Below are positions 1-52,330 of a DNA stretch of 52,330 nucleotides, in pieces. Within the stretch, counting starts at the first letter, position 1; each line of letters starts with the position of its first letter. This DNA comes from Verrucomicrobiota bacterium (GTDB lineage: Bacteria > Verrucomicrobiota > Verrucomicrobiia > Verrucomicrobiales > DEV007), in contig JAHDFZ010000003.1 in assembly GCA_020627905.1 (NCBI GenBank), positions 1 through 52,330 on the forward strand, read 5' to 3'. The notes beneath the pieces were generated by a model that was not told where the DNA came from, did not search any database, and saw nothing but the letters and a program-made list of their open reading frames with translations. Position numbers and translations under genes: made by a program.

Positions 1-2
1 AG

Positions 3-905
3 GCGACGGCGCAGGCTGCGGGAAGACTCTCCTTTCTTCATTTCGATGCCAAATACAAAGCGGGAAACCTGAAGGACATCTTCGGCGACTGGCTGAAGAA
101 GGATGACCACGCCGAGAGTGATGGCAGCGCTGACGAGCAACGGCTCTATCGTCAGGTGGACCTGCTGAAAATGCACACCTATAACGATGCGATCCGATCG
201 ACCGCAGGGTCCTACGTGCTCTACCCGGGGACAGATGATAATCCCCAACCCATGCGACGCTATCATGAGATCCTACCCGGGGTGGGCGCGTTTGTCCTGA
301 AGCCGGGTAGCGGAGGCGGCACCAGGGTTCTACGAACCTTCCTGGGTGATGTCCTGAAAAATCAGAGCGATCGGTTCACCCAGTATCGCTACATCAGTGA
401 CTCGGTTTCAACCATCGTTCAGGAGCGCCCCTCATCAGCCTTCTCAGACCTCACCGTAGCCCAGCCGCAGGGTCAGTGCGTCATGCTGTGGCTGAGAGCA
501 CGGGATGCAGCCGATTTTCGCGAAAAGGGTTTCGCTTACTGTCATGCTGTCTATGCAGATGACGCCGAAAGAGAGCTGCAGCTGCAGATATCGACGGCTA
601 TCGGCAGCGAGTTCATTCCCTATGGCGGACGGGGCGCGAAAGAGACGCTCGGCTGGCGCGCCAAGGTGACAGGGGTGAGTTTCCTGACACGGCAGCGTCT
701 CACCGAGTGGATCGAGGCTCGGGGGCATGACCGCGTGCCTACGTCCGAGAAGGCCACGCATTACCTGCTCTTCGAGTTTGATGAGGTGGGCTCGATGGAA
801 GTGATCCCCGTGCCGAGGGCGGTTCTCCCGAAAAAGTCGGGGTCTCAGTATATGGCCCTGACCTGCCGATGGGCGGAGCTGATGGCGGGAGACGAGGAGA
901 GCTGA
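3..905 (+). CDS. DUF2357-family protein with C-terminal PD-(D/E)XK-like nuclease region, 5'-truncated by window edge
   Basis: Frame is open from base 3 (ATAQAAGRLSFLHFDAKYK...) into the listed ORF. HFDAKYK followed by KMHTYNDAIRSTAGSYVLYPG resembles the nuclease region of DUF2357 (McrC-like companion) proteins. Confidence 0.7.
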   Translation, partial: ATAQAAGRLSFLHFDAKYKAGNLKDIFGDWLKKDDHAESDGSADEQRLYRQVDLLKMHTYNDAIRSTAGSYVLYPGTDDNPQPMRRYHEILPGVGAFVLKPGSGGGTRVLRTFLGDVLKNQSDRFTQYRYISDSVSTIVQERPSSAFSDLTVAQPQGQCVMLWLRARDAADFREKGFAYCHAVYADDAERELQLQISTAIGSEFIPYGGRGAKETLGWRAKVTGVSFLTRQRLTEWIEARGHDRVPTSEKATHYLLFEFDEVGSMEVIPVPRAVLPKKSGSQYMALTCRWAELMAGDEES

Positions 906-969
906 GGGGGTGGCGAAGAGAAGCTGCCATTGATCGCGGCGCCAGGTTGTGCCGTGGGGTGCCGAGGCC

Positions 970-1236
970 TTACACTGCGTCTTTCGCGGGTGCGGTTTCA
1001 AGCAGCCGCCCCAGCCGCCTCTCCAGCTTCACGAGCGCTTCCTCCTTCTTCGTCTGGCACTCCCAGACGATGATCACCTGCCACCCGTCGCGGCGAAGCT
1101 GCCGCTGATTCCGCCGGTCTCGGGCAACGTTGGCGTCGAATTTCGCCTGCCACCATTCTATGCGCGTTTTCGGTGTCGTCGCGTGTCTGCACCCCTGATG
1201 CCGATGCCAGAAGCAGCCATGGACAAAAACGGATTC
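970..1236 (-). pseudogene. vsr: Truncated very-short-patch-repair endonuclease (Vsr) remnant; C-terminal part only
   Basis: Minus-strand translation ...SVFVHGCFWHRHQGCRHATTPKTRIEWWQAKFDANVARDRRNQRQLRRDGWQVIIVWECQTKKEEALVKLERRLGRLLETAPAKDAV*. This is the typical Vsr core (VFVHGCFWHRH..C..AT.PK.....W..KF..N..RD......L...GW.V...WECQ). No N-terminal Vsr region or in-frame ATG was found upstream. Confidence 0.85.
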
Positions 1237-1257
1237 CGAGCTCAGGGCTTTAGCAAA

Positions 1258-1320
1258 GCAGGGTCGGGAGACCCTGCCTCCATAGCGTTTGGAGCGGCAG
1301 ACAGGGGCATGGTGCCCTGT
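1258..1320. repeat. REP/REPIN-like pair of hairpins
   Basis: GCAGGGTC-GGGA-GACCCTGC (1258-1277, perfect 8-bp stem) followed by ACAGGGGCA-TGG-TGCCCTGT (1301-1320, stem with one bulge), directly next to the truncated end of vsr. Confidence 0.55.
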
Positions 1321-1326
1321 TGCACA

Positions 1327-1354
1327 AAAAAGGCGTCATCCGAAGATGACGCCC
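1327..1354 (-). terminator. Rho-independent terminator for the 1384-1692 gene
   Basis: Minus strand GGCGTCATC-TTCG-GATGACGCC-TTTTTT: perfect 9-bp stem, TTCG tetraloop and T-tract. Confidence 0.85.
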
Positions 1355-1383
1355 TCTGAAGAAAAAATCTGGTCTGGCAGCGG

Positions 1384-1692
1384 TTAGCTGGCAGGAGCCG
1401 GCGGAGGCGTGATGGCATCCTTGATATTGTCGAGTCCACGGTATTCTTTGCCATTTTTCTCGACGAGTCCTCGCGTCACGAGATTCTGAAGCTTCTCGTA
1501 GGCGCGGAGACGGAGCATTTCCTCTCCACCACCGACGGCGTTGCGCTCCTTCAAGTTTGCATAAACAACGTCAAAAAGCTCTTTAAATCCGAAAGACTTC
1601 TTATCCGTTAAAACCGTAACCAGTTCATCAGTAACATGATCTGGCACCCGTCGTGAGAATCTTGTTCTACGTGTAGACGACATAGTCGCCAT
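1384..1692 (-). CDS. Small conserved hypothetical protein (possibly winged-helix-like)
   Basis: 102-aa ORF with a terminator directly downstream; helix-rich composition ending in proline/alanine. Confidence 0.6.
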   Translation of the reverse strand: MATMSSTRRTRFSRRVPDHVTDELVTVLTDKKSFGFKELFDVVYANLKERNAVGGGEEMLRLRAYEKLQNLVTRGLVEKNGKEYRGLDNIKDAITPPPAPAS

Positions 1693-1749
1693 TGTAGCAC
1701 AGATTCCGGTGATTTCGAGCGCTTTCTTGTTCGGCTAGCTAGTCAAAAA

Positions 1750-2082
1750 TTAGACTTCACAGCCCTGTTCGGCTTCGAAGCCGAAGTCATTGAGGTTGCT
1801 TTTGAGCACACTCGACAGTCGGGGCGGTGCGAGGACGTCCGGGCTGACCATCTGACAGCAGTGTAAATAGCCGAGCATGGAGGACGCGGGGCGGGCCTCG
1901 ATATTTTTTTCTGCCAGCCAGGCATCAAAGGTTTGAAGAGCAGCCACCCAGTCGGCGAGGGAGTAGTCCGATTCATCGATATAGCTGAGAAAGCTGTCCT
2001 GGATCGTCGGGTCGTCGGTAAAGCTCTCCCGGAGAGCGGGAGAGAGGTTATCTAAAAGAGGGAGCCAGTCGGAGGGAGCCAT
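1750..2082 (-). CDS. Hypothetical protein, likely starting at MAPSDWLPLL
   Basis: ORF 1750-2172 on minus strand. The first 30 aa overlap a repeat-rich region, so the internal ATG (~2082) is the more plausible start. Confidence 0.5.
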   Translation of the reverse strand: MAPSDWLPLLDNLSPALRESFTDDPTIQDSFLSYIDESDYSLADWVAALQTFDAWLAEKNIEARPASSMLGYLHCCQMVSPDVLAPPRLSSVLKSNLNDFGFEAEQGCEV

Positions 2083-2160
2083 TGTCAAAGATAGCTTACG
2101 CGGAACACGCTGGAGCGTCACCTTGATTATTCGGCAAGCCGCAGTCTGCCGCATCCCCTG

Positions 2161-2335
2161 CTCTCCGCCCACGAGCGTGCGCTTACCAGCTCAGCTGCGC
2201 GGCTACATCTTGTGATCACCCCCGTAGCCGCGATTGTAAAATCGTGGATCTGTCCGCATGCGGGCCTGTGGCTGCCGCAGGCCGAGCTCTCCGGTCCACG
2301 AGCTGACGCTTCCCAGCTCAGCTACGCGGCTAGAT
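2161..2335. repeat. Two diverged copies of a ~48-bp intergenic repeat
   Basis: 2161-2208 CTCTCCGCCCACGAGCGTGCGCTTACCAGCTCAGCTGCGCGGCTACAT and 2287-2335 CTCTCCGGTCCACGAGCTGACGCTTCCCAGCTCAGCTACGCGGCTAGAT. Confidence 0.75.
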
Positions 2336-2405
2336 ACCGCAGGCACCACTCAATTTCCCCACCCATTCTCCTTGCCCATGCGAAATGGCTGCCTACTGTC
2401 GGCGC

Positions 2406-5400
2406 ATGGCTGTTGATCCTTTCGTCCATCTTCATCTCCACACGGAATATTCGACTCTGGACGGAGCGGTGAGGATCAAGGACCTCATGAAGAAGGTCGA
2501 GCGCAACAAGATGCCCGCCGTCGCCATGACGGATCATGGCAACATCTTCGGGGCGATCGACTTCTACCAGGCGGCGAAGGCAGCGGGCATCAAGCCGATC
2601 ATCGGCTGTGAGATGTATCTGACGCCTCCCGGCACCCGCCTGACGGAGAAAAAAGCGGATGCCGTCGTCAATGTCGGCGGCAAATCAAAGAAGCGGAACT
2701 CTCATCTCACTCTCCTGGCCTCGAATGCCAAAGGTTACGAGAACCTGATGAAGCTGGTCAGCCTGGGCCATCTGGAGGGGATGTATTACAAACCGCGCAT
2801 CGATAAGGAGGCGCTGGATGAATTTTCCGACGGGCTGATCTGCCTAAGCGGCTGCATCATGGGCGAGGTCAACCAGTTCATCCAGGCGCAGGAGCTGGAA
2901 AAGGCCCGTAAGAGCATCGGTGAATTCGTCGATATTTTCGGGAAAGATCGCTTCTTCCTCGAGGTGCATGACCATGGGTTCGCCGAGCAGGCGGTCTGCA
3001 CCAGGCAGATGGTGGAATTCGGCAAGGAATTCGATCTCGGCCTCGTGGCGGCCAACGATGTCCACTTCCTGAACAAAGCGGATCACGATGCGCACGATGC
3101 CATGATCTGTATCGGGACCGGTGCCCTGCTGATGGATGAGGCACGGATGAAATACAGCCCGGAGGTGTATTTCAAATCGACCACGGAGATGCGGAAGCTC
3201 TTCAAGGACCTGCCGGAAGCACTGTCGAACACCCTTCACATCGCTGAAATGTGTGATCTGGAGATCCACCTGGACTCCACCAGCTCGGAGAAGTATCCCC
3301 AGTTCGAATCCCCCGATGGCAGTCCACGGGATGATTATTTCAATCGGGTGTGTTTCGAAGGACTGGAATGGCGCTACGGGGACCGGGCGGCCACGGACGA
3401 GGAACTGCGCGAGCGTCTGACTTACGAGATCGGCATCATGGTTAAGATGGGCTTCGTCTCCTACTTCCTCATCACCTGGGACTTCGTGAAATGGGCGAAG
3501 GACAACGGCGTGCCGGTGGGCCCCGGTCGAGGATCGGCGGCGGGCTCCCTCGTCGCCTATGTGCTGGGCATCACGGATTTATGTCCCATGCGCTTCGGAC
3601 TGATTTTCGAGCGATTCCTCAACCCCGAGCGTGTCTCGCCTCCGGATATTGATATCGACTTCTGCCAGACACGACGGCCGGAGGTCATCGACTATGTCCG
3701 CCGGAAATACGGCGAGCGCGCCGTCTCGCACATCATCACCTTCGGCACCCTCGGAGCGAAGAGCGTGGTCCGCGATGTGGCGCGCGTGATGGGTCTGAGT
3801 TTCACAGAGGGGGATCGCATCGCCAAGATGATCCCGACGGAGCTGAACATCACTCTAGCCGATGCACGCAAAAAGAATCCGGAGCTGAAGGAGGAGATCG
3901 AGACGAATCCGACGATCAAGGAGCTCTGGAATATCTCCACCTACCTGGAAGGCCTGACCCGGGGCACCGGCATCCACGCGGCGGGGGTCGTCATCGGTGA
4001 CCGCGAGCTGACTGATTACGTGCCGCTGGTGCGGGGTAAGGAAGGCGAGGTGGTGACGCAATACGCCATGAGTCCGCTGACGGATCTGGGAATGCTGAAG
4101 ATGGACTTCCTCGGCCTGAAAACCCTGACCGTCATCCAGGATGCCGTGGACCTGATCCACATGCACACGCCGGACTTCGTCCTCGATAACGAAGGCTACG
4201 ACGACAAGGAGGCTTTCGAGCTACTCAACCGTGGGGAGACGACCGGTGTATTCCAGCTGGAATCCGGCGGCATGATGAACCTCTGTCGCCAGTTCGACGT
4301 CAATCGCATCGAGGACATCATCGCTCTCATCGCTCTCTATCGTCCGGGACCGATGGAGCTCATCCCCGACTTTATTGACCGAAAGAAAGGGAAGAAAAAG
4401 GTCGAGTATCTTCATCCACTGCTGGAGGAGGCGAGCGAGGAGACCTTCGGGATTCTCATCTATCAGGAGCAGGTGCAGCGCGCGGCGAACCTGCTGGCCG
4501 GCTACAGCCTGGGTGAGGCTGACCTTCTCCGCCGGGCGATGGGTAAGAAAAAGCTCTCGGTGATGATCGAGCAGCGGAAAAAATTCGTGGCCGGGTGCAA
4601 GGAGGTCAACGACATCCCTGAGAAACAGGCGAACGAGATCTTCGACCTTCTCGAAAAATTCGCCGGTTACGGATTTAACAAGTCTCACAGTGCCGCTTAC
4701 GGGCTACTCAGCTACCACACCGCCTTCCTGAAGGCGAACTACCCGGTGGAGTTCATGGCAGCCCTGTTGAGTAACGAGATTAATAACACAGAGAAAATCT
4801 CCGTCTTCGTAGCGGAATGTCAGAGAATGGGGATCGAGATCCTGGCCCCTGACGTGAACAAAAGCCTGCTGAAGTTTGCGCCGGAAACAAAACCGAACGG
4901 CGAGAAAGCGATCCGCTTCGGACTGGCAGCCATCAAAAACGTCGGCACTAACGCCATGAAAGCCGCTATTGAAGAGCGAGAGAGGGCTGGCGTTTTCCCA
5001 ACCATCGAAGACTTCTCCAGTCGACTCGACAGCAAATCGGTAAACCGAAAGATCCTCGAGAATCTTATCAAGGCAGGTGCCTTCGACTTCACCCTCTACC
5101 GCCGGGATGATCTCTTCTCCCGGGTCGGGCTGGTGATCGCCGGATCAAACGCGGCCCAGCGGGACCGTGCCTCAGGACAGCAGTCCCTTTTCGACATGAA
5201 CGAACTGATGACTGCCGCTCCTGCCCCAGAGGTGGATGAAGAAGAAAAGGTCATCTGGTCCCTGCGGGAATACCTGAGCCATGAAAAAAACCTGCTGGGC
5301 TTCTATGTCACCGGACACCCGCTGGATGAGTATCGCGGAACGATCGAGAAAGGGACCTATGCAGAGCTCGGCAGCCTCCAGGAGCTGAAACCGGGTAAGA

Positions 5401-5909
5401 AACCTCACCGCTTCGCCGCCATCATCAGTGAGTGCACAGTGAAATACACCAAGCGGGAGGGCAAGCCTTTTGCCATCCTGTTAGTCGAAGATTTCACTGG
5501 TTCATCCGAGGCCATCGTCTGGAATGACGTCTACTCCAAGTGCAACCAGAACCTGGAAAAAGGCAGCGTCATTATTCTGAAGGCCCGGGTGGAGCAGGAC
5601 TCCCGCACAGAAACCAATCGACTGACCGCTGACGATGTCACGCCGCTGGCCATCGACCCGACAGCACCGAAGACTCTGGCCGCTGATCAGGTGAAGCCGC
5701 CGGTCGTGCTGGATCTGAAAACCAGCGATGACGCCCCCTACTGCCTCGATGAGATCATCACCGTCGCTCAGGAGCACCCTGGCGAACACCCTCTGCACCT
5801 GCGGGTCCGCCAAACCTGCGGCCGGACCGTAACGCTGCAGGCGAGCGACACCTTTCTGGTAGCCCCGGAATTTCGCGCTACCACTACGGTGGCGAAATGG
5901 CTCCTGTGA
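2406..5909 (+). CDS. dnaE: DNA polymerase III subunit alpha
   Basis: MAVDPFVHLHLHTEYSTLDGAVRIKDL (PHP domain), GPGRGSAAGSLVAYVLGITDLCPMRFGLIFERFLNPERVSPPDIDIDFC, YQEQVQRAANLLAGYSLGEADLLRRAMGKK. Confidence 0.98.
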   Translation: MAVDPFVHLHLHTEYSTLDGAVRIKDLMKKVERNKMPAVAMTDHGNIFGAIDFYQAAKAAGIKPIIGCEMYLTPPGTRLTEKKADAVVNVGGKSKKRNSHLTLLASNAKGYENLMKLVSLGHLEGMYYKPRIDKEALDEFSDGLICLSGCIMGEVNQFIQAQELEKARKSIGEFVDIFGKDRFFLEVHDHGFAEQAVCTRQMVEFGKEFDLGLVAANDVHFLNKADHDAHDAMICIGTGALLMDEARMKYSPEVYFKSTTEMRKLFKDLPEALSNTLHIAEMCDLEIHLDSTSSEKYPQFESPDGSPRDDYFNRVCFEGLEWRYGDRAATDEELRERLTYEIGIMVKMGFVSYFLITWDFVKWAKDNGVPVGPGRGSAAGSLVAYVLGITDLCPMRFGLIFERFLNPERVSPPDIDIDFCQTRRPEVIDYVRRKYGERAVSHIITFGTLGAKSVVRDVARVMGLSFTEGDRIAKMIPTELNITLADARKKNPELKEEIETNPTIKELWNISTYLEGLTRGTGIHAAGVVIGDRELTDYVPLVRGKEGEVVTQYAMSPLTDLGMLKMDFLGLKTLTVIQDAVDLIHMHTPDFVLDNEGYDDKEAFELLNRGETTGVFQLESGGMMNLCRQFDVNRIEDIIALIALYRPGPMELIPDFIDRKKGKKKVEYLHPLLEEASEETFGILIYQEQVQRAANLLAGYSLGEADLLRRAMGKKKLSVMIEQRKKFVAGCKEVNDIPEKQANEIFDLLEKFAGYGFNKSHSAAYGLLSYHTAFLKANYPVEFMAALLSNEINNTEKISVFVAECQRMGIEILAPDVNKSLLKFAPETKPNGEKAIRFGLAAIKNVGTNAMKAAIEERERAGVFPTIEDFSSRLDSKSVNRKILENLIKAGAFDFTLYRRDDLFSRVGLVIAGSNAAQRDRASGQQSLFDMNELMTAAPAPEVDEEEKVIWSLREYLSHEKNLLGFYVTGHPLDEYRGTIEKGTYAELGSLQELKPGKKPHRFAAIISECTVKYTKREGKPFAILLVEDFTGSSEAIVWNDVYSKCNQNLEKGSVIILKARVEQDSRTETNRLTADDVTPLAIDPTAPKTLAADQVKPPVVLDLKTSDDAPYCLDEIITVAQEHPGEHPLHLRVRQTCGRTVTLQASDTFLVAPEFRATTTVAKWLL

Positions 5910-5927
5910 TAGAACGAACATCACCCC

Positions 5928-7304
5928 ATGAATGCGACAGAAGAACTGGCTGACGACAAGCCCTGGGTAGAGCTGGCGGAGGCTCTGCGCGAGGAGGATC
6001 AGGAGGCCGCATCCTCGCTCCTGGCCAACATGAGCGGCGAGGAGCAGCGCTTCGCCATGGCACACCTGAGCGGTGAGCAGCAGAGTGATCTGACGACCCT
6101 GCTCACCCCTGACGACGCCGCAGACCTGCTGGAGCATCTCCCTGATGTGCAGGCAGCCGATATTCTCGAGGATATGGCCCCGGCCGAGGCAGCCGACGTC
6201 GTGGAGGAACTGGAAGATGAGGTGCGGGCAGAAGTCATTCGCGAAATGGGCGACTCCGAGTCAGAGGCCGTCCTCGCAGAGCTGGATGATCAGACGGAGG
6301 CAGAAGAGATCCGCGATATCTGCTCTCATGAGTGGGACACGGCAGCGGCGCTGATGAACCGCTCGTATGCCTTCTTCAATGACCAACTGACGGTCGATGA
6401 AGTGCTGAGCAAACTGGGGGAAGACGCAGAGGAGTATTCCGATCTGGATGTGCAATACGTCTACATCGTCGATGAACAGCACGTGCTGCAGGGGGTGTTG
6501 CGACTGCGCGACCTTGTCCTGACGCCGCGAAACAGGAGAGTCGCAGACATCATGATCCGCGAGCCTCTCTCCGCCTCGGCGGAGGCCTCATTCGATGAAC
6601 TCTGCACCTTGTTCGAGGGGAAGAGCTATGTGGGCCTGCCTGTGACCGACCCCGACGGCAAGCTGGTCGGCGTGGTGACTAGCAAGGCGCTACGTGAAGC
6701 CACGGCAGAGCACCAGACAGAGGACTACCTTCACTCCGCCGGTATCCTAGGCGGTGAAGAACTGCGCAGCATGCCGATGCTATCCCGCTGCGGCCGACGC
6801 CTCGCATGGCTCGGGCCTAACATCCTTTTAAATCTTCTGGCAGCTTCTGTCATCGCCTCCCACGAGGAGACACTGGCAGCGGTGATCGCTCTCGCCGTTT
6901 TTCTCCCGATGGTCTCCGACATGAGCGGATGCTCCGGGAACCAGGCGGTAGCCGTCAGTATCCGGGAGCTCACGCTCGGCCTCCTGCGGCCTACGGAGTT
7001 TCTCCGAATTCTTTTCAAAGAGGGCATCCTCGGTGTCATCAATGGGCTGGTCGTCGGCGTGGTCCTCGCCATCGTCGCTGCCGTCTGGAAAGACAACCTG
7101 TGGCTGGGCCTGGTCGTTGGAGCTGCGCTCGCACTCAACACGATCCTTTCCGTTCTGCTGGGCGGCATGGTGCCATTACTGCTTAAGCGCCTGAAGGTAG
7201 ACCCCGCGCTCGCCTCCGGTCCGATCCTGACGACCTGCACAGACATGTGCGGGTTTTTCCTCGTCCTCGGACTCGCCTCACAGGTGCTGGAGCGGCTGGT
7301 TTAA
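5928..7304 (+). CDS. mgtE: Magnesium transporter MgtE
   Basis: N-domain repeats (DDAADLLEHLPDVQAADILEDMAPAEAADVVEEL), CBS domains, and C-terminal TM region FLPMVSDMSGCSGNQAVAVSIRELTLG. Confidence 0.97.
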   Translation: MNATEELADDKPWVELAEALREEDQEAASSLLANMSGEEQRFAMAHLSGEQQSDLTTLLTPDDAADLLEHLPDVQAADILEDMAPAEAADVVEELEDEVRAEVIREMGDSESEAVLAELDDQTEAEEIRDICSHEWDTAAALMNRSYAFFNDQLTVDEVLSKLGEDAEEYSDLDVQYVYIVDEQHVLQGVLRLRDLVLTPRNRRVADIMIREPLSASAEASFDELCTLFEGKSYVGLPVTDPDGKLVGVVTSKALREATAEHQTEDYLHSAGILGGEELRSMPMLSRCGRRLAWLGPNILLNLLAASVIASHEETLAAVIALAVFLPMVSDMSGCSGNQAVAVSIRELTLGLLRPTEFLRILFKEGILGVINGLVVGVVLAIVAAVWKDNLWLGLVVGAALALNTILSVLLGGMVPLLLKRLKVDPALASGPILTTCTDMCGFFLVLGLASQVLERLV

Positions 7305-7321
7305 GAGATCGCTTTTGGGAG

Positions 7322-8173
7322 ATGGAGAGCTTTCCAGAGACGACCGAGAAGCTGAGCACCTCGCCGGATGAGGGCACCATTTTCGTCAGTCGGACAGCTC
7401 CTGATCCGAAAGCGGATCGCCGGAAGACAGCACTGCTCATGCATGGACTAGGTGATCACAGTGGCCGTCACGAACACGCCCGCCTGTGGCTTGCTCAAAA
7501 CGGCTATGAGGTGCTGCGATTCGACTGGCCCGGCTCCGGCCGCAGCAGCGGCGCACGCGGCGATCTCGTTTCTGTGCCATTCTGCCTGGAGCTGATCGAT
7601 TCCATCCGTCAGCTTGCCAGCTATCCTCTCGGCTCTTTTTACGCACACTCTACAGGTGGACTGATCCTCCTTCACTGGCTTGTCGGGCGAGAGCATGACG
7701 TCGAGTTCATCTGGCTCAGCTCACCATTGCTTGATCCTTCTTACAATCAGCCAAAAGGAAAGATTACGGCCGGCCGGATGCTGGCGTCCCGTCTGCCGAA
7801 GTTATGCATTCCTACGGGAGTGAAATCGAGCGACTGCTTCCGAACCAAAAAAGAGCATACGGCAGGTGATGTCTCCCTCTGCCACAATCAGGTATCGCTC
7901 CGCTTCGCTACGAGCCTCCTGGAACATGCCATCACCGAGGACTTTCTAAGCGATTTCGAATGGCCGGAAACGACGAGAGTCTTTCTGTCACAGGGACTAA
8001 GGGATAAAGTCTGCCCGCCCGAACTTGCCTCGCGCCTCTTCCTAACGCTGCCCGATCAATTGCGCTGCGGACTCTGGCTGGCTGATGGTTATCACGAACC
8101 ATTTCATGAAGTAAGATCATGCGTAAGGCCGCCATTGCGATGTCTTGAACCATTGACAGATTCTATGAGGTAG
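7322..8173 (+). CDS. Alpha/beta hydrolase (serine aminopeptidase S33 / lysophospholipase-like)
   Basis: MHGLGDHSGRHEHARLWLAQNGYEVLRFDWPGSGRSSGARGD and FYAHSTGGLILLHWL nucleophile-elbow-like segment; ATG at 7322 rather than 7247. Confidence 0.85.
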   Translation: MESFPETTEKLSTSPDEGTIFVSRTAPDPKADRRKTALLMHGLGDHSGRHEHARLWLAQNGYEVLRFDWPGSGRSSGARGDLVSVPFCLELIDSIRQLASYPLGSFYAHSTGGLILLHWLVGREHDVEFIWLSSPLLDPSYNQPKGKITAGRMLASRLPKLCIPTGVKSSDCFRTKKEHTAGDVSLCHNQVSLRFATSLLEHAITEDFLSDFEWPETTRVFLSQGLRDKVCPPELASRLFLTLPDQLRCGLWLADGYHEPFHEVRSCVRPPLRCLEPLTDSMR

Positions 8174-8196
8174 AGCACCTTACATGAAATTCTTTT

Positions 8197-9063
8197 ATGA
8201 ACGCATTTTCACTGGTTATTGATTTAGGAGAGGAGGGCCTAAAGCGATTTGACCTTTCGGAGGAGAAAGTTTCGATCGGACGTGCTCCGACAAATGACGT
8301 TCAGGTCTTGGTGCGCCAAATGTCCGTGCACCACGCAGAAATCGTTTTTCTGGGAAAAACCTATGGTGTCATCGACAAAGGGTCGACCAACGGCACAGAG
8401 GTGAACGACATCCCGGTAGGAGCCGCGGGAATTGAGCTGAGCTCCATGGATCGGATCGTGTTCGGTCACGAGGTTCATGCCTTCTACATCCCCTCCGCTG
8501 TCTTGGATAATTCACCGATAGACGATGTCGTGGCTGATATCCGATCTGCGGCGGCGGCTCCACCCTCCATCACGACGGCTACGGTCGGGACACAAGCCAC
8601 TCCCAACACGGTTCGTCTAGGCTCGATCCGACCTGCTCGGGCAAGTCAAGCGAGTGGACCTCTCGTGGCAGCGGCTCCACCAACTGGAGGCATTCCCATG
8701 GCGCTGCCATCAGCTTCCGGACCAATACGTCCGAACGCTCCGGCGCAGGCACCCCAGCCGGTCCCACTGCGCCCGCCATCAGCCGGCCCAGCTCCCGTCG
8801 GTCCTCCTCCAGCTGCAGGTAACACATCCCCTGCCCCACAGGCAGCGCCGCTGAAGCCCCAGCCCCTCGCTCCGCCGCCACTGTCCGAGGCAGACAGGTC
8901 TCTCCCTCCAGTCGCAGCTCCATCAAAACCTCCTGGAGCGCCTGCAGGAGCACCTGCCGCAGCACGACCGAACCTCGCCACACCGGGCGGAGGCGCGAAA
9001 AAGCCCAAGCTAGCGACTCCGGCACCGGCGAAGCCACCGAAGACGCTCGCCACCCCGGACTAA
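8197..9063 (+). CDS. FHA-domain protein with long proline/alanine-rich C-terminus
   Basis: VSIGRAPTNDVQVLVRQMSVHHAEIVFLGKTYGVIDKGSTNGTEVND is a canonical FHA signature, followed by a low-complexity Pro/Ala tail. Confidence 0.9.
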   Translation: MNAFSLVIDLGEEGLKRFDLSEEKVSIGRAPTNDVQVLVRQMSVHHAEIVFLGKTYGVIDKGSTNGTEVNDIPVGAAGIELSSMDRIVFGHEVHAFYIPSAVLDNSPIDDVVADIRSAAAAPPSITTATVGTQATPNTVRLGSIRPARASQASGPLVAAAPPTGGIPMALPSASGPIRPNAPAQAPQPVPLRPPSAGPAPVGPPPAAGNTSPAPQAAPLKPQPLAPPPLSEADRSLPPVAAPSKPPGAPAGAPAAARPNLATPGGGAKKPKLATPAPAKPPKTLATPD

Positions 9064-9065
9064 GG

Positions 9066-9089
9066 AAAGCAGTTCAAAAGAACTGCTTT
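9066..9089 (+). terminator. Rho-independent terminator after the FHA gene
   Basis: AAAGCAGTTC-AAAA-GAACTGCTTTT: perfect 10-bp stem with T-run, 3 nt after the stop codon. Confidence 0.8.
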
Positions 9090-9152
9090 TAACTTGTGTC
9101 CTGCGCCTCCAGGCCTACCTTCCTCCCGCCCTTTGATGCGGGGCTGCCGGGT

Positions 9153-11345
9153 ATGCCTGAACAACTTGAGCCAAGATACTACCTGTCTCATTTCCATGAG
9201 ATGCTGTCCTTCGTGGAGCGGCATTATTCCTTTGCTCTCTGCCCGAAGCACCGTCGATTCATCGACACTTATGCCCAACTCTCCCCCGCTGCGCGATGTC
9301 TTTACGTCCGCCTGGCGAACCGGAAAGGGCTAGTCTTTCCCATATCAAAACTGAGGTATCCTGAAATCGGGCTCCTGGGACAGCCGATCGCCGAACTCGC
9401 TGATGCCAAGCTGCTGCAGGATCCCCAGTCTGTGGAACCTGCCTGCATTCTCCACTCGTTTCCAAAAGAAGACCTTGTCGCACTCGCCCTCCAGGTGCCA
9501 AAGTCGGGAGAGCTACCGGGCAAGAGCGCTTCTAAGAAGATCTGGGTGGAGGCTCTTGCAAATCAATTTACCTCCCTCAGTGAGTCCCTACCGCCTTTTA
9601 TCGTCCAGGGATGCGCGGATGAGGTGAACTACCTCCTGTTCCTCTTTTTCGGGAAAACGCGCTCTTCTCTGACGGTCTTCGCTCTAAGGGACTTAGGGGT
9701 CATGACTACGAACCAACGAACCCGTTACGAAACGCGGTTCGCGGATCGGGCATCAGCCCTTGCCTCTTATTTTTTTGAAAGCGTCAAACGCAGGATCGAT
9801 CAGGCTACCACATCAGAACTCGCTACACTTGCCCATCAAGTCCCCGGTTGGCCAGATCAGATCGACCCTGCACTCGCCAGCGCACGGGATCGAGTCATCA
9901 GCCGACTCGGGCGGCAGCTTGAGCGGAGTGAACTCACGCAGCGAGCTCTCGCCGTCTACCAATATTCCGATGCACATCCCTGTCGCGAGAGGCGCGCCCG
10001 ACTTCTCTATTCCGCTGGCCGGAAAGCGGCAGCCAGAGATCTGCTGAACGAAATGATCAACAACCCGAGCAGCGACCTCGAACTGCTTTTCGCAGAAGAT
10101 TTCTACGACCAGAAATTCGGCGGAACGACGCAGTCCCGGCTGACCACCCTGCTGCGTTCCGCACCAGTGCTGACTCTTGACGAAGCGGGCCGATCTTACC
10201 CGGAGGGAGCTGCCGTTTCCTTCCTGCGCCAGCGCGGACTCACCGCTGAGCATGTAGAAAATCAGATTTGGCGTCAGTTATTTTTCCTCGTCTTCTCAGA
10301 CCTGCTCTTCGATCCTGAAAAAGGCCAGCACCACTCTGATTTCGACATCATCACCCCGTCACTGGCAAACGGAAACTTTTACTCGAAGCAGAGGGAGGAG
10401 ATCGAAAACCGCCTCGCTGACTGGCAGGGTTCCCATTTCCAGTCTGGAGAGCTGCCGGACGCATCAAGCGGCCTACTCCCCCTGCCTGAGCGGACTCGCT
10501 CCCTGCTGACCCTGCTGATCCAGGGCGTCCCTGCACCAGCAATTGCGGACATTCTCCGCGATATGGCCACGGATTTTCGGCAGAACGCCAGCGGCTACCC
10601 TGACCTGATGATCGCCTGGGAGGGAACCGTGCAGTTTGTCGAAATCAAAAGCCCCGGGGATCAACTGCAGCGGCATCAGCTTGCGCGGATTCAGCGACTT
10701 CAGAGTCTCGGCATCCCTGTAGGACTCTGCCGCGTGGAGTGGGCCTATGCCCCAGACCAGGAATATGTCGTGGTCGACGTCGAGACGACAGGAGGGCGCT
10801 CGCCCCACCATCGAGTCACAGAGGTCGGTGCCGTCCGTGTGCGTGGCAACTGCATCGTCGATGAGTGGAGCTCTCTCATCAATCCGGAGCGCCGGATCCC
10901 TCAGCACATCACGAATCTCACGGGGATCACGCAAAGCATGGTCGACTCAGCGCCACGCTTCTCTGACATATCGGAGTCGCTCCTCGAATTTTTGGGAGAT
11001 GCGGTATTTGTGGGCCATAGTGTGAAATTTGATTTCGGCTTCATCCGGTCAGAGTTCGCACGCTGTGGGGTGACCTACCAGGCCCCGACGATCTGCACGG
11101 TGGTGGAGACGCGGCGCTATTTCCCAGGGCTGAAAAGCTACAGTCTGGCTAATTTATCCTCCCATTTCCAGATCCCTCTAGACCAGCACCATCGGGCACT
11201 CTGCGATGCCAAAGCCACCGCAAAAATCCTCGAAAAGATTAACGCCCAACGAATGCTCTCCTCTACCGGCAGCCAGACAGGCTCCGAGCCTTTACCTGAA
11301 TGGCTCAAGAGGCCGGGAAACGCCGCCGCTCAGGTTTCTGATTGA
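9153..11345 (+). CDS. FAN1-like VRR-NUC nuclease fused to a C-terminal DnaQ-type DEDDh 3'-5' exonuclease
   Basis: YYLSHFHEMLSFVERHY... and RFIDTYAQLSPAARCLYVRLANRKG (FAN1-like N-term); GYPDLMIAWEGTVQFVEIKSPGDQLQRHQLARIQRL (VRR-NUC); then VVVDVETTGGRSPHHRVTEVGAVRV...FVGHSVKFDFGFI...HRALCDAKATAKIL (DEDDh exonuclease). Confidence 0.88.
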   Translation: MPEQLEPRYYLSHFHEMLSFVERHYSFALCPKHRRFIDTYAQLSPAARCLYVRLANRKGLVFPISKLRYPEIGLLGQPIAELADAKLLQDPQSVEPACILHSFPKEDLVALALQVPKSGELPGKSASKKIWVEALANQFTSLSESLPPFIVQGCADEVNYLLFLFFGKTRSSLTVFALRDLGVMTTNQRTRYETRFADRASALASYFFESVKRRIDQATTSELATLAHQVPGWPDQIDPALASARDRVISRLGRQLERSELTQRALAVYQYSDAHPCRERRARLLYSAGRKAAARDLLNEMINNPSSDLELLFAEDFYDQKFGGTTQSRLTTLLRSAPVLTLDEAGRSYPEGAAVSFLRQRGLTAEHVENQIWRQLFFLVFSDLLFDPEKGQHHSDFDIITPSLANGNFYSKQREEIENRLADWQGSHFQSGELPDASSGLLPLPERTRSLLTLLIQGVPAPAIADILRDMATDFRQNASGYPDLMIAWEGTVQFVEIKSPGDQLQRHQLARIQRLQSLGIPVGLCRVEWAYAPDQEYVVVDVETTGGRSPHHRVTEVGAVRVRGNCIVDEWSSLINPERRIPQHITNLTGITQSMVDSAPRFSDISESLLEFLGDAVFVGHSVKFDFGFIRSEFARCGVTYQAPTICTVVETRRYFPGLKSYSLANLSSHFQIPLDQHHRALCDAKATAKILEKINAQRMLSSTGSQTGSEPLPEWLKRPGNAAAQVSD

Positions 11346-11397
11346 GCATGGCCCAGTCCTGTCTATCGTCTGATCAAAACCGCCTCCTCCCGAATCA

Positions 11398-12372
11398 ATG
11401 GATCTTTTGGAAAAAGCGCGCCGCGTGATCAATCTCGAAGTAGAAGAACTGCAGGGCCTCAGCCAGCGGCTCGACAGTAGCTTCGAGTCAGCCATTTCAC
11501 TGCTCAAACAGTGCGTCGTCACCGGAGGGAAGCTCGTTTTCATCGGCGTGGGTAAATCTGGAAACATCGGCAGCAAGCTCGCAGCCACCTTCAACTCCAC
11601 CGGCGCGCCATCGACTGTCATGAACTGCCAGGATGCTCTGCATGGGGATCTCGGCCTCGTCAATGACGGCGACTGCCTGATCGCCATGAGCTACTCGGGG
11701 GAAACGGCTGAGCTGCTGCGCCTCCTGCCACACCTCAAGCGCAAGCGCATCCAGATCATCGCCATCACTGGCAAGCCAGAGTCAACCCTGGGAGAGTCGG
11801 CCGACTGCGTGCTGAACGTGGAGGTGACGCGCGAGGCCTGTCCCCTGAATCTCGCACCGACCTCCTCCAGCACCAACACCCTGGTGATGGGTGATGCCCT
11901 GGCGATGGTCCTGCTGGAGAGTCGCGGCTTCACAAAAGAAAACTTCGCTGAGCTGCACCCCGGCGGCTCTCTCGGCAGAGCTCTCCTGATGCGTGCGAGC
12001 GATATCATGCGTCAGCAGCCCCACATCGCGGTCGTAGCGGAGAGCGCTGACGTCTCGACGGCCATCGCTGAAATGAGCCGGGCACGCGCAGGCGCAGTCA
12101 TCGTAACGAATCAAGACGACACCCTGGCCGGAGTCTTCACTCAGGGGGACTTCACCCGCGCCTTCCAGTCCGGGCAGCCTCAGCTGGGAGAAGCGAAAGT
12201 CCGGGACTTCATGACGAAGGATCCTGTGACCACCTCAGAGGCCAGCCTCGTCGGTGAGGTCCTGAAGCAGCTGGAGCAGTATCGCATAGACGATCTCATC
12301 GTCATCGACCACCACGGAAAGCCAGTCGGCATGATCGATACACAGGATCTCACGCGCCTTCGCGTGGTCTGA
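11398..12372 (+). CDS. kdsD: D-arabinose-5-phosphate isomerase, KpsF/GutQ family (SIS + 2 CBS)
   Basis: FIGVGKSGNIGSKLAATFNSTGAPS, ALHGDLGLVNDGDCLIAMSYSGETAELL, APTSSSTNTLVMGDALAMVLLESRGF. Confidence 0.95.
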   Translation: MDLLEKARRVINLEVEELQGLSQRLDSSFESAISLLKQCVVTGGKLVFIGVGKSGNIGSKLAATFNSTGAPSTVMNCQDALHGDLGLVNDGDCLIAMSYSGETAELLRLLPHLKRKRIQIIAITGKPESTLGESADCVLNVEVTREACPLNLAPTSSSTNTLVMGDALAMVLLESRGFTKENFAELHPGGSLGRALLMRASDIMRQQPHIAVVAESADVSTAIAEMSRARAGAVIVTNQDDTLAGVFTQGDFTRAFQSGQPQLGEAKVRDFMTKDPVTTSEASLVGEVLKQLEQYRIDDLIVIDHHGKPVGMIDTQDLTRLRVV

Positions 12373-12391
12373 TGCTTCCGTCCAGACGTGC

Positions 12392-13156
12392 TCAATCTTT
12401 AAAGTTCTTGCGATACTGAAGAGGGGTATAGCCCATGACGGAGCGGAACCGGGCTGTAAAAGCGCTCTGATCGCAAAACCCGTGCTCCAGGGCGAGGTCG
12501 GAAATAGAGACGTCCGTCGATCGCAACTGCGCAGACGCATCCTCGATCTTCGTCCGCAGGAGAAACTGCTGCGGCGTGATACCTGTCACCTCCTTAAACC
12601 GACGATTGAACTGCCGATGCGACAGGCCTGTCCCCTCGACCAAATCTGTGACCACCTGTAGACTGACGCAGTCTTTCCGGATCCGCTTGATAACCTGATT
12701 GATCACTTCATCAGAAACATCTTCAAAGGCCTGCTCGTAGCGAATCACCGTCCCCATCACGCCGACGTTCCTCCCTGAGGCGGAATGCACGGGCAGTTTG
12801 TCCGTTTCATACCATTCCGGTATTCCCTGATGATTCGGAAAAAGCTCCACCATGCGCAGCAGCGGAACCCCCGTAGTCAAGACCGACTCATCATCCTTGC
12901 GAAACTTTTCAGCTAGCGGGGCCGGGAAAAAATCAAAATCATTCTTCCCGAAATACTGCGCCTCGCCCTGTATCGGCAGCCTCCTGCGAAAGCAGTCGTT
13001 GGCATAAACGTGCTGAAACCGGGCGTTTTTCAGAAAGAATGAAGTCTGATCCAGCTTCTCAAACAAATCGATAAAACTGGGCTCAAAACCGAGCGCTTCC
13101 CGCATCTCTCTCTGGATGGTGACGTTATCGCGTAGAGGCATATGGCTAAGATTCAA
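12392..13156 (-). CDS. AraC-family transcriptional regulator with N-terminal PAS-like domain
   Basis: C-terminal HTH: GLSHRQFNRRFKEVTGITPQQFLLRTKIEDASAQLRSTDVSISDLALEHGFCDQSAFTARFRSVMGYTPLQYRK; PAS-like N-terminus. Confidence 0.93.
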   Translation of the reverse strand: MNLSHMPLRDNVTIQREMREALGFEPSFIDLFEKLDQTSFFLKNARFQHVYANDCFRRRLPIQGEAQYFGKNDFDFFPAPLAEKFRKDDESVLTTGVPLLRMVELFPNHQGIPEWYETDKLPVHSASGRNVGVMGTVIRYEQAFEDVSDEVINQVIKRIRKDCVSLQVVTDLVEGTGLSHRQFNRRFKEVTGITPQQFLLRTKIEDASAQLRSTDVSISDLALEHGFCDQSAFTARFRSVMGYTPLQYRKNFKD

Positions 13157-13242
13157 TATTTCCCTGACGAGTCAATCTAGAAACCGTCACGGGTGGATGG
13201 CAGATTGATGGGGTAATCCAAAATCCAACAGACAGCCCTTTT

Positions 13243-14436
13243 ATGAACACAGAATCGACTCTCTCTCATCCTCGCATCGCTATCGTCGGACTCGGCTTTG
13301 GCGCGGAGTTCCTCCCCATCTACCAGCGCCATCCAAATGCAGACGTCACTGCCATCTGCCAGCGCAACGAAGAATCCCTGAAAGAAATCGGTGATAAGTT
13401 CGGCATCGAAAAGCGCTACACTTCCTACGAGGAGCTGCTGACTGATCCGGACATCGATGCCGTCCACATCAATACTCCCATTCCAAACCATGGGGAGCAG
13501 AGCATCGCAGCCCTGAAAGCTGGTAAGCACGTCGCCTGCACGGTCCCGATGGCAACCACTGAGGAGGAATGCAAGCAGATCGTCGAACTCTGCGCTGAGA
13601 CAGGTCTGAAATACATGATGATGGAGACCGTGCTTTACGCCCGTGAATTCCTTTTCATGAAGGATCTCTACGATCGTGGCGAGCTGGGTAAGCTGCAGTT
13701 CCTCAAAGCCAGCCACCAGCAGGATATGGACGGCTGGCCAGGTTACTGGCCCGGCCTCCCGCCGATGCACTATGCCACACACTGCGTAGGCCCCGTCCTC
13801 GGCATGGGACGTCACGAGGCAGAATACGTAAGCTGTTTCCCCAGTGGGACGATCCGTGAGGAGATGCATGCATGCTATAATTCGCCTTTCGCGGTCGAGA
13901 CGACTCATATCCGCTTCAAGGACAGCGACCTGAGCGCCCAGGTCTACCGATCTCTCTTCGATATCGCACGACAGTATCGCGAGAGCATCGAAGTCTATGG
14001 ATCAGAAAAATCTGTCGAGTGGCCGCTGATCGAGCACGAGCCTCTCGTCCTGCACACGGCGAAAAAGCCTGAGCCGGAAATCCCCGAAAAGGTGACGAGT
14101 CCGGATTTTGCTGATCGCCTACCTGAGGAGATTGCACCCTTCACCACCGGCGGGGTTTACTCAAACGACGAAGGAGAGGAGCACCTCAGCTTTACACAGG
14201 GCGCCGGCCACGGAGGCTCTCACCCGCATCTCGTCCACGAGTTTGTTCAGCTTCTACGTGGAGAAGGAGATGGATATCCTAACGCTGTGCAGAGCGCTAA
14301 CATTACACTTACCGGCATTCTTTCCCACGAATCTGCACTGAAAGGCGGCGAAAGAATTCCGCTTCCCAATTGGACCTTTATGCCAGAAGACGCAGCGCTC
14401 GAAACGCAGGAAGACGAGTCGACCGTTCTTGCGTGA
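13243..14436 (+). CDS. Gfo/Idh/MocA family oxidoreductase
   Basis: RIAIVGLGFGAEFLPIYQRHPNADVTAICQR (Rossmann), DAVHINTPIPNHGEQSIAALKAGKHVACTVPMATT. Confidence 0.95.
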   Translation: MNTESTLSHPRIAIVGLGFGAEFLPIYQRHPNADVTAICQRNEESLKEIGDKFGIEKRYTSYEELLTDPDIDAVHINTPIPNHGEQSIAALKAGKHVACTVPMATTEEECKQIVELCAETGLKYMMMETVLYAREFLFMKDLYDRGELGKLQFLKASHQQDMDGWPGYWPGLPPMHYATHCVGPVLGMGRHEAEYVSCFPSGTIREEMHACYNSPFAVETTHIRFKDSDLSAQVYRSLFDIARQYRESIEVYGSEKSVEWPLIEHEPLVLHTAKKPEPEIPEKVTSPDFADRLPEEIAPFTTGGVYSNDEGEEHLSFTQGAGHGGSHPHLVHEFVQLLRGEGDGYPNAVQSANITLTGILSHESALKGGERIPLPNWTFMPEDAALETQEDESTVLA

Positions 14437-14483
14437 ACAGATCGGAATCTGATAAAATCCAAAACCCTCTCCAAATCATAAGG

Positions 14484-17400
14484 ATGAACAGAAAAACAAT
14501 CTTAAGCGGGCTCGCGGCACTCGCCGGGATCTCCTCAGCAGCTCATGCTTCCCCCAGCATGGCAGACGACTGGGAAAAGCTCCGACTGGAAGACGCCTTC
14601 CTGTCCGAGCACGCCGGCATCGGCGACATCGACGGCGACGGCAATGATGACGTGATCTACGGTCACAAATGGTATGCCGGCCCGGACTTTAAAGAATCTT
14701 TCACGTTCTACGAAGGCAGGGAATACGACCCGCGCCAGGGATACTCAAAACACTTCATGTCCTTTGCTCAGGACGTTAATAATGATGGAGCACCCGATGT
14801 GTTTGCCTATGGCTTTCCGGGGAAAGAAGTGCGCCTTTTTATCAATCCTGGTAAGGAACAAGCCCGCGGCGGCGCTAACTGGGAGGTGCACCAGATCGTC
14901 GATCAGCTCACCCACGAGACGCCGTTTTTTACAGATCTCATAGCTGGTGGATTGCCGGAGATTATCGGAGGTGCCAATACCGAGTATGGCTACTATGAGG
15001 CAGGGGAAGATCCTACGAAACCATGGCAATGGGTCGCCGTTTCTCCAGCGAAACGAGCTCACCCCGTTTTTGGACACGGCATCGGTATCGGCGATGTCAA
15101 TGGTGATGGACTTCTCGATTTTGTCGAGAGAGACTTCTGGTATGAGCAGCCGAAAACCACTGGTCAGGGACTTTGGAAAGAGCGCAAGTGGGCACCGTCA
15201 CGCTATGGTGGAGGTGGGGCACAGATCCTCGTAGATGATGTCGACGGCGATGGAGACTCCGACCTCATCACCTCGCTCAATGGACACGGATACGGATTGG
15301 CCTGGTTCGAGCAAACAGAACCAAACGTTTTTGTCGCACACCAGATCCTCGGGGAAAAATCCACCGATAACCCATATGGAGTCGTATTCAGTCAGCTACA
15401 TGCCCTGGAACTAACAGATATCGACGCTGATGGACGGAATGATTTTGTGATCGGCAAGCGCCATCTCGGGCACAATGGCAAAGACCGTGGCGGTCTACAG
15501 GATCCTGTCGTTTACTGGTTCCGTAACACAGAGAAGGATGACTCGATTGAGTTCGTTCCTTACCTGATTGATGAGGAATCTGGCTTTGGTGTCGCTACTT
15601 CTGTCGGTGATCTCAACCAGGACGGAACGGTCGATGTCGTTGCGGCCAGTAAATTCGGCCTGAGTATCTTCCTTCAGAACACCGATGCGAAATTCGTCCC
15701 GCCCACTCCATGGGTCGAGCCTCTGAAGGAGCAGACGGAATATGGCAGCCAGCTCACCCCTGAGGAAGCTGTCGCGAATTACACAGTGCCTGAGGGATTC
15801 TCTGTAGACCTCATCGCTGCTGAGCCAACAGTCACGCAGCCGATCGCGATGTGCTTCGATGCGCGCGGACGCCTCTGGGTCATCGAGGGTCACACCTATC
15901 CCGTCAGAGACGAAGGCGGCTGGGATCAGGGGAAAGACCGGGTCATCATCCTCGAAGACACGGATGGCGACGGCACCTTCGAAACGAAAAAGACCTTCCT
16001 GGAAAATGTGAATCTCGCCAGCGGTATCGAAGTCGGCTTTGGCGGTGTTTACATCGGAGCAGCTCCCTATCTCCTCTTTTTCGCAGACGCCGATGGCGAT
16101 GACCAACCTGACGGTGAGCCAGAAGTCCTCCTGGACGGTTGGGGCTATCAGGACACTCACGAAACGCTGAATGCCTTCACCTGGGGGCCAGATGGATGGC
16201 TCTACGGCTGTCATGGTGTCTTCACCCACTCGAAAGTCGGTAAACCTGGCACAGCCGAAGAAGATCGGGAAAAAATCAACGCCGGCGTCTGGCGCTACCA
16301 CCCCACAAAACATGAGTTTGAGGTCTGGGCCTACGGCACATCGAACCCCTGGGGCGTCGACTTCAATGAATACGGCGATTGGTTTGTCAGCGCCTGCGTT
16401 ATCCCACACTTCCACCACATGACTCAGGGTGGTCGCCATGTGCGCCAGGCAGGACAGCACTTCAACCCCTACATTTTTGATAACATCAAAACCATTGCCG
16501 ATCACGAGCACTATGCCGGCGACAAACGAGCTTTATGGGGTGCAAGAGACTCAAAAGCTTCCGGCCAGGACAAAAATTTCACCAACCTTGTCGGCGGTGG
16601 CCATGCTCACTGTGGACTGGCGATCTATGATGCGCCGGAGTTCCCCGCTGAGTATCGTGGAAGGGCGTTCTTCCACAACCTGCACGGCCACCGGATCGTC
16701 AGTGAAAACCTCAAGCGCAATGGCTCCTCCTACATCGCGACCCATGCGCCGGACTTCGCTCGTGCCAACGATCACAACCAAGTCGGCGTAACCGTCATAC
16801 AGGGCCCTGATGGAGCCCTCTACTCCAGCGATTGGCAGGACAGCCAAACCTGCCACCACCGGGATGTAGAAATCTGGGACCGTAGCAACGGCCGTCTCTT
16901 CCGCATCCGCTACGGCGATGCCAAGACGACGAATACCAGCCTGATGGAAATGGATCTGGCGGAGCTGGTCGAAACCGTCGCCCATCCGAATACCTTCCAC
17001 GCAAACCAGGCGCGCCGCCTGCTGCAGGAGGGTGCTGCTTCCGGCCGCTTCGGAGCAGAAGACCTGAAAACGGCATTGGTCGCTTTTGAAGACAAGCAAT
17101 CCACGACAGCCCTGCGTCTCCGCGCCTTCTGGGCCATGCACGCTACCGGTGTGCTCGATGATGCCGAGCTGGTAGCCCGACTCGATGATGCGGATCCTTA
17201 CATCCGCGCGTGGAGCCTGCAGTTCCTCGGTGAAACAGAAACAGCCCTGAGCGCAACTGCTCTCGCGGCTGTCGAAGAGTTAGCAAAAACGGAGCGCAAT
17301 CTAGTAACGCGACGTTACATCGCCTCGCTCCTGCAGAGACTTCCTGTAGAACAGCGCTGGACTGTTGCAAAGAATCTGATCAACAAGCGATTCGATCAAT

Positions 17401-19175
17401 ATGACCCACAGATTCCGTTCCTCGCATGGCCCGCGATCGAAACCCTGGTAGCTGAGCAACCCGCCAAAGCACTGGATCAGCTGCTTCCTGCCTCGCAATG
17501 GCCTCAGCTGACCGACTGGATCGTGCGCCGCGCTGCTGCTTTTGAGCAGGGACGCACCGAGCTTATGACCTCGCTGAGCAAGGCTCCAAACTCACGCGCA
17601 TTCAACGAACGCGTCGCCTTTCTCGTAGCTGCCCTGGAGGCGAGCCCTCCTATCGAGCAGCCTAAGGGGTGGGAGCAGGTAAAGGCCACTGCGGAAAAAT
17701 TCGCCGCCCCCGGCACACCCCACCGGCCCGCCTACGATCGACTGGCCACCATGGTGGGCGATGAGGATTCATTCCCAGTGTTCCGCACCATCGCTCTCGA
17801 CCAAAAGGCAAAACCCCAGGAGCGTGCTGATGCGATCCGGTTGCTCGCCAGAGGCAGTGACCCCCAACTGCAGATCATCGCTGCGAAAGCGGTTGAGAAA
17901 CCACAAGCCGATATTCGGAATGCAGCCCTCGATGCTCTGAAAGCCTTCCCCAATGAGAAGACCGCTCAGGTGCTTGTCGATCGGCTGGAGTCCTTCGACT
18001 CAAACCAGCGGAACGTGGCCATCAGCCTTCTCTCACGAACACCCGAGATGGCCCTGGTATTGCTCAAAGCAGTCGATGCAAAGTCACTACCAGCGTCACT
18101 TGTTTCTCCTGTGTTGCTGGACCAGTTTGAGAGATTCGGAAACGAATCCATCGACACTCTCATTGAGGCTAACTGGGCACGCGGTGGCGGCTCGGTAGAC
18201 ATCGCGGCACTCGGCGCTTCGATCAAAAACTGGGAGAAAAAGCTCAACTCACGCGTGATGGCAAAAGCAAATGCATCACGCGGACGCGAAGTGTATAAGA
18301 TGACTTGTGGCACCTGCCATGTGCTTTTCGATGAGGGGATCCACCTTGGCCCGAACCTCACCGGCTCGAACCGGGCTGATCTGCATTACATTCTCGAGAA
18401 TGTCCTCGCACCAAACGCCGTCATCGGAAAAGACTATCAACTCAACATCTTCAGTATGGCAGACGGCCAGGTCCTCAGCGGAATGGTGCAGTCCGAGACC
18501 GGCGAGTTCTTCAACCTAGCCATGCCTGGTGGGGCTACTGTCGACGTGAAGAAGGCAGATGTGAAAGACCGCCAAATCATGGAGCAGTCACTGATGCCTG
18601 CTGGGCTGTTCGACGCTCTTCCCCTTGAGCAAGTGGCCGATCTTGTGAAATACCTAGCCTCGCCCGGCCAGGTTCCCACTGAAGCGGAACTAACAGCTAA
18701 AAAGGCGGCACAAGCGCGGACCATCCCGCCAGCAGCACCTGGAGTCATCCGGATCGAGGCTGAATCACTGGCAGAGGCCTACCCCGCCGCTCAGGGACAG
18801 GGAGCTGTGCGGAGCCAGGGAATGAAGAACTTCCCCGATGCCTGGTCCGGGGACGGCCAGTTGTTCTGGAGAGGAGCGAAGGCTGGCAACATGTATACCG
18901 TGAAACTTGACGCTGTCACCGCCGGAAACTACAACCTCACTCTGTTCCCAACGACAGCGCGTGACTATGCAACGATCAAGGTCGCCATCAATGGTCAGCT
19001 GCAGACTGCCGACCTCTATAACGCCGACGTGAAACAAGGTGAGCCCCTGACCTTCTCGGGGATCAACGTCAGCCCCACCGAACCCCTCCAGATCGATATC
19101 CATATCACTGGTAAAAATGAGAAGTCTGTCGGCTTCCAGGTAGGTCTTGATCGCTTTGAGCTGGAGAAGCTCTAA
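14484..19175 (+). CDS. Multidomain secreted protein: FG-GAP/VCBS repeats + PVC-type dehydrogenase (beta-propeller) + HEAT-like repeats + cytochrome c haem site + C-terminal CBM-like domain
   Basis: Signal peptide from MNRKTILSGLAALAGISSAAHA; GIGDIDGDGNDDVIYG / DVNGDGLLDFV / DVDGDGDSDLI repeats; GFSVDLIAAEPTVTQPIAMCFDARGRLWVIEGHTYP propeller; haem motif CGTCH at 18306-18320; C-terminal RIEAESLAEAYPAAQGQG... CBM-like. Confidence 0.9.
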   Translation: MNRKTILSGLAALAGISSAAHASPSMADDWEKLRLEDAFLSEHAGIGDIDGDGNDDVIYGHKWYAGPDFKESFTFYEGREYDPRQGYSKHFMSFAQDVNNDGAPDVFAYGFPGKEVRLFINPGKEQARGGANWEVHQIVDQLTHETPFFTDLIAGGLPEIIGGANTEYGYYEAGEDPTKPWQWVAVSPAKRAHPVFGHGIGIGDVNGDGLLDFVERDFWYEQPKTTGQGLWKERKWAPSRYGGGGAQILVDDVDGDGDSDLITSLNGHGYGLAWFEQTEPNVFVAHQILGEKSTDNPYGVVFSQLHALELTDIDADGRNDFVIGKRHLGHNGKDRGGLQDPVVYWFRNTEKDDSIEFVPYLIDEESGFGVATSVGDLNQDGTVDVVAASKFGLSIFLQNTDAKFVPPTPWVEPLKEQTEYGSQLTPEEAVANYTVPEGFSVDLIAAEPTVTQPIAMCFDARGRLWVIEGHTYPVRDEGGWDQGKDRVIILEDTDGDGTFETKKTFLENVNLASGIEVGFGGVYIGAAPYLLFFADADGDDQPDGEPEVLLDGWGYQDTHETLNAFTWGPDGWLYGCHGVFTHSKVGKPGTAEEDREKINAGVWRYHPTKHEFEVWAYGTSNPWGVDFNEYGDWFVSACVIPHFHHMTQGGRHVRQAGQHFNPYIFDNIKTIADHEHYAGDKRALWGARDSKASGQDKNFTNLVGGGHAHCGLAIYDAPEFPAEYRGRAFFHNLHGHRIVSENLKRNGSSYIATHAPDFARANDHNQVGVTVIQGPDGALYSSDWQDSQTCHHRDVEIWDRSNGRLFRIRYGDAKTTNTSLMEMDLAELVETVAHPNTFHANQARRLLQEGAASGRFGAEDLKTALVAFEDKQSTTALRLRAFWAMHATGVLDDAELVARLDDADPYIRAWSLQFLGETETALSATALAAVEELAKTERNLVTRRYIASLLQRLPVEQRWTVAKNLINKRFDQYDPQIPFLAWPAIETLVAEQPAKALDQLLPASQWPQLTDWIVRRAAAFEQGRTELMTSLSKAPNSRAFNERVAFLVAALEASPPIEQPKGWEQVKATAEKFAAPGTPHRPAYDRLATMVGDEDSFPVFRTIALDQKAKPQERADAIRLLARGSDPQLQIIAAKAVEKPQADIRNAALDALKAFPNEKTAQVLVDRLESFDSNQRNVAISLLSRTPEMALVLLKAVDAKSLPASLVSPVLLDQFERFGNESIDTLIEANWARGGGSVDIAALGASIKNWEKKLNSRVMAKANASRGREVYKMTCGTCHVLFDEGIHLGPNLTGSNRADLHYILENVLAPNAVIGKDYQLNIFSMADGQVLSGMVQSETGEFFNLAMPGGATVDVKKADVKDRQIMEQSLMPAGLFDALPLEQVADLVKYLASPGQVPTEAELTAKKAAQARTIPPAAPGVIRIEAESLAEAYPAAQGQGAVRSQGMKNFPDAWSGDGQLFWRGAKAGNMYTVKLDAVTAGNYNLTLFPTTARDYATIKVAINGQLQTADLYNADVKQGEPLTFSGINVSPTEPLQIDIHITGKNEKSVGFQVGLDRFELEKL

Positions 19176-19190
19176 GCCGCAGGGATTACG

Positions 19191-19222
19191 GAGTAGCCGT
19201 GAAGATGCGTTCACGGCTACTC
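19191..19222 (+). terminator. Strong hairpin, probable terminator/attenuator between the dehydrogenase and the first sulfatase
   Basis: GAGTAGCCGTGAA-GATGCG-TTCACGGCTACTC: perfect 13-bp stem, followed by a pyrimidine-rich tail. Confidence 0.6.
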
Positions 19223-19275
19223 GTCTCTCTGCCCTGTGATCTCATTTCGAGCATCACCTCCATTCAAAAAAAACC

Positions 19276-20841
19276 ATGATGAAATCGCTGCTCTCGATCA
19301 TTGCATCCCTGATTTTCCTCTGCTTAAACAGTATTCAGGCATCTGACCAACCTAACATCATCTTTATCTTTACCGATGATCACTGCAAGCAGGCCCTAAG
19401 CGCCTACGATGACTCGCGGATGATCACTCCGCATCTCGATCGCATTGCCGAGGAAGGAATGCGTTTCGATAAATGCTATGTCACGAACTCGATCTGTGGG
19501 CCCAGCCGCGCTGTCATCCAAACAGGCAAGCACAGTCACTTGAATGGCTTCGTGCGCAACGGAAATTCCTTTGATGGGTCGCAGGTCACCTTTCCCAAGC
19601 TGCTTCGTGCCAATGGATATCAAACGGCTGTCATCGGGAAATGGCATCTCAAGTCGACACCCGTTGGGTTCGATCACTATGATGTCCTCATCGGTCAGGG
19701 ACCCTACTACAACCCGCAGATGCGGACTGGGAAACTCGACGGGGAACAAAGGGTGGAAGAAAACACAGGCTACACCACCGACCTCATCACGCAGAAATCA
19801 CTAAGCTGGCTCAAAGAAGCCCGTGATTCTGAGAAGCCGTTTATGCTGATGTATCAGCACAAAGCGCCTCACCGCAACTGGATGCCCGGCCCGAAGTATC
19901 TCACCTGGCTGGATGATCAGGAAATCGCTCTCCCCGACACCTTCTTCGACGATTGGTCAGGCAAAGCAACCCCTGCCTCGCGTCAGACGATGACGGTTGC
20001 GAAGCACATGAATCAGCATGACCTCAAACTCCAGTTGTCGAAACGTCATGTTCAGTTCACGCCCGAGCAGCGCGCTGCCTGGAATGCGGCCTACGAGCCG
20101 AAGAACCGCGCCTTTCTGGAAAAGCGCGCTTCCATGACGGATCGCGAGATCGCACTCTGGCAATATCAACGCTATGTGAAAGACTATCTCCGCTGCGTCA
20201 AATCGGTTGATGATGGGGTCGGCGAAATCCTCGATTTCCTCGACGAAAGCGGGCTGGCGGCGAATACGGTCGTCATCTACTCGAGCGACCAGGGCTGGTT
20301 TCTCGGTGAGCACGGCTGGTATGACAAACGCTGGATGTATGAGGAATCGCTGGTCACACCACTTCTCGTGAGATGGCCCGGCGTCACGAAGCCCGGCTCC
20401 ATCAACGATCAGCATATCGTCTCCAACCTTGATTTCGCCCAGACCTTTCTCGGAATCGCCGGGGTGGAAGCAGACCCTTCCATGCAGGGCGCCTCTCTTG
20501 TCCCCTTATTGAAAGGCCAATCTCCTGAGGGGTGGCGCGAGTCCTTTTACTACCATTTCTATGAGTTCCCGGCGGTGCACTCCGTTGCGCGGCATCATGG
20601 CGTGACGAACGGCCAGCATAAGCTCATTCAATATTACGGCCCCAGCCACGTGAAAGGAGAGCAATACGATGAGTGGGAACTCTTCGACCTCCAGAAAGAC
20701 CCTGACGAGCTTACTAATGTCTACGACGCCCCAGCCTACAACGAGATACAGCAGGCCATGCATGCCGAGCTCGACAAGCTGATGGAGAACTATCAAGTGC
20801 CTCCGCTCGATCGAGGGCCTGAAGTCCCCTCTTTCCCATAA
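19276..20841 (+). CDS. Sulfatase (family S1), N-acetylglucosamine-6-sulfatase-like by eye
   Basis: Signal peptide; NIIFIFTDDHCKQALSAYDDSRMITPHLDRIA; formylglycine motif CGPSRAVIQTGKHSH; GKWHL. Confidence 0.95.
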   Translation: MMKSLLSIIASLIFLCLNSIQASDQPNIIFIFTDDHCKQALSAYDDSRMITPHLDRIAEEGMRFDKCYVTNSICGPSRAVIQTGKHSHLNGFVRNGNSFDGSQVTFPKLLRANGYQTAVIGKWHLKSTPVGFDHYDVLIGQGPYYNPQMRTGKLDGEQRVEENTGYTTDLITQKSLSWLKEARDSEKPFMLMYQHKAPHRNWMPGPKYLTWLDDQEIALPDTFFDDWSGKATPASRQTMTVAKHMNQHDLKLQLSKRHVQFTPEQRAAWNAAYEPKNRAFLEKRASMTDREIALWQYQRYVKDYLRCVKSVDDGVGEILDFLDESGLAANTVVIYSSDQGWFLGEHGWYDKRWMYEESLVTPLLVRWPGVTKPGSINDQHIVSNLDFAQTFLGIAGVEADPSMQGASLVPLLKGQSPEGWRESFYYHFYEFPAVHSVARHHGVTNGQHKLIQYYGPSHVKGEQYDEWELFDLQKDPDELTNVYDAPAYNEIQQAMHAELDKLMENYQVPPLDRGPEVPSFP

Positions 20842-20859
20842 AACTAACTTTCCAAAACG

Positions 20860-22185
20860 ATGAGAACTCCAAAAATAATTCTTTTTCTTATCTCTATCTT
20901 CACCTCAACCACACTCTTTAGCCAAGCAGAAGCGCCGAATTTCGTCGTCATATTCGTAGACGACCTCGGATATGGTGATCTTGGCTGCTATGGCTCAAAA
21001 AATATCAACACACCCAATCTCGATGCCTTTGCAGCAGAGGGCACACGCTTCACGGATTTTTATGCCCAAACAGTTTGCGGCCCCTCGCGCTCTGCGCTTC
21101 TTACCGGTCGATACCCAATTCGGAGTGGCGGATGGTCGATGCCAGCAAGCGAGATCACAATCGCTGAAGTCTTAAAAGGTGCCGGCTATCAAACCGCCTG
21201 TATCGGCAAGTGGGACACCTCGAACCGTGAGCCCATCCTGGCACGGATGCCGAACCAGCAGGGCTTCGATTACTTTTTTGGAGGTGTAGGCGGCAATGAT
21301 GGCGGCCGAGTCAAGCTTGCTTTCGAGAACGAAACGAAGCTTCCACCCCACACCGATATGCAGCACCTTACTTATGAGACAAATCGAGCTGCAATCGACT
21401 GGTTAAAATCCCGGAACGAAAAGCCGTTCTTTCTCTTTCTTTGTCATTACATGGTCCACGCAAAAGTTGATGCTTCGGCAACATTTCGCCATCGCTCTGC
21501 GGGCGGCTTATATGGAGACGCCGTAGAAGAACTCGATCACGAAACCGGGCGATTCCTCCATGAAATCGACCGCATGGGCTTAAAAGAAAATACGATTGTC
21601 ATTTTTACCTCAGATAACGGAACCTGGAGTAACCACACTCAGGCACTTACAAAAGCGCACGGCGGCGAAGTTGCCTGGGGTTCGTCTGGCAACCTACGAG
21701 GAGCAAAAGGTTCGACATACGAGGGTGGGCCGCGGGTTCCGTGTATCGTTCGCTGGCCTGGCAAAACTCCATCAGGAACCTCAAGCAACGCTCTCTTTTC
21801 TACGCTCGATTTCTTACCGACATTCGCTGCACTCGCTGGGGTCAACATACCCGAGGATCGGATCATAGATGGAGTGAATCAGAGTGAGCTGCTTCGCGGA
21901 GAAGACCCGGCTGGAAGGCGCGAAGCCTTCCACTATTTCGTCAGCCATCAGCTACATGGAATTCGCGATCGTCAATGGAAATTATTGCTCCCCGACCGCA
22001 CAGGACATAAAAGCTATGATAAAGATCTGGGTGAAACGAAACAACCTGAGCTTTACAACCTTGCTACTGATCCATCCGAAAAAAACAACCTGGCCGCAAA
22101 GCATCCAGAGATCGTTGAGCGGCTCACGTCCCTCGCCAACAAGCTGCCACTTCCGGAAAATCGACCGCCTGTCGATATCAAATGA
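20860..22185 (+). CDS. Sulfatase (family S1)
   Basis: NFVVIFVDDLGYGDLGCYGSKNINTPNLDAFAAEGTRFTDFY...CGPSRSALLTGRYP; ends AENRPPVDIK-type, signal peptide. Confidence 0.95.
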   Translation: MRTPKIILFLISIFTSTTLFSQAEAPNFVVIFVDDLGYGDLGCYGSKNINTPNLDAFAAEGTRFTDFYAQTVCGPSRSALLTGRYPIRSGGWSMPASEITIAEVLKGAGYQTACIGKWDTSNREPILARMPNQQGFDYFFGGVGGNDGGRVKLAFENETKLPPHTDMQHLTYETNRAAIDWLKSRNEKPFFLFLCHYMVHAKVDASATFRHRSAGGLYGDAVEELDHETGRFLHEIDRMGLKENTIVIFTSDNGTWSNHTQALTKAHGGEVAWGSSGNLRGAKGSTYEGGPRVPCIVRWPGKTPSGTSSNALFSTLDFLPTFAALAGVNIPEDRIIDGVNQSELLRGEDPAGRREAFHYFVSHQLHGIRDRQWKLLLPDRTGHKSYDKDLGETKQPELYNLATDPSEKNNLAAKHPEIVERLTSLANKLPLPENRPPVDIK

Positions 22186-22220
22186 CTCTCTATCATAGAA
22201 CTCGAACGCCTACCCTCGAT

Positions 22221-23762
22221 ATGATCCGAAATCTTTCTGTAGCGCTAGCCTTATGCCTTCTATGCAATCAACCCACATTCAGCAAAAACCAACCTAACAT
22301 CGTCATCATCTTCACAGATGACTTAGGCTACGGCGATCTTGGTTGCTATGGAGCGACTCATGTGGAAACACCGAACATCGACAAACTTGCAGCACAGGGA
22401 AGACGCTTCACAGATGCTCATTCAGCCTCTGCCACCTGCACTCCCTCGCGTTATGCCCTACTTACCGGTCAATATCCGATCCGCGAGGACCTCTTTGCAC
22501 CCGTTTTCCTCAAAAGCCCCCTCATCGTCGACCCCAAACGCACGACGATTGCCGACCTTGCACAAGAGCAGGGCTACTCCACCGCCTGCATCGGCAAATG
22601 GCATCTCGGCTGGGGAACAGAAGCACCAGTAGACTGGAATAAGCCCCTCCGGCCAGGGCCCAATCAGCTGGGGTTTGATTACTACTACGGAGTGCCAGTG
22701 GTCAATAGCCACCCACCGTTTGTTTATGTGGAAAACGACCAGGTAGTCGGATATGCCGCCGACGATCCTTTCGTCTACGGTAAGTCATCAGTCACAAAAA
22801 GGGGCTGGGATGAAAAAATGGCAGGCAAGAGCATTGGTGGAGCAGAAGCAGCCCACCGCCTCTACGATGACGAAGCCGTAGGAGAAGTGCTCACGGCCAA
22901 GGCGACGGACTGGATCCGCAAACAAACTGAGCAGGAGACGCCCTTCCTCCTCTACTTCGCCACCACGCACATCCATCACCCCTTCACCCCGGCTAAGCGC
23001 TTCCAGAATACCAGTGAGGCCGGAATCTATGGGGACTTCATTCACGAACTCGATTGGATCGTTGGTGAAGTTGTCGATACGCTGGAAGAAAGCGGCGCGG
23101 CAGAGGAGACCATGATCATCCTTACCAGCGATAACGGTGGAATGCTCAATCGCGGAGGGCAGACTGCTCGTAAGCGAGGACACAAGAAGAACGGTGAACT
23201 CCTCGGGTTTAAATTTGATGTCTGGGAGGGCGGCCACCGTGTCCCCTGGATCGTAAAATGGCCCGGCAAAGTGCCTGCAGGTTCAGAGTCCGACGCTCTT
23301 ATTTGTAATGTGGACCTGATGGCTACCTTCGCGAGCCTCTGGGATCGCCCGCTCGGCGAGGGCGAAGCAGAAGACTCCTTTGATCTTCTCCCTGCCTTCA
23401 CCGGCTCATCCGATGTCGAGGTGCGGGATCATCTCCTTTACGCGCCTGCTAAACCAACCCACGTCGGGATCCGATCAGGAGGCTGGGTCTACATCCCCAC
23501 GCGTGGTCATGGTGGGTTTTCAGCTAATCGAGTAGGAAGCCACGGTTTCGGGGGCATCGCTGCGCACCCCTTCACAGGTCATGTCCATAGCGATGTAGAA
23601 GACGGAAAGTTCAAAGCAAACGCCCCTATGGAACAACTTTACAACCTCAGGACAGACCCCTTTCAAAAGCAGAACATCATCCGGGAAAACCCCGAAAAAG
23701 TTAAGGAGCTAAAAGCACTCCTCAAGCGCGTCATAGAAACTCCCACAGCACCCCATTTGTAG
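22221..23762 (+). CDS. Sulfatase (family S1), arylsulfatase-A-like
   Basis: NIVIIFTDDLGYGDLGCYGATHVETPNIDKLAAQGRRFTDAH...CTPSRYALLTGQYP, GKWHLGW; ATG at 22221 precedes a signal peptide. Confidence 0.95.
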   Translation: MIRNLSVALALCLLCNQPTFSKNQPNIVIIFTDDLGYGDLGCYGATHVETPNIDKLAAQGRRFTDAHSASATCTPSRYALLTGQYPIREDLFAPVFLKSPLIVDPKRTTIADLAQEQGYSTACIGKWHLGWGTEAPVDWNKPLRPGPNQLGFDYYYGVPVVNSHPPFVYVENDQVVGYAADDPFVYGKSSVTKRGWDEKMAGKSIGGAEAAHRLYDDEAVGEVLTAKATDWIRKQTEQETPFLLYFATTHIHHPFTPAKRFQNTSEAGIYGDFIHELDWIVGEVVDTLEESGAAEETMIILTSDNGGMLNRGGQTARKRGHKKNGELLGFKFDVWEGGHRVPWIVKWPGKVPAGSESDALICNVDLMATFASLWDRPLGEGEAEDSFDLLPAFTGSSDVEVRDHLLYAPAKPTHVGIRSGGWVYIPTRGHGGFSANRVGSHGFGGIAAHPFTGHVHSDVEDGKFKANAPMEQLYNLRTDPFQKQNIIRENPEKVKELKALLKRVIETPTAPHL

Positions 23763-23829
23763 CTTCAAAAAAAGTCTCAACCCCATTTGCTCGATTGAGA
23801 AATGACTAGCGCGGAGGTAGGATCTCCAT

Positions 23830-25194
23830 ATGAAGCGTAAGAAAGGAGCAGGACCCGGTGTATTTCTTTTCGGTTTCGGACTCATCGTCGTTCTTGTGCT
23901 CGTTCTCTGGGCCAACGAAAATCGCTTCGACTACCACAAAGCGGCGAAGTCGCGTGCGCAGATAATCGATGTCACTGCGCTAGGCGCTGGTCAGCAATTC
24001 GCTTTCACTGGGTCTCTCCCTGATGAGCTCACCCTCAGCGGTGACTACCTTTCAGCAATCACAGGCTACCTTGTCGCCTACCGCAAAGCCGAGATTTACT
24101 GCTGGGATCGCGACGAGGATGACGAGGGCCATGTCACCTGGCGTAAACAATGGATGAACTCGGTCCAGAGCAATTCCCGCAATTCAGGGATTGTTCAGAC
24201 ATTACGCAGCGGCACCCTCCTCGCAGACGCCTACACACTTAGCGGACTCCCCATCGACCGGCAGGATCTTCAGTTCGTCGATAAAAAACAGCCTATCCAA
24301 CCCGGCCAGTGGCCTCGCACACCGGCTGCTGAGCAGCTCGCTATAGAGGGAGAATACCTCATGAGCTATGCCGACCGCTCGGATAACATCGGTAACGAGC
24401 GTCTTTCCTGGCGAGGGATTCCACTGGCATCCACGCTGACTTACTTCGGAGACTACAGCGGCATGCAGGCCATTGCAGACCGCACCGAGCAGCGAGATGG
24501 CTTCATCGCCTCGCTCATCGGTGACAGCGGCATCCTCCACCATCTCGTCTCCGGGGAGCGCGAGACCGCCCTCGCCACCATGAAGAGCCATCTCGCCTTT
24601 CGCACTCGGCTCACCCGTGGCATCGGCTCAGCTGCCATGGTGCTGGGTTTCCTCCTGCTGCTTGCGCCGATCAGCAAACTCCTCTCCTCGATCCCGCTGA
24701 TCGGCCCGCTCGCCAACGCCGGAATCTTTCTTCTAGCGCTCGCTCTCGGGCTTGGGCTGAGTGCCATCGTCATTGTCACGGGCTTCTTTTTCTCCCAACC
24801 ATGGCTCCTGGTCATTGTCCTTGGCGGGTTGATCGCCCTGCTCGTCGTCGGTTTCCGACGACGCAAGCAACAGGCCACGTTACAAAAAGCGGTCTCCGCC
24901 GAACAGGCTGAAATGGAGGATGAAGAGCAACCGTCGCTCGCTGATCAACGAGCCGACGACATCAAGACTCTGCGTGGGAATCCCTACGCTGCTCCCATGG
25001 CTTCGACAGAAGACACCAGCTCTCCGAATGACCCTGAAAAGACGCTTAAGCACCTCATCCGCCTGGCCCTCGCAGACGAGCAGATCGACCGCAAAGAGAT
25101 GAAAGAGATCCGTGCCGCGGCAAAAGACGCCGGCATCAGACAGAAGGACTTCGGGCGGTTTATGCGCGAAGTGCTGAAGGCGGAAGCAGCCTGA
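23830..25194 (+). CDS. TMEM43-like membrane protein with C-terminal TerB-like helical region
   Basis: N-terminal TM helix, LSGDYLSAITGYLVAYRKAEIYCWDRDEDDEG pattern, four hydrophobic segments, C-terminal KTLKHLIRLALADEQIDRKEMKEIRAAAKDAGI (TerB-like by eye). Confidence 0.7.
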   Translation: MKRKKGAGPGVFLFGFGLIVVLVLVLWANENRFDYHKAAKSRAQIIDVTALGAGQQFAFTGSLPDELTLSGDYLSAITGYLVAYRKAEIYCWDRDEDDEGHVTWRKQWMNSVQSNSRNSGIVQTLRSGTLLADAYTLSGLPIDRQDLQFVDKKQPIQPGQWPRTPAAEQLAIEGEYLMSYADRSDNIGNERLSWRGIPLASTLTYFGDYSGMQAIADRTEQRDGFIASLIGDSGILHHLVSGERETALATMKSHLAFRTRLTRGIGSAAMVLGFLLLLAPISKLLSSIPLIGPLANAGIFLLALALGLGLSAIVIVTGFFFSQPWLLVIVLGGLIALLVVGFRRRKQQATLQKAVSAEQAEMEDEEQPSLADQRADDIKTLRGNPYAAPMASTEDTSSPNDPEKTLKHLIRLALADEQIDRKEMKEIRAAAKDAGIRQKDFGRFMREVLKAEAA

Positions 25195-25307
25195 AGCAGT
25201 CTTCTCCGAATTTCTCACGCCTCGCTCCAATTTTTCCCACCTTTTGTAATCGCCCTGAAGCGTTGATGTGGCTATAAAGAGCACGTCATCGAAATCCTGA
25301 GGGGGAA

Positions 25308-25955
25308 ATGCTAGAACTACTCACCGAATCCATCGCCTCTTACAACCTGCCGCTCACCGTGCTGCTGGGCCTCGTGATTCTCTATTGGGTGATCTCAGCG
25401 ATCGGCGTGCTGGATCTGGAATTTGACTTTGATCTGGATGGCGATTTCTCGGTGGAGGCAGGTTCCGCTCTTGGAGCTCTGGGCGGCCTCCTTCGTTTCG
25501 TCAACGCAGATCGGGTTCCAACGATGATTGTCGCCACCGTCTTTGTCCTGTTTCTCTGGGGTATCGGCATGGCGCTCAGCCTCATTTTCAATGAAACTGG
25601 CTCCTATCTAACAGCAGGCATCCTCTTTCTGCCCAACTTCATCGTCAGCCTCGTCTGCACAAAGCTAGTGACCCTGCCCCTGAAGGGATTATTCACGAAA
25701 TTCCGACTGGAAGGCGAAATCCAGGAGCCGGTCGTCGGTCGCTCAGGCATCGTCAAGTCCGCACAGGTCGATGAAAGCTACGGCCAGGTAGAGGTCATCA
25801 CAGACTCCGCCCCTCTGCTGCTCAATGCACGAGTAACAGCAGGCTCCGGCCTCAGCCTCGCCAAAGGCACTCAGGTTCTCATTTTTGATCACGACCCAGA
25901 GCGTGATCTTTTCCTCGTCCGTGAAGACGATTCTAACTCCCACCCTACTACCTAA
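25308..25955 (+). CDS. YqiJ/OB-fold-type membrane protein (NfeD-like)
   Basis: TM helices plus C-terminal beta-rich region EPVVGRSGIVKSAQVDESYGQVEVITDSAPLLLNARVTAGSGLSLAKGTQVLIFDHD; directly upstream of a flotillin. Confidence 0.7.
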   Translation: MLELLTESIASYNLPLTVLLGLVILYWVISAIGVLDLEFDFDLDGDFSVEAGSALGALGGLLRFVNADRVPTMIVATVFVLFLWGIGMALSLIFNETGSYLTAGILFLPNFIVSLVCTKLVTLPLKGLFTKFRLEGEIQEPVVGRSGIVKSAQVDESYGQVEVITDSAPLLLNARVTAGSGLSLAKGTQVLIFDHDPERDLFLVREDDSNSHPTT

Positions 25956-25965
25956 GACCCAACTC

Positions 25966-27924
25966 ATGCATATCAGTCCCTACCTATCGCAACTCCCTAT
26001 CGCCGACTCGCTCGGCTGGCTTGGCACAGTTTTCACCCTTGCCGCCATCGGACTGATCGTCCTGATGGTTATTACGATCGTCAACTGCTGGAAACGCGTC
26101 GAGCAAGGACAGGCACTGATCATCAACAAACCGAGCGGGACGCGCGTGAGTTTCCGCGGTGCGATCGTCATCCCAGTGATTCATAAGCACGAATATATGG
26201 ACATCTCGCTCAAGCGTATCGAGGTGGACCGCACGGGCACCAACGGACTGATCTGTAAGGACAACATGCGCGCCGATATCAAGGTGGCGTTCTTCGTTCG
26301 CGTAAACAACGTGGCCGATGACTGCCTGCGTGTCGCCCAATCGATCGGTTGTGATCGTGCTTCCTCTCCCCGTGAGATCGAAGGTCTCTTCGATGCCAAA
26401 TTTTCCGAAGCTCTCAAGACGGTTGGTAAACGCTTCGACTTCACAGAGCTCTACGAAGAGCGCGACACCTTCCGCGATGAGATCCTCAAGGTGATCGGCA
26501 CCGACCTCAACGGTTTCGTCCTCGATGACTGTGCCATCGACCACCTGGAGCAGACACCTCTGGAGTCCCTCGACCCTAACAATATCTTAGACTCCGAGGG
26601 TATTAAGAAAATCACCGACATCACCGCGCGCGAAGCGGCTCTCGCTAACCAGATCGAGCGCGAGAAGCAGAAAACCATCAAGCAGCAGGATGTAGAAGCT
26701 CAGGAAGCGATTCTCGAGCTGGAGCGTCAGCTGGCAGAAACCGAAGCTCGCCAGTCCCGTGAGGTGAAAGTCGTAGCTGTCCGTGAAAAAGCAGAAGCAG
26801 ACAAGGTAGCTGAGGAAGAGCGCTACAAGTCAGAGCAGGCTCGCATCAAAACAGAGGAGGAACTGGCGATCGCCGAGGAGAACAAACAGCGCCAGATCCT
26901 CATCGCTCTGCGCAATAAGGAGCGCTCCGACGTCGTCGAAATCGAGCGCGTAAAGCGCGAGCAGGAGATGGAATCCATCGAGCGCGAACGCCTGACAGCC
27001 CTCAAGGACATCGAGCGCGAGAAGGCGGTCGAAATCGAGCGCAAAGCGATTCAGGAAGTGATCAAAGAACGCGTCGCTGTTGAGAAAAACGTCGTGATCG
27101 AGCAGGAGAAGATCAAAGACACGGAAGCCTTCGCCGCTGCTGAGCGTGCCAAGGAAGTTGCCGTGACCAATGCCGCTGAGCAGGCGGAAGCAGATCTCAT
27201 CCTCCGCACGAAGGAAGCGGAAGCCTCCAAGACCGCTGCCGAGCTGAAGGCAGAGGAGGAATACTTCCAGACCTTACGGAATGCCGAGGCGTCCAAGAAA
27301 GCAGCCGAGCTGCGCGCAGAGGAGGTCATCGTCGAGGCGGAAGCTCGCGAAGCAGCTGCCGAGAAAGATGCCAAGGCGAAAATCGTCCTTGCTGACGGGG
27401 TGACCAGAGAAGCGGCGGCCGAAGGCCTCGGTGAAGCCGACGTCATCCGTGCTCAGGCGGTCGCAGAGGCCGAGGGCATCAAAGATAAGGCGGCAGCCAT
27501 GAAGCTCTTCAACGAAGCTGGTCAGGATCACGAGGAGTTCAAGCTCACGCTCGATAAGGAGAAGCAGGTGGAGCTGGCAGAGATCGACGTGCATCGTCAG
27601 GTGGCAGCGGAACAGGCGCGCGTGGTATCGGAAGCGCTCAAGTCGGCTAACATTGACATCGTGGGCGGTGAGACGGAGTTCTTTGATCGCATCACGAATG
27701 CCGTAACACGAGGCAAAGCTCTGGAGCGCACTGTCAGTAACAGCGACACCCTGGAACAGGTGCGGGAGGCTCTGCTGGCAGACGGCGGCAGCGGCACTCA
27801 AAATCTGCTGGAGCGTCTCGGCCTGGAGTCTGAGGACCTGAAAAATCTCAGCGCAGCCGCCCTCATGGCCAAACTAAGCGGTGGTGGAGATCTCCTGAAG
27901 AAGCTCGAAGGTAGCGAGTCCTAA
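25966..27924 (+). CDS. Flotillin (YqiK/SPFH family)
   Basis: GQALIINKPSGTRVSFRGAIVIPVIHKHEYMDISLKRIEVDRTGTNGLICKDNMRADIKVAFFVRV SPFH core, then a long charged EA-rich coiled coil. Confidence 0.95.
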   Translation: MHISPYLSQLPIADSLGWLGTVFTLAAIGLIVLMVITIVNCWKRVEQGQALIINKPSGTRVSFRGAIVIPVIHKHEYMDISLKRIEVDRTGTNGLICKDNMRADIKVAFFVRVNNVADDCLRVAQSIGCDRASSPREIEGLFDAKFSEALKTVGKRFDFTELYEERDTFRDEILKVIGTDLNGFVLDDCAIDHLEQTPLESLDPNNILDSEGIKKITDITAREAALANQIEREKQKTIKQQDVEAQEAILELERQLAETEARQSREVKVVAVREKAEADKVAEEERYKSEQARIKTEEELAIAEENKQRQILIALRNKERSDVVEIERVKREQEMESIERERLTALKDIEREKAVEIERKAIQEVIKERVAVEKNVVIEQEKIKDTEAFAAAERAKEVAVTNAAEQAEADLILRTKEAEASKTAAELKAEEEYFQTLRNAEASKKAAELRAEEVIVEAEAREAAAEKDAKAKIVLADGVTREAAAEGLGEADVIRAQAVAEAEGIKDKAAAMKLFNEAGQDHEEFKLTLDKEKQVELAEIDVHRQVAAEQARVVSEALKSANIDIVGGETEFFDRITNAVTRGKALERTVSNSDTLEQVREALLADGGSGTQNLLERLGLESEDLKNLSAAALMAKLSGGGDLLKKLEGSES

Positions 27925-27960
27925 GCGCTCCCGAGACCAGACCCACACTCCTCCATCCCT

Positions 27961-30900
27961 ATGTCTGAGGCACCCACTCTTGAGGGCGGCACTTATGAGG
28001 TCCTGCGCAAGCGCCTGTCTGATCAGGCAGGCGATCTGCGCAGCCGCGTGCAGAAGCTCAACGAGTCACGGCAGGAAACCTTCGGCTCTGTGGAGCCTGA
28101 GCTCATCGCGACCGACCGCGTCTCTACCCCACACCGCTGCACGGCGCGGGATATGGTATCGATCGGTGATGAGTGCTTCCTCTTCGGCTACAACATTCAG
28201 TTCGGCCTCAAAACGACGACGGAGGTAGCCGATGTCTTCTCCACCTATCGCTGGGATGGTGAGCAGAAGCACTTCCTGCCAGTAGAGCTGAAGCTCAAGG
28301 AGGCCAGCCGCTTCGATACCGACTTTCGCGAGCTGTTCCGCTTCTACAAGGATGCGGTCTTCGTAAAATTCCTCGTCATCGGGCCGCACCTCTACACAGC
28401 TTTTCGAATCGGGCGTGAGGTCACAGACCTCAAGGTATTTAAATTTCTTCTACTCGGTTCGGGTGAGCTGGAATATCTCGGAAATCGATTCGATCACGAA
28501 TACGTCTTCCCTGAGCAGCAGAGCTTCACCTGGGAGCGAGCGCATCGGGAAATGCAGCGCTCTGGGACAAACCCTCACATTTCCATCGATGACCGAGTTT
28601 TCGTGGAAACTGTCGGCGGCGACCTCACGATCAAGATCGAGGACAATACGGCAGACGGACTGGGTATTTATCGAGAGGACGTCACGGATCGGGACCAGTC
28701 GCTCGACGATGCTGAGATTTTCTACGCCTTCGTCGGCAGCCTTATTCTGCTGAAGATCCTTCCCTATCGGGAGGAGGATTATCGCTACCTCGTCTTCAAC
28801 GAAAAGACCAAACAGGTCACCCGTTGCGACGCCATCGACCATTCCTGCATTCTCCTGCCGGAGGATCACGGGATCATCTTCGCGAATGGCTATTTGCTGG
28901 ACACCGGTGACAGCAAAATCTTCGACACCAATCTCGATGGACTGGTATTCGAGCGCCGCGTCGCCAGCAGCAATGGCGAGGATTTCCTTTACGCGTTTTA
29001 CCACCGGCTCAGCGGGCACTACGTGCTCCTGCCCTACAACCTAATCACCCAGCAGGTGGATACGCCGATCATCTGTAACGGATTCTCTCTGTTCGAGGAT
29101 GGGACGCTGCTCTACTTCCGCTCAGAGGATGAACCTGCCAAGCACCACGCACTCCAGGTTTGGAACACTCCCTATCAGACACAGGAGGCCGTAGCCACAA
29201 CGGAGGAAGACCCCAGCTTTCTCGCCAAACTGGGCAACGCGGAGATCGTCCGCGCGCTGGCTGAGTGCCAGGAAATCCTCACCCTTACTCGTAAAGACGA
29301 CACCTTCGGCGACCTCTACATCTCTCTGGTGCGCCAATCGGGAGACGTGCTCGACCGATACTTCTGGATCGCAGACGAGAAAGCGCACAACCTCGCCGAA
29401 CCCCTGTCGGGAATCCAGGAAGCAGCGCAGTCTGCCCTCAATGAATTCGACAAAGTCACCCAGCTTCGCCAACGAGCGACGGAGGAACTCGCCCGACAGG
29501 AGGAGGCCAGCAAGGCTGTCATCTCGAAGGCTTCCTACGCCTCCTTCGACAGCATCGAGCAGTTCGTAGAACTCCTCAACGAATTGCGCACCTCTCGGGG
29601 GCAGGTGATCACGGCCCGGGAGCTCCGCTACATCGATACCGCGACACTTGACGCACTGGAGAAAGAACTGGAGGAATCGACCGACAGGATCTCGGGCAAG
29701 TGCGTCGACTTCCTGCTGCAGGAGCAGGCCCTGCAGCCATACGAAGAAAAGATTGCTGCCCTACAGGAGCAGATCGATTCCCTGAAAAAAGTTCAGGAGG
29801 CGAAGGCTCTCGAAGAAGAAATCGCAGCAGTGGGCACCGAGCTGGAGATGCTCATCGATGTCGTGAGCAACCTCAAGATTGAGGACGCTACAGAGACCAC
29901 CCGTATCATCGATGCGATCTCCGCTCTTTACGCTCAGATCAACCAATCACGAGCTGCTGTTAAGAACCGTCGTGAGGCACTGGCGCAGACAGAAGGAGCG
30001 GCTCAGTTCAGCGCTCAGCTCAAGCTGCTTCAGCAGTCCGTCGCCAGCTATCTGGATCTCATTGATTCACCCGAGGCAGCCGACGAATATCTGACGAAGG
30101 CGATGATCCAGCTGGAAGAGCTGGAGGGGCAGTTCGGCGATGTGTCCGACTTCCAGGATGAAATTGCTGATCGGCGTGACGAAATCTATTCCGCCTTCGA
30201 AGGCCGCAAACAGGCGCTCATCGAAGATCGCAACCGCCGGGTCGCCAATCTTACCAAATCCGCAGATCGCCTATTCACCGGCATCACCCATCGTCTGGAA
30301 AGCTTCGCCACCATCGAGGAAATCAATGGCTATCTGGCTGGTGATCTCATGGTGGAAAAGGTCCGAAACCTGGTGACCAACCTGGAGGAACTAGGTGACT
30401 CTACGAAAGCAGCTGACGTCAAAACCCGGCTGAAAACCGTCGGCGAGGATGCCATCCGTCAACTGAAGGATCGGAACGAACTCTACACGGATGGTGGAAA
30501 CGTCATTAAGCTAGGAAACCATGCCTTCACCGTCAATGAGCAGGAGCTGCAGCTCTCCATCATTCCACGGGACGGTCAGATGGCATTCCACTTGGGAGGG
30601 ACTGATTATTTCGAAACGATCGAAGCGGAGTCATTTGGGCAGTTTCGCGACCTCTGGGAGCAGCAGTATATCTCTGAAAGCCCTGACGTTTACCGATGCG
30701 AATACCTTGCCTACCTCTTTTACGAGCACGAGCGAGAGCAACCAGGAGATCAAACGATACCCCTTCTGGAGCGGGTCCAGGCATTCATGTCTCCACGTTA
30801 TGGCGAGGGTTACACGAAGGGAGTGCACGACAAGGATGCCGTGAGCATCCTTGAGACCTTTTTCCCGACTCTCGCAGCTGCGGATCTGCTTAGATTCGGT

Positions 30901-32883
30901 GCGGCGGATCGAGCCCTCGCGATCGTTTCCTTTCTCGATGCACAGTCTTCTCAGGAAGCGCAAGATCTGGCTCTGAAAGCTCGTGCCTCAGGTCTGGTAA
31001 GGTCGAAAACTGATGACCAATCCTCTGCTTCTCCCTATGAGCGCGAAGCCCTCAGCCTCATCGATTCTTTCTTGTCGCAACAAGCTGCCACCCGATTGTT
31101 TGATCATGCCAGCTCAGAGCAGGCTGCTACCTATTTAGTGGCTGAACTTGAGCGAGGCTCTTTCCCGGACGCAACCGGCGAAAGCTCTGAAGGGTGCAGT
31201 CTCAGCCTGACCGGCAGCCAGGCGCTTCACGACTTTCAAAGCTTTCTCACCAGCAAAAGGCTGAAAACCGCCCTCAAGGAAACAATCGACAGAACCGACT
31301 CCCGGCTTTTCCGTTTTCAGATCATTCTCGACAGTCTCTGTCAGGCCCTGTCATTCGATGCCACCGACTCGACCCTTCTGGAGGCAGCAGCTCACTACCT
31401 CCTCAGCATCGAGTCGGGGAAATCGCGGATGCTCGAAGTCGAAGTGCAAAGCGCCATCAAGCCGATGCTTGGATCGCATAGTCGCATCAGCCAGGAGGAC
31501 AGCGCTCTATCCTTTAACCTGCCGGAGTATTGCCAACGACTGCACGACTTCGCCTCTGTCACCGCACCGCGCTACGAGGCTTTCCACATCGAGCGCCATC
31601 GGCTGATCGAGGAAAAGCGCCGAGAGTTAAAGCTGCACGAATTCGAGCCGAAGGTCATGTCCGCCTTCGTTCGCAACCGTCTACTCAACGAGGTTTTCCT
31701 TCCGCTAATCGGTGACAATCTAGCGAAGCAGCTGGGAACAGCCGGCGATCAGTCGCGGACAGATCGGATGGGCATGCTGCTCCTGATCTCCCCTCCCGGC
31801 TACGGGAAAACCACTCTCATGGAATACGTAGGGAACCGCCTGGGGATGACTTTTGTGAAAGTCAACGGACCCGCCATCGGGCACGCCGTCACATCTCTCG
31901 ATCCCGGAGAAGCTCCTAACATGAGCGCTAGGGAAGAAATGGAGAAGCTCAACTTCTCTCTCGAAATGGGTGACAACATCCTGCTCTATCTCGATGACAT
32001 CCAGCATTGTAATCCGGAGTTCCTCCAGAAATTCATCTCTCTCTGCGATGCGCAGCGAAAGATCGAGGGTGTCTATCAGGGAGAAGCGCGAACCTATGAT
32101 CTGCGGGGCAAGCGCGTAGCAGTCGTCATGGCGGGTAACCCCTACACCGAGGCGGGTGGCAAATTTCAAATCCCTGACATGCTGGCCAACCGCGCCGACA
32201 CCTACAACCTGGGCGATATGATTGGCGGGCATAAAGAGGCCTTCGAAGCCTCCTACATTGAAAACTCTCTCACCTCGAACCAGACCCTTTCACGTCTCGC
32301 TGCCAACTCCCAGAAGGACGTCTATACCCTGATGGCAATGGCTGAGGACGGGACAGGCGATACCGGGGAACTGGAGGGCAACTACTCCCCAGAGGAAGTC
32401 GCCGATTGCGTGACAGTCCTGAAAAAGCTCTTCCGCGTGCGGGATGCCATCTCACGCGTGAACCAGGAATACATTCACTCAGCAGCACAGGCGGATGAAT
32501 ATCGGACCGAGCCAGCCTTTAAGCTGCAGGGATCCTATCGGAACATGAATCGGATCGCCGAGAAGGTGCTGCCTCTGATGACCGATGAGGAAGTGGATGA
32601 GCTCATCATGGATCACTATCAGAATGAGAGCCAGACCCTGGCCGCTGGAGCCGAAGCCAACCTGCTCAAGTTCCGCGAGATCCTCGGGGTGCTTAGCACC
32701 GAAGAGAACGAGCGCTGGAGCGAGATCAAAACCCTGTTCGCCCGAAATCAGCTGATGGCAGGTGGTGAAGATGATCCGGTTAGTCGTGTCGTCTCCGTTC
32801 TCGCAGGATTAAACGAGGCCTTGGGAGGGATCAAAGAAGAGGTTCGCAAAGCAGCCAATTCTACGATGGATCGCGAGGGATAG
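27961..32883 (+). CDS. Giant (1640 aa) DUF3686/'DNA repair ATPase'-type AAA protein
   Basis: N-terminal DUF3686-like region, central coiled coil, C-terminal AAA: Walker A SPPGYGKTT (~31790-31816), Walker B ILLYLDDIQ (~31978-32004), VVMAGNPY. Confidence 0.85.
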   Translation: MSEAPTLEGGTYEVLRKRLSDQAGDLRSRVQKLNESRQETFGSVEPELIATDRVSTPHRCTARDMVSIGDECFLFGYNIQFGLKTTTEVADVFSTYRWDGEQKHFLPVELKLKEASRFDTDFRELFRFYKDAVFVKFLVIGPHLYTAFRIGREVTDLKVFKFLLLGSGELEYLGNRFDHEYVFPEQQSFTWERAHREMQRSGTNPHISIDDRVFVETVGGDLTIKIEDNTADGLGIYREDVTDRDQSLDDAEIFYAFVGSLILLKILPYREEDYRYLVFNEKTKQVTRCDAIDHSCILLPEDHGIIFANGYLLDTGDSKIFDTNLDGLVFERRVASSNGEDFLYAFYHRLSGHYVLLPYNLITQQVDTPIICNGFSLFEDGTLLYFRSEDEPAKHHALQVWNTPYQTQEAVATTEEDPSFLAKLGNAEIVRALAECQEILTLTRKDDTFGDLYISLVRQSGDVLDRYFWIADEKAHNLAEPLSGIQEAAQSALNEFDKVTQLRQRATEELARQEEASKAVISKASYASFDSIEQFVELLNELRTSRGQVITARELRYIDTATLDALEKELEESTDRISGKCVDFLLQEQALQPYEEKIAALQEQIDSLKKVQEAKALEEEIAAVGTELEMLIDVVSNLKIEDATETTRIIDAISALYAQINQSRAAVKNRREALAQTEGAAQFSAQLKLLQQSVASYLDLIDSPEAADEYLTKAMIQLEELEGQFGDVSDFQDEIADRRDEIYSAFEGRKQALIEDRNRRVANLTKSADRLFTGITHRLESFATIEEINGYLAGDLMVEKVRNLVTNLEELGDSTKAADVKTRLKTVGEDAIRQLKDRNELYTDGGNVIKLGNHAFTVNEQELQLSIIPRDGQMAFHLGGTDYFETIEAESFGQFRDLWEQQYISESPDVYRCEYLAYLFYEHEREQPGDQTIPLLERVQAFMSPRYGEGYTKGVHDKDAVSILETFFPTLAAADLLRFGAADRALAIVSFLDAQSSQEAQDLALKARASGLVRSKTDDQSSASPYEREALSLIDSFLSQQAATRLFDHASSEQAATYLVAELERGSFPDATGESSEGCSLSLTGSQALHDFQSFLTSKRLKTALKETIDRTDSRLFRFQIILDSLCQALSFDATDSTLLEAAAHYLLSIESGKSRMLEVEVQSAIKPMLGSHSRISQEDSALSFNLPEYCQRLHDFASVTAPRYEAFHIERHRLIEEKRRELKLHEFEPKVMSAFVRNRLLNEVFLPLIGDNLAKQLGTAGDQSRTDRMGMLLLISPPGYGKTTLMEYVGNRLGMTFVKVNGPAIGHAVTSLDPGEAPNMSAREEMEKLNFSLEMGDNILLYLDDIQHCNPEFLQKFISLCDAQRKIEGVYQGEARTYDLRGKRVAVVMAGNPYTEAGGKFQIPDMLANRADTYNLGDMIGGHKEAFEASYIENSLTSNQTLSRLAANSQKDVYTLMAMAEDGTGDTGELEGNYSPEEVADCVTVLKKLFRVRDAISRVNQEYIHSAAQADEYRTEPAFKLQGSYRNMNRIAEKVLPLMTDEEVDELIMDHYQNESQTLAAGAEANLLKFREILGVLSTEENERWSEIKTLFARNQLMAGGEDDPVSRVVSVLAGLNEALGGIKEEVRKAANSTMDREG

Positions 32884-32894
32884 GCCAATAGCCA

Positions 32895-33109
32895 AGCCGG
32901 GGAGGCGGGAATTTATTCCCACGGGCAGAAGCCTTGAGCCGTTCCATCAAAGAGGGGTAGCGCAAATTTGAACGCAGTAAACACCCTGGTGAAAGACCTC
33001 CAGAGTCTGGCGCCACCTGCTGTCAATCATCTCCTCCTTGGCTACCCAGAGCGAATAGCCAGCAAGCGCCAGGCTTTCGCAATGGGAATAAATTCCCACC
33101 TCCCTGGCT
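32895..33109. repeat. 215-bp non-coding element bounded by 27-bp imperfect terminal inverted repeats
   Basis: Left AGCCGGGGAGGCGGGAATTTATTCCCA (32895-32921). Right arm 33083-33109, reverse complement AGCCAGGGAGGTGGGAATTTATTCCCA. 25/27 identical by eye. Confidence 0.75.
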
Positions 33110-33160
33110 CGAATTGATCATGTCAGGAAGGCAGGCAATTTTTCTGAAGTCGGAGACCTG

Positions 33161-34765
33161 TCACAAAGAAACCGCTCGAATGCCAAGCACTCCGGGCACG
33201 CCTTCCAGCGCGGAGAGCACTTCGGCAGCAGGTGCCGAATCAAGATTGATAATGCTCAGAGCCTTGCCCTCGACAATACCGCGAGAAAGAGACATGCTGG
33301 CGATGTTGATCCCGGCATCACCGAGGATGCTGCCCACAGAACCGACGATACCCGGCGCATCGGTGTTCTCGACGAGGATCAGGTGACCGGTAGGAGAGGC
33401 ATCGATGTGATGCTGCTGCACCTTCACGATGCGTGCTTCAGCACCGAAAAAGGTTCCCGAGACGGAGGCTGTCTCTTTTCCGTTTCCTACCGTGACGGTC
33501 ATCAGCTCGGTGTATTCGGACTCATCGGCCGGGCGGGACTCGGTGACACGGACGCCACGCTCTTCCGCTAGCGCCGGGGCGTTCAGATAGTTGGCAGAGC
33601 CGGATGTCGCCCCGATATCGAGGAAGCCTTTGAGCGCGGAGCGAGTAATGAGAGTCGTGTCAATGTTGCTGACATTTCCCTCGTATTCGATGCGGAACAG
33701 ATCGGGCTGCTGAGGAGCCAACTGGCCTGCCAAAGCACCCAGCAGGCTCGCAATGTCGAGGTAACCACCGATCTCCCGCAGGGTGGACTCATCGAGGTTC
33801 GGCATGTTGACGGCATTGAGCACAGTGCCGTGGAGCAGTTGATCGCGAATGGCCTCGGCGATTTCGATCCCGACGTTTTCCTGAGCTTCCTCAGTAGAAG
33901 CACCCAGGTGCGGGGTGAAAACGACGTCCTCACGGCCAAGTAGTGGGTTGTCGGCAGCTGGAGGCTCCACTTCAAACACATCGAGGGCAACACCCGAGAT
34001 CTTCCCTGCATCGAGAGCCGCGAGAAGCGCTTCTTCGTCGATCAGGCCTCCGCGGGCACAGTTGACGATGCGGACACCCGGCTTCATCATGTCAAAACGC
34101 TCAGCATTGAGAATGTGAGTGGTCTCGGGTGTTTTCGGCATGTGCAAAGTGATGAAATCTGCCTGCTTAACGGCTTCCTCCACTGTTTCGCAGAGACCAA
34201 CACGCAGGGACTCTGCTTTCGCCTCTCCCAGGTAGGGGTCATAGGCGACGACCTTCATGCCGAAGCCCTGAGCGCGCTTGGCAAACTCTGCCCCGATGCG
34301 GCCCATGCCGAGGATGGCGAGTGTTTTGTTGTAAAGCTCCACCCCTTTGTAGGCTTTGCGGCCTTCTTTGAAACGATCTTCAACGACGGATCGATGAGCA
34401 TGAGGAATGTTTCTGGCCAAGGACATCATCAGAGTGAAGGCATGCTCTGCTGTAGAAATGGTATTTCCGCTGGGAGTGTTCATGACGACAACCCCATGCT
34501 GGGTAGCCACAGGGATGTCGATATTGTCAACCCCTACTCCAGCGCGCCCGATTGCCTTGAGGACGCCTGATCCGGCCTCGATCACAGGTGCTGTGATTTT
34601 CACACCTGATCGCACAATGATACCGGCATAGTTGGGAGCGAGATCGACGAGTTCTGACTCACTCAAGCCAAGTTTGACATCTACCTCGATACCTTCTGCT
34701 TCCTGGAGCAGTTCGATACCTTTTTCAGCGATGGGATCAGCGACTAATACGCGGTGGGCACTCAT
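33161..34765 (-). CDS. serA: D-3-phosphoglycerate dehydrogenase with C-terminal ACT domain
   Basis: RVLVADPIAEKGIELLQEA, KAIGRAGVGVDNIDIPVATQHGVVVMNTPSGNTISTAEHAFTLMMSLARNIPHA, TLAILGMGRIGAEFAKRAQGFGMKVVAYDPY. Confidence 0.97.
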   Translation of the reverse strand: MSAHRVLVADPIAEKGIELLQEAEGIEVDVKLGLSESELVDLAPNYAGIIVRSGVKITAPVIEAGSGVLKAIGRAGVGVDNIDIPVATQHGVVVMNTPSGNTISTAEHAFTLMMSLARNIPHAHRSVVEDRFKEGRKAYKGVELYNKTLAILGMGRIGAEFAKRAQGFGMKVVAYDPYLGEAKAESLRVGLCETVEEAVKQADFITLHMPKTPETTHILNAERFDMMKPGVRIVNCARGGLIDEEALLAALDAGKISGVALDVFEVEPPAADNPLLGREDVVFTPHLGASTEEAQENVGIEIAEAIRDQLLHGTVLNAVNMPNLDESTLREIGGYLDIASLLGALAGQLAPQQPDLFRIEYEGNVSNIDTTLITRSALKGFLDIGATSGSANYLNAPALAEERGVRVTESRPADESEYTELMTVTVGNGKETASVSGTFFGAEARIVKVQQHHIDASPTGHLILVENTDAPGIVGSVGSILGDAGINIASMSLSRGIVEGKALSIINLDSAPAAEVLSALEGVPGVLGIRAVSL

Positions 34766-34801
34766 GAAATTTCTTTGATGTAAAGGGCCGGGAAACTCGA
34801 A

Positions 34802-34824
34802 CAGCTTGCACGTTTGGCAAGCTG
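34802..34824. promoter_or_regulatory. Inverted repeat in serA / transporter divergent intergenic region (possible operator)
   Basis: CAGCTTGC-ACGTTTG-GCAAGCTG perfect 8-bp arms; a further AGCTTGCC half-site nearby. Confidence 0.4.
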
Positions 34825-34888
34825 GAAATCGGCTCTAGAATCGCTGAAAGCTTGCCTTTTTCTGCCGCATACGCTTTGAAATTTGGGT

Positions 34889-35830
34889 ATGCCTCGCCTC
34901 ATCAGCTTATTTGTCGCTGCTTTTCCGCTGTGGATTCTCCTGTCCAGTGCGGTCGCACTGGTGAAACCGGAGGTTTTCACCTGGTTTCATGGCCCCTGGA
35001 TCCGCTATGGCCTTTCTGCCATCATGCTGGGGATGGGATTGACACTGAAGCTGGAGGATTTCCAAGCGGTGCTCAAGCTCCCGAGAGCAGGTGTCATCGG
35101 CGTGGTTTGCCAGTTCCTCATCATGCCCTTTCTCGGTTGGGCCACCGCTTACGGCCTGGGTCTTCATCAGATCGACCCCAGTCTGGCTGTGGGTTTGATC
35201 CTCGTCTCCTGCTGCCCGGGCGGGACGGCGTCGAATGTCATCGCCTATCTCGCGAGAGCAAATGTCGCGCTATCCGTGCTGATGACGATCGTCTCGACAA
35301 GCGCCGCTATTTTCCTCACGCCACTGATGACAAAGTGGCTCGCGGGAACGCTGGTAGACGTCGATGCCTGGGCCCTGTTTCGCAGCACGATCTCGGTCGT
35401 GCTTATCCCCGTCGCTCTTGGGGTTCTCATCAACCGCTATGCTCCCAGATGGGCGGGAAAGATCGGGACTGTCTCTCCCTCCATCTCTGTCCTCGCGATC
35501 ATCCTCATCGTCGCCAGCGTTATCGGGCAGAAACAGGAGATCATCCTTCAGGCTGGGTGGCGTCTTCTTCTGGCACCGATGATCCTTCATTTGGGTGGCT
35601 TTACCCTCGGCTACATCGCCGCACGGATCTTTCGCCTGCCAGAGGATAGCGCACGCACGATTTCGATCGAAGTCGGCATGCAGAACTCCGGCCTCGGGAC
35701 AGTATTGGCGAATCAGCATTTCCCCGGCACGCCTGCCTCCGCACCCTGTGCCCTCAGCGCGGTATACCACTGCCTCGTCGGCAGTCTCGTAGCGGCTTTC
35801 TGGAGACGGCGCGGAAGTCACTCGAAATAA
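34889..35830 (+). CDS. Bile acid:sodium symporter (BASS) family transporter
   Basis: AIMLGMGLTLKLEDFQAVLK, SCCPGGTASNVIAYLARANVALSVLMTIVST, EVGMQNSGLGTVLA. Confidence 0.93.
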   Translation: MPRLISLFVAAFPLWILLSSAVALVKPEVFTWFHGPWIRYGLSAIMLGMGLTLKLEDFQAVLKLPRAGVIGVVCQFLIMPFLGWATAYGLGLHQIDPSLAVGLILVSCCPGGTASNVIAYLARANVALSVLMTIVSTSAAIFLTPLMTKWLAGTLVDVDAWALFRSTISVVLIPVALGVLINRYAPRWAGKIGTVSPSISVLAIILIVASVIGQKQEIILQAGWRLLLAPMILHLGGFTLGYIAARIFRLPEDSARTISIEVGMQNSGLGTVLANQHFPGTPASAPCALSAVYHCLVGSLVAAFWRRRGSHSK

Positions 35831-35886
35831 TTTTATGAAAGTTCCGCCTAGGAAACGAACATTCACCGTCAGAATATAAAAGGGGT

Positions 35887-38424
35887 ATGGAATTCTTGAT
35901 CATCGTCGCAGTCATTGTCGTTTTCGCTATTCTCATCAGGCGGCTAGGTTCTCTCGGGAAAGAGATCCGCGAAATGAAAGAGCAAGTCGGAGTCCTTCTG
36001 GATATGGCGAGGGCTCAGCATCTGCGGGATATCGCTGAAGCGAAGAGGACCGATACCGTTGAGGAGGAAAACGACGCCGAGGAATCCGCAGTGGCCGAAA
36101 CGTCTGATCCGGCGGAGAGCGCCGCAGTTCTCGCCGAGTCTCTGGATGATGCGCCGACATCTGATATCATCAAGGTCAATCCACCTGCGGAGCCTGAAGA
36201 GCCTGCACGCGAGCACCTAACTCCTCCACCTGTGCCTCAAGAGGAGACGTCTCTGGTTGCCGAAATCAGCTCGCCAGAGATCGAGACCTCGCACGAACCA
36301 TCTGCGCTTGAGACGAAAGCGCGTGAAATCCTGGCAAAGATCTGGAACTGGATCGTCGTCGGTGAGGAGCACCGCCCCTCAAACGTGACGATGGAGTATG
36401 CCGTCGCCACCACCTGGCTGCTGCGGCTGGGGGTCCTCTTCCTCGTTGTCGGGATCGGCTTTTTTCTGAACTACTCCATTGCGGAAGGCTACATCGGACC
36501 TGTGGGCAAGGTCGCCCTGACCGCCGCGGCCGGAGCTGGGCTACTCCTCGGCGGGCTGAAACTCTTCAGAGGACGCTATGACCTACTGGGTCAGGGGCTG
36601 ACGGGCGCGGGCATCATCACGCTCTACTTCACATTTTTCACCTCGCAGGGCCTTGGGCTCACCGGACCTGTCGTGACTTTTTCCTTCATGGCCCTCATCA
36701 CCGTTGTGGCCGGATTACTAGCAGTCCGCTTTCGCTCTCTCCTCGTTGCTGTGTTAGGCCTTATCGGCGGATATCTGACTCCGTTCCTCATCGAGACGGA
36801 TCAGCCAAGCCTCCATGCTCTTCTGGCTTATCTTCTTGTTCTTGGCCTGGGAGTATTCGGGGTCGCGATGCGGCGAGAATGGCGACTGCTGCACTACCTC
36901 TCGTTCCTGGCCACGTGGCTGCATATGGGCCTGATCATTGAAAAGGCCTACCAGCCCTCTCTCCTTTGGACATTCCTCCCCTTTGCAGTCGCTTTCTTCC
37001 TTCTGTTTTCCACGATCACCTTTATCTACCAGCTCATTCAGAGAAAGCAGGCGACTCTGTTAGAACTACTCTTCCTCGTCCTGAATGCTGCGGTATTCGT
37101 CGTGGCTGCCGGGCATTTGATCGACGAGGCAACCTCCCGAAAATGGCTCGCGCTGGTGACCTCTGGCCTATCCGCTTTTTACATCGCTCACGCGCAGATG
37201 TTTCTGCGACGGAAGATTCTTGACCGTGGCTTACTGCTAACTTTTCTGGGACTTGCCAGCGTCTTTGCCGCGCTCACTCTGCCGATTCTTCTATCAGGCG
37301 CCTGGCTCACGGCGAGCTGGTCTCTGCTGGCATTGATGACGCTATGGATCGGCTTGCGTCTGGGCACCCAGTTCCTCGCTCACTTGGCCCTGCTTCTCTT
37401 CGCCTTCGTCGTTTTTCGCCTCTTCGTGATCGATCTGAATGTCGAATACCTCGGAGATGAGGGCACGCTTTCGAACCTGGAAGCATTCAAGGCTATGGGG
37501 CGGCGAATCATCGTGCTCGGCATACCCATCGCCTCCCTTTTGGCTGCCGGAAATCTCCTGAGAACACAAAAAACTCCAACTGGAAAACCGAGCCTTGTTT
37601 CAAGTAAAAATGACACCCCGGTGAGATTTTCCTTCGGACCAATTGCTCAAACCCTGTTCTGGGTGGTCATCGGCGCAGCCTTCTTTTTCCTGCACTTTGA
37701 GATTCATAAAACAATCAGCGCTGTCTATGCACCACTGCAATCAGCCTTGCACACCATTGTTTTCCTTGGCCTGCTTTATCTCCTGCTGACGCGATACCGA
37801 AGCCAGAAGCATGTGGCCCTTTTGACAATTTTCTGGGTATTCGTCAGCTTACTACTCGCGAAACTGCTGGTGATCGATTTAGCATTTTCCCGGATCACTG
37901 CTGATATGAGCTATGCTCTGCAGCCCTTCGCCAGTGGACTCCTCATGAGACTTCTCAACTTCGGCCTCGTTATCGCCTTCCTCATCTGGGTCTGGAGACA
38001 AGGCACCCAATCCAGCAACGACACATCTCCGAATCCTCGCGTCCTCGCCTGGCTTTCTCTCGGATCATTCTTCCTTTTCTCCAGCCTTGAGGTATGGACA
38101 TTCTGGACTCATACCTCTGCATCTTTCCGAACGAGCGGGATCTCCATCTATTGGGGAGTCTTTGCCCTAGCCATGCTCTTTTACGGCATTTCGAAAAACA
38201 GCGCCGTTGTGCGCAGAGTGGGTCTAGCGATGATCGCCATCGTCGCAGCGAAGGTCTTTCTCATCGATCTGGCGGGACTTGGCCAACTCCCCCGCATCAT
38301 TGCCTTCATCGTTCTCGGCATCCTCGTGCTGGTCTGCTCTTTCCTCTATCTGAAGTATCGCCATCGCTTCTCGCCTGAAGAACTGACTGACTCCAAAAAC
38401 TCACAAGATCATGAAGCTCCATAA
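35887..38424 (+). CDS. DUF2339 domain polytopic membrane protein
   Basis: N-terminal coiled/acidic region, then NWIVVGEEHRPSNVTMEYAVATTWLLRLGVLFLVVGIGFFLNYSIAEGYIGP and many TM helices. Confidence 0.85.
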   Translation: MEFLIIVAVIVVFAILIRRLGSLGKEIREMKEQVGVLLDMARAQHLRDIAEAKRTDTVEEENDAEESAVAETSDPAESAAVLAESLDDAPTSDIIKVNPPAEPEEPAREHLTPPPVPQEETSLVAEISSPEIETSHEPSALETKAREILAKIWNWIVVGEEHRPSNVTMEYAVATTWLLRLGVLFLVVGIGFFLNYSIAEGYIGPVGKVALTAAAGAGLLLGGLKLFRGRYDLLGQGLTGAGIITLYFTFFTSQGLGLTGPVVTFSFMALITVVAGLLAVRFRSLLVAVLGLIGGYLTPFLIETDQPSLHALLAYLLVLGLGVFGVAMRREWRLLHYLSFLATWLHMGLIIEKAYQPSLLWTFLPFAVAFFLLFSTITFIYQLIQRKQATLLELLFLVLNAAVFVVAAGHLIDEATSRKWLALVTSGLSAFYIAHAQMFLRRKILDRGLLLTFLGLASVFAALTLPILLSGAWLTASWSLLALMTLWIGLRLGTQFLAHLALLLFAFVVFRLFVIDLNVEYLGDEGTLSNLEAFKAMGRRIIVLGIPIASLLAAGNLLRTQKTPTGKPSLVSSKNDTPVRFSFGPIAQTLFWVVIGAAFFFLHFEIHKTISAVYAPLQSALHTIVFLGLLYLLLTRYRSQKHVALLTIFWVFVSLLLAKLLVIDLAFSRITADMSYALQPFASGLLMRLLNFGLVIAFLIWVWRQGTQSSNDTSPNPRVLAWLSLGSFFLFSSLEVWTFWTHTSASFRTSGISIYWGVFALAMLFYGISKNSAVVRRVGLAMIAIVAAKVFLIDLAGLGQLPRIIAFIVLGILVLVCSFLYLKYRHRFSPEELTDSKNSQDHEAP

Positions 38425-39826
38425 GGTTCTCGTCTTTGCTCTTATCGCCAGTAGTCAGCTTCTAGCAGATACTCCGGCCAATGATCGAAGAACTGCATTC
38501 CCATATCGATTTCCCCTCGAGGCCGAGCAAAGATCCGAGACTGAGGGAGTTGGCGTGCTTCAGGTCACGTCAGAGATTCTTGAGAAGAGTGACCAGAGTC
38601 TATCGGATCTGCATCTTTTTTCCGGCGCGAACATCGTTCCCTACCAACTCGTGAAACGCGAGTCAGGCAGACAGCTCGAAAGCTCTGTGGAAATCGCCTC
38701 AGAGATCAGCAGCTTCCAGGAAAGCGAAGACGGGCGCATCACCTTGGAAGTCGCTCTGTCCGACACCACTAACCCCACCCCAGCCATCAGCTCCATCACA
38801 TTTGTGACGCCCAGGAAAAACTTCGAGCACAGCGTAACCGTAGAGGCATTCCAGGACGGGGAAACATGGCAACAAACCGGCGAGCGTCAGTGGATTTACG
38901 ACTACACTAAGCATATAGACCTCAGAAGCACAGAGGTCACCATTCCCGCGGTGCGCGCGTCACTCTTTCGTATCGTCATCACCCCGTCGACCTATGCCGA
39001 CTCTTCTGCTATTTTCCGACGGACGACAAGGCCTGCCGCATCCACAGCGTCGACTGTCGAGCGTATCGAGGCAATCAATGGCCAACCATTTCGCATTGAT
39101 GCGATCCGTTTGTCGAGAATTCCTGAAGAAGAAACAATCCCTCCGATCAACTATCCCGTGAACTTGGAGCGCGTCACCGAGGCGGGAGACGGCGAAAGCA
39201 CTGCATACATCATCAACACCAACAGCGCTCCGGTCCGCACGCTTTCACTGACGACGATGGATCGAAACTTCCGCGTGCCAGTGCGGATTGAGGCTCAGAA
39301 CGAAACACTCAATTCGGATCAGGAGCCGAGCTGGCGTTACATCGGGACTCAATTCATTCACCGCTTCGACATTGGCGGACTTGCGGAAGAAGATCTGGAA
39401 CTGAAACTCCCCAGCCCGAACATAGCAAATCGACCAAAGCTGCTGCGACTCACCCTACTGACGGGTGCCAATCACTCCATCACTCTCGATGACGTGAAAG
39501 CCACTGGAGACAGCTATGAGATGCGCTTCCTTGCAGAGCAAGGGACGAGTTATACCCTCTACGCAGGTGCTGGCGGAGCTGTCACCCCTGACCCAACTGA
39601 CTTCGAGACTGCCCCGATCAAAGCAGCCTTCGCGAGTGACCAGGTAGTGAAACTGCCGTTTTCTGTCAAAAAAGTTGAGGACAATCCCCTCTACATTCCC
39701 GGTGCTTCAACCTGGAAAATCACCGACTCTCCACTGCTTTTGTGGGCGAGTGTGGCGCTTGCTTTCGGAGCCTTGATATGGGCCCTCATGAGAGCCGTGC
39801 GACAGGTCGATGAAAAGCTTGGATAA
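38411..39826 (+). CDS. DUF3999-like secreted/membrane-anchored protein
   Basis: Signal peptide, beta-rich ectodomain, single C-terminal TM (LLLWASVALAFGALIWALMRAV); start overlaps the DUF2339 gene by 14 nt. Confidence 0.65.
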   Translation: MKLHKVLVFALIASSQLLADTPANDRRTAFPYRFPLEAEQRSETEGVGVLQVTSEILEKSDQSLSDLHLFSGANIVPYQLVKRESGRQLESSVEIASEISSFQESEDGRITLEVALSDTTNPTPAISSITFVTPRKNFEHSVTVEAFQDGETWQQTGERQWIYDYTKHIDLRSTEVTIPAVRASLFRIVITPSTYADSSAIFRRTTRPAASTASTVERIEAINGQPFRIDAIRLSRIPEEETIPPINYPVNLERVTEAGDGESTAYIINTNSAPVRTLSLTTMDRNFRVPVRIEAQNETLNSDQEPSWRYIGTQFIHRFDIGGLAEEDLELKLPSPNIANRPKLLRLTLLTGANHSITLDDVKATGDSYEMRFLAEQGTSYTLYAGAGGAVTPDPTDFETAPIKAAFASDQVVKLPFSVKKVEDNPLYIPGASTWKITDSPLLLWASVALAFGALIWALMRAVRQVDEKLG

Positions 39827-39936
39827 CTGGATCCGGAGCGCACAGCTGAATGTTAGAAAACAATGATGATTTGCGTGCTCGGGGCAGCAATTTTCTTACC
39901 ACTGCCTCTCAAACCATGATCACCATGCCAGCCGCA

Positions 39937-39959
39937 GGGTAGGAAAACCCCGCCTCCCC
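39937..39959. repeat. Possible diverged member of the 32.9-kb inverted-repeat family
   Basis: Reverse complement GGGGAGGCGGGGTTTTCCTACCC shares GGGGAGGCGGG with the left arm at 32898 and then has a GGG(T)-A/T-rich-(A)CCC core. Confidence 0.35.
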
Positions 39960-39984
39960 GGGAGTCCAGCCAATTTGAGTAAGA

Positions 39985-40617
39985 TCAGGCGTTTGTCAGG
40001 ATATCGAGCATTCGCTGCGCGACGTTCTGCTTCGTATCTCTCGGCAGCTCGATCGTTTCTCCTGCAGCCGAAAACAGGATGATCTCGTTGTGATCGACCT
40101 CGAAACCTGAGCTTGTCCCATCCACCCGATTGGCAGCGATCCAGTCACAAGCTTTGCGCTCCAGCTTCTCTCGGGCATAACGCTCGAGGTCCTGTGTCTC
40201 GGCCGCGAAACCGACGAGTGTCTTCTGAAACCCGAAGACTTCACGACAGCTCCCGAGGATATCTTTTGTCCGAACCAGCGTGAGCTTCATCTCTTCCCCC
40301 GTCTTCTTCAGCTTCTGCCCCTCAACGACAGCAGGCGTATAGTCCGCTACGGCAGCGCAGCAGATGACGAGGTCCATCCCCGAGATATGCTCTGCCACGG
40401 CGTCATACATCTCTGCCGCAGTGGTCACGTTCACCATACTCACGCCCGTCAGCGGATCCAGGCATACCGGTCCTGAAACCAAGGTCACATCCCATCCCGC
40501 ATCACGGGCAGCCTCTGCAAGGGCGTAGCCCATCTTTCCCGAAGACCGATTGCTCAGAAAGCGCACAGGATCGATCGGCTCTCGCGTCGGTCCAGCAGTT
40601 ATGAGCACCTTTTTCAT
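39985..40617 (-). CDS. coaB: Phosphopantothenate-cysteine ligase domain protein (stand-alone CoaB)
   Basis: KVLITAGPTREPIDPVRFLSNRSSGKMGYALAEAARDAGWDVTLVSGPV. Confidence 0.93.
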   Translation of the reverse strand: MKKVLITAGPTREPIDPVRFLSNRSSGKMGYALAEAARDAGWDVTLVSGPVCLDPLTGVSMVNVTTAAEMYDAVAEHISGMDLVICCAAVADYTPAVVEGQKLKKTGEEMKLTLVRTKDILGSCREVFGFQKTLVGFAAETQDLERYAREKLERKACDWIAANRVDGTSSGFEVDHNEIILFSAAGETIELPRDTKQNVAQRMLDILTNA

Positions 40618-40623
40618 AACGCG

Positions 40624-41166
40624 CTATTGCGCTTCGAGAATCTTCACGCAGGCATCGACAATCCCCTCAACCGGCCACAATCGCCCAGCACCTTCATAAC
40701 CGCAGGCTAGCATGCCCTCTTCTGGACCGATCCACTGCGCGCCGCGCACGGTTAGGACTTCCCGGTTACGCAAAGTGGCAGGGTGGTCCCACATCTTTCC
40801 ATTCATGGCCGGGGCGACGAGGAGCGGCGCACGAGTAGCGAGGTGGATGGCAGACAGCGCGTCATCCGCAATTCCATTGGCAAATTTGGCGAGGACATTG
40901 GCGGTGGCCGGAGCGACGAGGAACAGATCTGCCGCATCGGCGAGTTCGATGTGACCTGGGTGCCAGTCCGACTTCTCGTCATAGAGGTCAGCCGTCACCG
41001 GATGACGCGAGAGCACCTGCAGGGTCAGCGGCGTAATGAACTCGCAGGCATCTTTCGTCATGACAACCCGCACGTCATAGCCATGCTTCGTGAGTTGGCT
41101 GGTTAAATCAGCAGCCTTGTAAGCCGCAATAGATCCACTCACCCCCAGAACAATCGTTTTACTCAT
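40624..41166 (-). CDS. coaC: Phosphopantothenoylcysteine decarboxylase domain protein (stand-alone CoaC)
   Basis: VLGVSGSIAAYKAADLTSQLTKHGYDVRVVMTKDACEFITPLTLQVLSRHPV, APAMNGKMWDHPAT. Confidence 0.94.
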   Translation of the reverse strand: MSKTIVLGVSGSIAAYKAADLTSQLTKHGYDVRVVMTKDACEFITPLTLQVLSRHPVTADLYDEKSDWHPGHIELADAADLFLVAPATANVLAKFANGIADDALSAIHLATRAPLLVAPAMNGKMWDHPATLRNREVLTVRGAQWIGPEEGMLACGYEGAGRLWPVEGIVDACVKILEAQ

Positions 41167-41180
41167 ATCTGCTTGTTCTC

Positions 41181-41807
41181 CTAACCCATCATGCGGGCCG
41201 TGCGTTGACGCTCCGCTGTGATGATCGCTTGGAAGTGAGCGAAGTCACGGTCCCGATCCTCGCTGACGATGGTGTAGCTGTATTGCGGCCAGGCTTTCAT
41301 CTCGTCGCGGGCTGTTCGCAGACGCACCTGCACCTGGTCATCCGTCTCCGTGCCACGAGTCGCCAGACGACTGATGAGTGTCTCGTCTGAGTCGAGCACG
41401 ATGAAGATGTCGACGAGGGCGGCGCGCACCGCTTCATCCTCGTGCACACGCAGAGCTGCGACCCCCTGAACATCGAGATCCATCAGCACATCGATGCCTT
41501 TATCCAATCGCTGAAACACCTCACTTTTGAGCGTGCCGTAGTAGTTGCCGTGGACCTCTGCATACTCGAGGAATTCTCCCGCCTCGACTTTCGCGAGGAA
41601 CTCCTCGCGGGAGAAGAAGTGATAATCCTGTCCGTCCACCTCTCCCCCACGCGGAGTGCGAGTCGTAGCAGAGGTGGCGTATTGAGCATGCGCATCCTCC
41701 GCCGTCATGCGATGACAGAGGGTCGTCTTCCCACATCCAGAGGGACCGGACACCACGCAGAGCATCCCCTGTCGGAGCGCTGGAAGCTGATAGGATTCGT
41801 CAACCAT
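41181..41807 (-). CDS. gmk: Guanylate kinase
   Basis: MLCVVSGPSGCGKTTLCHRM, ATSATTRTPRGGEVDGQDYHFFSREEF, FLEYAEVHGNYYGT. Confidence 0.97.
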   Translation of the reverse strand: MVDESYQLPALRQGMLCVVSGPSGCGKTTLCHRMTAEDAHAQYATSATTRTPRGGEVDGQDYHFFSREEFLAKVEAGEFLEYAEVHGNYYGTLKSEVFQRLDKGIDVLMDLDVQGVAALRVHEDEAVRAALVDIFIVLDSDETLISRLATRGTETDDQVQVRLRTARDEMKAWPQYSYTIVSEDRDRDFAHFQAIITAERQRTARMMG

Positions 41808-41819
41808 AACGCGCCAAGG

Positions 41820-42824
41820 TTAGCCGCCGAGCAGCTGAGAAAACCAGATGCCGCATTTGTAATAAAGCGGGATACCCAGGGTGAGATTAAATGGAAACGT
41901 GACGCCGAGAGCGAGCATGAGGTAGATGCCGGGGCTTGCCTTCGGCAGGGCGATGCGCACGGCCGCCGGTGCAGCGATGTAGGAGGCGCTCCCGGTAAGT
42001 GCCCCGAAGACAGCAGCTCCACTCGGATTCATCCCGGCGAGAGTCCCTGCCATCACGCCGAGGCTCCCGTTGATGATCGGAAGAATGATTCCACAGAGAA
42101 CGACGGGGATCCCGGCGTTTTTAATATCCTGAAATCGGCTGGCCGCCACGAGGCCCAGCTCCAGCATGAAAAGACACAGGACGCCGTAAAAGGGTGTTTT
42201 AAAGAATGGGCTGATGAGGTCGATACTCTCGGGCGAGGAAATAGCTCCGATGAGCAAGCCGCCGACGAGGAGGATGATGCTCTTACCAGTGACAATTTCA
42301 TGGATGGCTCGCCCGAGACTGGCTTTCTGCCGAGGCTTGATCGGCATCGTATCGGACGAGTTCTGCCCTCCCTTAAGCCGAGCCAGAAGCAGACCGACGA
42401 TAATGCCCGGGACCTCGAGAATCGCCACGAGGGCTGGCAGATAGCCCTCTGGACGGATCTCCATGCGCGATCCAGCGTCGAGAGCGGCCAGAAAGGTCAC
42501 CGCACTGACTGATCCATAGTGTGCTGCTGTCGCCGAGGCATCCAGCAGATTGCATTTCCCCAGCTTCCTCAGGAAGAAAAAGGCGATCAACGGGGTCAGA
42601 CAACCAAGGACCAAAGTCGCAACGATCGGCAGGATCAGCTCACTCAGCGGCGTCTGCTGGATGGCTACACCACCTTTGATCCCGATGGCGAAGAGCAGGT
42701 AGATCGATATCGCCTGATACATCACGCTGGGGATCGAGAGATCACTCTTGATCCACTTCGCAACGATGCCGATGAAGAAGCTCAGAACGACAGGTGAAAG
42801 CAAATTTGCCAGAAGCAATTCCAT
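41820..42824 (-). CDS. SbtA-like sodium-dependent bicarbonate transporter family permease
   Basis: LLSPVVLSFFIGIVAKWIKSDLSIPSVMYQAISIYLLFAIGIKGGVAI, AAHYGSVSAVTFLAAL, GSASYIAAPAAVRIALPKASPGIYL. Confidence 0.88.
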   Translation of the reverse strand: MELLLANLLSPVVLSFFIGIVAKWIKSDLSIPSVMYQAISIYLLFAIGIKGGVAIQQTPLSELILPIVATLVLGCLTPLIAFFFLRKLGKCNLLDASATAAHYGSVSAVTFLAALDAGSRMEIRPEGYLPALVAILEVPGIIVGLLLARLKGGQNSSDTMPIKPRQKASLGRAIHEIVTGKSIILLVGGLLIGAISSPESIDLISPFFKTPFYGVLCLFMLELGLVAASRFQDIKNAGIPVVLCGIILPIINGSLGVMAGTLAGMNPSGAAVFGALTGSASYIAAPAAVRIALPKASPGIYLMLALGVTFPFNLTLGIPLYYKCGIWFSQLLGG

Positions 42825-42882
42825 AAATTATAGAATCCCATCAGGGAGGGGGTAGGCCCACTAGGCAGGCCGCCCCATCGTT

Positions 42883-42917
42883 CCACCTTCCCTGCGATGA
42901 TGCAACGGGAAAGGTGG
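42883..42917. other. Hairpin in the sulfatase-sbtA intergenic region
   Basis: CCACCTTCCC ... GGGAAAGGTGG (one bulge) with additional TGC/GCA pairing in the loop. Confidence 0.5.
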
Positions 42918-42949
42918 CTATCCGGTGACGTCGGGGTGACTCACTTATT

Positions 42950-44968
42950 TCAGCGACCCGCTGTCTGATTCGGCGTCTCGGGAAGGTGTATGACACGCAG
43001 ATCTTTGCATTCTGCGAGCCCGTTAGAAATGTAAAGATTGAACCCCTTCTTTTTCGATGCCAAAGCCGCGTGAGACCCAGAGAGGGTGTGTTCATCAGCA
43101 TCAATTCGAATCTGATCCCCAAAATTAGAGATTCGTATCGAGATCCATTTATCTTCAGGAAAATCCACGAGTTTTGAATCGAGAATCTGAGAGTCAGCGT
43201 CTCTGCCCCCGCTCTTTTTCTGGTCTTTAACCAGCTGGATGCGATCTCGGAAAAAATCCACTCGGTAAAGGTGATAGTCCACCCCATCGCGGCGGTCATT
43301 CAGAACACCAATCGTATGACGTTTTGCCGACCTGAATCGCAACAAATACTCTACAGTAGCCGATTCATGGGGTGCCTCAACATGGAGTGAAGCACCATGA
43401 TTTTCCTCTGGAACCTCTGAACCAGAGAAAACAGCATCGCCGATCGACCAGGCGCCTTTCACTTTTTCTAAATGACGCACTTCGAATTCACTAGCATCGA
43501 AAACAACGGCATCCTCATAGCACTGAACAAATTCCTCATTTAATAGAACCGGATTCTTCACTCTGCCGGGTTCTCGGCTCGCTCTAGCGAGCTCTGCGTC
43601 GAATTTCGACGACAAGCTTCGCAGACGCTTGGCTACCGCTGGGTGGCTATCGACAACATTTTCCGACTCTGATAGATCCTCTGAGATGCGATACAAAGAA
43701 AGAGGAATCGGAAGGTTTTTGGTTTCTCCCGGCATTCCATCTTTTCCCGGAACGATGACTGAGTGCGTTTCTGAGGGTAAAAACAGTTTCCACTCACCGG
43801 CCCTCACCGCGCGGCGCTTTACCTTTTGAAAATGAAATTCGTTCCACGGGCTTGAGAGATCTTCCCCCTTCATCTGAGCCACCACACTATGCCCGTCGAT
43901 GTCAGTGGACAGCTTTTCCTCAAATCCAATCATGTCAGCCAGCGTTGGAAGCAGATCCAGATTCGTTACCAAAGGCTCAACCACCCGTCCCTCTGGGAAT
44001 CGTTTCGGATAGCGAAAGAAGCAGGGAACACGAAATCCACCGTCGAACAAGGTGTGCTTCCCATCCCTGAACGGAGCCGCACTGCCACTATGATTCCCGT
44101 ATGACAACCAGGGACCATTGTCGGAAGTGAAAATGACGATGGTATTTTCTACTAACCCATTCTCCTCTAGGCTCGTGAGAATCCTTCCGATTGAAAAATC
44201 CAATTCCTCTAAAACATCCCAATAAAGATTGCCATCGTTTCTTCCCCGAAATTTATCGCTTACAGCGAGAGGAACATGCGGCATAGGAAAGGCCACATAG
44301 CCGAAAAATGGCCGCCCCCCTGCACTGTTAACGAACTGCACAACTTCGTCAGTGAGCTTTTGCGTTAAAAGATTCTGATCATGCATCGACATTTCGTTGT
44401 CAATCACCTGGTTATTCACGAGTAAGGGAAGGGGTGGAAACTTATCGCCATGACTCGGATGCTCGGGCCACATATCATTCGAATACGGAATCCCGAAGAA
44501 TGTCTTAAACCCATGCTGGAGAGGAAGAAATGGCAGTTGGTCACCCAGATGCCATTTACCGAACGCAGCCGTTATGTAGCCACGTTCCAGCAAATGCTCC
44601 GGGAGCAGCTGTTCCTGAGCATGGATCCCGATACGACTCGCTGGCCCGATCGCTCCACTGAGCCCAACTCTCTCAGGATACATCCCTGTGAGCAATCCCA
44701 CACGCGAAGCTGTGCAAACAGATTCAGCCACGTAAAAGTCTGCAAACCGGATGCTCTCGGTAGCCAACTGATTCAAGTTAGGCGTCGGCAAATCAAGATC
44801 TGAATGCACCCCCACATCCGCATATCCTAGATCATCACAAAGGATGATCAGGACGTTCGGTTGATCAGCTGCCCTCCCGTTGTCAGACTGACAGAGCAAC
44901 CCGGCGAAGAGAGAAATCTGGACAAAAAACCGAGTCAATCGCGTCGTAAAGATCTGTTGCGTATTCAT
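42950..44968 (-). CDS. Sulfatase with C-terminal LamG/DUF1080-like beta domain
   Basis: NVLIILCDDLGYADVGVHSDLDLPTPNLNQLATESIRFADFYVAESVCTASRVGLLTGMYPERVGL; GKWHLGDQ; C-terminal ~180 aa WSIGDAVFSGSEVPEENHGASLHV... beta-rich. Confidence 0.93.
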   Translation of the reverse strand: MNTQQIFTTRLTRFFVQISLFAGLLCQSDNGRAADQPNVLIILCDDLGYADVGVHSDLDLPTPNLNQLATESIRFADFYVAESVCTASRVGLLTGMYPERVGLSGAIGPASRIGIHAQEQLLPEHLLERGYITAAFGKWHLGDQLPFLPLQHGFKTFFGIPYSNDMWPEHPSHGDKFPPLPLLVNNQVIDNEMSMHDQNLLTQKLTDEVVQFVNSAGGRPFFGYVAFPMPHVPLAVSDKFRGRNDGNLYWDVLEELDFSIGRILTSLEENGLVENTIVIFTSDNGPWLSYGNHSGSAAPFRDGKHTLFDGGFRVPCFFRYPKRFPEGRVVEPLVTNLDLLPTLADMIGFEEKLSTDIDGHSVVAQMKGEDLSSPWNEFHFQKVKRRAVRAGEWKLFLPSETHSVIVPGKDGMPGETKNLPIPLSLYRISEDLSESENVVDSHPAVAKRLRSLSSKFDAELARASREPGRVKNPVLLNEEFVQCYEDAVVFDASEFEVRHLEKVKGAWSIGDAVFSGSEVPEENHGASLHVEAPHESATVEYLLRFRSAKRHTIGVLNDRRDGVDYHLYRVDFFRDRIQLVKDQKKSGGRDADSQILDSKLVDFPEDKWISIRISNFGDQIRIDADEHTLSGSHAALASKKKGFNLYISNGLAECKDLRVIHLPETPNQTAGR

Positions 44969-47589
44969 AGGGATTTGAAGGTGTCCGTGGTTAGTAGTTC
45001 GAGCAGGAAAGTCCTCGTCCTCAGCTCACCCGCGCTTTGGAGTTTCACGACCAGTTTCTTCACCTCATCGCGCTCCGTGTAATTCAATCTCCTCCCGACT
45101 CCATACTCCAGAAGGCGCACTCCTAACCCAACACCGAATTGATCAATATTCTGCAGCATCCATTGCCTCAAGTCTTCAACATCGCGCAATTCGCGACCGT
45201 CGAAAGTAGTGACCTCTGCATCGATCCGCGCTCCGGTTTCATAACTTTCCCTTACCCGACCAATAGGATCAAAACGTTCTAGAACAACGCCGAAAGGGTC
45301 GATCTTCTGGTGACAACTCACACAGCCCTTGTGGGCCGTGTGCTTCCGCAGGAGCGCCGCGGGCGTTCTTGCGCCGTTGGTGTCAGGTGTGATTGCGGGA
45401 ACCGCCTCTGGAGGACCGGGAAGATCTCTTCCAAGGATCGACTCCAAAAACCATACACCTCTATGAACGAGCTCAGTATCGACACCGTTCGAGGTAGCCA
45501 TCAAGGGAGCCGCCATCCCAATTAAGCCTCGATTCGGATGATCAGCAGAGATGGTGATTTTCTCTGGAACCCATTGATTCGCAGGACGTCGATCAGGCAC
45601 TAGCACGTCAGGGATACCATAGATCCTACTCGCTACAAACGGACTGGTATAGACAAAATCCGGATCAAAAAAATCCTCTAGGGGTCGATCCTCTTCGACC
45701 ATGAGCTGAAAAAACTTCACTGGCTCCTCTTCGATTCCTCTGAAAAGCCGGTCGTTGAAACGGAATTTCTGATCAGGCATGATCTGTCGTATGTCAGAGA
45801 CATGAAGCCATTGGCCGACAAACTCCTCATAGAATGCTTGAGAACTCGAGCGCTGCAGCAGCTCGGCCGCATGCTTTTGCATACCGCTTTTTGAGAACAG
45901 CTCACCAGCTTCCTGCCACAAAGAGCCCGATGGAGGTCTTGACGACAGCATAAACGAGAGTCGTGCGGCCAACATCTCCTCCTCTGATGCCATGGGATGC
46001 TGGTGAAAGAGGAATCTGTCGCTGACGACGAGTTTTGCGACGAGCTTCCTGGTGATCTCCTCGATTGTGGCACCAGCCTCTTTCGAGGTTCCAATGATGA
46101 GGTCTGTGTAACAAATCACCTCGCTCTCGGTCGGATAAGAGCGAAATGCACGTCGGAGAACTCCCCGTAACCAATTACTTATCTCCTTCCGGTCATCAGA
46201 GAGGCGCAAAGACTCATCAATCGCATCGCCAACTAACAGGCGCCCGTAGAAGAATTTTAAGCTCTGCTCGATACGCTCGTCCCTGGGCGACCAAAACGGA
46301 GCTAAGGGGCCCTCAACAGAGACACCAGAAAGGGCGAGCGATGGCCCATGTTCAACGTGATGGTGGACGAAAGTCTCAGCAAACAAAGCGCGCGATTGTT
46401 TGATCCAATGAATCAACCTTCGATAGCCAGGATGCCCCTTACCGACGCCACGATTTCGGTGCTCCTCAAGCTTTGAAAGATCGAGGAGCTTTTGGTAACC
46501 TGCGGACCCTCGCCACTGACTCAATTCATGATGTTCAGCCGATAGCAATACAGAGAGAAATTCTGGATGCTTTCGAAAAAGCGAATCCAGATAAGTTTCG
46601 AATAGATCTCCCTCCAGTTTCAGCGGAGAACTTGAAAGATAGAAAAGCGGCACTTCACCCGCTTGGAGCGCTATCTCAACAGTCGTTACCCGTTCGTGAT
46701 CACTGTTGAGCTCTACGAACGCTAAATGCCGCTTCGTCGAGATTCCGCCCTCAGGGAGCAGAGGGTTCTGGGCATGAATGTCGAGCCGCAACGGGGAGTC
46801 ATCTGAGAGACCCGCTAATCGAAAGGTTAACTTGTAAATGCCATCCGCTGGAGCAATAAATCGTGTTGGCCAGGTAGAGGACCGGATGACATCCTCGACT
46901 CCGGAAGCAAGCCATACTCGATCACCTTTCACCGTGATCGATGAATAGCTGTTGTTAAACTGCTCAACGCCAAGTTCCCAAATTTTCGGCTCTACAATTT
47001 CTTCTCTCTGCAGACTCAATGCATCAACCACTCGCTCGCCAGCGGCCTGATACATGGTAAGGAGGTGCGAGGAAACAAATGAACCCTCGGCAATTCGATC
47101 AAAATGAGCCTTCCGATTGCGAGGAAAGGACATGTCCGACAGATCCAGAGATAGCCGAAATGTCTCCTCAAGAGTGCTCTCAAGCTCGGATCGTGTCAGC
47201 GGCCGCACGCCCGTTCGCTGAACGCTTCCAGCGTTTAGTAGTGCCCTATCAAGCCAGCTCAGGAATTCCGTGCGTTGAATTGAGGTTGGACGTTTTTGAT
47301 CCTGTGGCGGCATGACTCCATCCGATACCGCCGTCATCACCCTTTCCCACATGGCTACTTTTTCAGCAGAGGACACATCGAAATCGTAGACACTCAGGTC
47401 AACGCCCGCCTCTGCTAGATCGCTATCGTGGCATTCAAGGCAGTTCGTCTCTAAAAAAGTGAGTCCCTGATCCGGTATCTCCGCTGAGATAGGCACATCC
47501 TGAGAGATAGCTACTCGGGCACCAAATGAGCTCGCTGCAATGGCAAGCCCAAATAAAACAGCCTGAACAAGTGACCTCGAAAACTTCAT
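44965..47589 (-). CDS. DUF1592-type PVC cytochrome-c-like protein with two CxxCH sites
   Basis: CLECH (47428-47442) and CVSCH (45310-45324); RPLTRSELESTLEETFRL, RGVWFLESILGRDLPGPPEAVPAITPDTNGARTPAALLRKHTAHKGCVSCHQKIDPFGVVLERFDPIGRVRESYETGARID. Confidence 0.92.
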   Translation of the reverse strand: MKFSRSLVQAVLFGLAIAASSFGARVAISQDVPISAEIPDQGLTFLETNCLECHDSDLAEAGVDLSVYDFDVSSAEKVAMWERVMTAVSDGVMPPQDQKRPTSIQRTEFLSWLDRALLNAGSVQRTGVRPLTRSELESTLEETFRLSLDLSDMSFPRNRKAHFDRIAEGSFVSSHLLTMYQAAGERVVDALSLQREEIVEPKIWELGVEQFNNSYSSITVKGDRVWLASGVEDVIRSSTWPTRFIAPADGIYKLTFRLAGLSDDSPLRLDIHAQNPLLPEGGISTKRHLAFVELNSDHERVTTVEIALQAGEVPLFYLSSSPLKLEGDLFETYLDSLFRKHPEFLSVLLSAEHHELSQWRGSAGYQKLLDLSKLEEHRNRGVGKGHPGYRRLIHWIKQSRALFAETFVHHHVEHGPSLALSGVSVEGPLAPFWSPRDERIEQSLKFFYGRLLVGDAIDESLRLSDDRKEISNWLRGVLRRAFRSYPTESEVICYTDLIIGTSKEAGATIEEITRKLVAKLVVSDRFLFHQHPMASEEEMLAARLSFMLSSRPPSGSLWQEAGELFSKSGMQKHAAELLQRSSSQAFYEEFVGQWLHVSDIRQIMPDQKFRFNDRLFRGIEEEPVKFFQLMVEEDRPLEDFFDPDFVYTSPFVASRIYGIPDVLVPDRRPANQWVPEKITISADHPNRGLIGMAAPLMATSNGVDTELVHRGVWFLESILGRDLPGPPEAVPAITPDTNGARTPAALLRKHTAHKGCVSCHQKIDPFGVVLERFDPIGRVRESYETGARIDAEVTTFDGRELRDVEDLRQWMLQNIDQFGVGLGVRLLEYGVGRRLNYTERDEVKKLVVKLQSAGELRTRTFLLELLTTDTFKSL

Positions 47590-48837
47590 CTACTTCTCCA
47601 GCTCACTGATACCGGCATGGGCTTCGCAAAACTTACGATTCTCTAACCCATGCGCTCTTTCGATTGACAGGAAGAGATCCCCAAGAAGAGTCTCCCCGTT
47701 CGAATCATACCGCAGATGGCCGACAGACTTGACCATTCCACCTGCCACGAGCGTGGGCAGATTGAGGTTTTCATGCCGGCTTGCATCGCCCATACCAGTC
47801 CCTAATAAGACTGTCGTTGTATCCAGAAGAGTTCTGCCTTCGGAATCTGAGATACCATGCAACTGATCAAGAAAGGCACTAAGGCACTTCGTATGCTCGC
47901 GCTCTATGCGAAGCAGATCCTGAATCTTTGAAATGTCATTCCCATGGTGGGAGAGCGCGTGGTAACCAGCTTGTAACGGCTGTCCATCAAAGGTGAATAC
48001 AGGGCCTTTGCCATCAATGTTGAGCGTGGCGACACGAGTCGTGTCACTCTGCAACGCGAGGGAGATCAAGTCATACATAATCGACTCACTCTCAAGCATC
48101 CGTGACGGCGAAACGGGATCCGTTTCAGGAAGTTTATACGGGATCTCCACCGTCTCCATATCGAGAGCGTTCAAGTTCTTAGCCATCCGTAGCTCAACGG
48201 AACGCAGTGCCTCTAGATATTGATCAAAACGCTGGCGATCATGATGGTTTAATTTACCGGACAATGATTTCGCGTCATTCAGGACATCATCGATGACGCT
48301 GCGCCCACTCGTGAGGATGGCTCGATTCCGCTCTCGATCGGATGAAGAAGTAAAGATTTGAGAGTAGGCTTGGCTGGCACGATAGATTTCGGGAAGTGGG
48401 ACACCCTCCGCAGAAAAACTCATCGCCTCGACCGGCTTCCCTGCGGCCAACTGCAATGACTCGAGGCGACAGCCAGTCGATAGATGCCGCGCCAAGCGCT
48501 GATCGAGAGACTCACTACCTATTTTTTTGCCGCACAGAAACGAGGACCAGTTGTGATGTCCGCTAGCTGCCCGGTGGTCCAGCCCCGAGAATACACTGTA
48601 GTGATCCCGATGCCGCTCAAGAGGCTCAAGCAGCATCGGAGAAACGAAGTCTTTACCGACTGCCTCAGGGAAAAAAGAGTCCTGATGGAAACCCAAGTAG
48701 GCTCCGACCGCGACAAATCTCGTCGGATTCAGATCACCACGTTTGGATGCCGCACCAAGCAGTGAATCAAACCAAGGGATCGTAAGGGCAGCACCTCCGC
48801 AGCCTTGCAAAAAGCTTCTTCGTTTCACCGCTCTCAT
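47590..48837 (-). CDS. DUF1552 domain protein with Tat signal
   Basis: RRSFLQGCGGAALTIPWFDSLLGA Tat-like signal; HHNWSSFLCGKK, SIDQRLARHL-like (ESLDQRLARHLSTGCRLESLQLA), HALSHHGNDISKI. Confidence 0.9.
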   Translation of the reverse strand: MRAVKRRSFLQGCGGAALTIPWFDSLLGAASKRGDLNPTRFVAVGAYLGFHQDSFFPEAVGKDFVSPMLLEPLERHRDHYSVFSGLDHRAASGHHNWSSFLCGKKIGSESLDQRLARHLSTGCRLESLQLAAGKPVEAMSFSAEGVPLPEIYRASQAYSQIFTSSSDRERNRAILTSGRSVIDDVLNDAKSLSGKLNHHDRQRFDQYLEALRSVELRMAKNLNALDMETVEIPYKLPETDPVSPSRMLESESIMYDLISLALQSDTTRVATLNIDGKGPVFTFDGQPLQAGYHALSHHGNDISKIQDLLRIEREHTKCLSAFLDQLHGISDSEGRTLLDTTTVLLGTGMGDASRHENLNLPTLVAGGMVKSVGHLRYDSNGETLLGDLFLSIERAHGLENRKFCEAHAGISELEK

Positions 48838-48916
48838 AACATGCCTCAGGTTCAGCCCCCCAAAAAACCCAACCGATGCAAGTTCAGAGGGGAGTCACTG
48901 CCGAGATAGCCCAAGC

Positions 48917-50299
48917 CTAGTATTCCCGTGTCTTTTTAATCCCGGGCTCCGGAATGGGGTAAAACCCCTCATCATCGGGCATGAGCGGGCTGTCACCCTC
49001 GAGGCTTAGCTCCTTTATGTTTAGAGCAAAGACATGATCGGAGTTCAAGATTTGGTCATACGTGATTTCCTGCCCAGTATGCGCTGCCATCCTCCCCATA
49101 GAAGTGACCATCGAAGCCGCCACTCCACGATCAACTTCGTTAAATTCCTCATCATACCGAATCGCAGATATCAGCGCCTCCCACTCGATGATCAAAGGGC
49201 TAGGCTCCCGCGGCTCCTGTGGATAAGCCCAAACAAGATTATCAGGCTTACCTCTCCATTTCTTGGAGATATTCTGGTCGCTGTAAATTCGTGATCTTGC
49301 AGGAACGTGCCCCGAGGAGGAAATCACAGCTGATCCCTTCGTTCCGTGAGCATAGGCCGCAAACTCGTTGTGATGCCCAGCGATGTTTCGACCGTCGTAG
49401 AAAAGCTTCGTCCCATCAGCAAATGTGTATTCGACAGAATAGCTATCAAAGTTCTGCCCGACATGGTCTTCGTCTCGGTAGTGACGCCCTCCAACAGCCT
49501 GAGCACGCACAGGGAACTCACCTTTGATCATACAGCATTCGTCGATCCCATGGATGTAAAAGTCACTGAAGGATCCGCCTGACAACCAGAGGAAAGAATG
49601 AAAATTCTTAATCTGGTAGATCAAAGAAGAATCGTTCCCTGGGTTTTTGCGAGTGAATGCACTGGCGATCGGCCCCTGCATGCGGTAAGAGCGTAAATAC
49701 TGAATTTCCCCAATATCTCCCTCGTTGACCCTCTCCAAAAGCGCATTTCTCGAAACACAATGGCGGCACATCAAGCCGACCCCGACTTTCAGGTTTTTCG
49801 CTTTGGCCTTCTTATTAATTTCCAAAAGCATCCGGCCTGAGAAACCGTCTGTAGTCAGAGGCTTTTCCATAAAGCAGTGAATACCTTTTTCGACCGCGTA
49901 TTCGAACATAGGCCATCGAAAGGCACAGGGAGTTGTGAAGATGGCGACGTCTCCCGGATCCAGGGCGTCGAGAGCCTTTTTATAGCCATCGAAGCCGACA
50001 AATCTTCGGTCAGGCGAGACGTCCAGCTTTCCCTGCATCTGAGGTTGTTTTTCGAGAATCGAGTAGCTGCGCTGGATGTTGTCCTCCAGAACATCCGCCA
50101 TCGCATACAGCTTGATTGGTCCTAGCTCGTCTTTTACATCAATCGCATTCCTCACCGCCCCAGTTCCGCGACCACCGCAACCGACGAGAGCCAGTTTAAT
50201 CTCGCGGTCTTTCGGGTTCGCATACACCCCCGACCCTAACGCTCCAGCCCCAATAGCAGCACCTGACGTTTTTTTTATGACATCCCTGCGTGTTTTCAT
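48917..50299 (-). CDS. Tat-exported Gfo/Idh/MocA family oxidoreductase
   Basis: MKTRRDVIKKTSGAAIGAGALGSGVYA signal; IKLALVGCGGRGTGAVRNAIDVKDELGPIKLYAMADVLEDNIQRSY; GIHCFMEKPLTTDGFSGRMLL. Confidence 0.93.
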   Translation of the reverse strand: MKTRRDVIKKTSGAAIGAGALGSGVYANPKDREIKLALVGCGGRGTGAVRNAIDVKDELGPIKLYAMADVLEDNIQRSYSILEKQPQMQGKLDVSPDRRFVGFDGYKKALDALDPGDVAIFTTPCAFRWPMFEYAVEKGIHCFMEKPLTTDGFSGRMLLEINKKAKAKNLKVGVGLMCRHCVSRNALLERVNEGDIGEIQYLRSYRMQGPIASAFTRKNPGNDSSLIYQIKNFHSFLWLSGGSFSDFYIHGIDECCMIKGEFPVRAQAVGGRHYRDEDHVGQNFDSYSVEYTFADGTKLFYDGRNIAGHHNEFAAYAHGTKGSAVISSSGHVPARSRIYSDQNISKKWRGKPDNLVWAYPQEPREPSPLIIEWEALISAIRYDEEFNEVDRGVAASMVTSMGRMAAHTGQEITYDQILNSDHVFALNIKELSLEGDSPLMPDDEGFYPIPEPGIKKTREY

Positions 50300-50397
50300 A
50301 GGACTTCAGCATATTGGATTTCCCTGAAGTCGCGAGATACGCAGGTCCGCGCGAAAAGAGTGGCAGATTTTTGGCCGCCACTATTTTCAGATTTAGA

Positions 50398-50427
50398 CGG
50401 ATCTCAAATGCACCTATTAGAGATCCG
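50398..50427 (-). terminator. Hairpin downstream of sufD (possible terminator)
   Basis: CGGATCTC-14 nt-GAGATCCG perfect 8-bp stem ~20 nt after the sufD stop codon; no clear T-tract. Confidence 0.4.
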
Positions 50428-50444
50428 CCATTGGCGATAAAAAC

Positions 50445-51770
50445 CTAGAGAACGTCGGCGAACTTCTTCTCGACTTCATCGAGAAGAAAGGTCCTCACGC
50501 CTTCGCCTTCGAGACGAGAGATCGCCTCGTTCATGAAGCCGAGGCTGATCATCTTCCGTGCCTGATCAGCGGGAATACCGCGGGCCTGCAGGTAGAAGAT
50601 CTCTTCGTCGTCGATCTGACCACTGGTAGAGCCATGTGAGCATTTCACCTGATCAGCCTCGATCTCTAACCCGGGCATCGAGTTCGCCTCAGCCGTATCA
50701 CAACCCAGCAGGTTGCGGCAGGTCTGGAAGGAATCGGTGTGGTGAGCGCCCGGCTTCACCTGAATCAGGCCGGAGAAGATGGTGCGGGACTTCTCGTAAA
50801 GGGCGTTTTTGAAAAGCAGATCGCTCGTCGTGTGCTGTGCCTCGTGCACCTGCAGAGTGCGCTGATCATACTCCTGCATACCGTTAGCGAGAGCTGCTCC
50901 AAAGATCTGGATGTCAGAGCCCTCCTCACGCATGCGGTTGATCGATTCGTTTCGGATCCACGCCGCACCGAGGTTGATGAACGCGGTTTTGATCTTCGCA
51001 TCACGCCCGGCGTAGGAGTGGTTCTGCACGACGTGCTTCGCCCCGGCATCACTGAGGTTCTGCAGACAGGCATACTGCACCTGGGCTCCATCACGCGCGA
51101 TGATATCGACGGCACCGATGGCAAGGACGCTTTCACCCTCTGTGATAGAGTGAAGACTTTCCAGGACGGACACCTTCGAGTTAGCCTCTGCCACAATGAG
51201 GTTGTGAGGAAAGCTCAAAGAAGCATCTCCTCCGAGATACTGGTGCAGCTGGATGGGTGCCTCGCACACGCAGTTTTTCGGCAAGTAGACGAAGACGCCA
51301 CTCAGGGTCCCTGACGCATGCAGAGCTGCGAATTTATCACCACCAAGACTCTCGGACTGATGATCGAGGTGCTCGCGGATGAGATCTCCATGCTTGACGA
51401 TCGCCTCGTTGATCTCCATGACGATTGCTCCCTCAGGGAGATTCGTCACCTCGGTGCCGATCAGTTCATTGTTGGCAAAGATGAAACGGGCTCCCGTGCC
51501 CTCGATCGCCCGATTCTGGGCGCGGGTGAGAACGGCTTCCTCGTCATCGTGCGGCTGGGAGGCCTGCAGTCCGGCGAAGCGCACCTTCTTCAGATCGCTG
51601 AAGCGCCAGGTCTCCTCCTTGCGGCTGGGAGTCGGCGTCAGTTGATAGCGGTTCCAGGCTTCCTGCTGGCGGTCAAGATACCACTGAGGAAAGTCGGTTC
51701 GTGTGGATGTGATAGGAGCAGAATCGATCCAGCTCTCTTCTAAAAGCGCTTGAGTAGCAGCTGTAGACAT
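50445..51770 (-). CDS. sufD: Fe-S cluster assembly protein SufD
   Basis: RFIFANNELIGTEV, HHTDSFQTCRNLLGCDTAEANSMPGLEIEADQVKCSHGSTSGQIDDEEIFYLQARGI. Confidence 0.95.
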   Translation of the reverse strand: MSTAATQALLEESWIDSAPITSTRTDFPQWYLDRQQEAWNRYQLTPTPSRKEETWRFSDLKKVRFAGLQASQPHDDEEAVLTRAQNRAIEGTGARFIFANNELIGTEVTNLPEGAIVMEINEAIVKHGDLIREHLDHQSESLGGDKFAALHASGTLSGVFVYLPKNCVCEAPIQLHQYLGGDASLSFPHNLIVAEANSKVSVLESLHSITEGESVLAIGAVDIIARDGAQVQYACLQNLSDAGAKHVVQNHSYAGRDAKIKTAFINLGAAWIRNESINRMREEGSDIQIFGAALANGMQEYDQRTLQVHEAQHTTSDLLFKNALYEKSRTIFSGLIQVKPGAHHTDSFQTCRNLLGCDTAEANSMPGLEIEADQVKCSHGSTSGQIDDEEIFYLQARGIPADQARKMISLGFMNEAISRLEGEGVRTFLLDEVEKKFADVL

Positions 51771-51821
51771 AACGGCGGTTTTCTTTGTGTAAGAGTTTGT
51801 GAACGGTGCCTCTACGCAGTG

Positions 51822-52330
51822 TTAGCCTACGCTGCCTTCCATCTCCATATCGATCAGGCGCTTCAACTCGACGCTGTATTCCATCGGGAATTCCCGGACG
51901 AGATCATTGACGAATCCATTAACGCTCAGAGACATGGCCTCGCCCTCGCTCAGACCACGCTGCTGCATGTAGAAGATCTGATCCTCGCTCACCTGGCTGA
52001 CGCTGGCCTCGTGCTGCGTGGCATGCTGATTCCCTCGAACCGTGATCGCCGGATAGGTATCGGTGCGGCTGTTGCTGTTGATCAGCAGGGCGTCGCACTC
52101 AGTGTTATTCTTACATCCTTTGAGATGCTTGGGAATGTGGACCTGGCCACGATAGACAGAGCACCCCTCACCTACAGAGATCGACTTTGCGATCACGTTA
52201 GATGTCGTTTCGTCTGCCGCGTGGATCATCTTGGCACCGGTGTCCTGCATCTGGCCATCGTTTGCCAGCGCGATAGAAACAACTTCACCACGAGCCTTGC
52301 GGCCCTTCATGATGACGCCCGGATACTTCA
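51822..52330 (-). CDS. sufB: Fe-S cluster assembly protein SufB, 5' portion beyond window
   Basis: Frame stays open to the window edge ([16 protein letters not shown]...); [76 protein letters not shown]. Confidence 0.96.

Follow-up and report, generated by a model that had tools for sequence, protein, structure and literature searches.

Proteins of the DUF3686 family are very large, bacterial and without an assigned function, and databases misleadingly label them as DNA-repair proteins. In a Verrucomicrobiota bacterium, a 52,330-nt stretch of contig JAHDFZ010000003.1 (hereafter, the window) encodes such a protein behind three genes for putative membrane-associated proteins, which raises the question of whether these genes form one system and what the ATPase may do in it. 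The first-pass annotation proposed a four-gene membrane-stress system built around an ATP-driven machine docked on a flotillin platform. The ORF list confirmed four consecutive genes on the plus strand (Table 1), and the tight packing ascribed to the last three was borne out, with 10 nt between yqiJ and the flotillin gene and 36 nt between the latter and the ATPase gene; 113 nt separate the TMEM43-like gene from yqiJ. The flotillin frame has a natural ATG start, while its listed TTG start (25885) falls inside yqiJ. In the product of yqiJ, Pfam placed YqiJ_N over the cut-off (7.8e-6) and detected no YqiJ_OB.

Table 1. Features of the locus, in window coordinates
Feature	Coordinates	Strand	Basis or comment
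TMEM43-like membrane protein with weak TerB-like tail, 454 aa	23830..25194	+	Pfam TMEM43; neighbour, outside the core
Predicted triad promoter: dyad AAWN11WTTRTARTSG (25229-25252), -10-like TATAAA (25273-25278)	25226..25278	+	
YqiJ-like (NfeD2-type) membrane protein, 215 aa	25308..25955	+	Pfam YqiJ_N
Flotillin, DUF3686-linked subfamily, 652 aa	25966..27924	+	Profile relationship to E. coli YqiK; co-occurrence with DUF3686
Flotillin C-terminal module, candidate ATPase dock; HEEF (27529-27540), IDIVGG (27652-27669)	27418..27765	+	
DUF3686-DUF7902-AAA+ ATPase, 1640 aa	27961..32883	+	ORF list, Pfam
DUF3686 N-terminal domain	28033..29364	+	Pfam 2.3e-179
DUF7902, ATPase middle region	29725..29976	+	Pfam 2.6e-28
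AAA+ module: Walker A SPPGYGKTT (~31789-31815), Walker B YLDDIQ (~31987-32004)	31633..32760	+	
AGNPYTE..G..F.IPDMLANRAD, sensor 1 / arginine finger region of the AAA+ module	within 31633..32760	+	

Co-inheritance of yqiJ, flotillin and ATPase genes

Across 388 Verrucomicrobiota genomes, the flotillin subfamily of the window is present in 33 of the 34 genomes that encode DUF3686 and in none of the 354 that do not, a co-occurrence that spans about 11 families (Fisher P = 4e-47, computed on phylogenetically non-independent genomes). The single exception is genome G192, with DUF3686 and no detectable flotillin; in three of the co-occurrence genomes, the flotillin gene lies at a locus other than that of DUF3686, and DUF3686 was found in none of 14 control genomes. 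Two incomplete genomes of the same genus (G404 and G410) have the flotillin gene at a contig end and no detectable DUF3686. Gene order is similarly retained: a YqiJ-like gene precedes the flotillin gene at 27 of 31 assessable Verrucomicrobiota loci, at all 11 order-level loci having intact upstream sequence and at 10 of 11 plasmid-collection loci. Phyla beyond Verrucomicrobiota were sampled via plasmid-collection records only, where flotillin accompanies DUF3686 at 11/11 loci (Bacteroidota, Pseudomonadota, Deinococcota and Actinomycetota), and the 12 best flotillin matches (221-525 bits) fall in exactly the 12 DUF3686 records, the next match scoring ~122 bits. Gene-tree distances of the ATPase correlate with those of flotillin (r = 0.92) and YqiJ (r = 0.87), and the gene trees agree, both putting Deinococcus among Pseudomonadota, which suggests transfer of the system between phyla. 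The yqiJ, flotillin and DUF3686-AAA+ ATPase genes form a co-inherited module.

This triad has already been described by Ravi et al. 2024 (PMC11237479). The passages of that paper on PspA-associated operons report a band-7/flotillin protein, YqiJ/YuaF and an AAA+ ATPase with a coiled coil and a beta-propeller, along with widespread short versions with only the flotillin, YqiJ and AAA+ genes; the same passages make no mention of a strict pairing with one flotillin clade, of a C-terminal module or of a common promoter element. The locus in the window contains these three types of gene in that association, adjacent on one strand, and, unlike the long version, carries neither PspA nor CesT/Tir, which the short version does not need. 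In our data, pspA is linked to the triad at eight Verrucomicrobiota loci, in Hymenobacter and on plasmid pQBR103, while the pspA of the window's genome is on another contig.

The neighbourhood comparison does not extend this unit to the fourth gene. Although the TMEM43 match of the encoded protein is over the Pfam cut-off (5.5e-11), the gene adjoins the triad at just two loci, that of the window and L222 of sister genome G404, and was seen beside it at none of 44 other DUF3686 loci and none of 14 further loci of the same genus or order; other DUF3686 genomes that possess a TMEM43 gene keep it elsewhere. That TMEM43 acts as the sensor of a four-gene system of the kind initially proposed is very improbable, even though gene order is kept in L222 and the protein there (75% identity) is under purifying selection (pN 0.16 versus pS 0.74). 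Because of this restricted linkage, and because a conserved dyad element and -10-like sequence sit between TMEM43 and yqiJ and would give the triad its own promoter, TMEM43 is not part of the core module; it would be a neighbour gained in one sublineage. The Ter-type stress response invoked earlier for its tail fared no better, for the suggestive TerB match is below threshold (3.6e-4; 21.2 bits against a Pfam cut-off of 24.4) and there are no Ter genes among the scanned neighbours, so the locus does not qualify as a Ter stress system.

The linked flotillins and their giant ATPase

The window flotillin matches neither Band_7 nor Flot in Pfam, and its NCBIfam FloT match (2.3e-6) is far below the cut-off of the model. 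We nevertheless call it a flotillin because of this match and because its family profile also picks out E. coli YqiK; a profile of the SPFH part alone finds YqiK at 115 bits, which, together with the YqiJ_N partner, sustains its original designation as YqiK-type. The operon likewise resembles E. coli YqiJ-YqiK and B. subtilis YuaF-FloT (SPFH2 with NfeD2; PMC2636767), in which a YqiJ/NfeD2 protein is paired with a flotillin. YqiK, however, is a shorter protein of 553 aa that possesses the Pfam Flot domain and is devoid of the C-terminal module of the window protein. A canonical Flot domain was found in one of 18 ATPase-linked flotillins (E = 0.0036) versus six of six unlinked ones, while the C-terminal module is present in all tested full-length DUF3686-linked flotillins, from five phyla, and was detected neither in YqiK nor in five ATPase-free Verrucomicrobiota flotillins. 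The module is a candidate docking site for the ATPase; it could also mark common descent rather than a dock, because the linked flotillins form one clade. A dedicated flotillin partner and a docking candidate make bacterial flotillin function testable with two proteins.

The intact Walker A and Walker B motifs noted at first sight in the ATPase are both present and conserved, as SPPGYGKTT and YLDDIQH, in an alignment of 26 homologues from five phyla. The motif columns of the AAA+ module are invariant or nearly so against a mean column identity of 72%, with the Walker A lysine (K59 of alignment A1), the Walker B acidic pair (D121/D122), the sensor-1 asparagine (N169) and a candidate arginine finger (R187) all invariant, as would be expected of an active AAA+ ATPase. 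In addition to DUF3686 and DUF7902, Pfam recognizes the AAA module itself (8e-6). The N-terminal DUF3686 domain is described as a beta-propeller in the relevant passage of Ravi et al. 2024 (PMC11237479); searches of the PDB by sequence gave no relative, and our single-sequence model of this domain (pLDDT 35) is too poor for use.

The AAA+ clade is pertinent to an alternative in which the ATPase works in the manner of MoxR as a chaperone dedicated to the maturation or insertion of one particular client, the flotillin only localizing it and no membrane being remodelled. The stretch from Walker A through the sensor-1 region, 115 columns long, aligns to the MoxR profile (AGNPYTEAGGKFQIP against ATQNPVEQEGTYPLP), and a low-confidence model built from two sequences (pLDDT 43, core ~60-71) may contain a beta-hairpin before sensor 1, as in the MoxR-like and RuvB-like clades. 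Near the P-loop, however, FtsH-type and other classical AAA groups score higher than MoxR, and the best PDB sequence matches are NVL/Rix7/p97, so that the protein may belong to either the MoxR-like or the classical AAA clade. Pfam gave no AAA_3 match, so that the protein is not classed as MoxR-type, and no VWA partner gene recurs in the neighbourhood, where same-strand gene clusters other than the core genes were compared. We consider such a client-specific chaperone unlikely.

The name under which the family is filed, 'ATPase involved in DNA repair' in Pfam and 'DNA repair ATPase' in RefSeq, implies that its neighbours are incidental, and finds no support in the present analysis. Apart from the name, it can draw on a weak P-loop similarity to RuvB, which is confined to the generic AAA+ core (Foldseek TM-score ~0.26, on a poor model). 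The association of the family with membrane proteins is strict across five phyla, its promoter is shared by membrane genes and Pfam detected no DNA-binding domain, all of which makes a repair function very unlikely.

The promoter element and the genes behind it

The dyad and the -10-like region upstream of yqiJ remain conserved in L222 despite nearly saturated synonymous sites. The information content of the motif is 12.2, compared with 8.2-9.1 in shuffles. Of 28 order-level triad loci, 21 keep a core of the TTRTARTSG type at 9/9 positions, as does one of 31 other loci; at the triad loci, a -10-like signal lies at a fixed distance from the core. The window contains a single match. Across the genus, the element also precedes lemA, pspA, nfeD-stomatin, KAP-NTPase, TM2 and SHOCT genes, and nine gene families recur behind it, each in at least two genomes; of its genome-wide matches (186 sites versus 69 for the control), about a third are expected by chance. 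We infer that these genes form a membrane-stress-like regulon. The stress role first proposed for the locus thereby gains independent support, because the triad shares its promoter with pspA, lemA and nfeD-stomatin genes, and the element may offer a first handle on the sensing of membrane damage in a poorly studied phylum. A sigma-70 scan of the window remained at chance level.

The bac operon of Pseudomonas aeruginosa (bacA-F, comprising PA3732-PA3728 and one more gene) encodes a DUF2170/YjfI protein, PspA, a 23-kDa NfeD-like membrane protein, a 76-kDa SPFH protein (PaFlo3) and the ATPase PA3728 on one transcript (PMC2587700, PMC10948618), with co-transcription through bacD-bacE (PMC10948618). 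These are the gene types of pQBR103, where DUF3686 is confirmed, and by analogy the operon appears to be the counterpart of the triad, with PA3728 a putative DUF3686 protein by gene type. Its PspA rises on osmotic shock (PMC2587700). The bac operon has a putative sigma-54 site, whereas none precedes the window triad; sigma-54 matches in the window as a whole are near chance level (34 versus 26.9 expected), and such a promoter was rejected. Deletion of PaFlo3 lowered biofilm formation by 20% and left survival of oxidative stress unchanged (PMC13086221), a near-absent phenotype that counts against a membrane-stress machine.

PA3728-PA3732 also rise on phage infection (PMC12041424), which lends indirect substance to the early hint of a phage response, even though the TerB match on which that hint was based is sub-threshold. 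A role as an anti-phage defence island would moreover accord with a patchy distribution (34/388 genomes of the phylum, 11/34 of the genus), carriage on plasmids and the suggested inter-phylum transfer. Yet PADLOC returned chance-level matches for all four proteins (the best, at 0.0027, being to Cas12a and spanning 150 residues), no defence genes recur nearby, the regulon consists of membrane genes, and phage induction of the psp type is a general membrane effect. We thus regard defence as quite unlikely. A phage origin of DUF3686 was rejected as well, since none of 50,697 phage records contained the domain and viral contigs yielded no match; the same result counts against a defence island.

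A putative remodelling ATPase on a flotillin platform

On balance, we favour by a modest degree a reading of the triad in which a remodelling ATPase works on a flotillin platform under envelope stress; of the machine first proposed, the three-gene unit stands under this reading and TMEM43 as a component does not. The flotillin would oligomerize on the inner membrane, helped or anchored by the YqiJ/NfeD-type protein, and its C-terminal module, in place of the usual Flot domain, would recruit the giant AAA+ protein. The latter may engage clients or partners by way of its N-terminal domain and coiled coil, and spend ATP on remodelling, extracting or releasing assemblies associated with the membrane, such as PspA or membrane proteins, upon envelope damage as the presumed inducing stress. 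In the Verrucomicrobiota lineage, a putative regulator acting at the common dyad would activate the operon in concert with pspA, lemA, nfeD-stomatin and further membrane genes.

An SPFH assembly is known to partner an AAA+ enzyme at the membrane in HflK/HflC-FtsH, which provides a model of how the two may work together, although it is not homologous as a system: Pfam detected no protease domain in the DUF3686 protein, which also seems to have no obvious membrane anchor. It is quite possible, if still tentative, that a flotillin clade swapped its Flot domain for an obligate DUF3686-recruiting dock, giving a protease-free SPFH-AAA+ machine, and that in Verrucomicrobiota this machine forms one arm of a membrane-stress regulon so far undescribed (pspA, lemA, nfeD-stomatin, KAP NTPase, TM2 and SHOCT genes), which is controlled through a TTACAAW-N11-WTTGTAATCG dyad and parallels the Psp and SigW responses in function. 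In B. subtilis, the SigW regulon brings FloT/YuaF under common control with pspA and a second NfeD-SPFH operon. The dyad element likewise spans flotillin/YqiJ-type, nfeD-SPFH and pspA genes, adding lemA, KAP NTPase, TM2 and others, and lies ~48 nt upstream of the predicted transcription start, in contrast to the -35/-10 pair of SigW.

Conservation of the triad and the standing of TMEM43

The four plus-strand ORFs are present as the first-pass annotation described them, with agreeing coordinates and successive intergenic gaps of 113, 10 and 36 nt, in a source genome that is 78% complete and spread over 318 contigs. The flotillin has no Pfam Band_7 or Flot match in the domain search; it is identified by a profile relationship with E. 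coli YqiK. The ATPase has a close relative (83% identity) in a Verrucomicrobia MAG, on which basis the source is assigned to Verrucomicrobiota.

Features of the triad region
Feature	Position	Strand	Basis
TMEM43-like	23830-25194	+	ORF; TMEM43 match 5.5e-11
Dyad element	25226-25278		predicted promoter element
YqiJ-like	25308-25955	+	ORF; YqiJ_N match 7.8e-6
Flotillin	25966-27924	+	ORF; profile similarity to E. coli YqiK
ATPase	27961-32883	+	ORF; DUF3686 2.3e-179, DUF7902, AAA

The proposal that all four genes form one unit is upheld by conserved synteny and co-occurrence for yqiJ, flotillin and ATPase (the triad), but not for TMEM43. We compared the window with 33 further DUF3686 loci sampled evenly across the phylum. 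The contig covers the upstream side in 31 Verrucomicrobiota loci, and in 27 of these both flotillin and YqiJ are found upstream of the DUF3686 gene and on its strand. Among the four exceptions, G129, G086 and G285 carry the flotillin elsewhere in the genome, and G192 has no detectable flotillin in its genome. The same arrangement recurs in 11/11 loci with an intact upstream side among 14 further loci of the same genus or order, while at 11 plasmid-record loci with DUF3686 (Bacteroidota, Pseudomonadota, Deinococcota and Actinomycetota) flotillin always adjoins the DUF3686 gene and YqiJ was found in 10. In four related genomes (L050, L053, L054, L058), a small PD-(D/E)XK (PF13366) gene separates flotillin from ATPase, showing that these two genes need not adjoin. 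DUF3686 genes without flotillin alongside also occur (L071, L072, L074, L075); the gene immediately upstream at L074 is Kdo/WaaP-kinase-like, and its homologue is present in L075.

TMEM43 is absent from the 33 phylum loci, the 11 plasmid-record loci and the 14 further same-genus or same-order loci. Considering that the sister genome G404 (locus L222) keeps the TMEM43-yqiJ-flotillin order as far as its contig end, and that TMEM43 is under purifying selection between the window and L222, it is a real neighbour in this sublineage; outside it, nothing ties TMEM43 to the triad. The hint of a Ter-type response is unsupported, the TerB match in the TMEM43-like protein being under its cut-off.

A flotillin subfamily paired with DUF3686

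Of 388 Verrucomicrobiota genomes, 34 have DUF3686, and 33 of these also encode the DUF3686-linked flotillin subfamily (score over 360 bits), as against 0 of the 354 others (Fisher 4e-47, the sampled genomes not being independent). Five genomes lacking DUF3686 encode only a distant flotillin (96-114 bits), alignable up to about residue 470. Because the DUF3686-positive genomes span about 11 families, the pairing is not confined to one clade. Among 57 relatives in a second sample, the linked flotillin was found in 19/20 genomes with DUF3686 and 2/37 without; the latter two, G404 and G410, are 52% and 63% complete, and their flotillin is cut at a contig end. Even inside the genus DUF3686 is patchy: apart from the window's genome, 10 of the 33 members sampled have it, and many of those without it exceed 90% completeness.

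Among 72,556 plasmid records, the 12 that carry DUF3686 are also the 12 best flotillin matches; the matches ranking next (about 122 bits) are mostly YqiK-type on E. coli plasmids. A yqiJ-yqiK type operon without DUF3686 was seen on about 300 plasmid records, mostly from E. coli/Shigella and predominantly typed conjugative. Gene-tree distances correlate at 0.92 for ATPase and flotillin and at 0.87 for ATPase and YqiJ; Deinococcus groups with Proteus and Pseudomonas in both the ATPase and flotillin trees, which suggests transfer as a unit.

The linked flotillins have about 60 additional residues, containing HEEF and then IDIVGG, where YqiK passes straight to a Flot-type end. A profile built from residues 485-600 of the window flotillin matches every full-length linked flotillin tested across five phyla, with 61 to 203 bits among the matches listed, and has no match in E. 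coli YqiK or five ATPase-free Verrucomicrobiota flotillins. Pfam Flot matches 6/6 unlinked flotillins and 1/18 linked ones, the one weakly. This C-terminal module may be where the ATPase docks; alternatively, it may be no more than a mark of the clade.

The ATPase and known systems

Across 26 ATPase homologues, Walker A, Walker B, the sensor-1 Asn and a candidate Arg finger show no variation, and conservation is highest in the AAA+ part (mean column identity 72%, versus 56% for the N-terminal domain). This part may belong to either the classical AAA or the MoxR-like clade: its PDB sequence matches, to NVL/Rix7/p97, lie around the P-loop, a MoxR profile alignment reaches further, through AGNPYTEAGGKFQIP, and a low-confidence structure model places a hairpin ahead of sensor 1.

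Operons of band-7/flotillin, YqiJ/YuaF and AAA+ ATPase genes, both PspA-linked and stand-alone, are described in Ravi et al. 2024 (PMC11237479), so the triad itself is not new. There, the ATPase is given a coiled coil and a beta-propeller; an N-terminal propeller was not confirmed in the window ATPase by PDB sequence search or a single-sequence model. A further apparent instance of this system is the bac operon of P. aeruginosa, whose PA3728, annotated as an ATPase (PMC8190622), is likened to ours by annotation and gene types. There, bacA-F form one co-transcribed unit (PMC10948618), PA3728-PA3732 increase upon phage infection (PMC12041424), and the PspA-like PA3731 is required for biofilm and increases on osmotic shock (PMC2587700). 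PaFlo3, the flotillin of this operon, has a short NfeD partner and hardly any deletion phenotype (PMC13086221). On plasmid pQBR103, YjfI/DUF2170 and PspA genes lie upstream of the YqiJ-like, SPFH and DUF3686 genes. The best reading of the triad is a known kind of system, in which an ATPase would act in envelope stress from a flotillin platform dedicated to it. Three points were not found in the consulted portions of the cited papers: the near-exclusive pairing of this flotillin with DUF3686, its C-terminal module and the regulon predicted from the promoter element.

A predicted promoter element and its predicted regulon

The TMEM43-yqiJ intergenic region shares a conserved block with L222, despite synonymous sites near saturation. 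Alignment of 28 order-level loci gave a motif with an information of 12.2, versus 8.2-9.1 for shuffled sets, refined to AAW-N11-WTTRTARTSG with a dyad (ACAAW...WTTGT), position +29 being a -10-like T; its 9-base core fits fully in 21/28 order-level loci versus 1/31 others. In 30 genomes, this dyad element has 186 matches, against 69 for a reversed control. It is also present in genus members lacking the triad and thus marks a wider gene set.

At 62 fetched sites, nine gene families recur behind the element, each in at least two genomes, and within most families the distance from element to start codon is similar. Pfam identities are LemA, PspA, DUF697-SHOCT, KAP NTPase, an AI-2E-type membrane protein and DUF4126; single cases are an NfeD gene with a stomatin-type SPFH gene after it, a TM2 gene and a response regulator. 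In the source genome, exact sites stand in front of the triad and of one gene each for TM2, AI-2E-like and small membrane proteins; its own pspA has a degenerate site about 83 nt ahead, a distance shared by two relatives. From their gene content, we read these genes as a predicted membrane-stress regulon.

The element stands ahead of many membrane genes across the genus (L254-L313), an apparent regulon. One family of small membrane proteins (about 97-114 aa, NPTAGxxELIPDNIPvxGNLDEA; L256, L282, L291, L304, L308), for which Pfam had no match in two members scanned, is encoded 32-34 nt behind it in five genomes.

Elsewhere in the window, 9096-11345 encodes a 749-aa protein in which FAN1-type HTH and VRR nuclease domains are fused to a DnaQ-like (RNase_T) exonuclease. 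At 14370-23762 and 42950-48837, sulfatase genes lie beside large cytochrome-c/DUF7133/FG-GAP and PSCyt/DUF1552 proteins; these regions are probably polysaccharide-degradation clusters.
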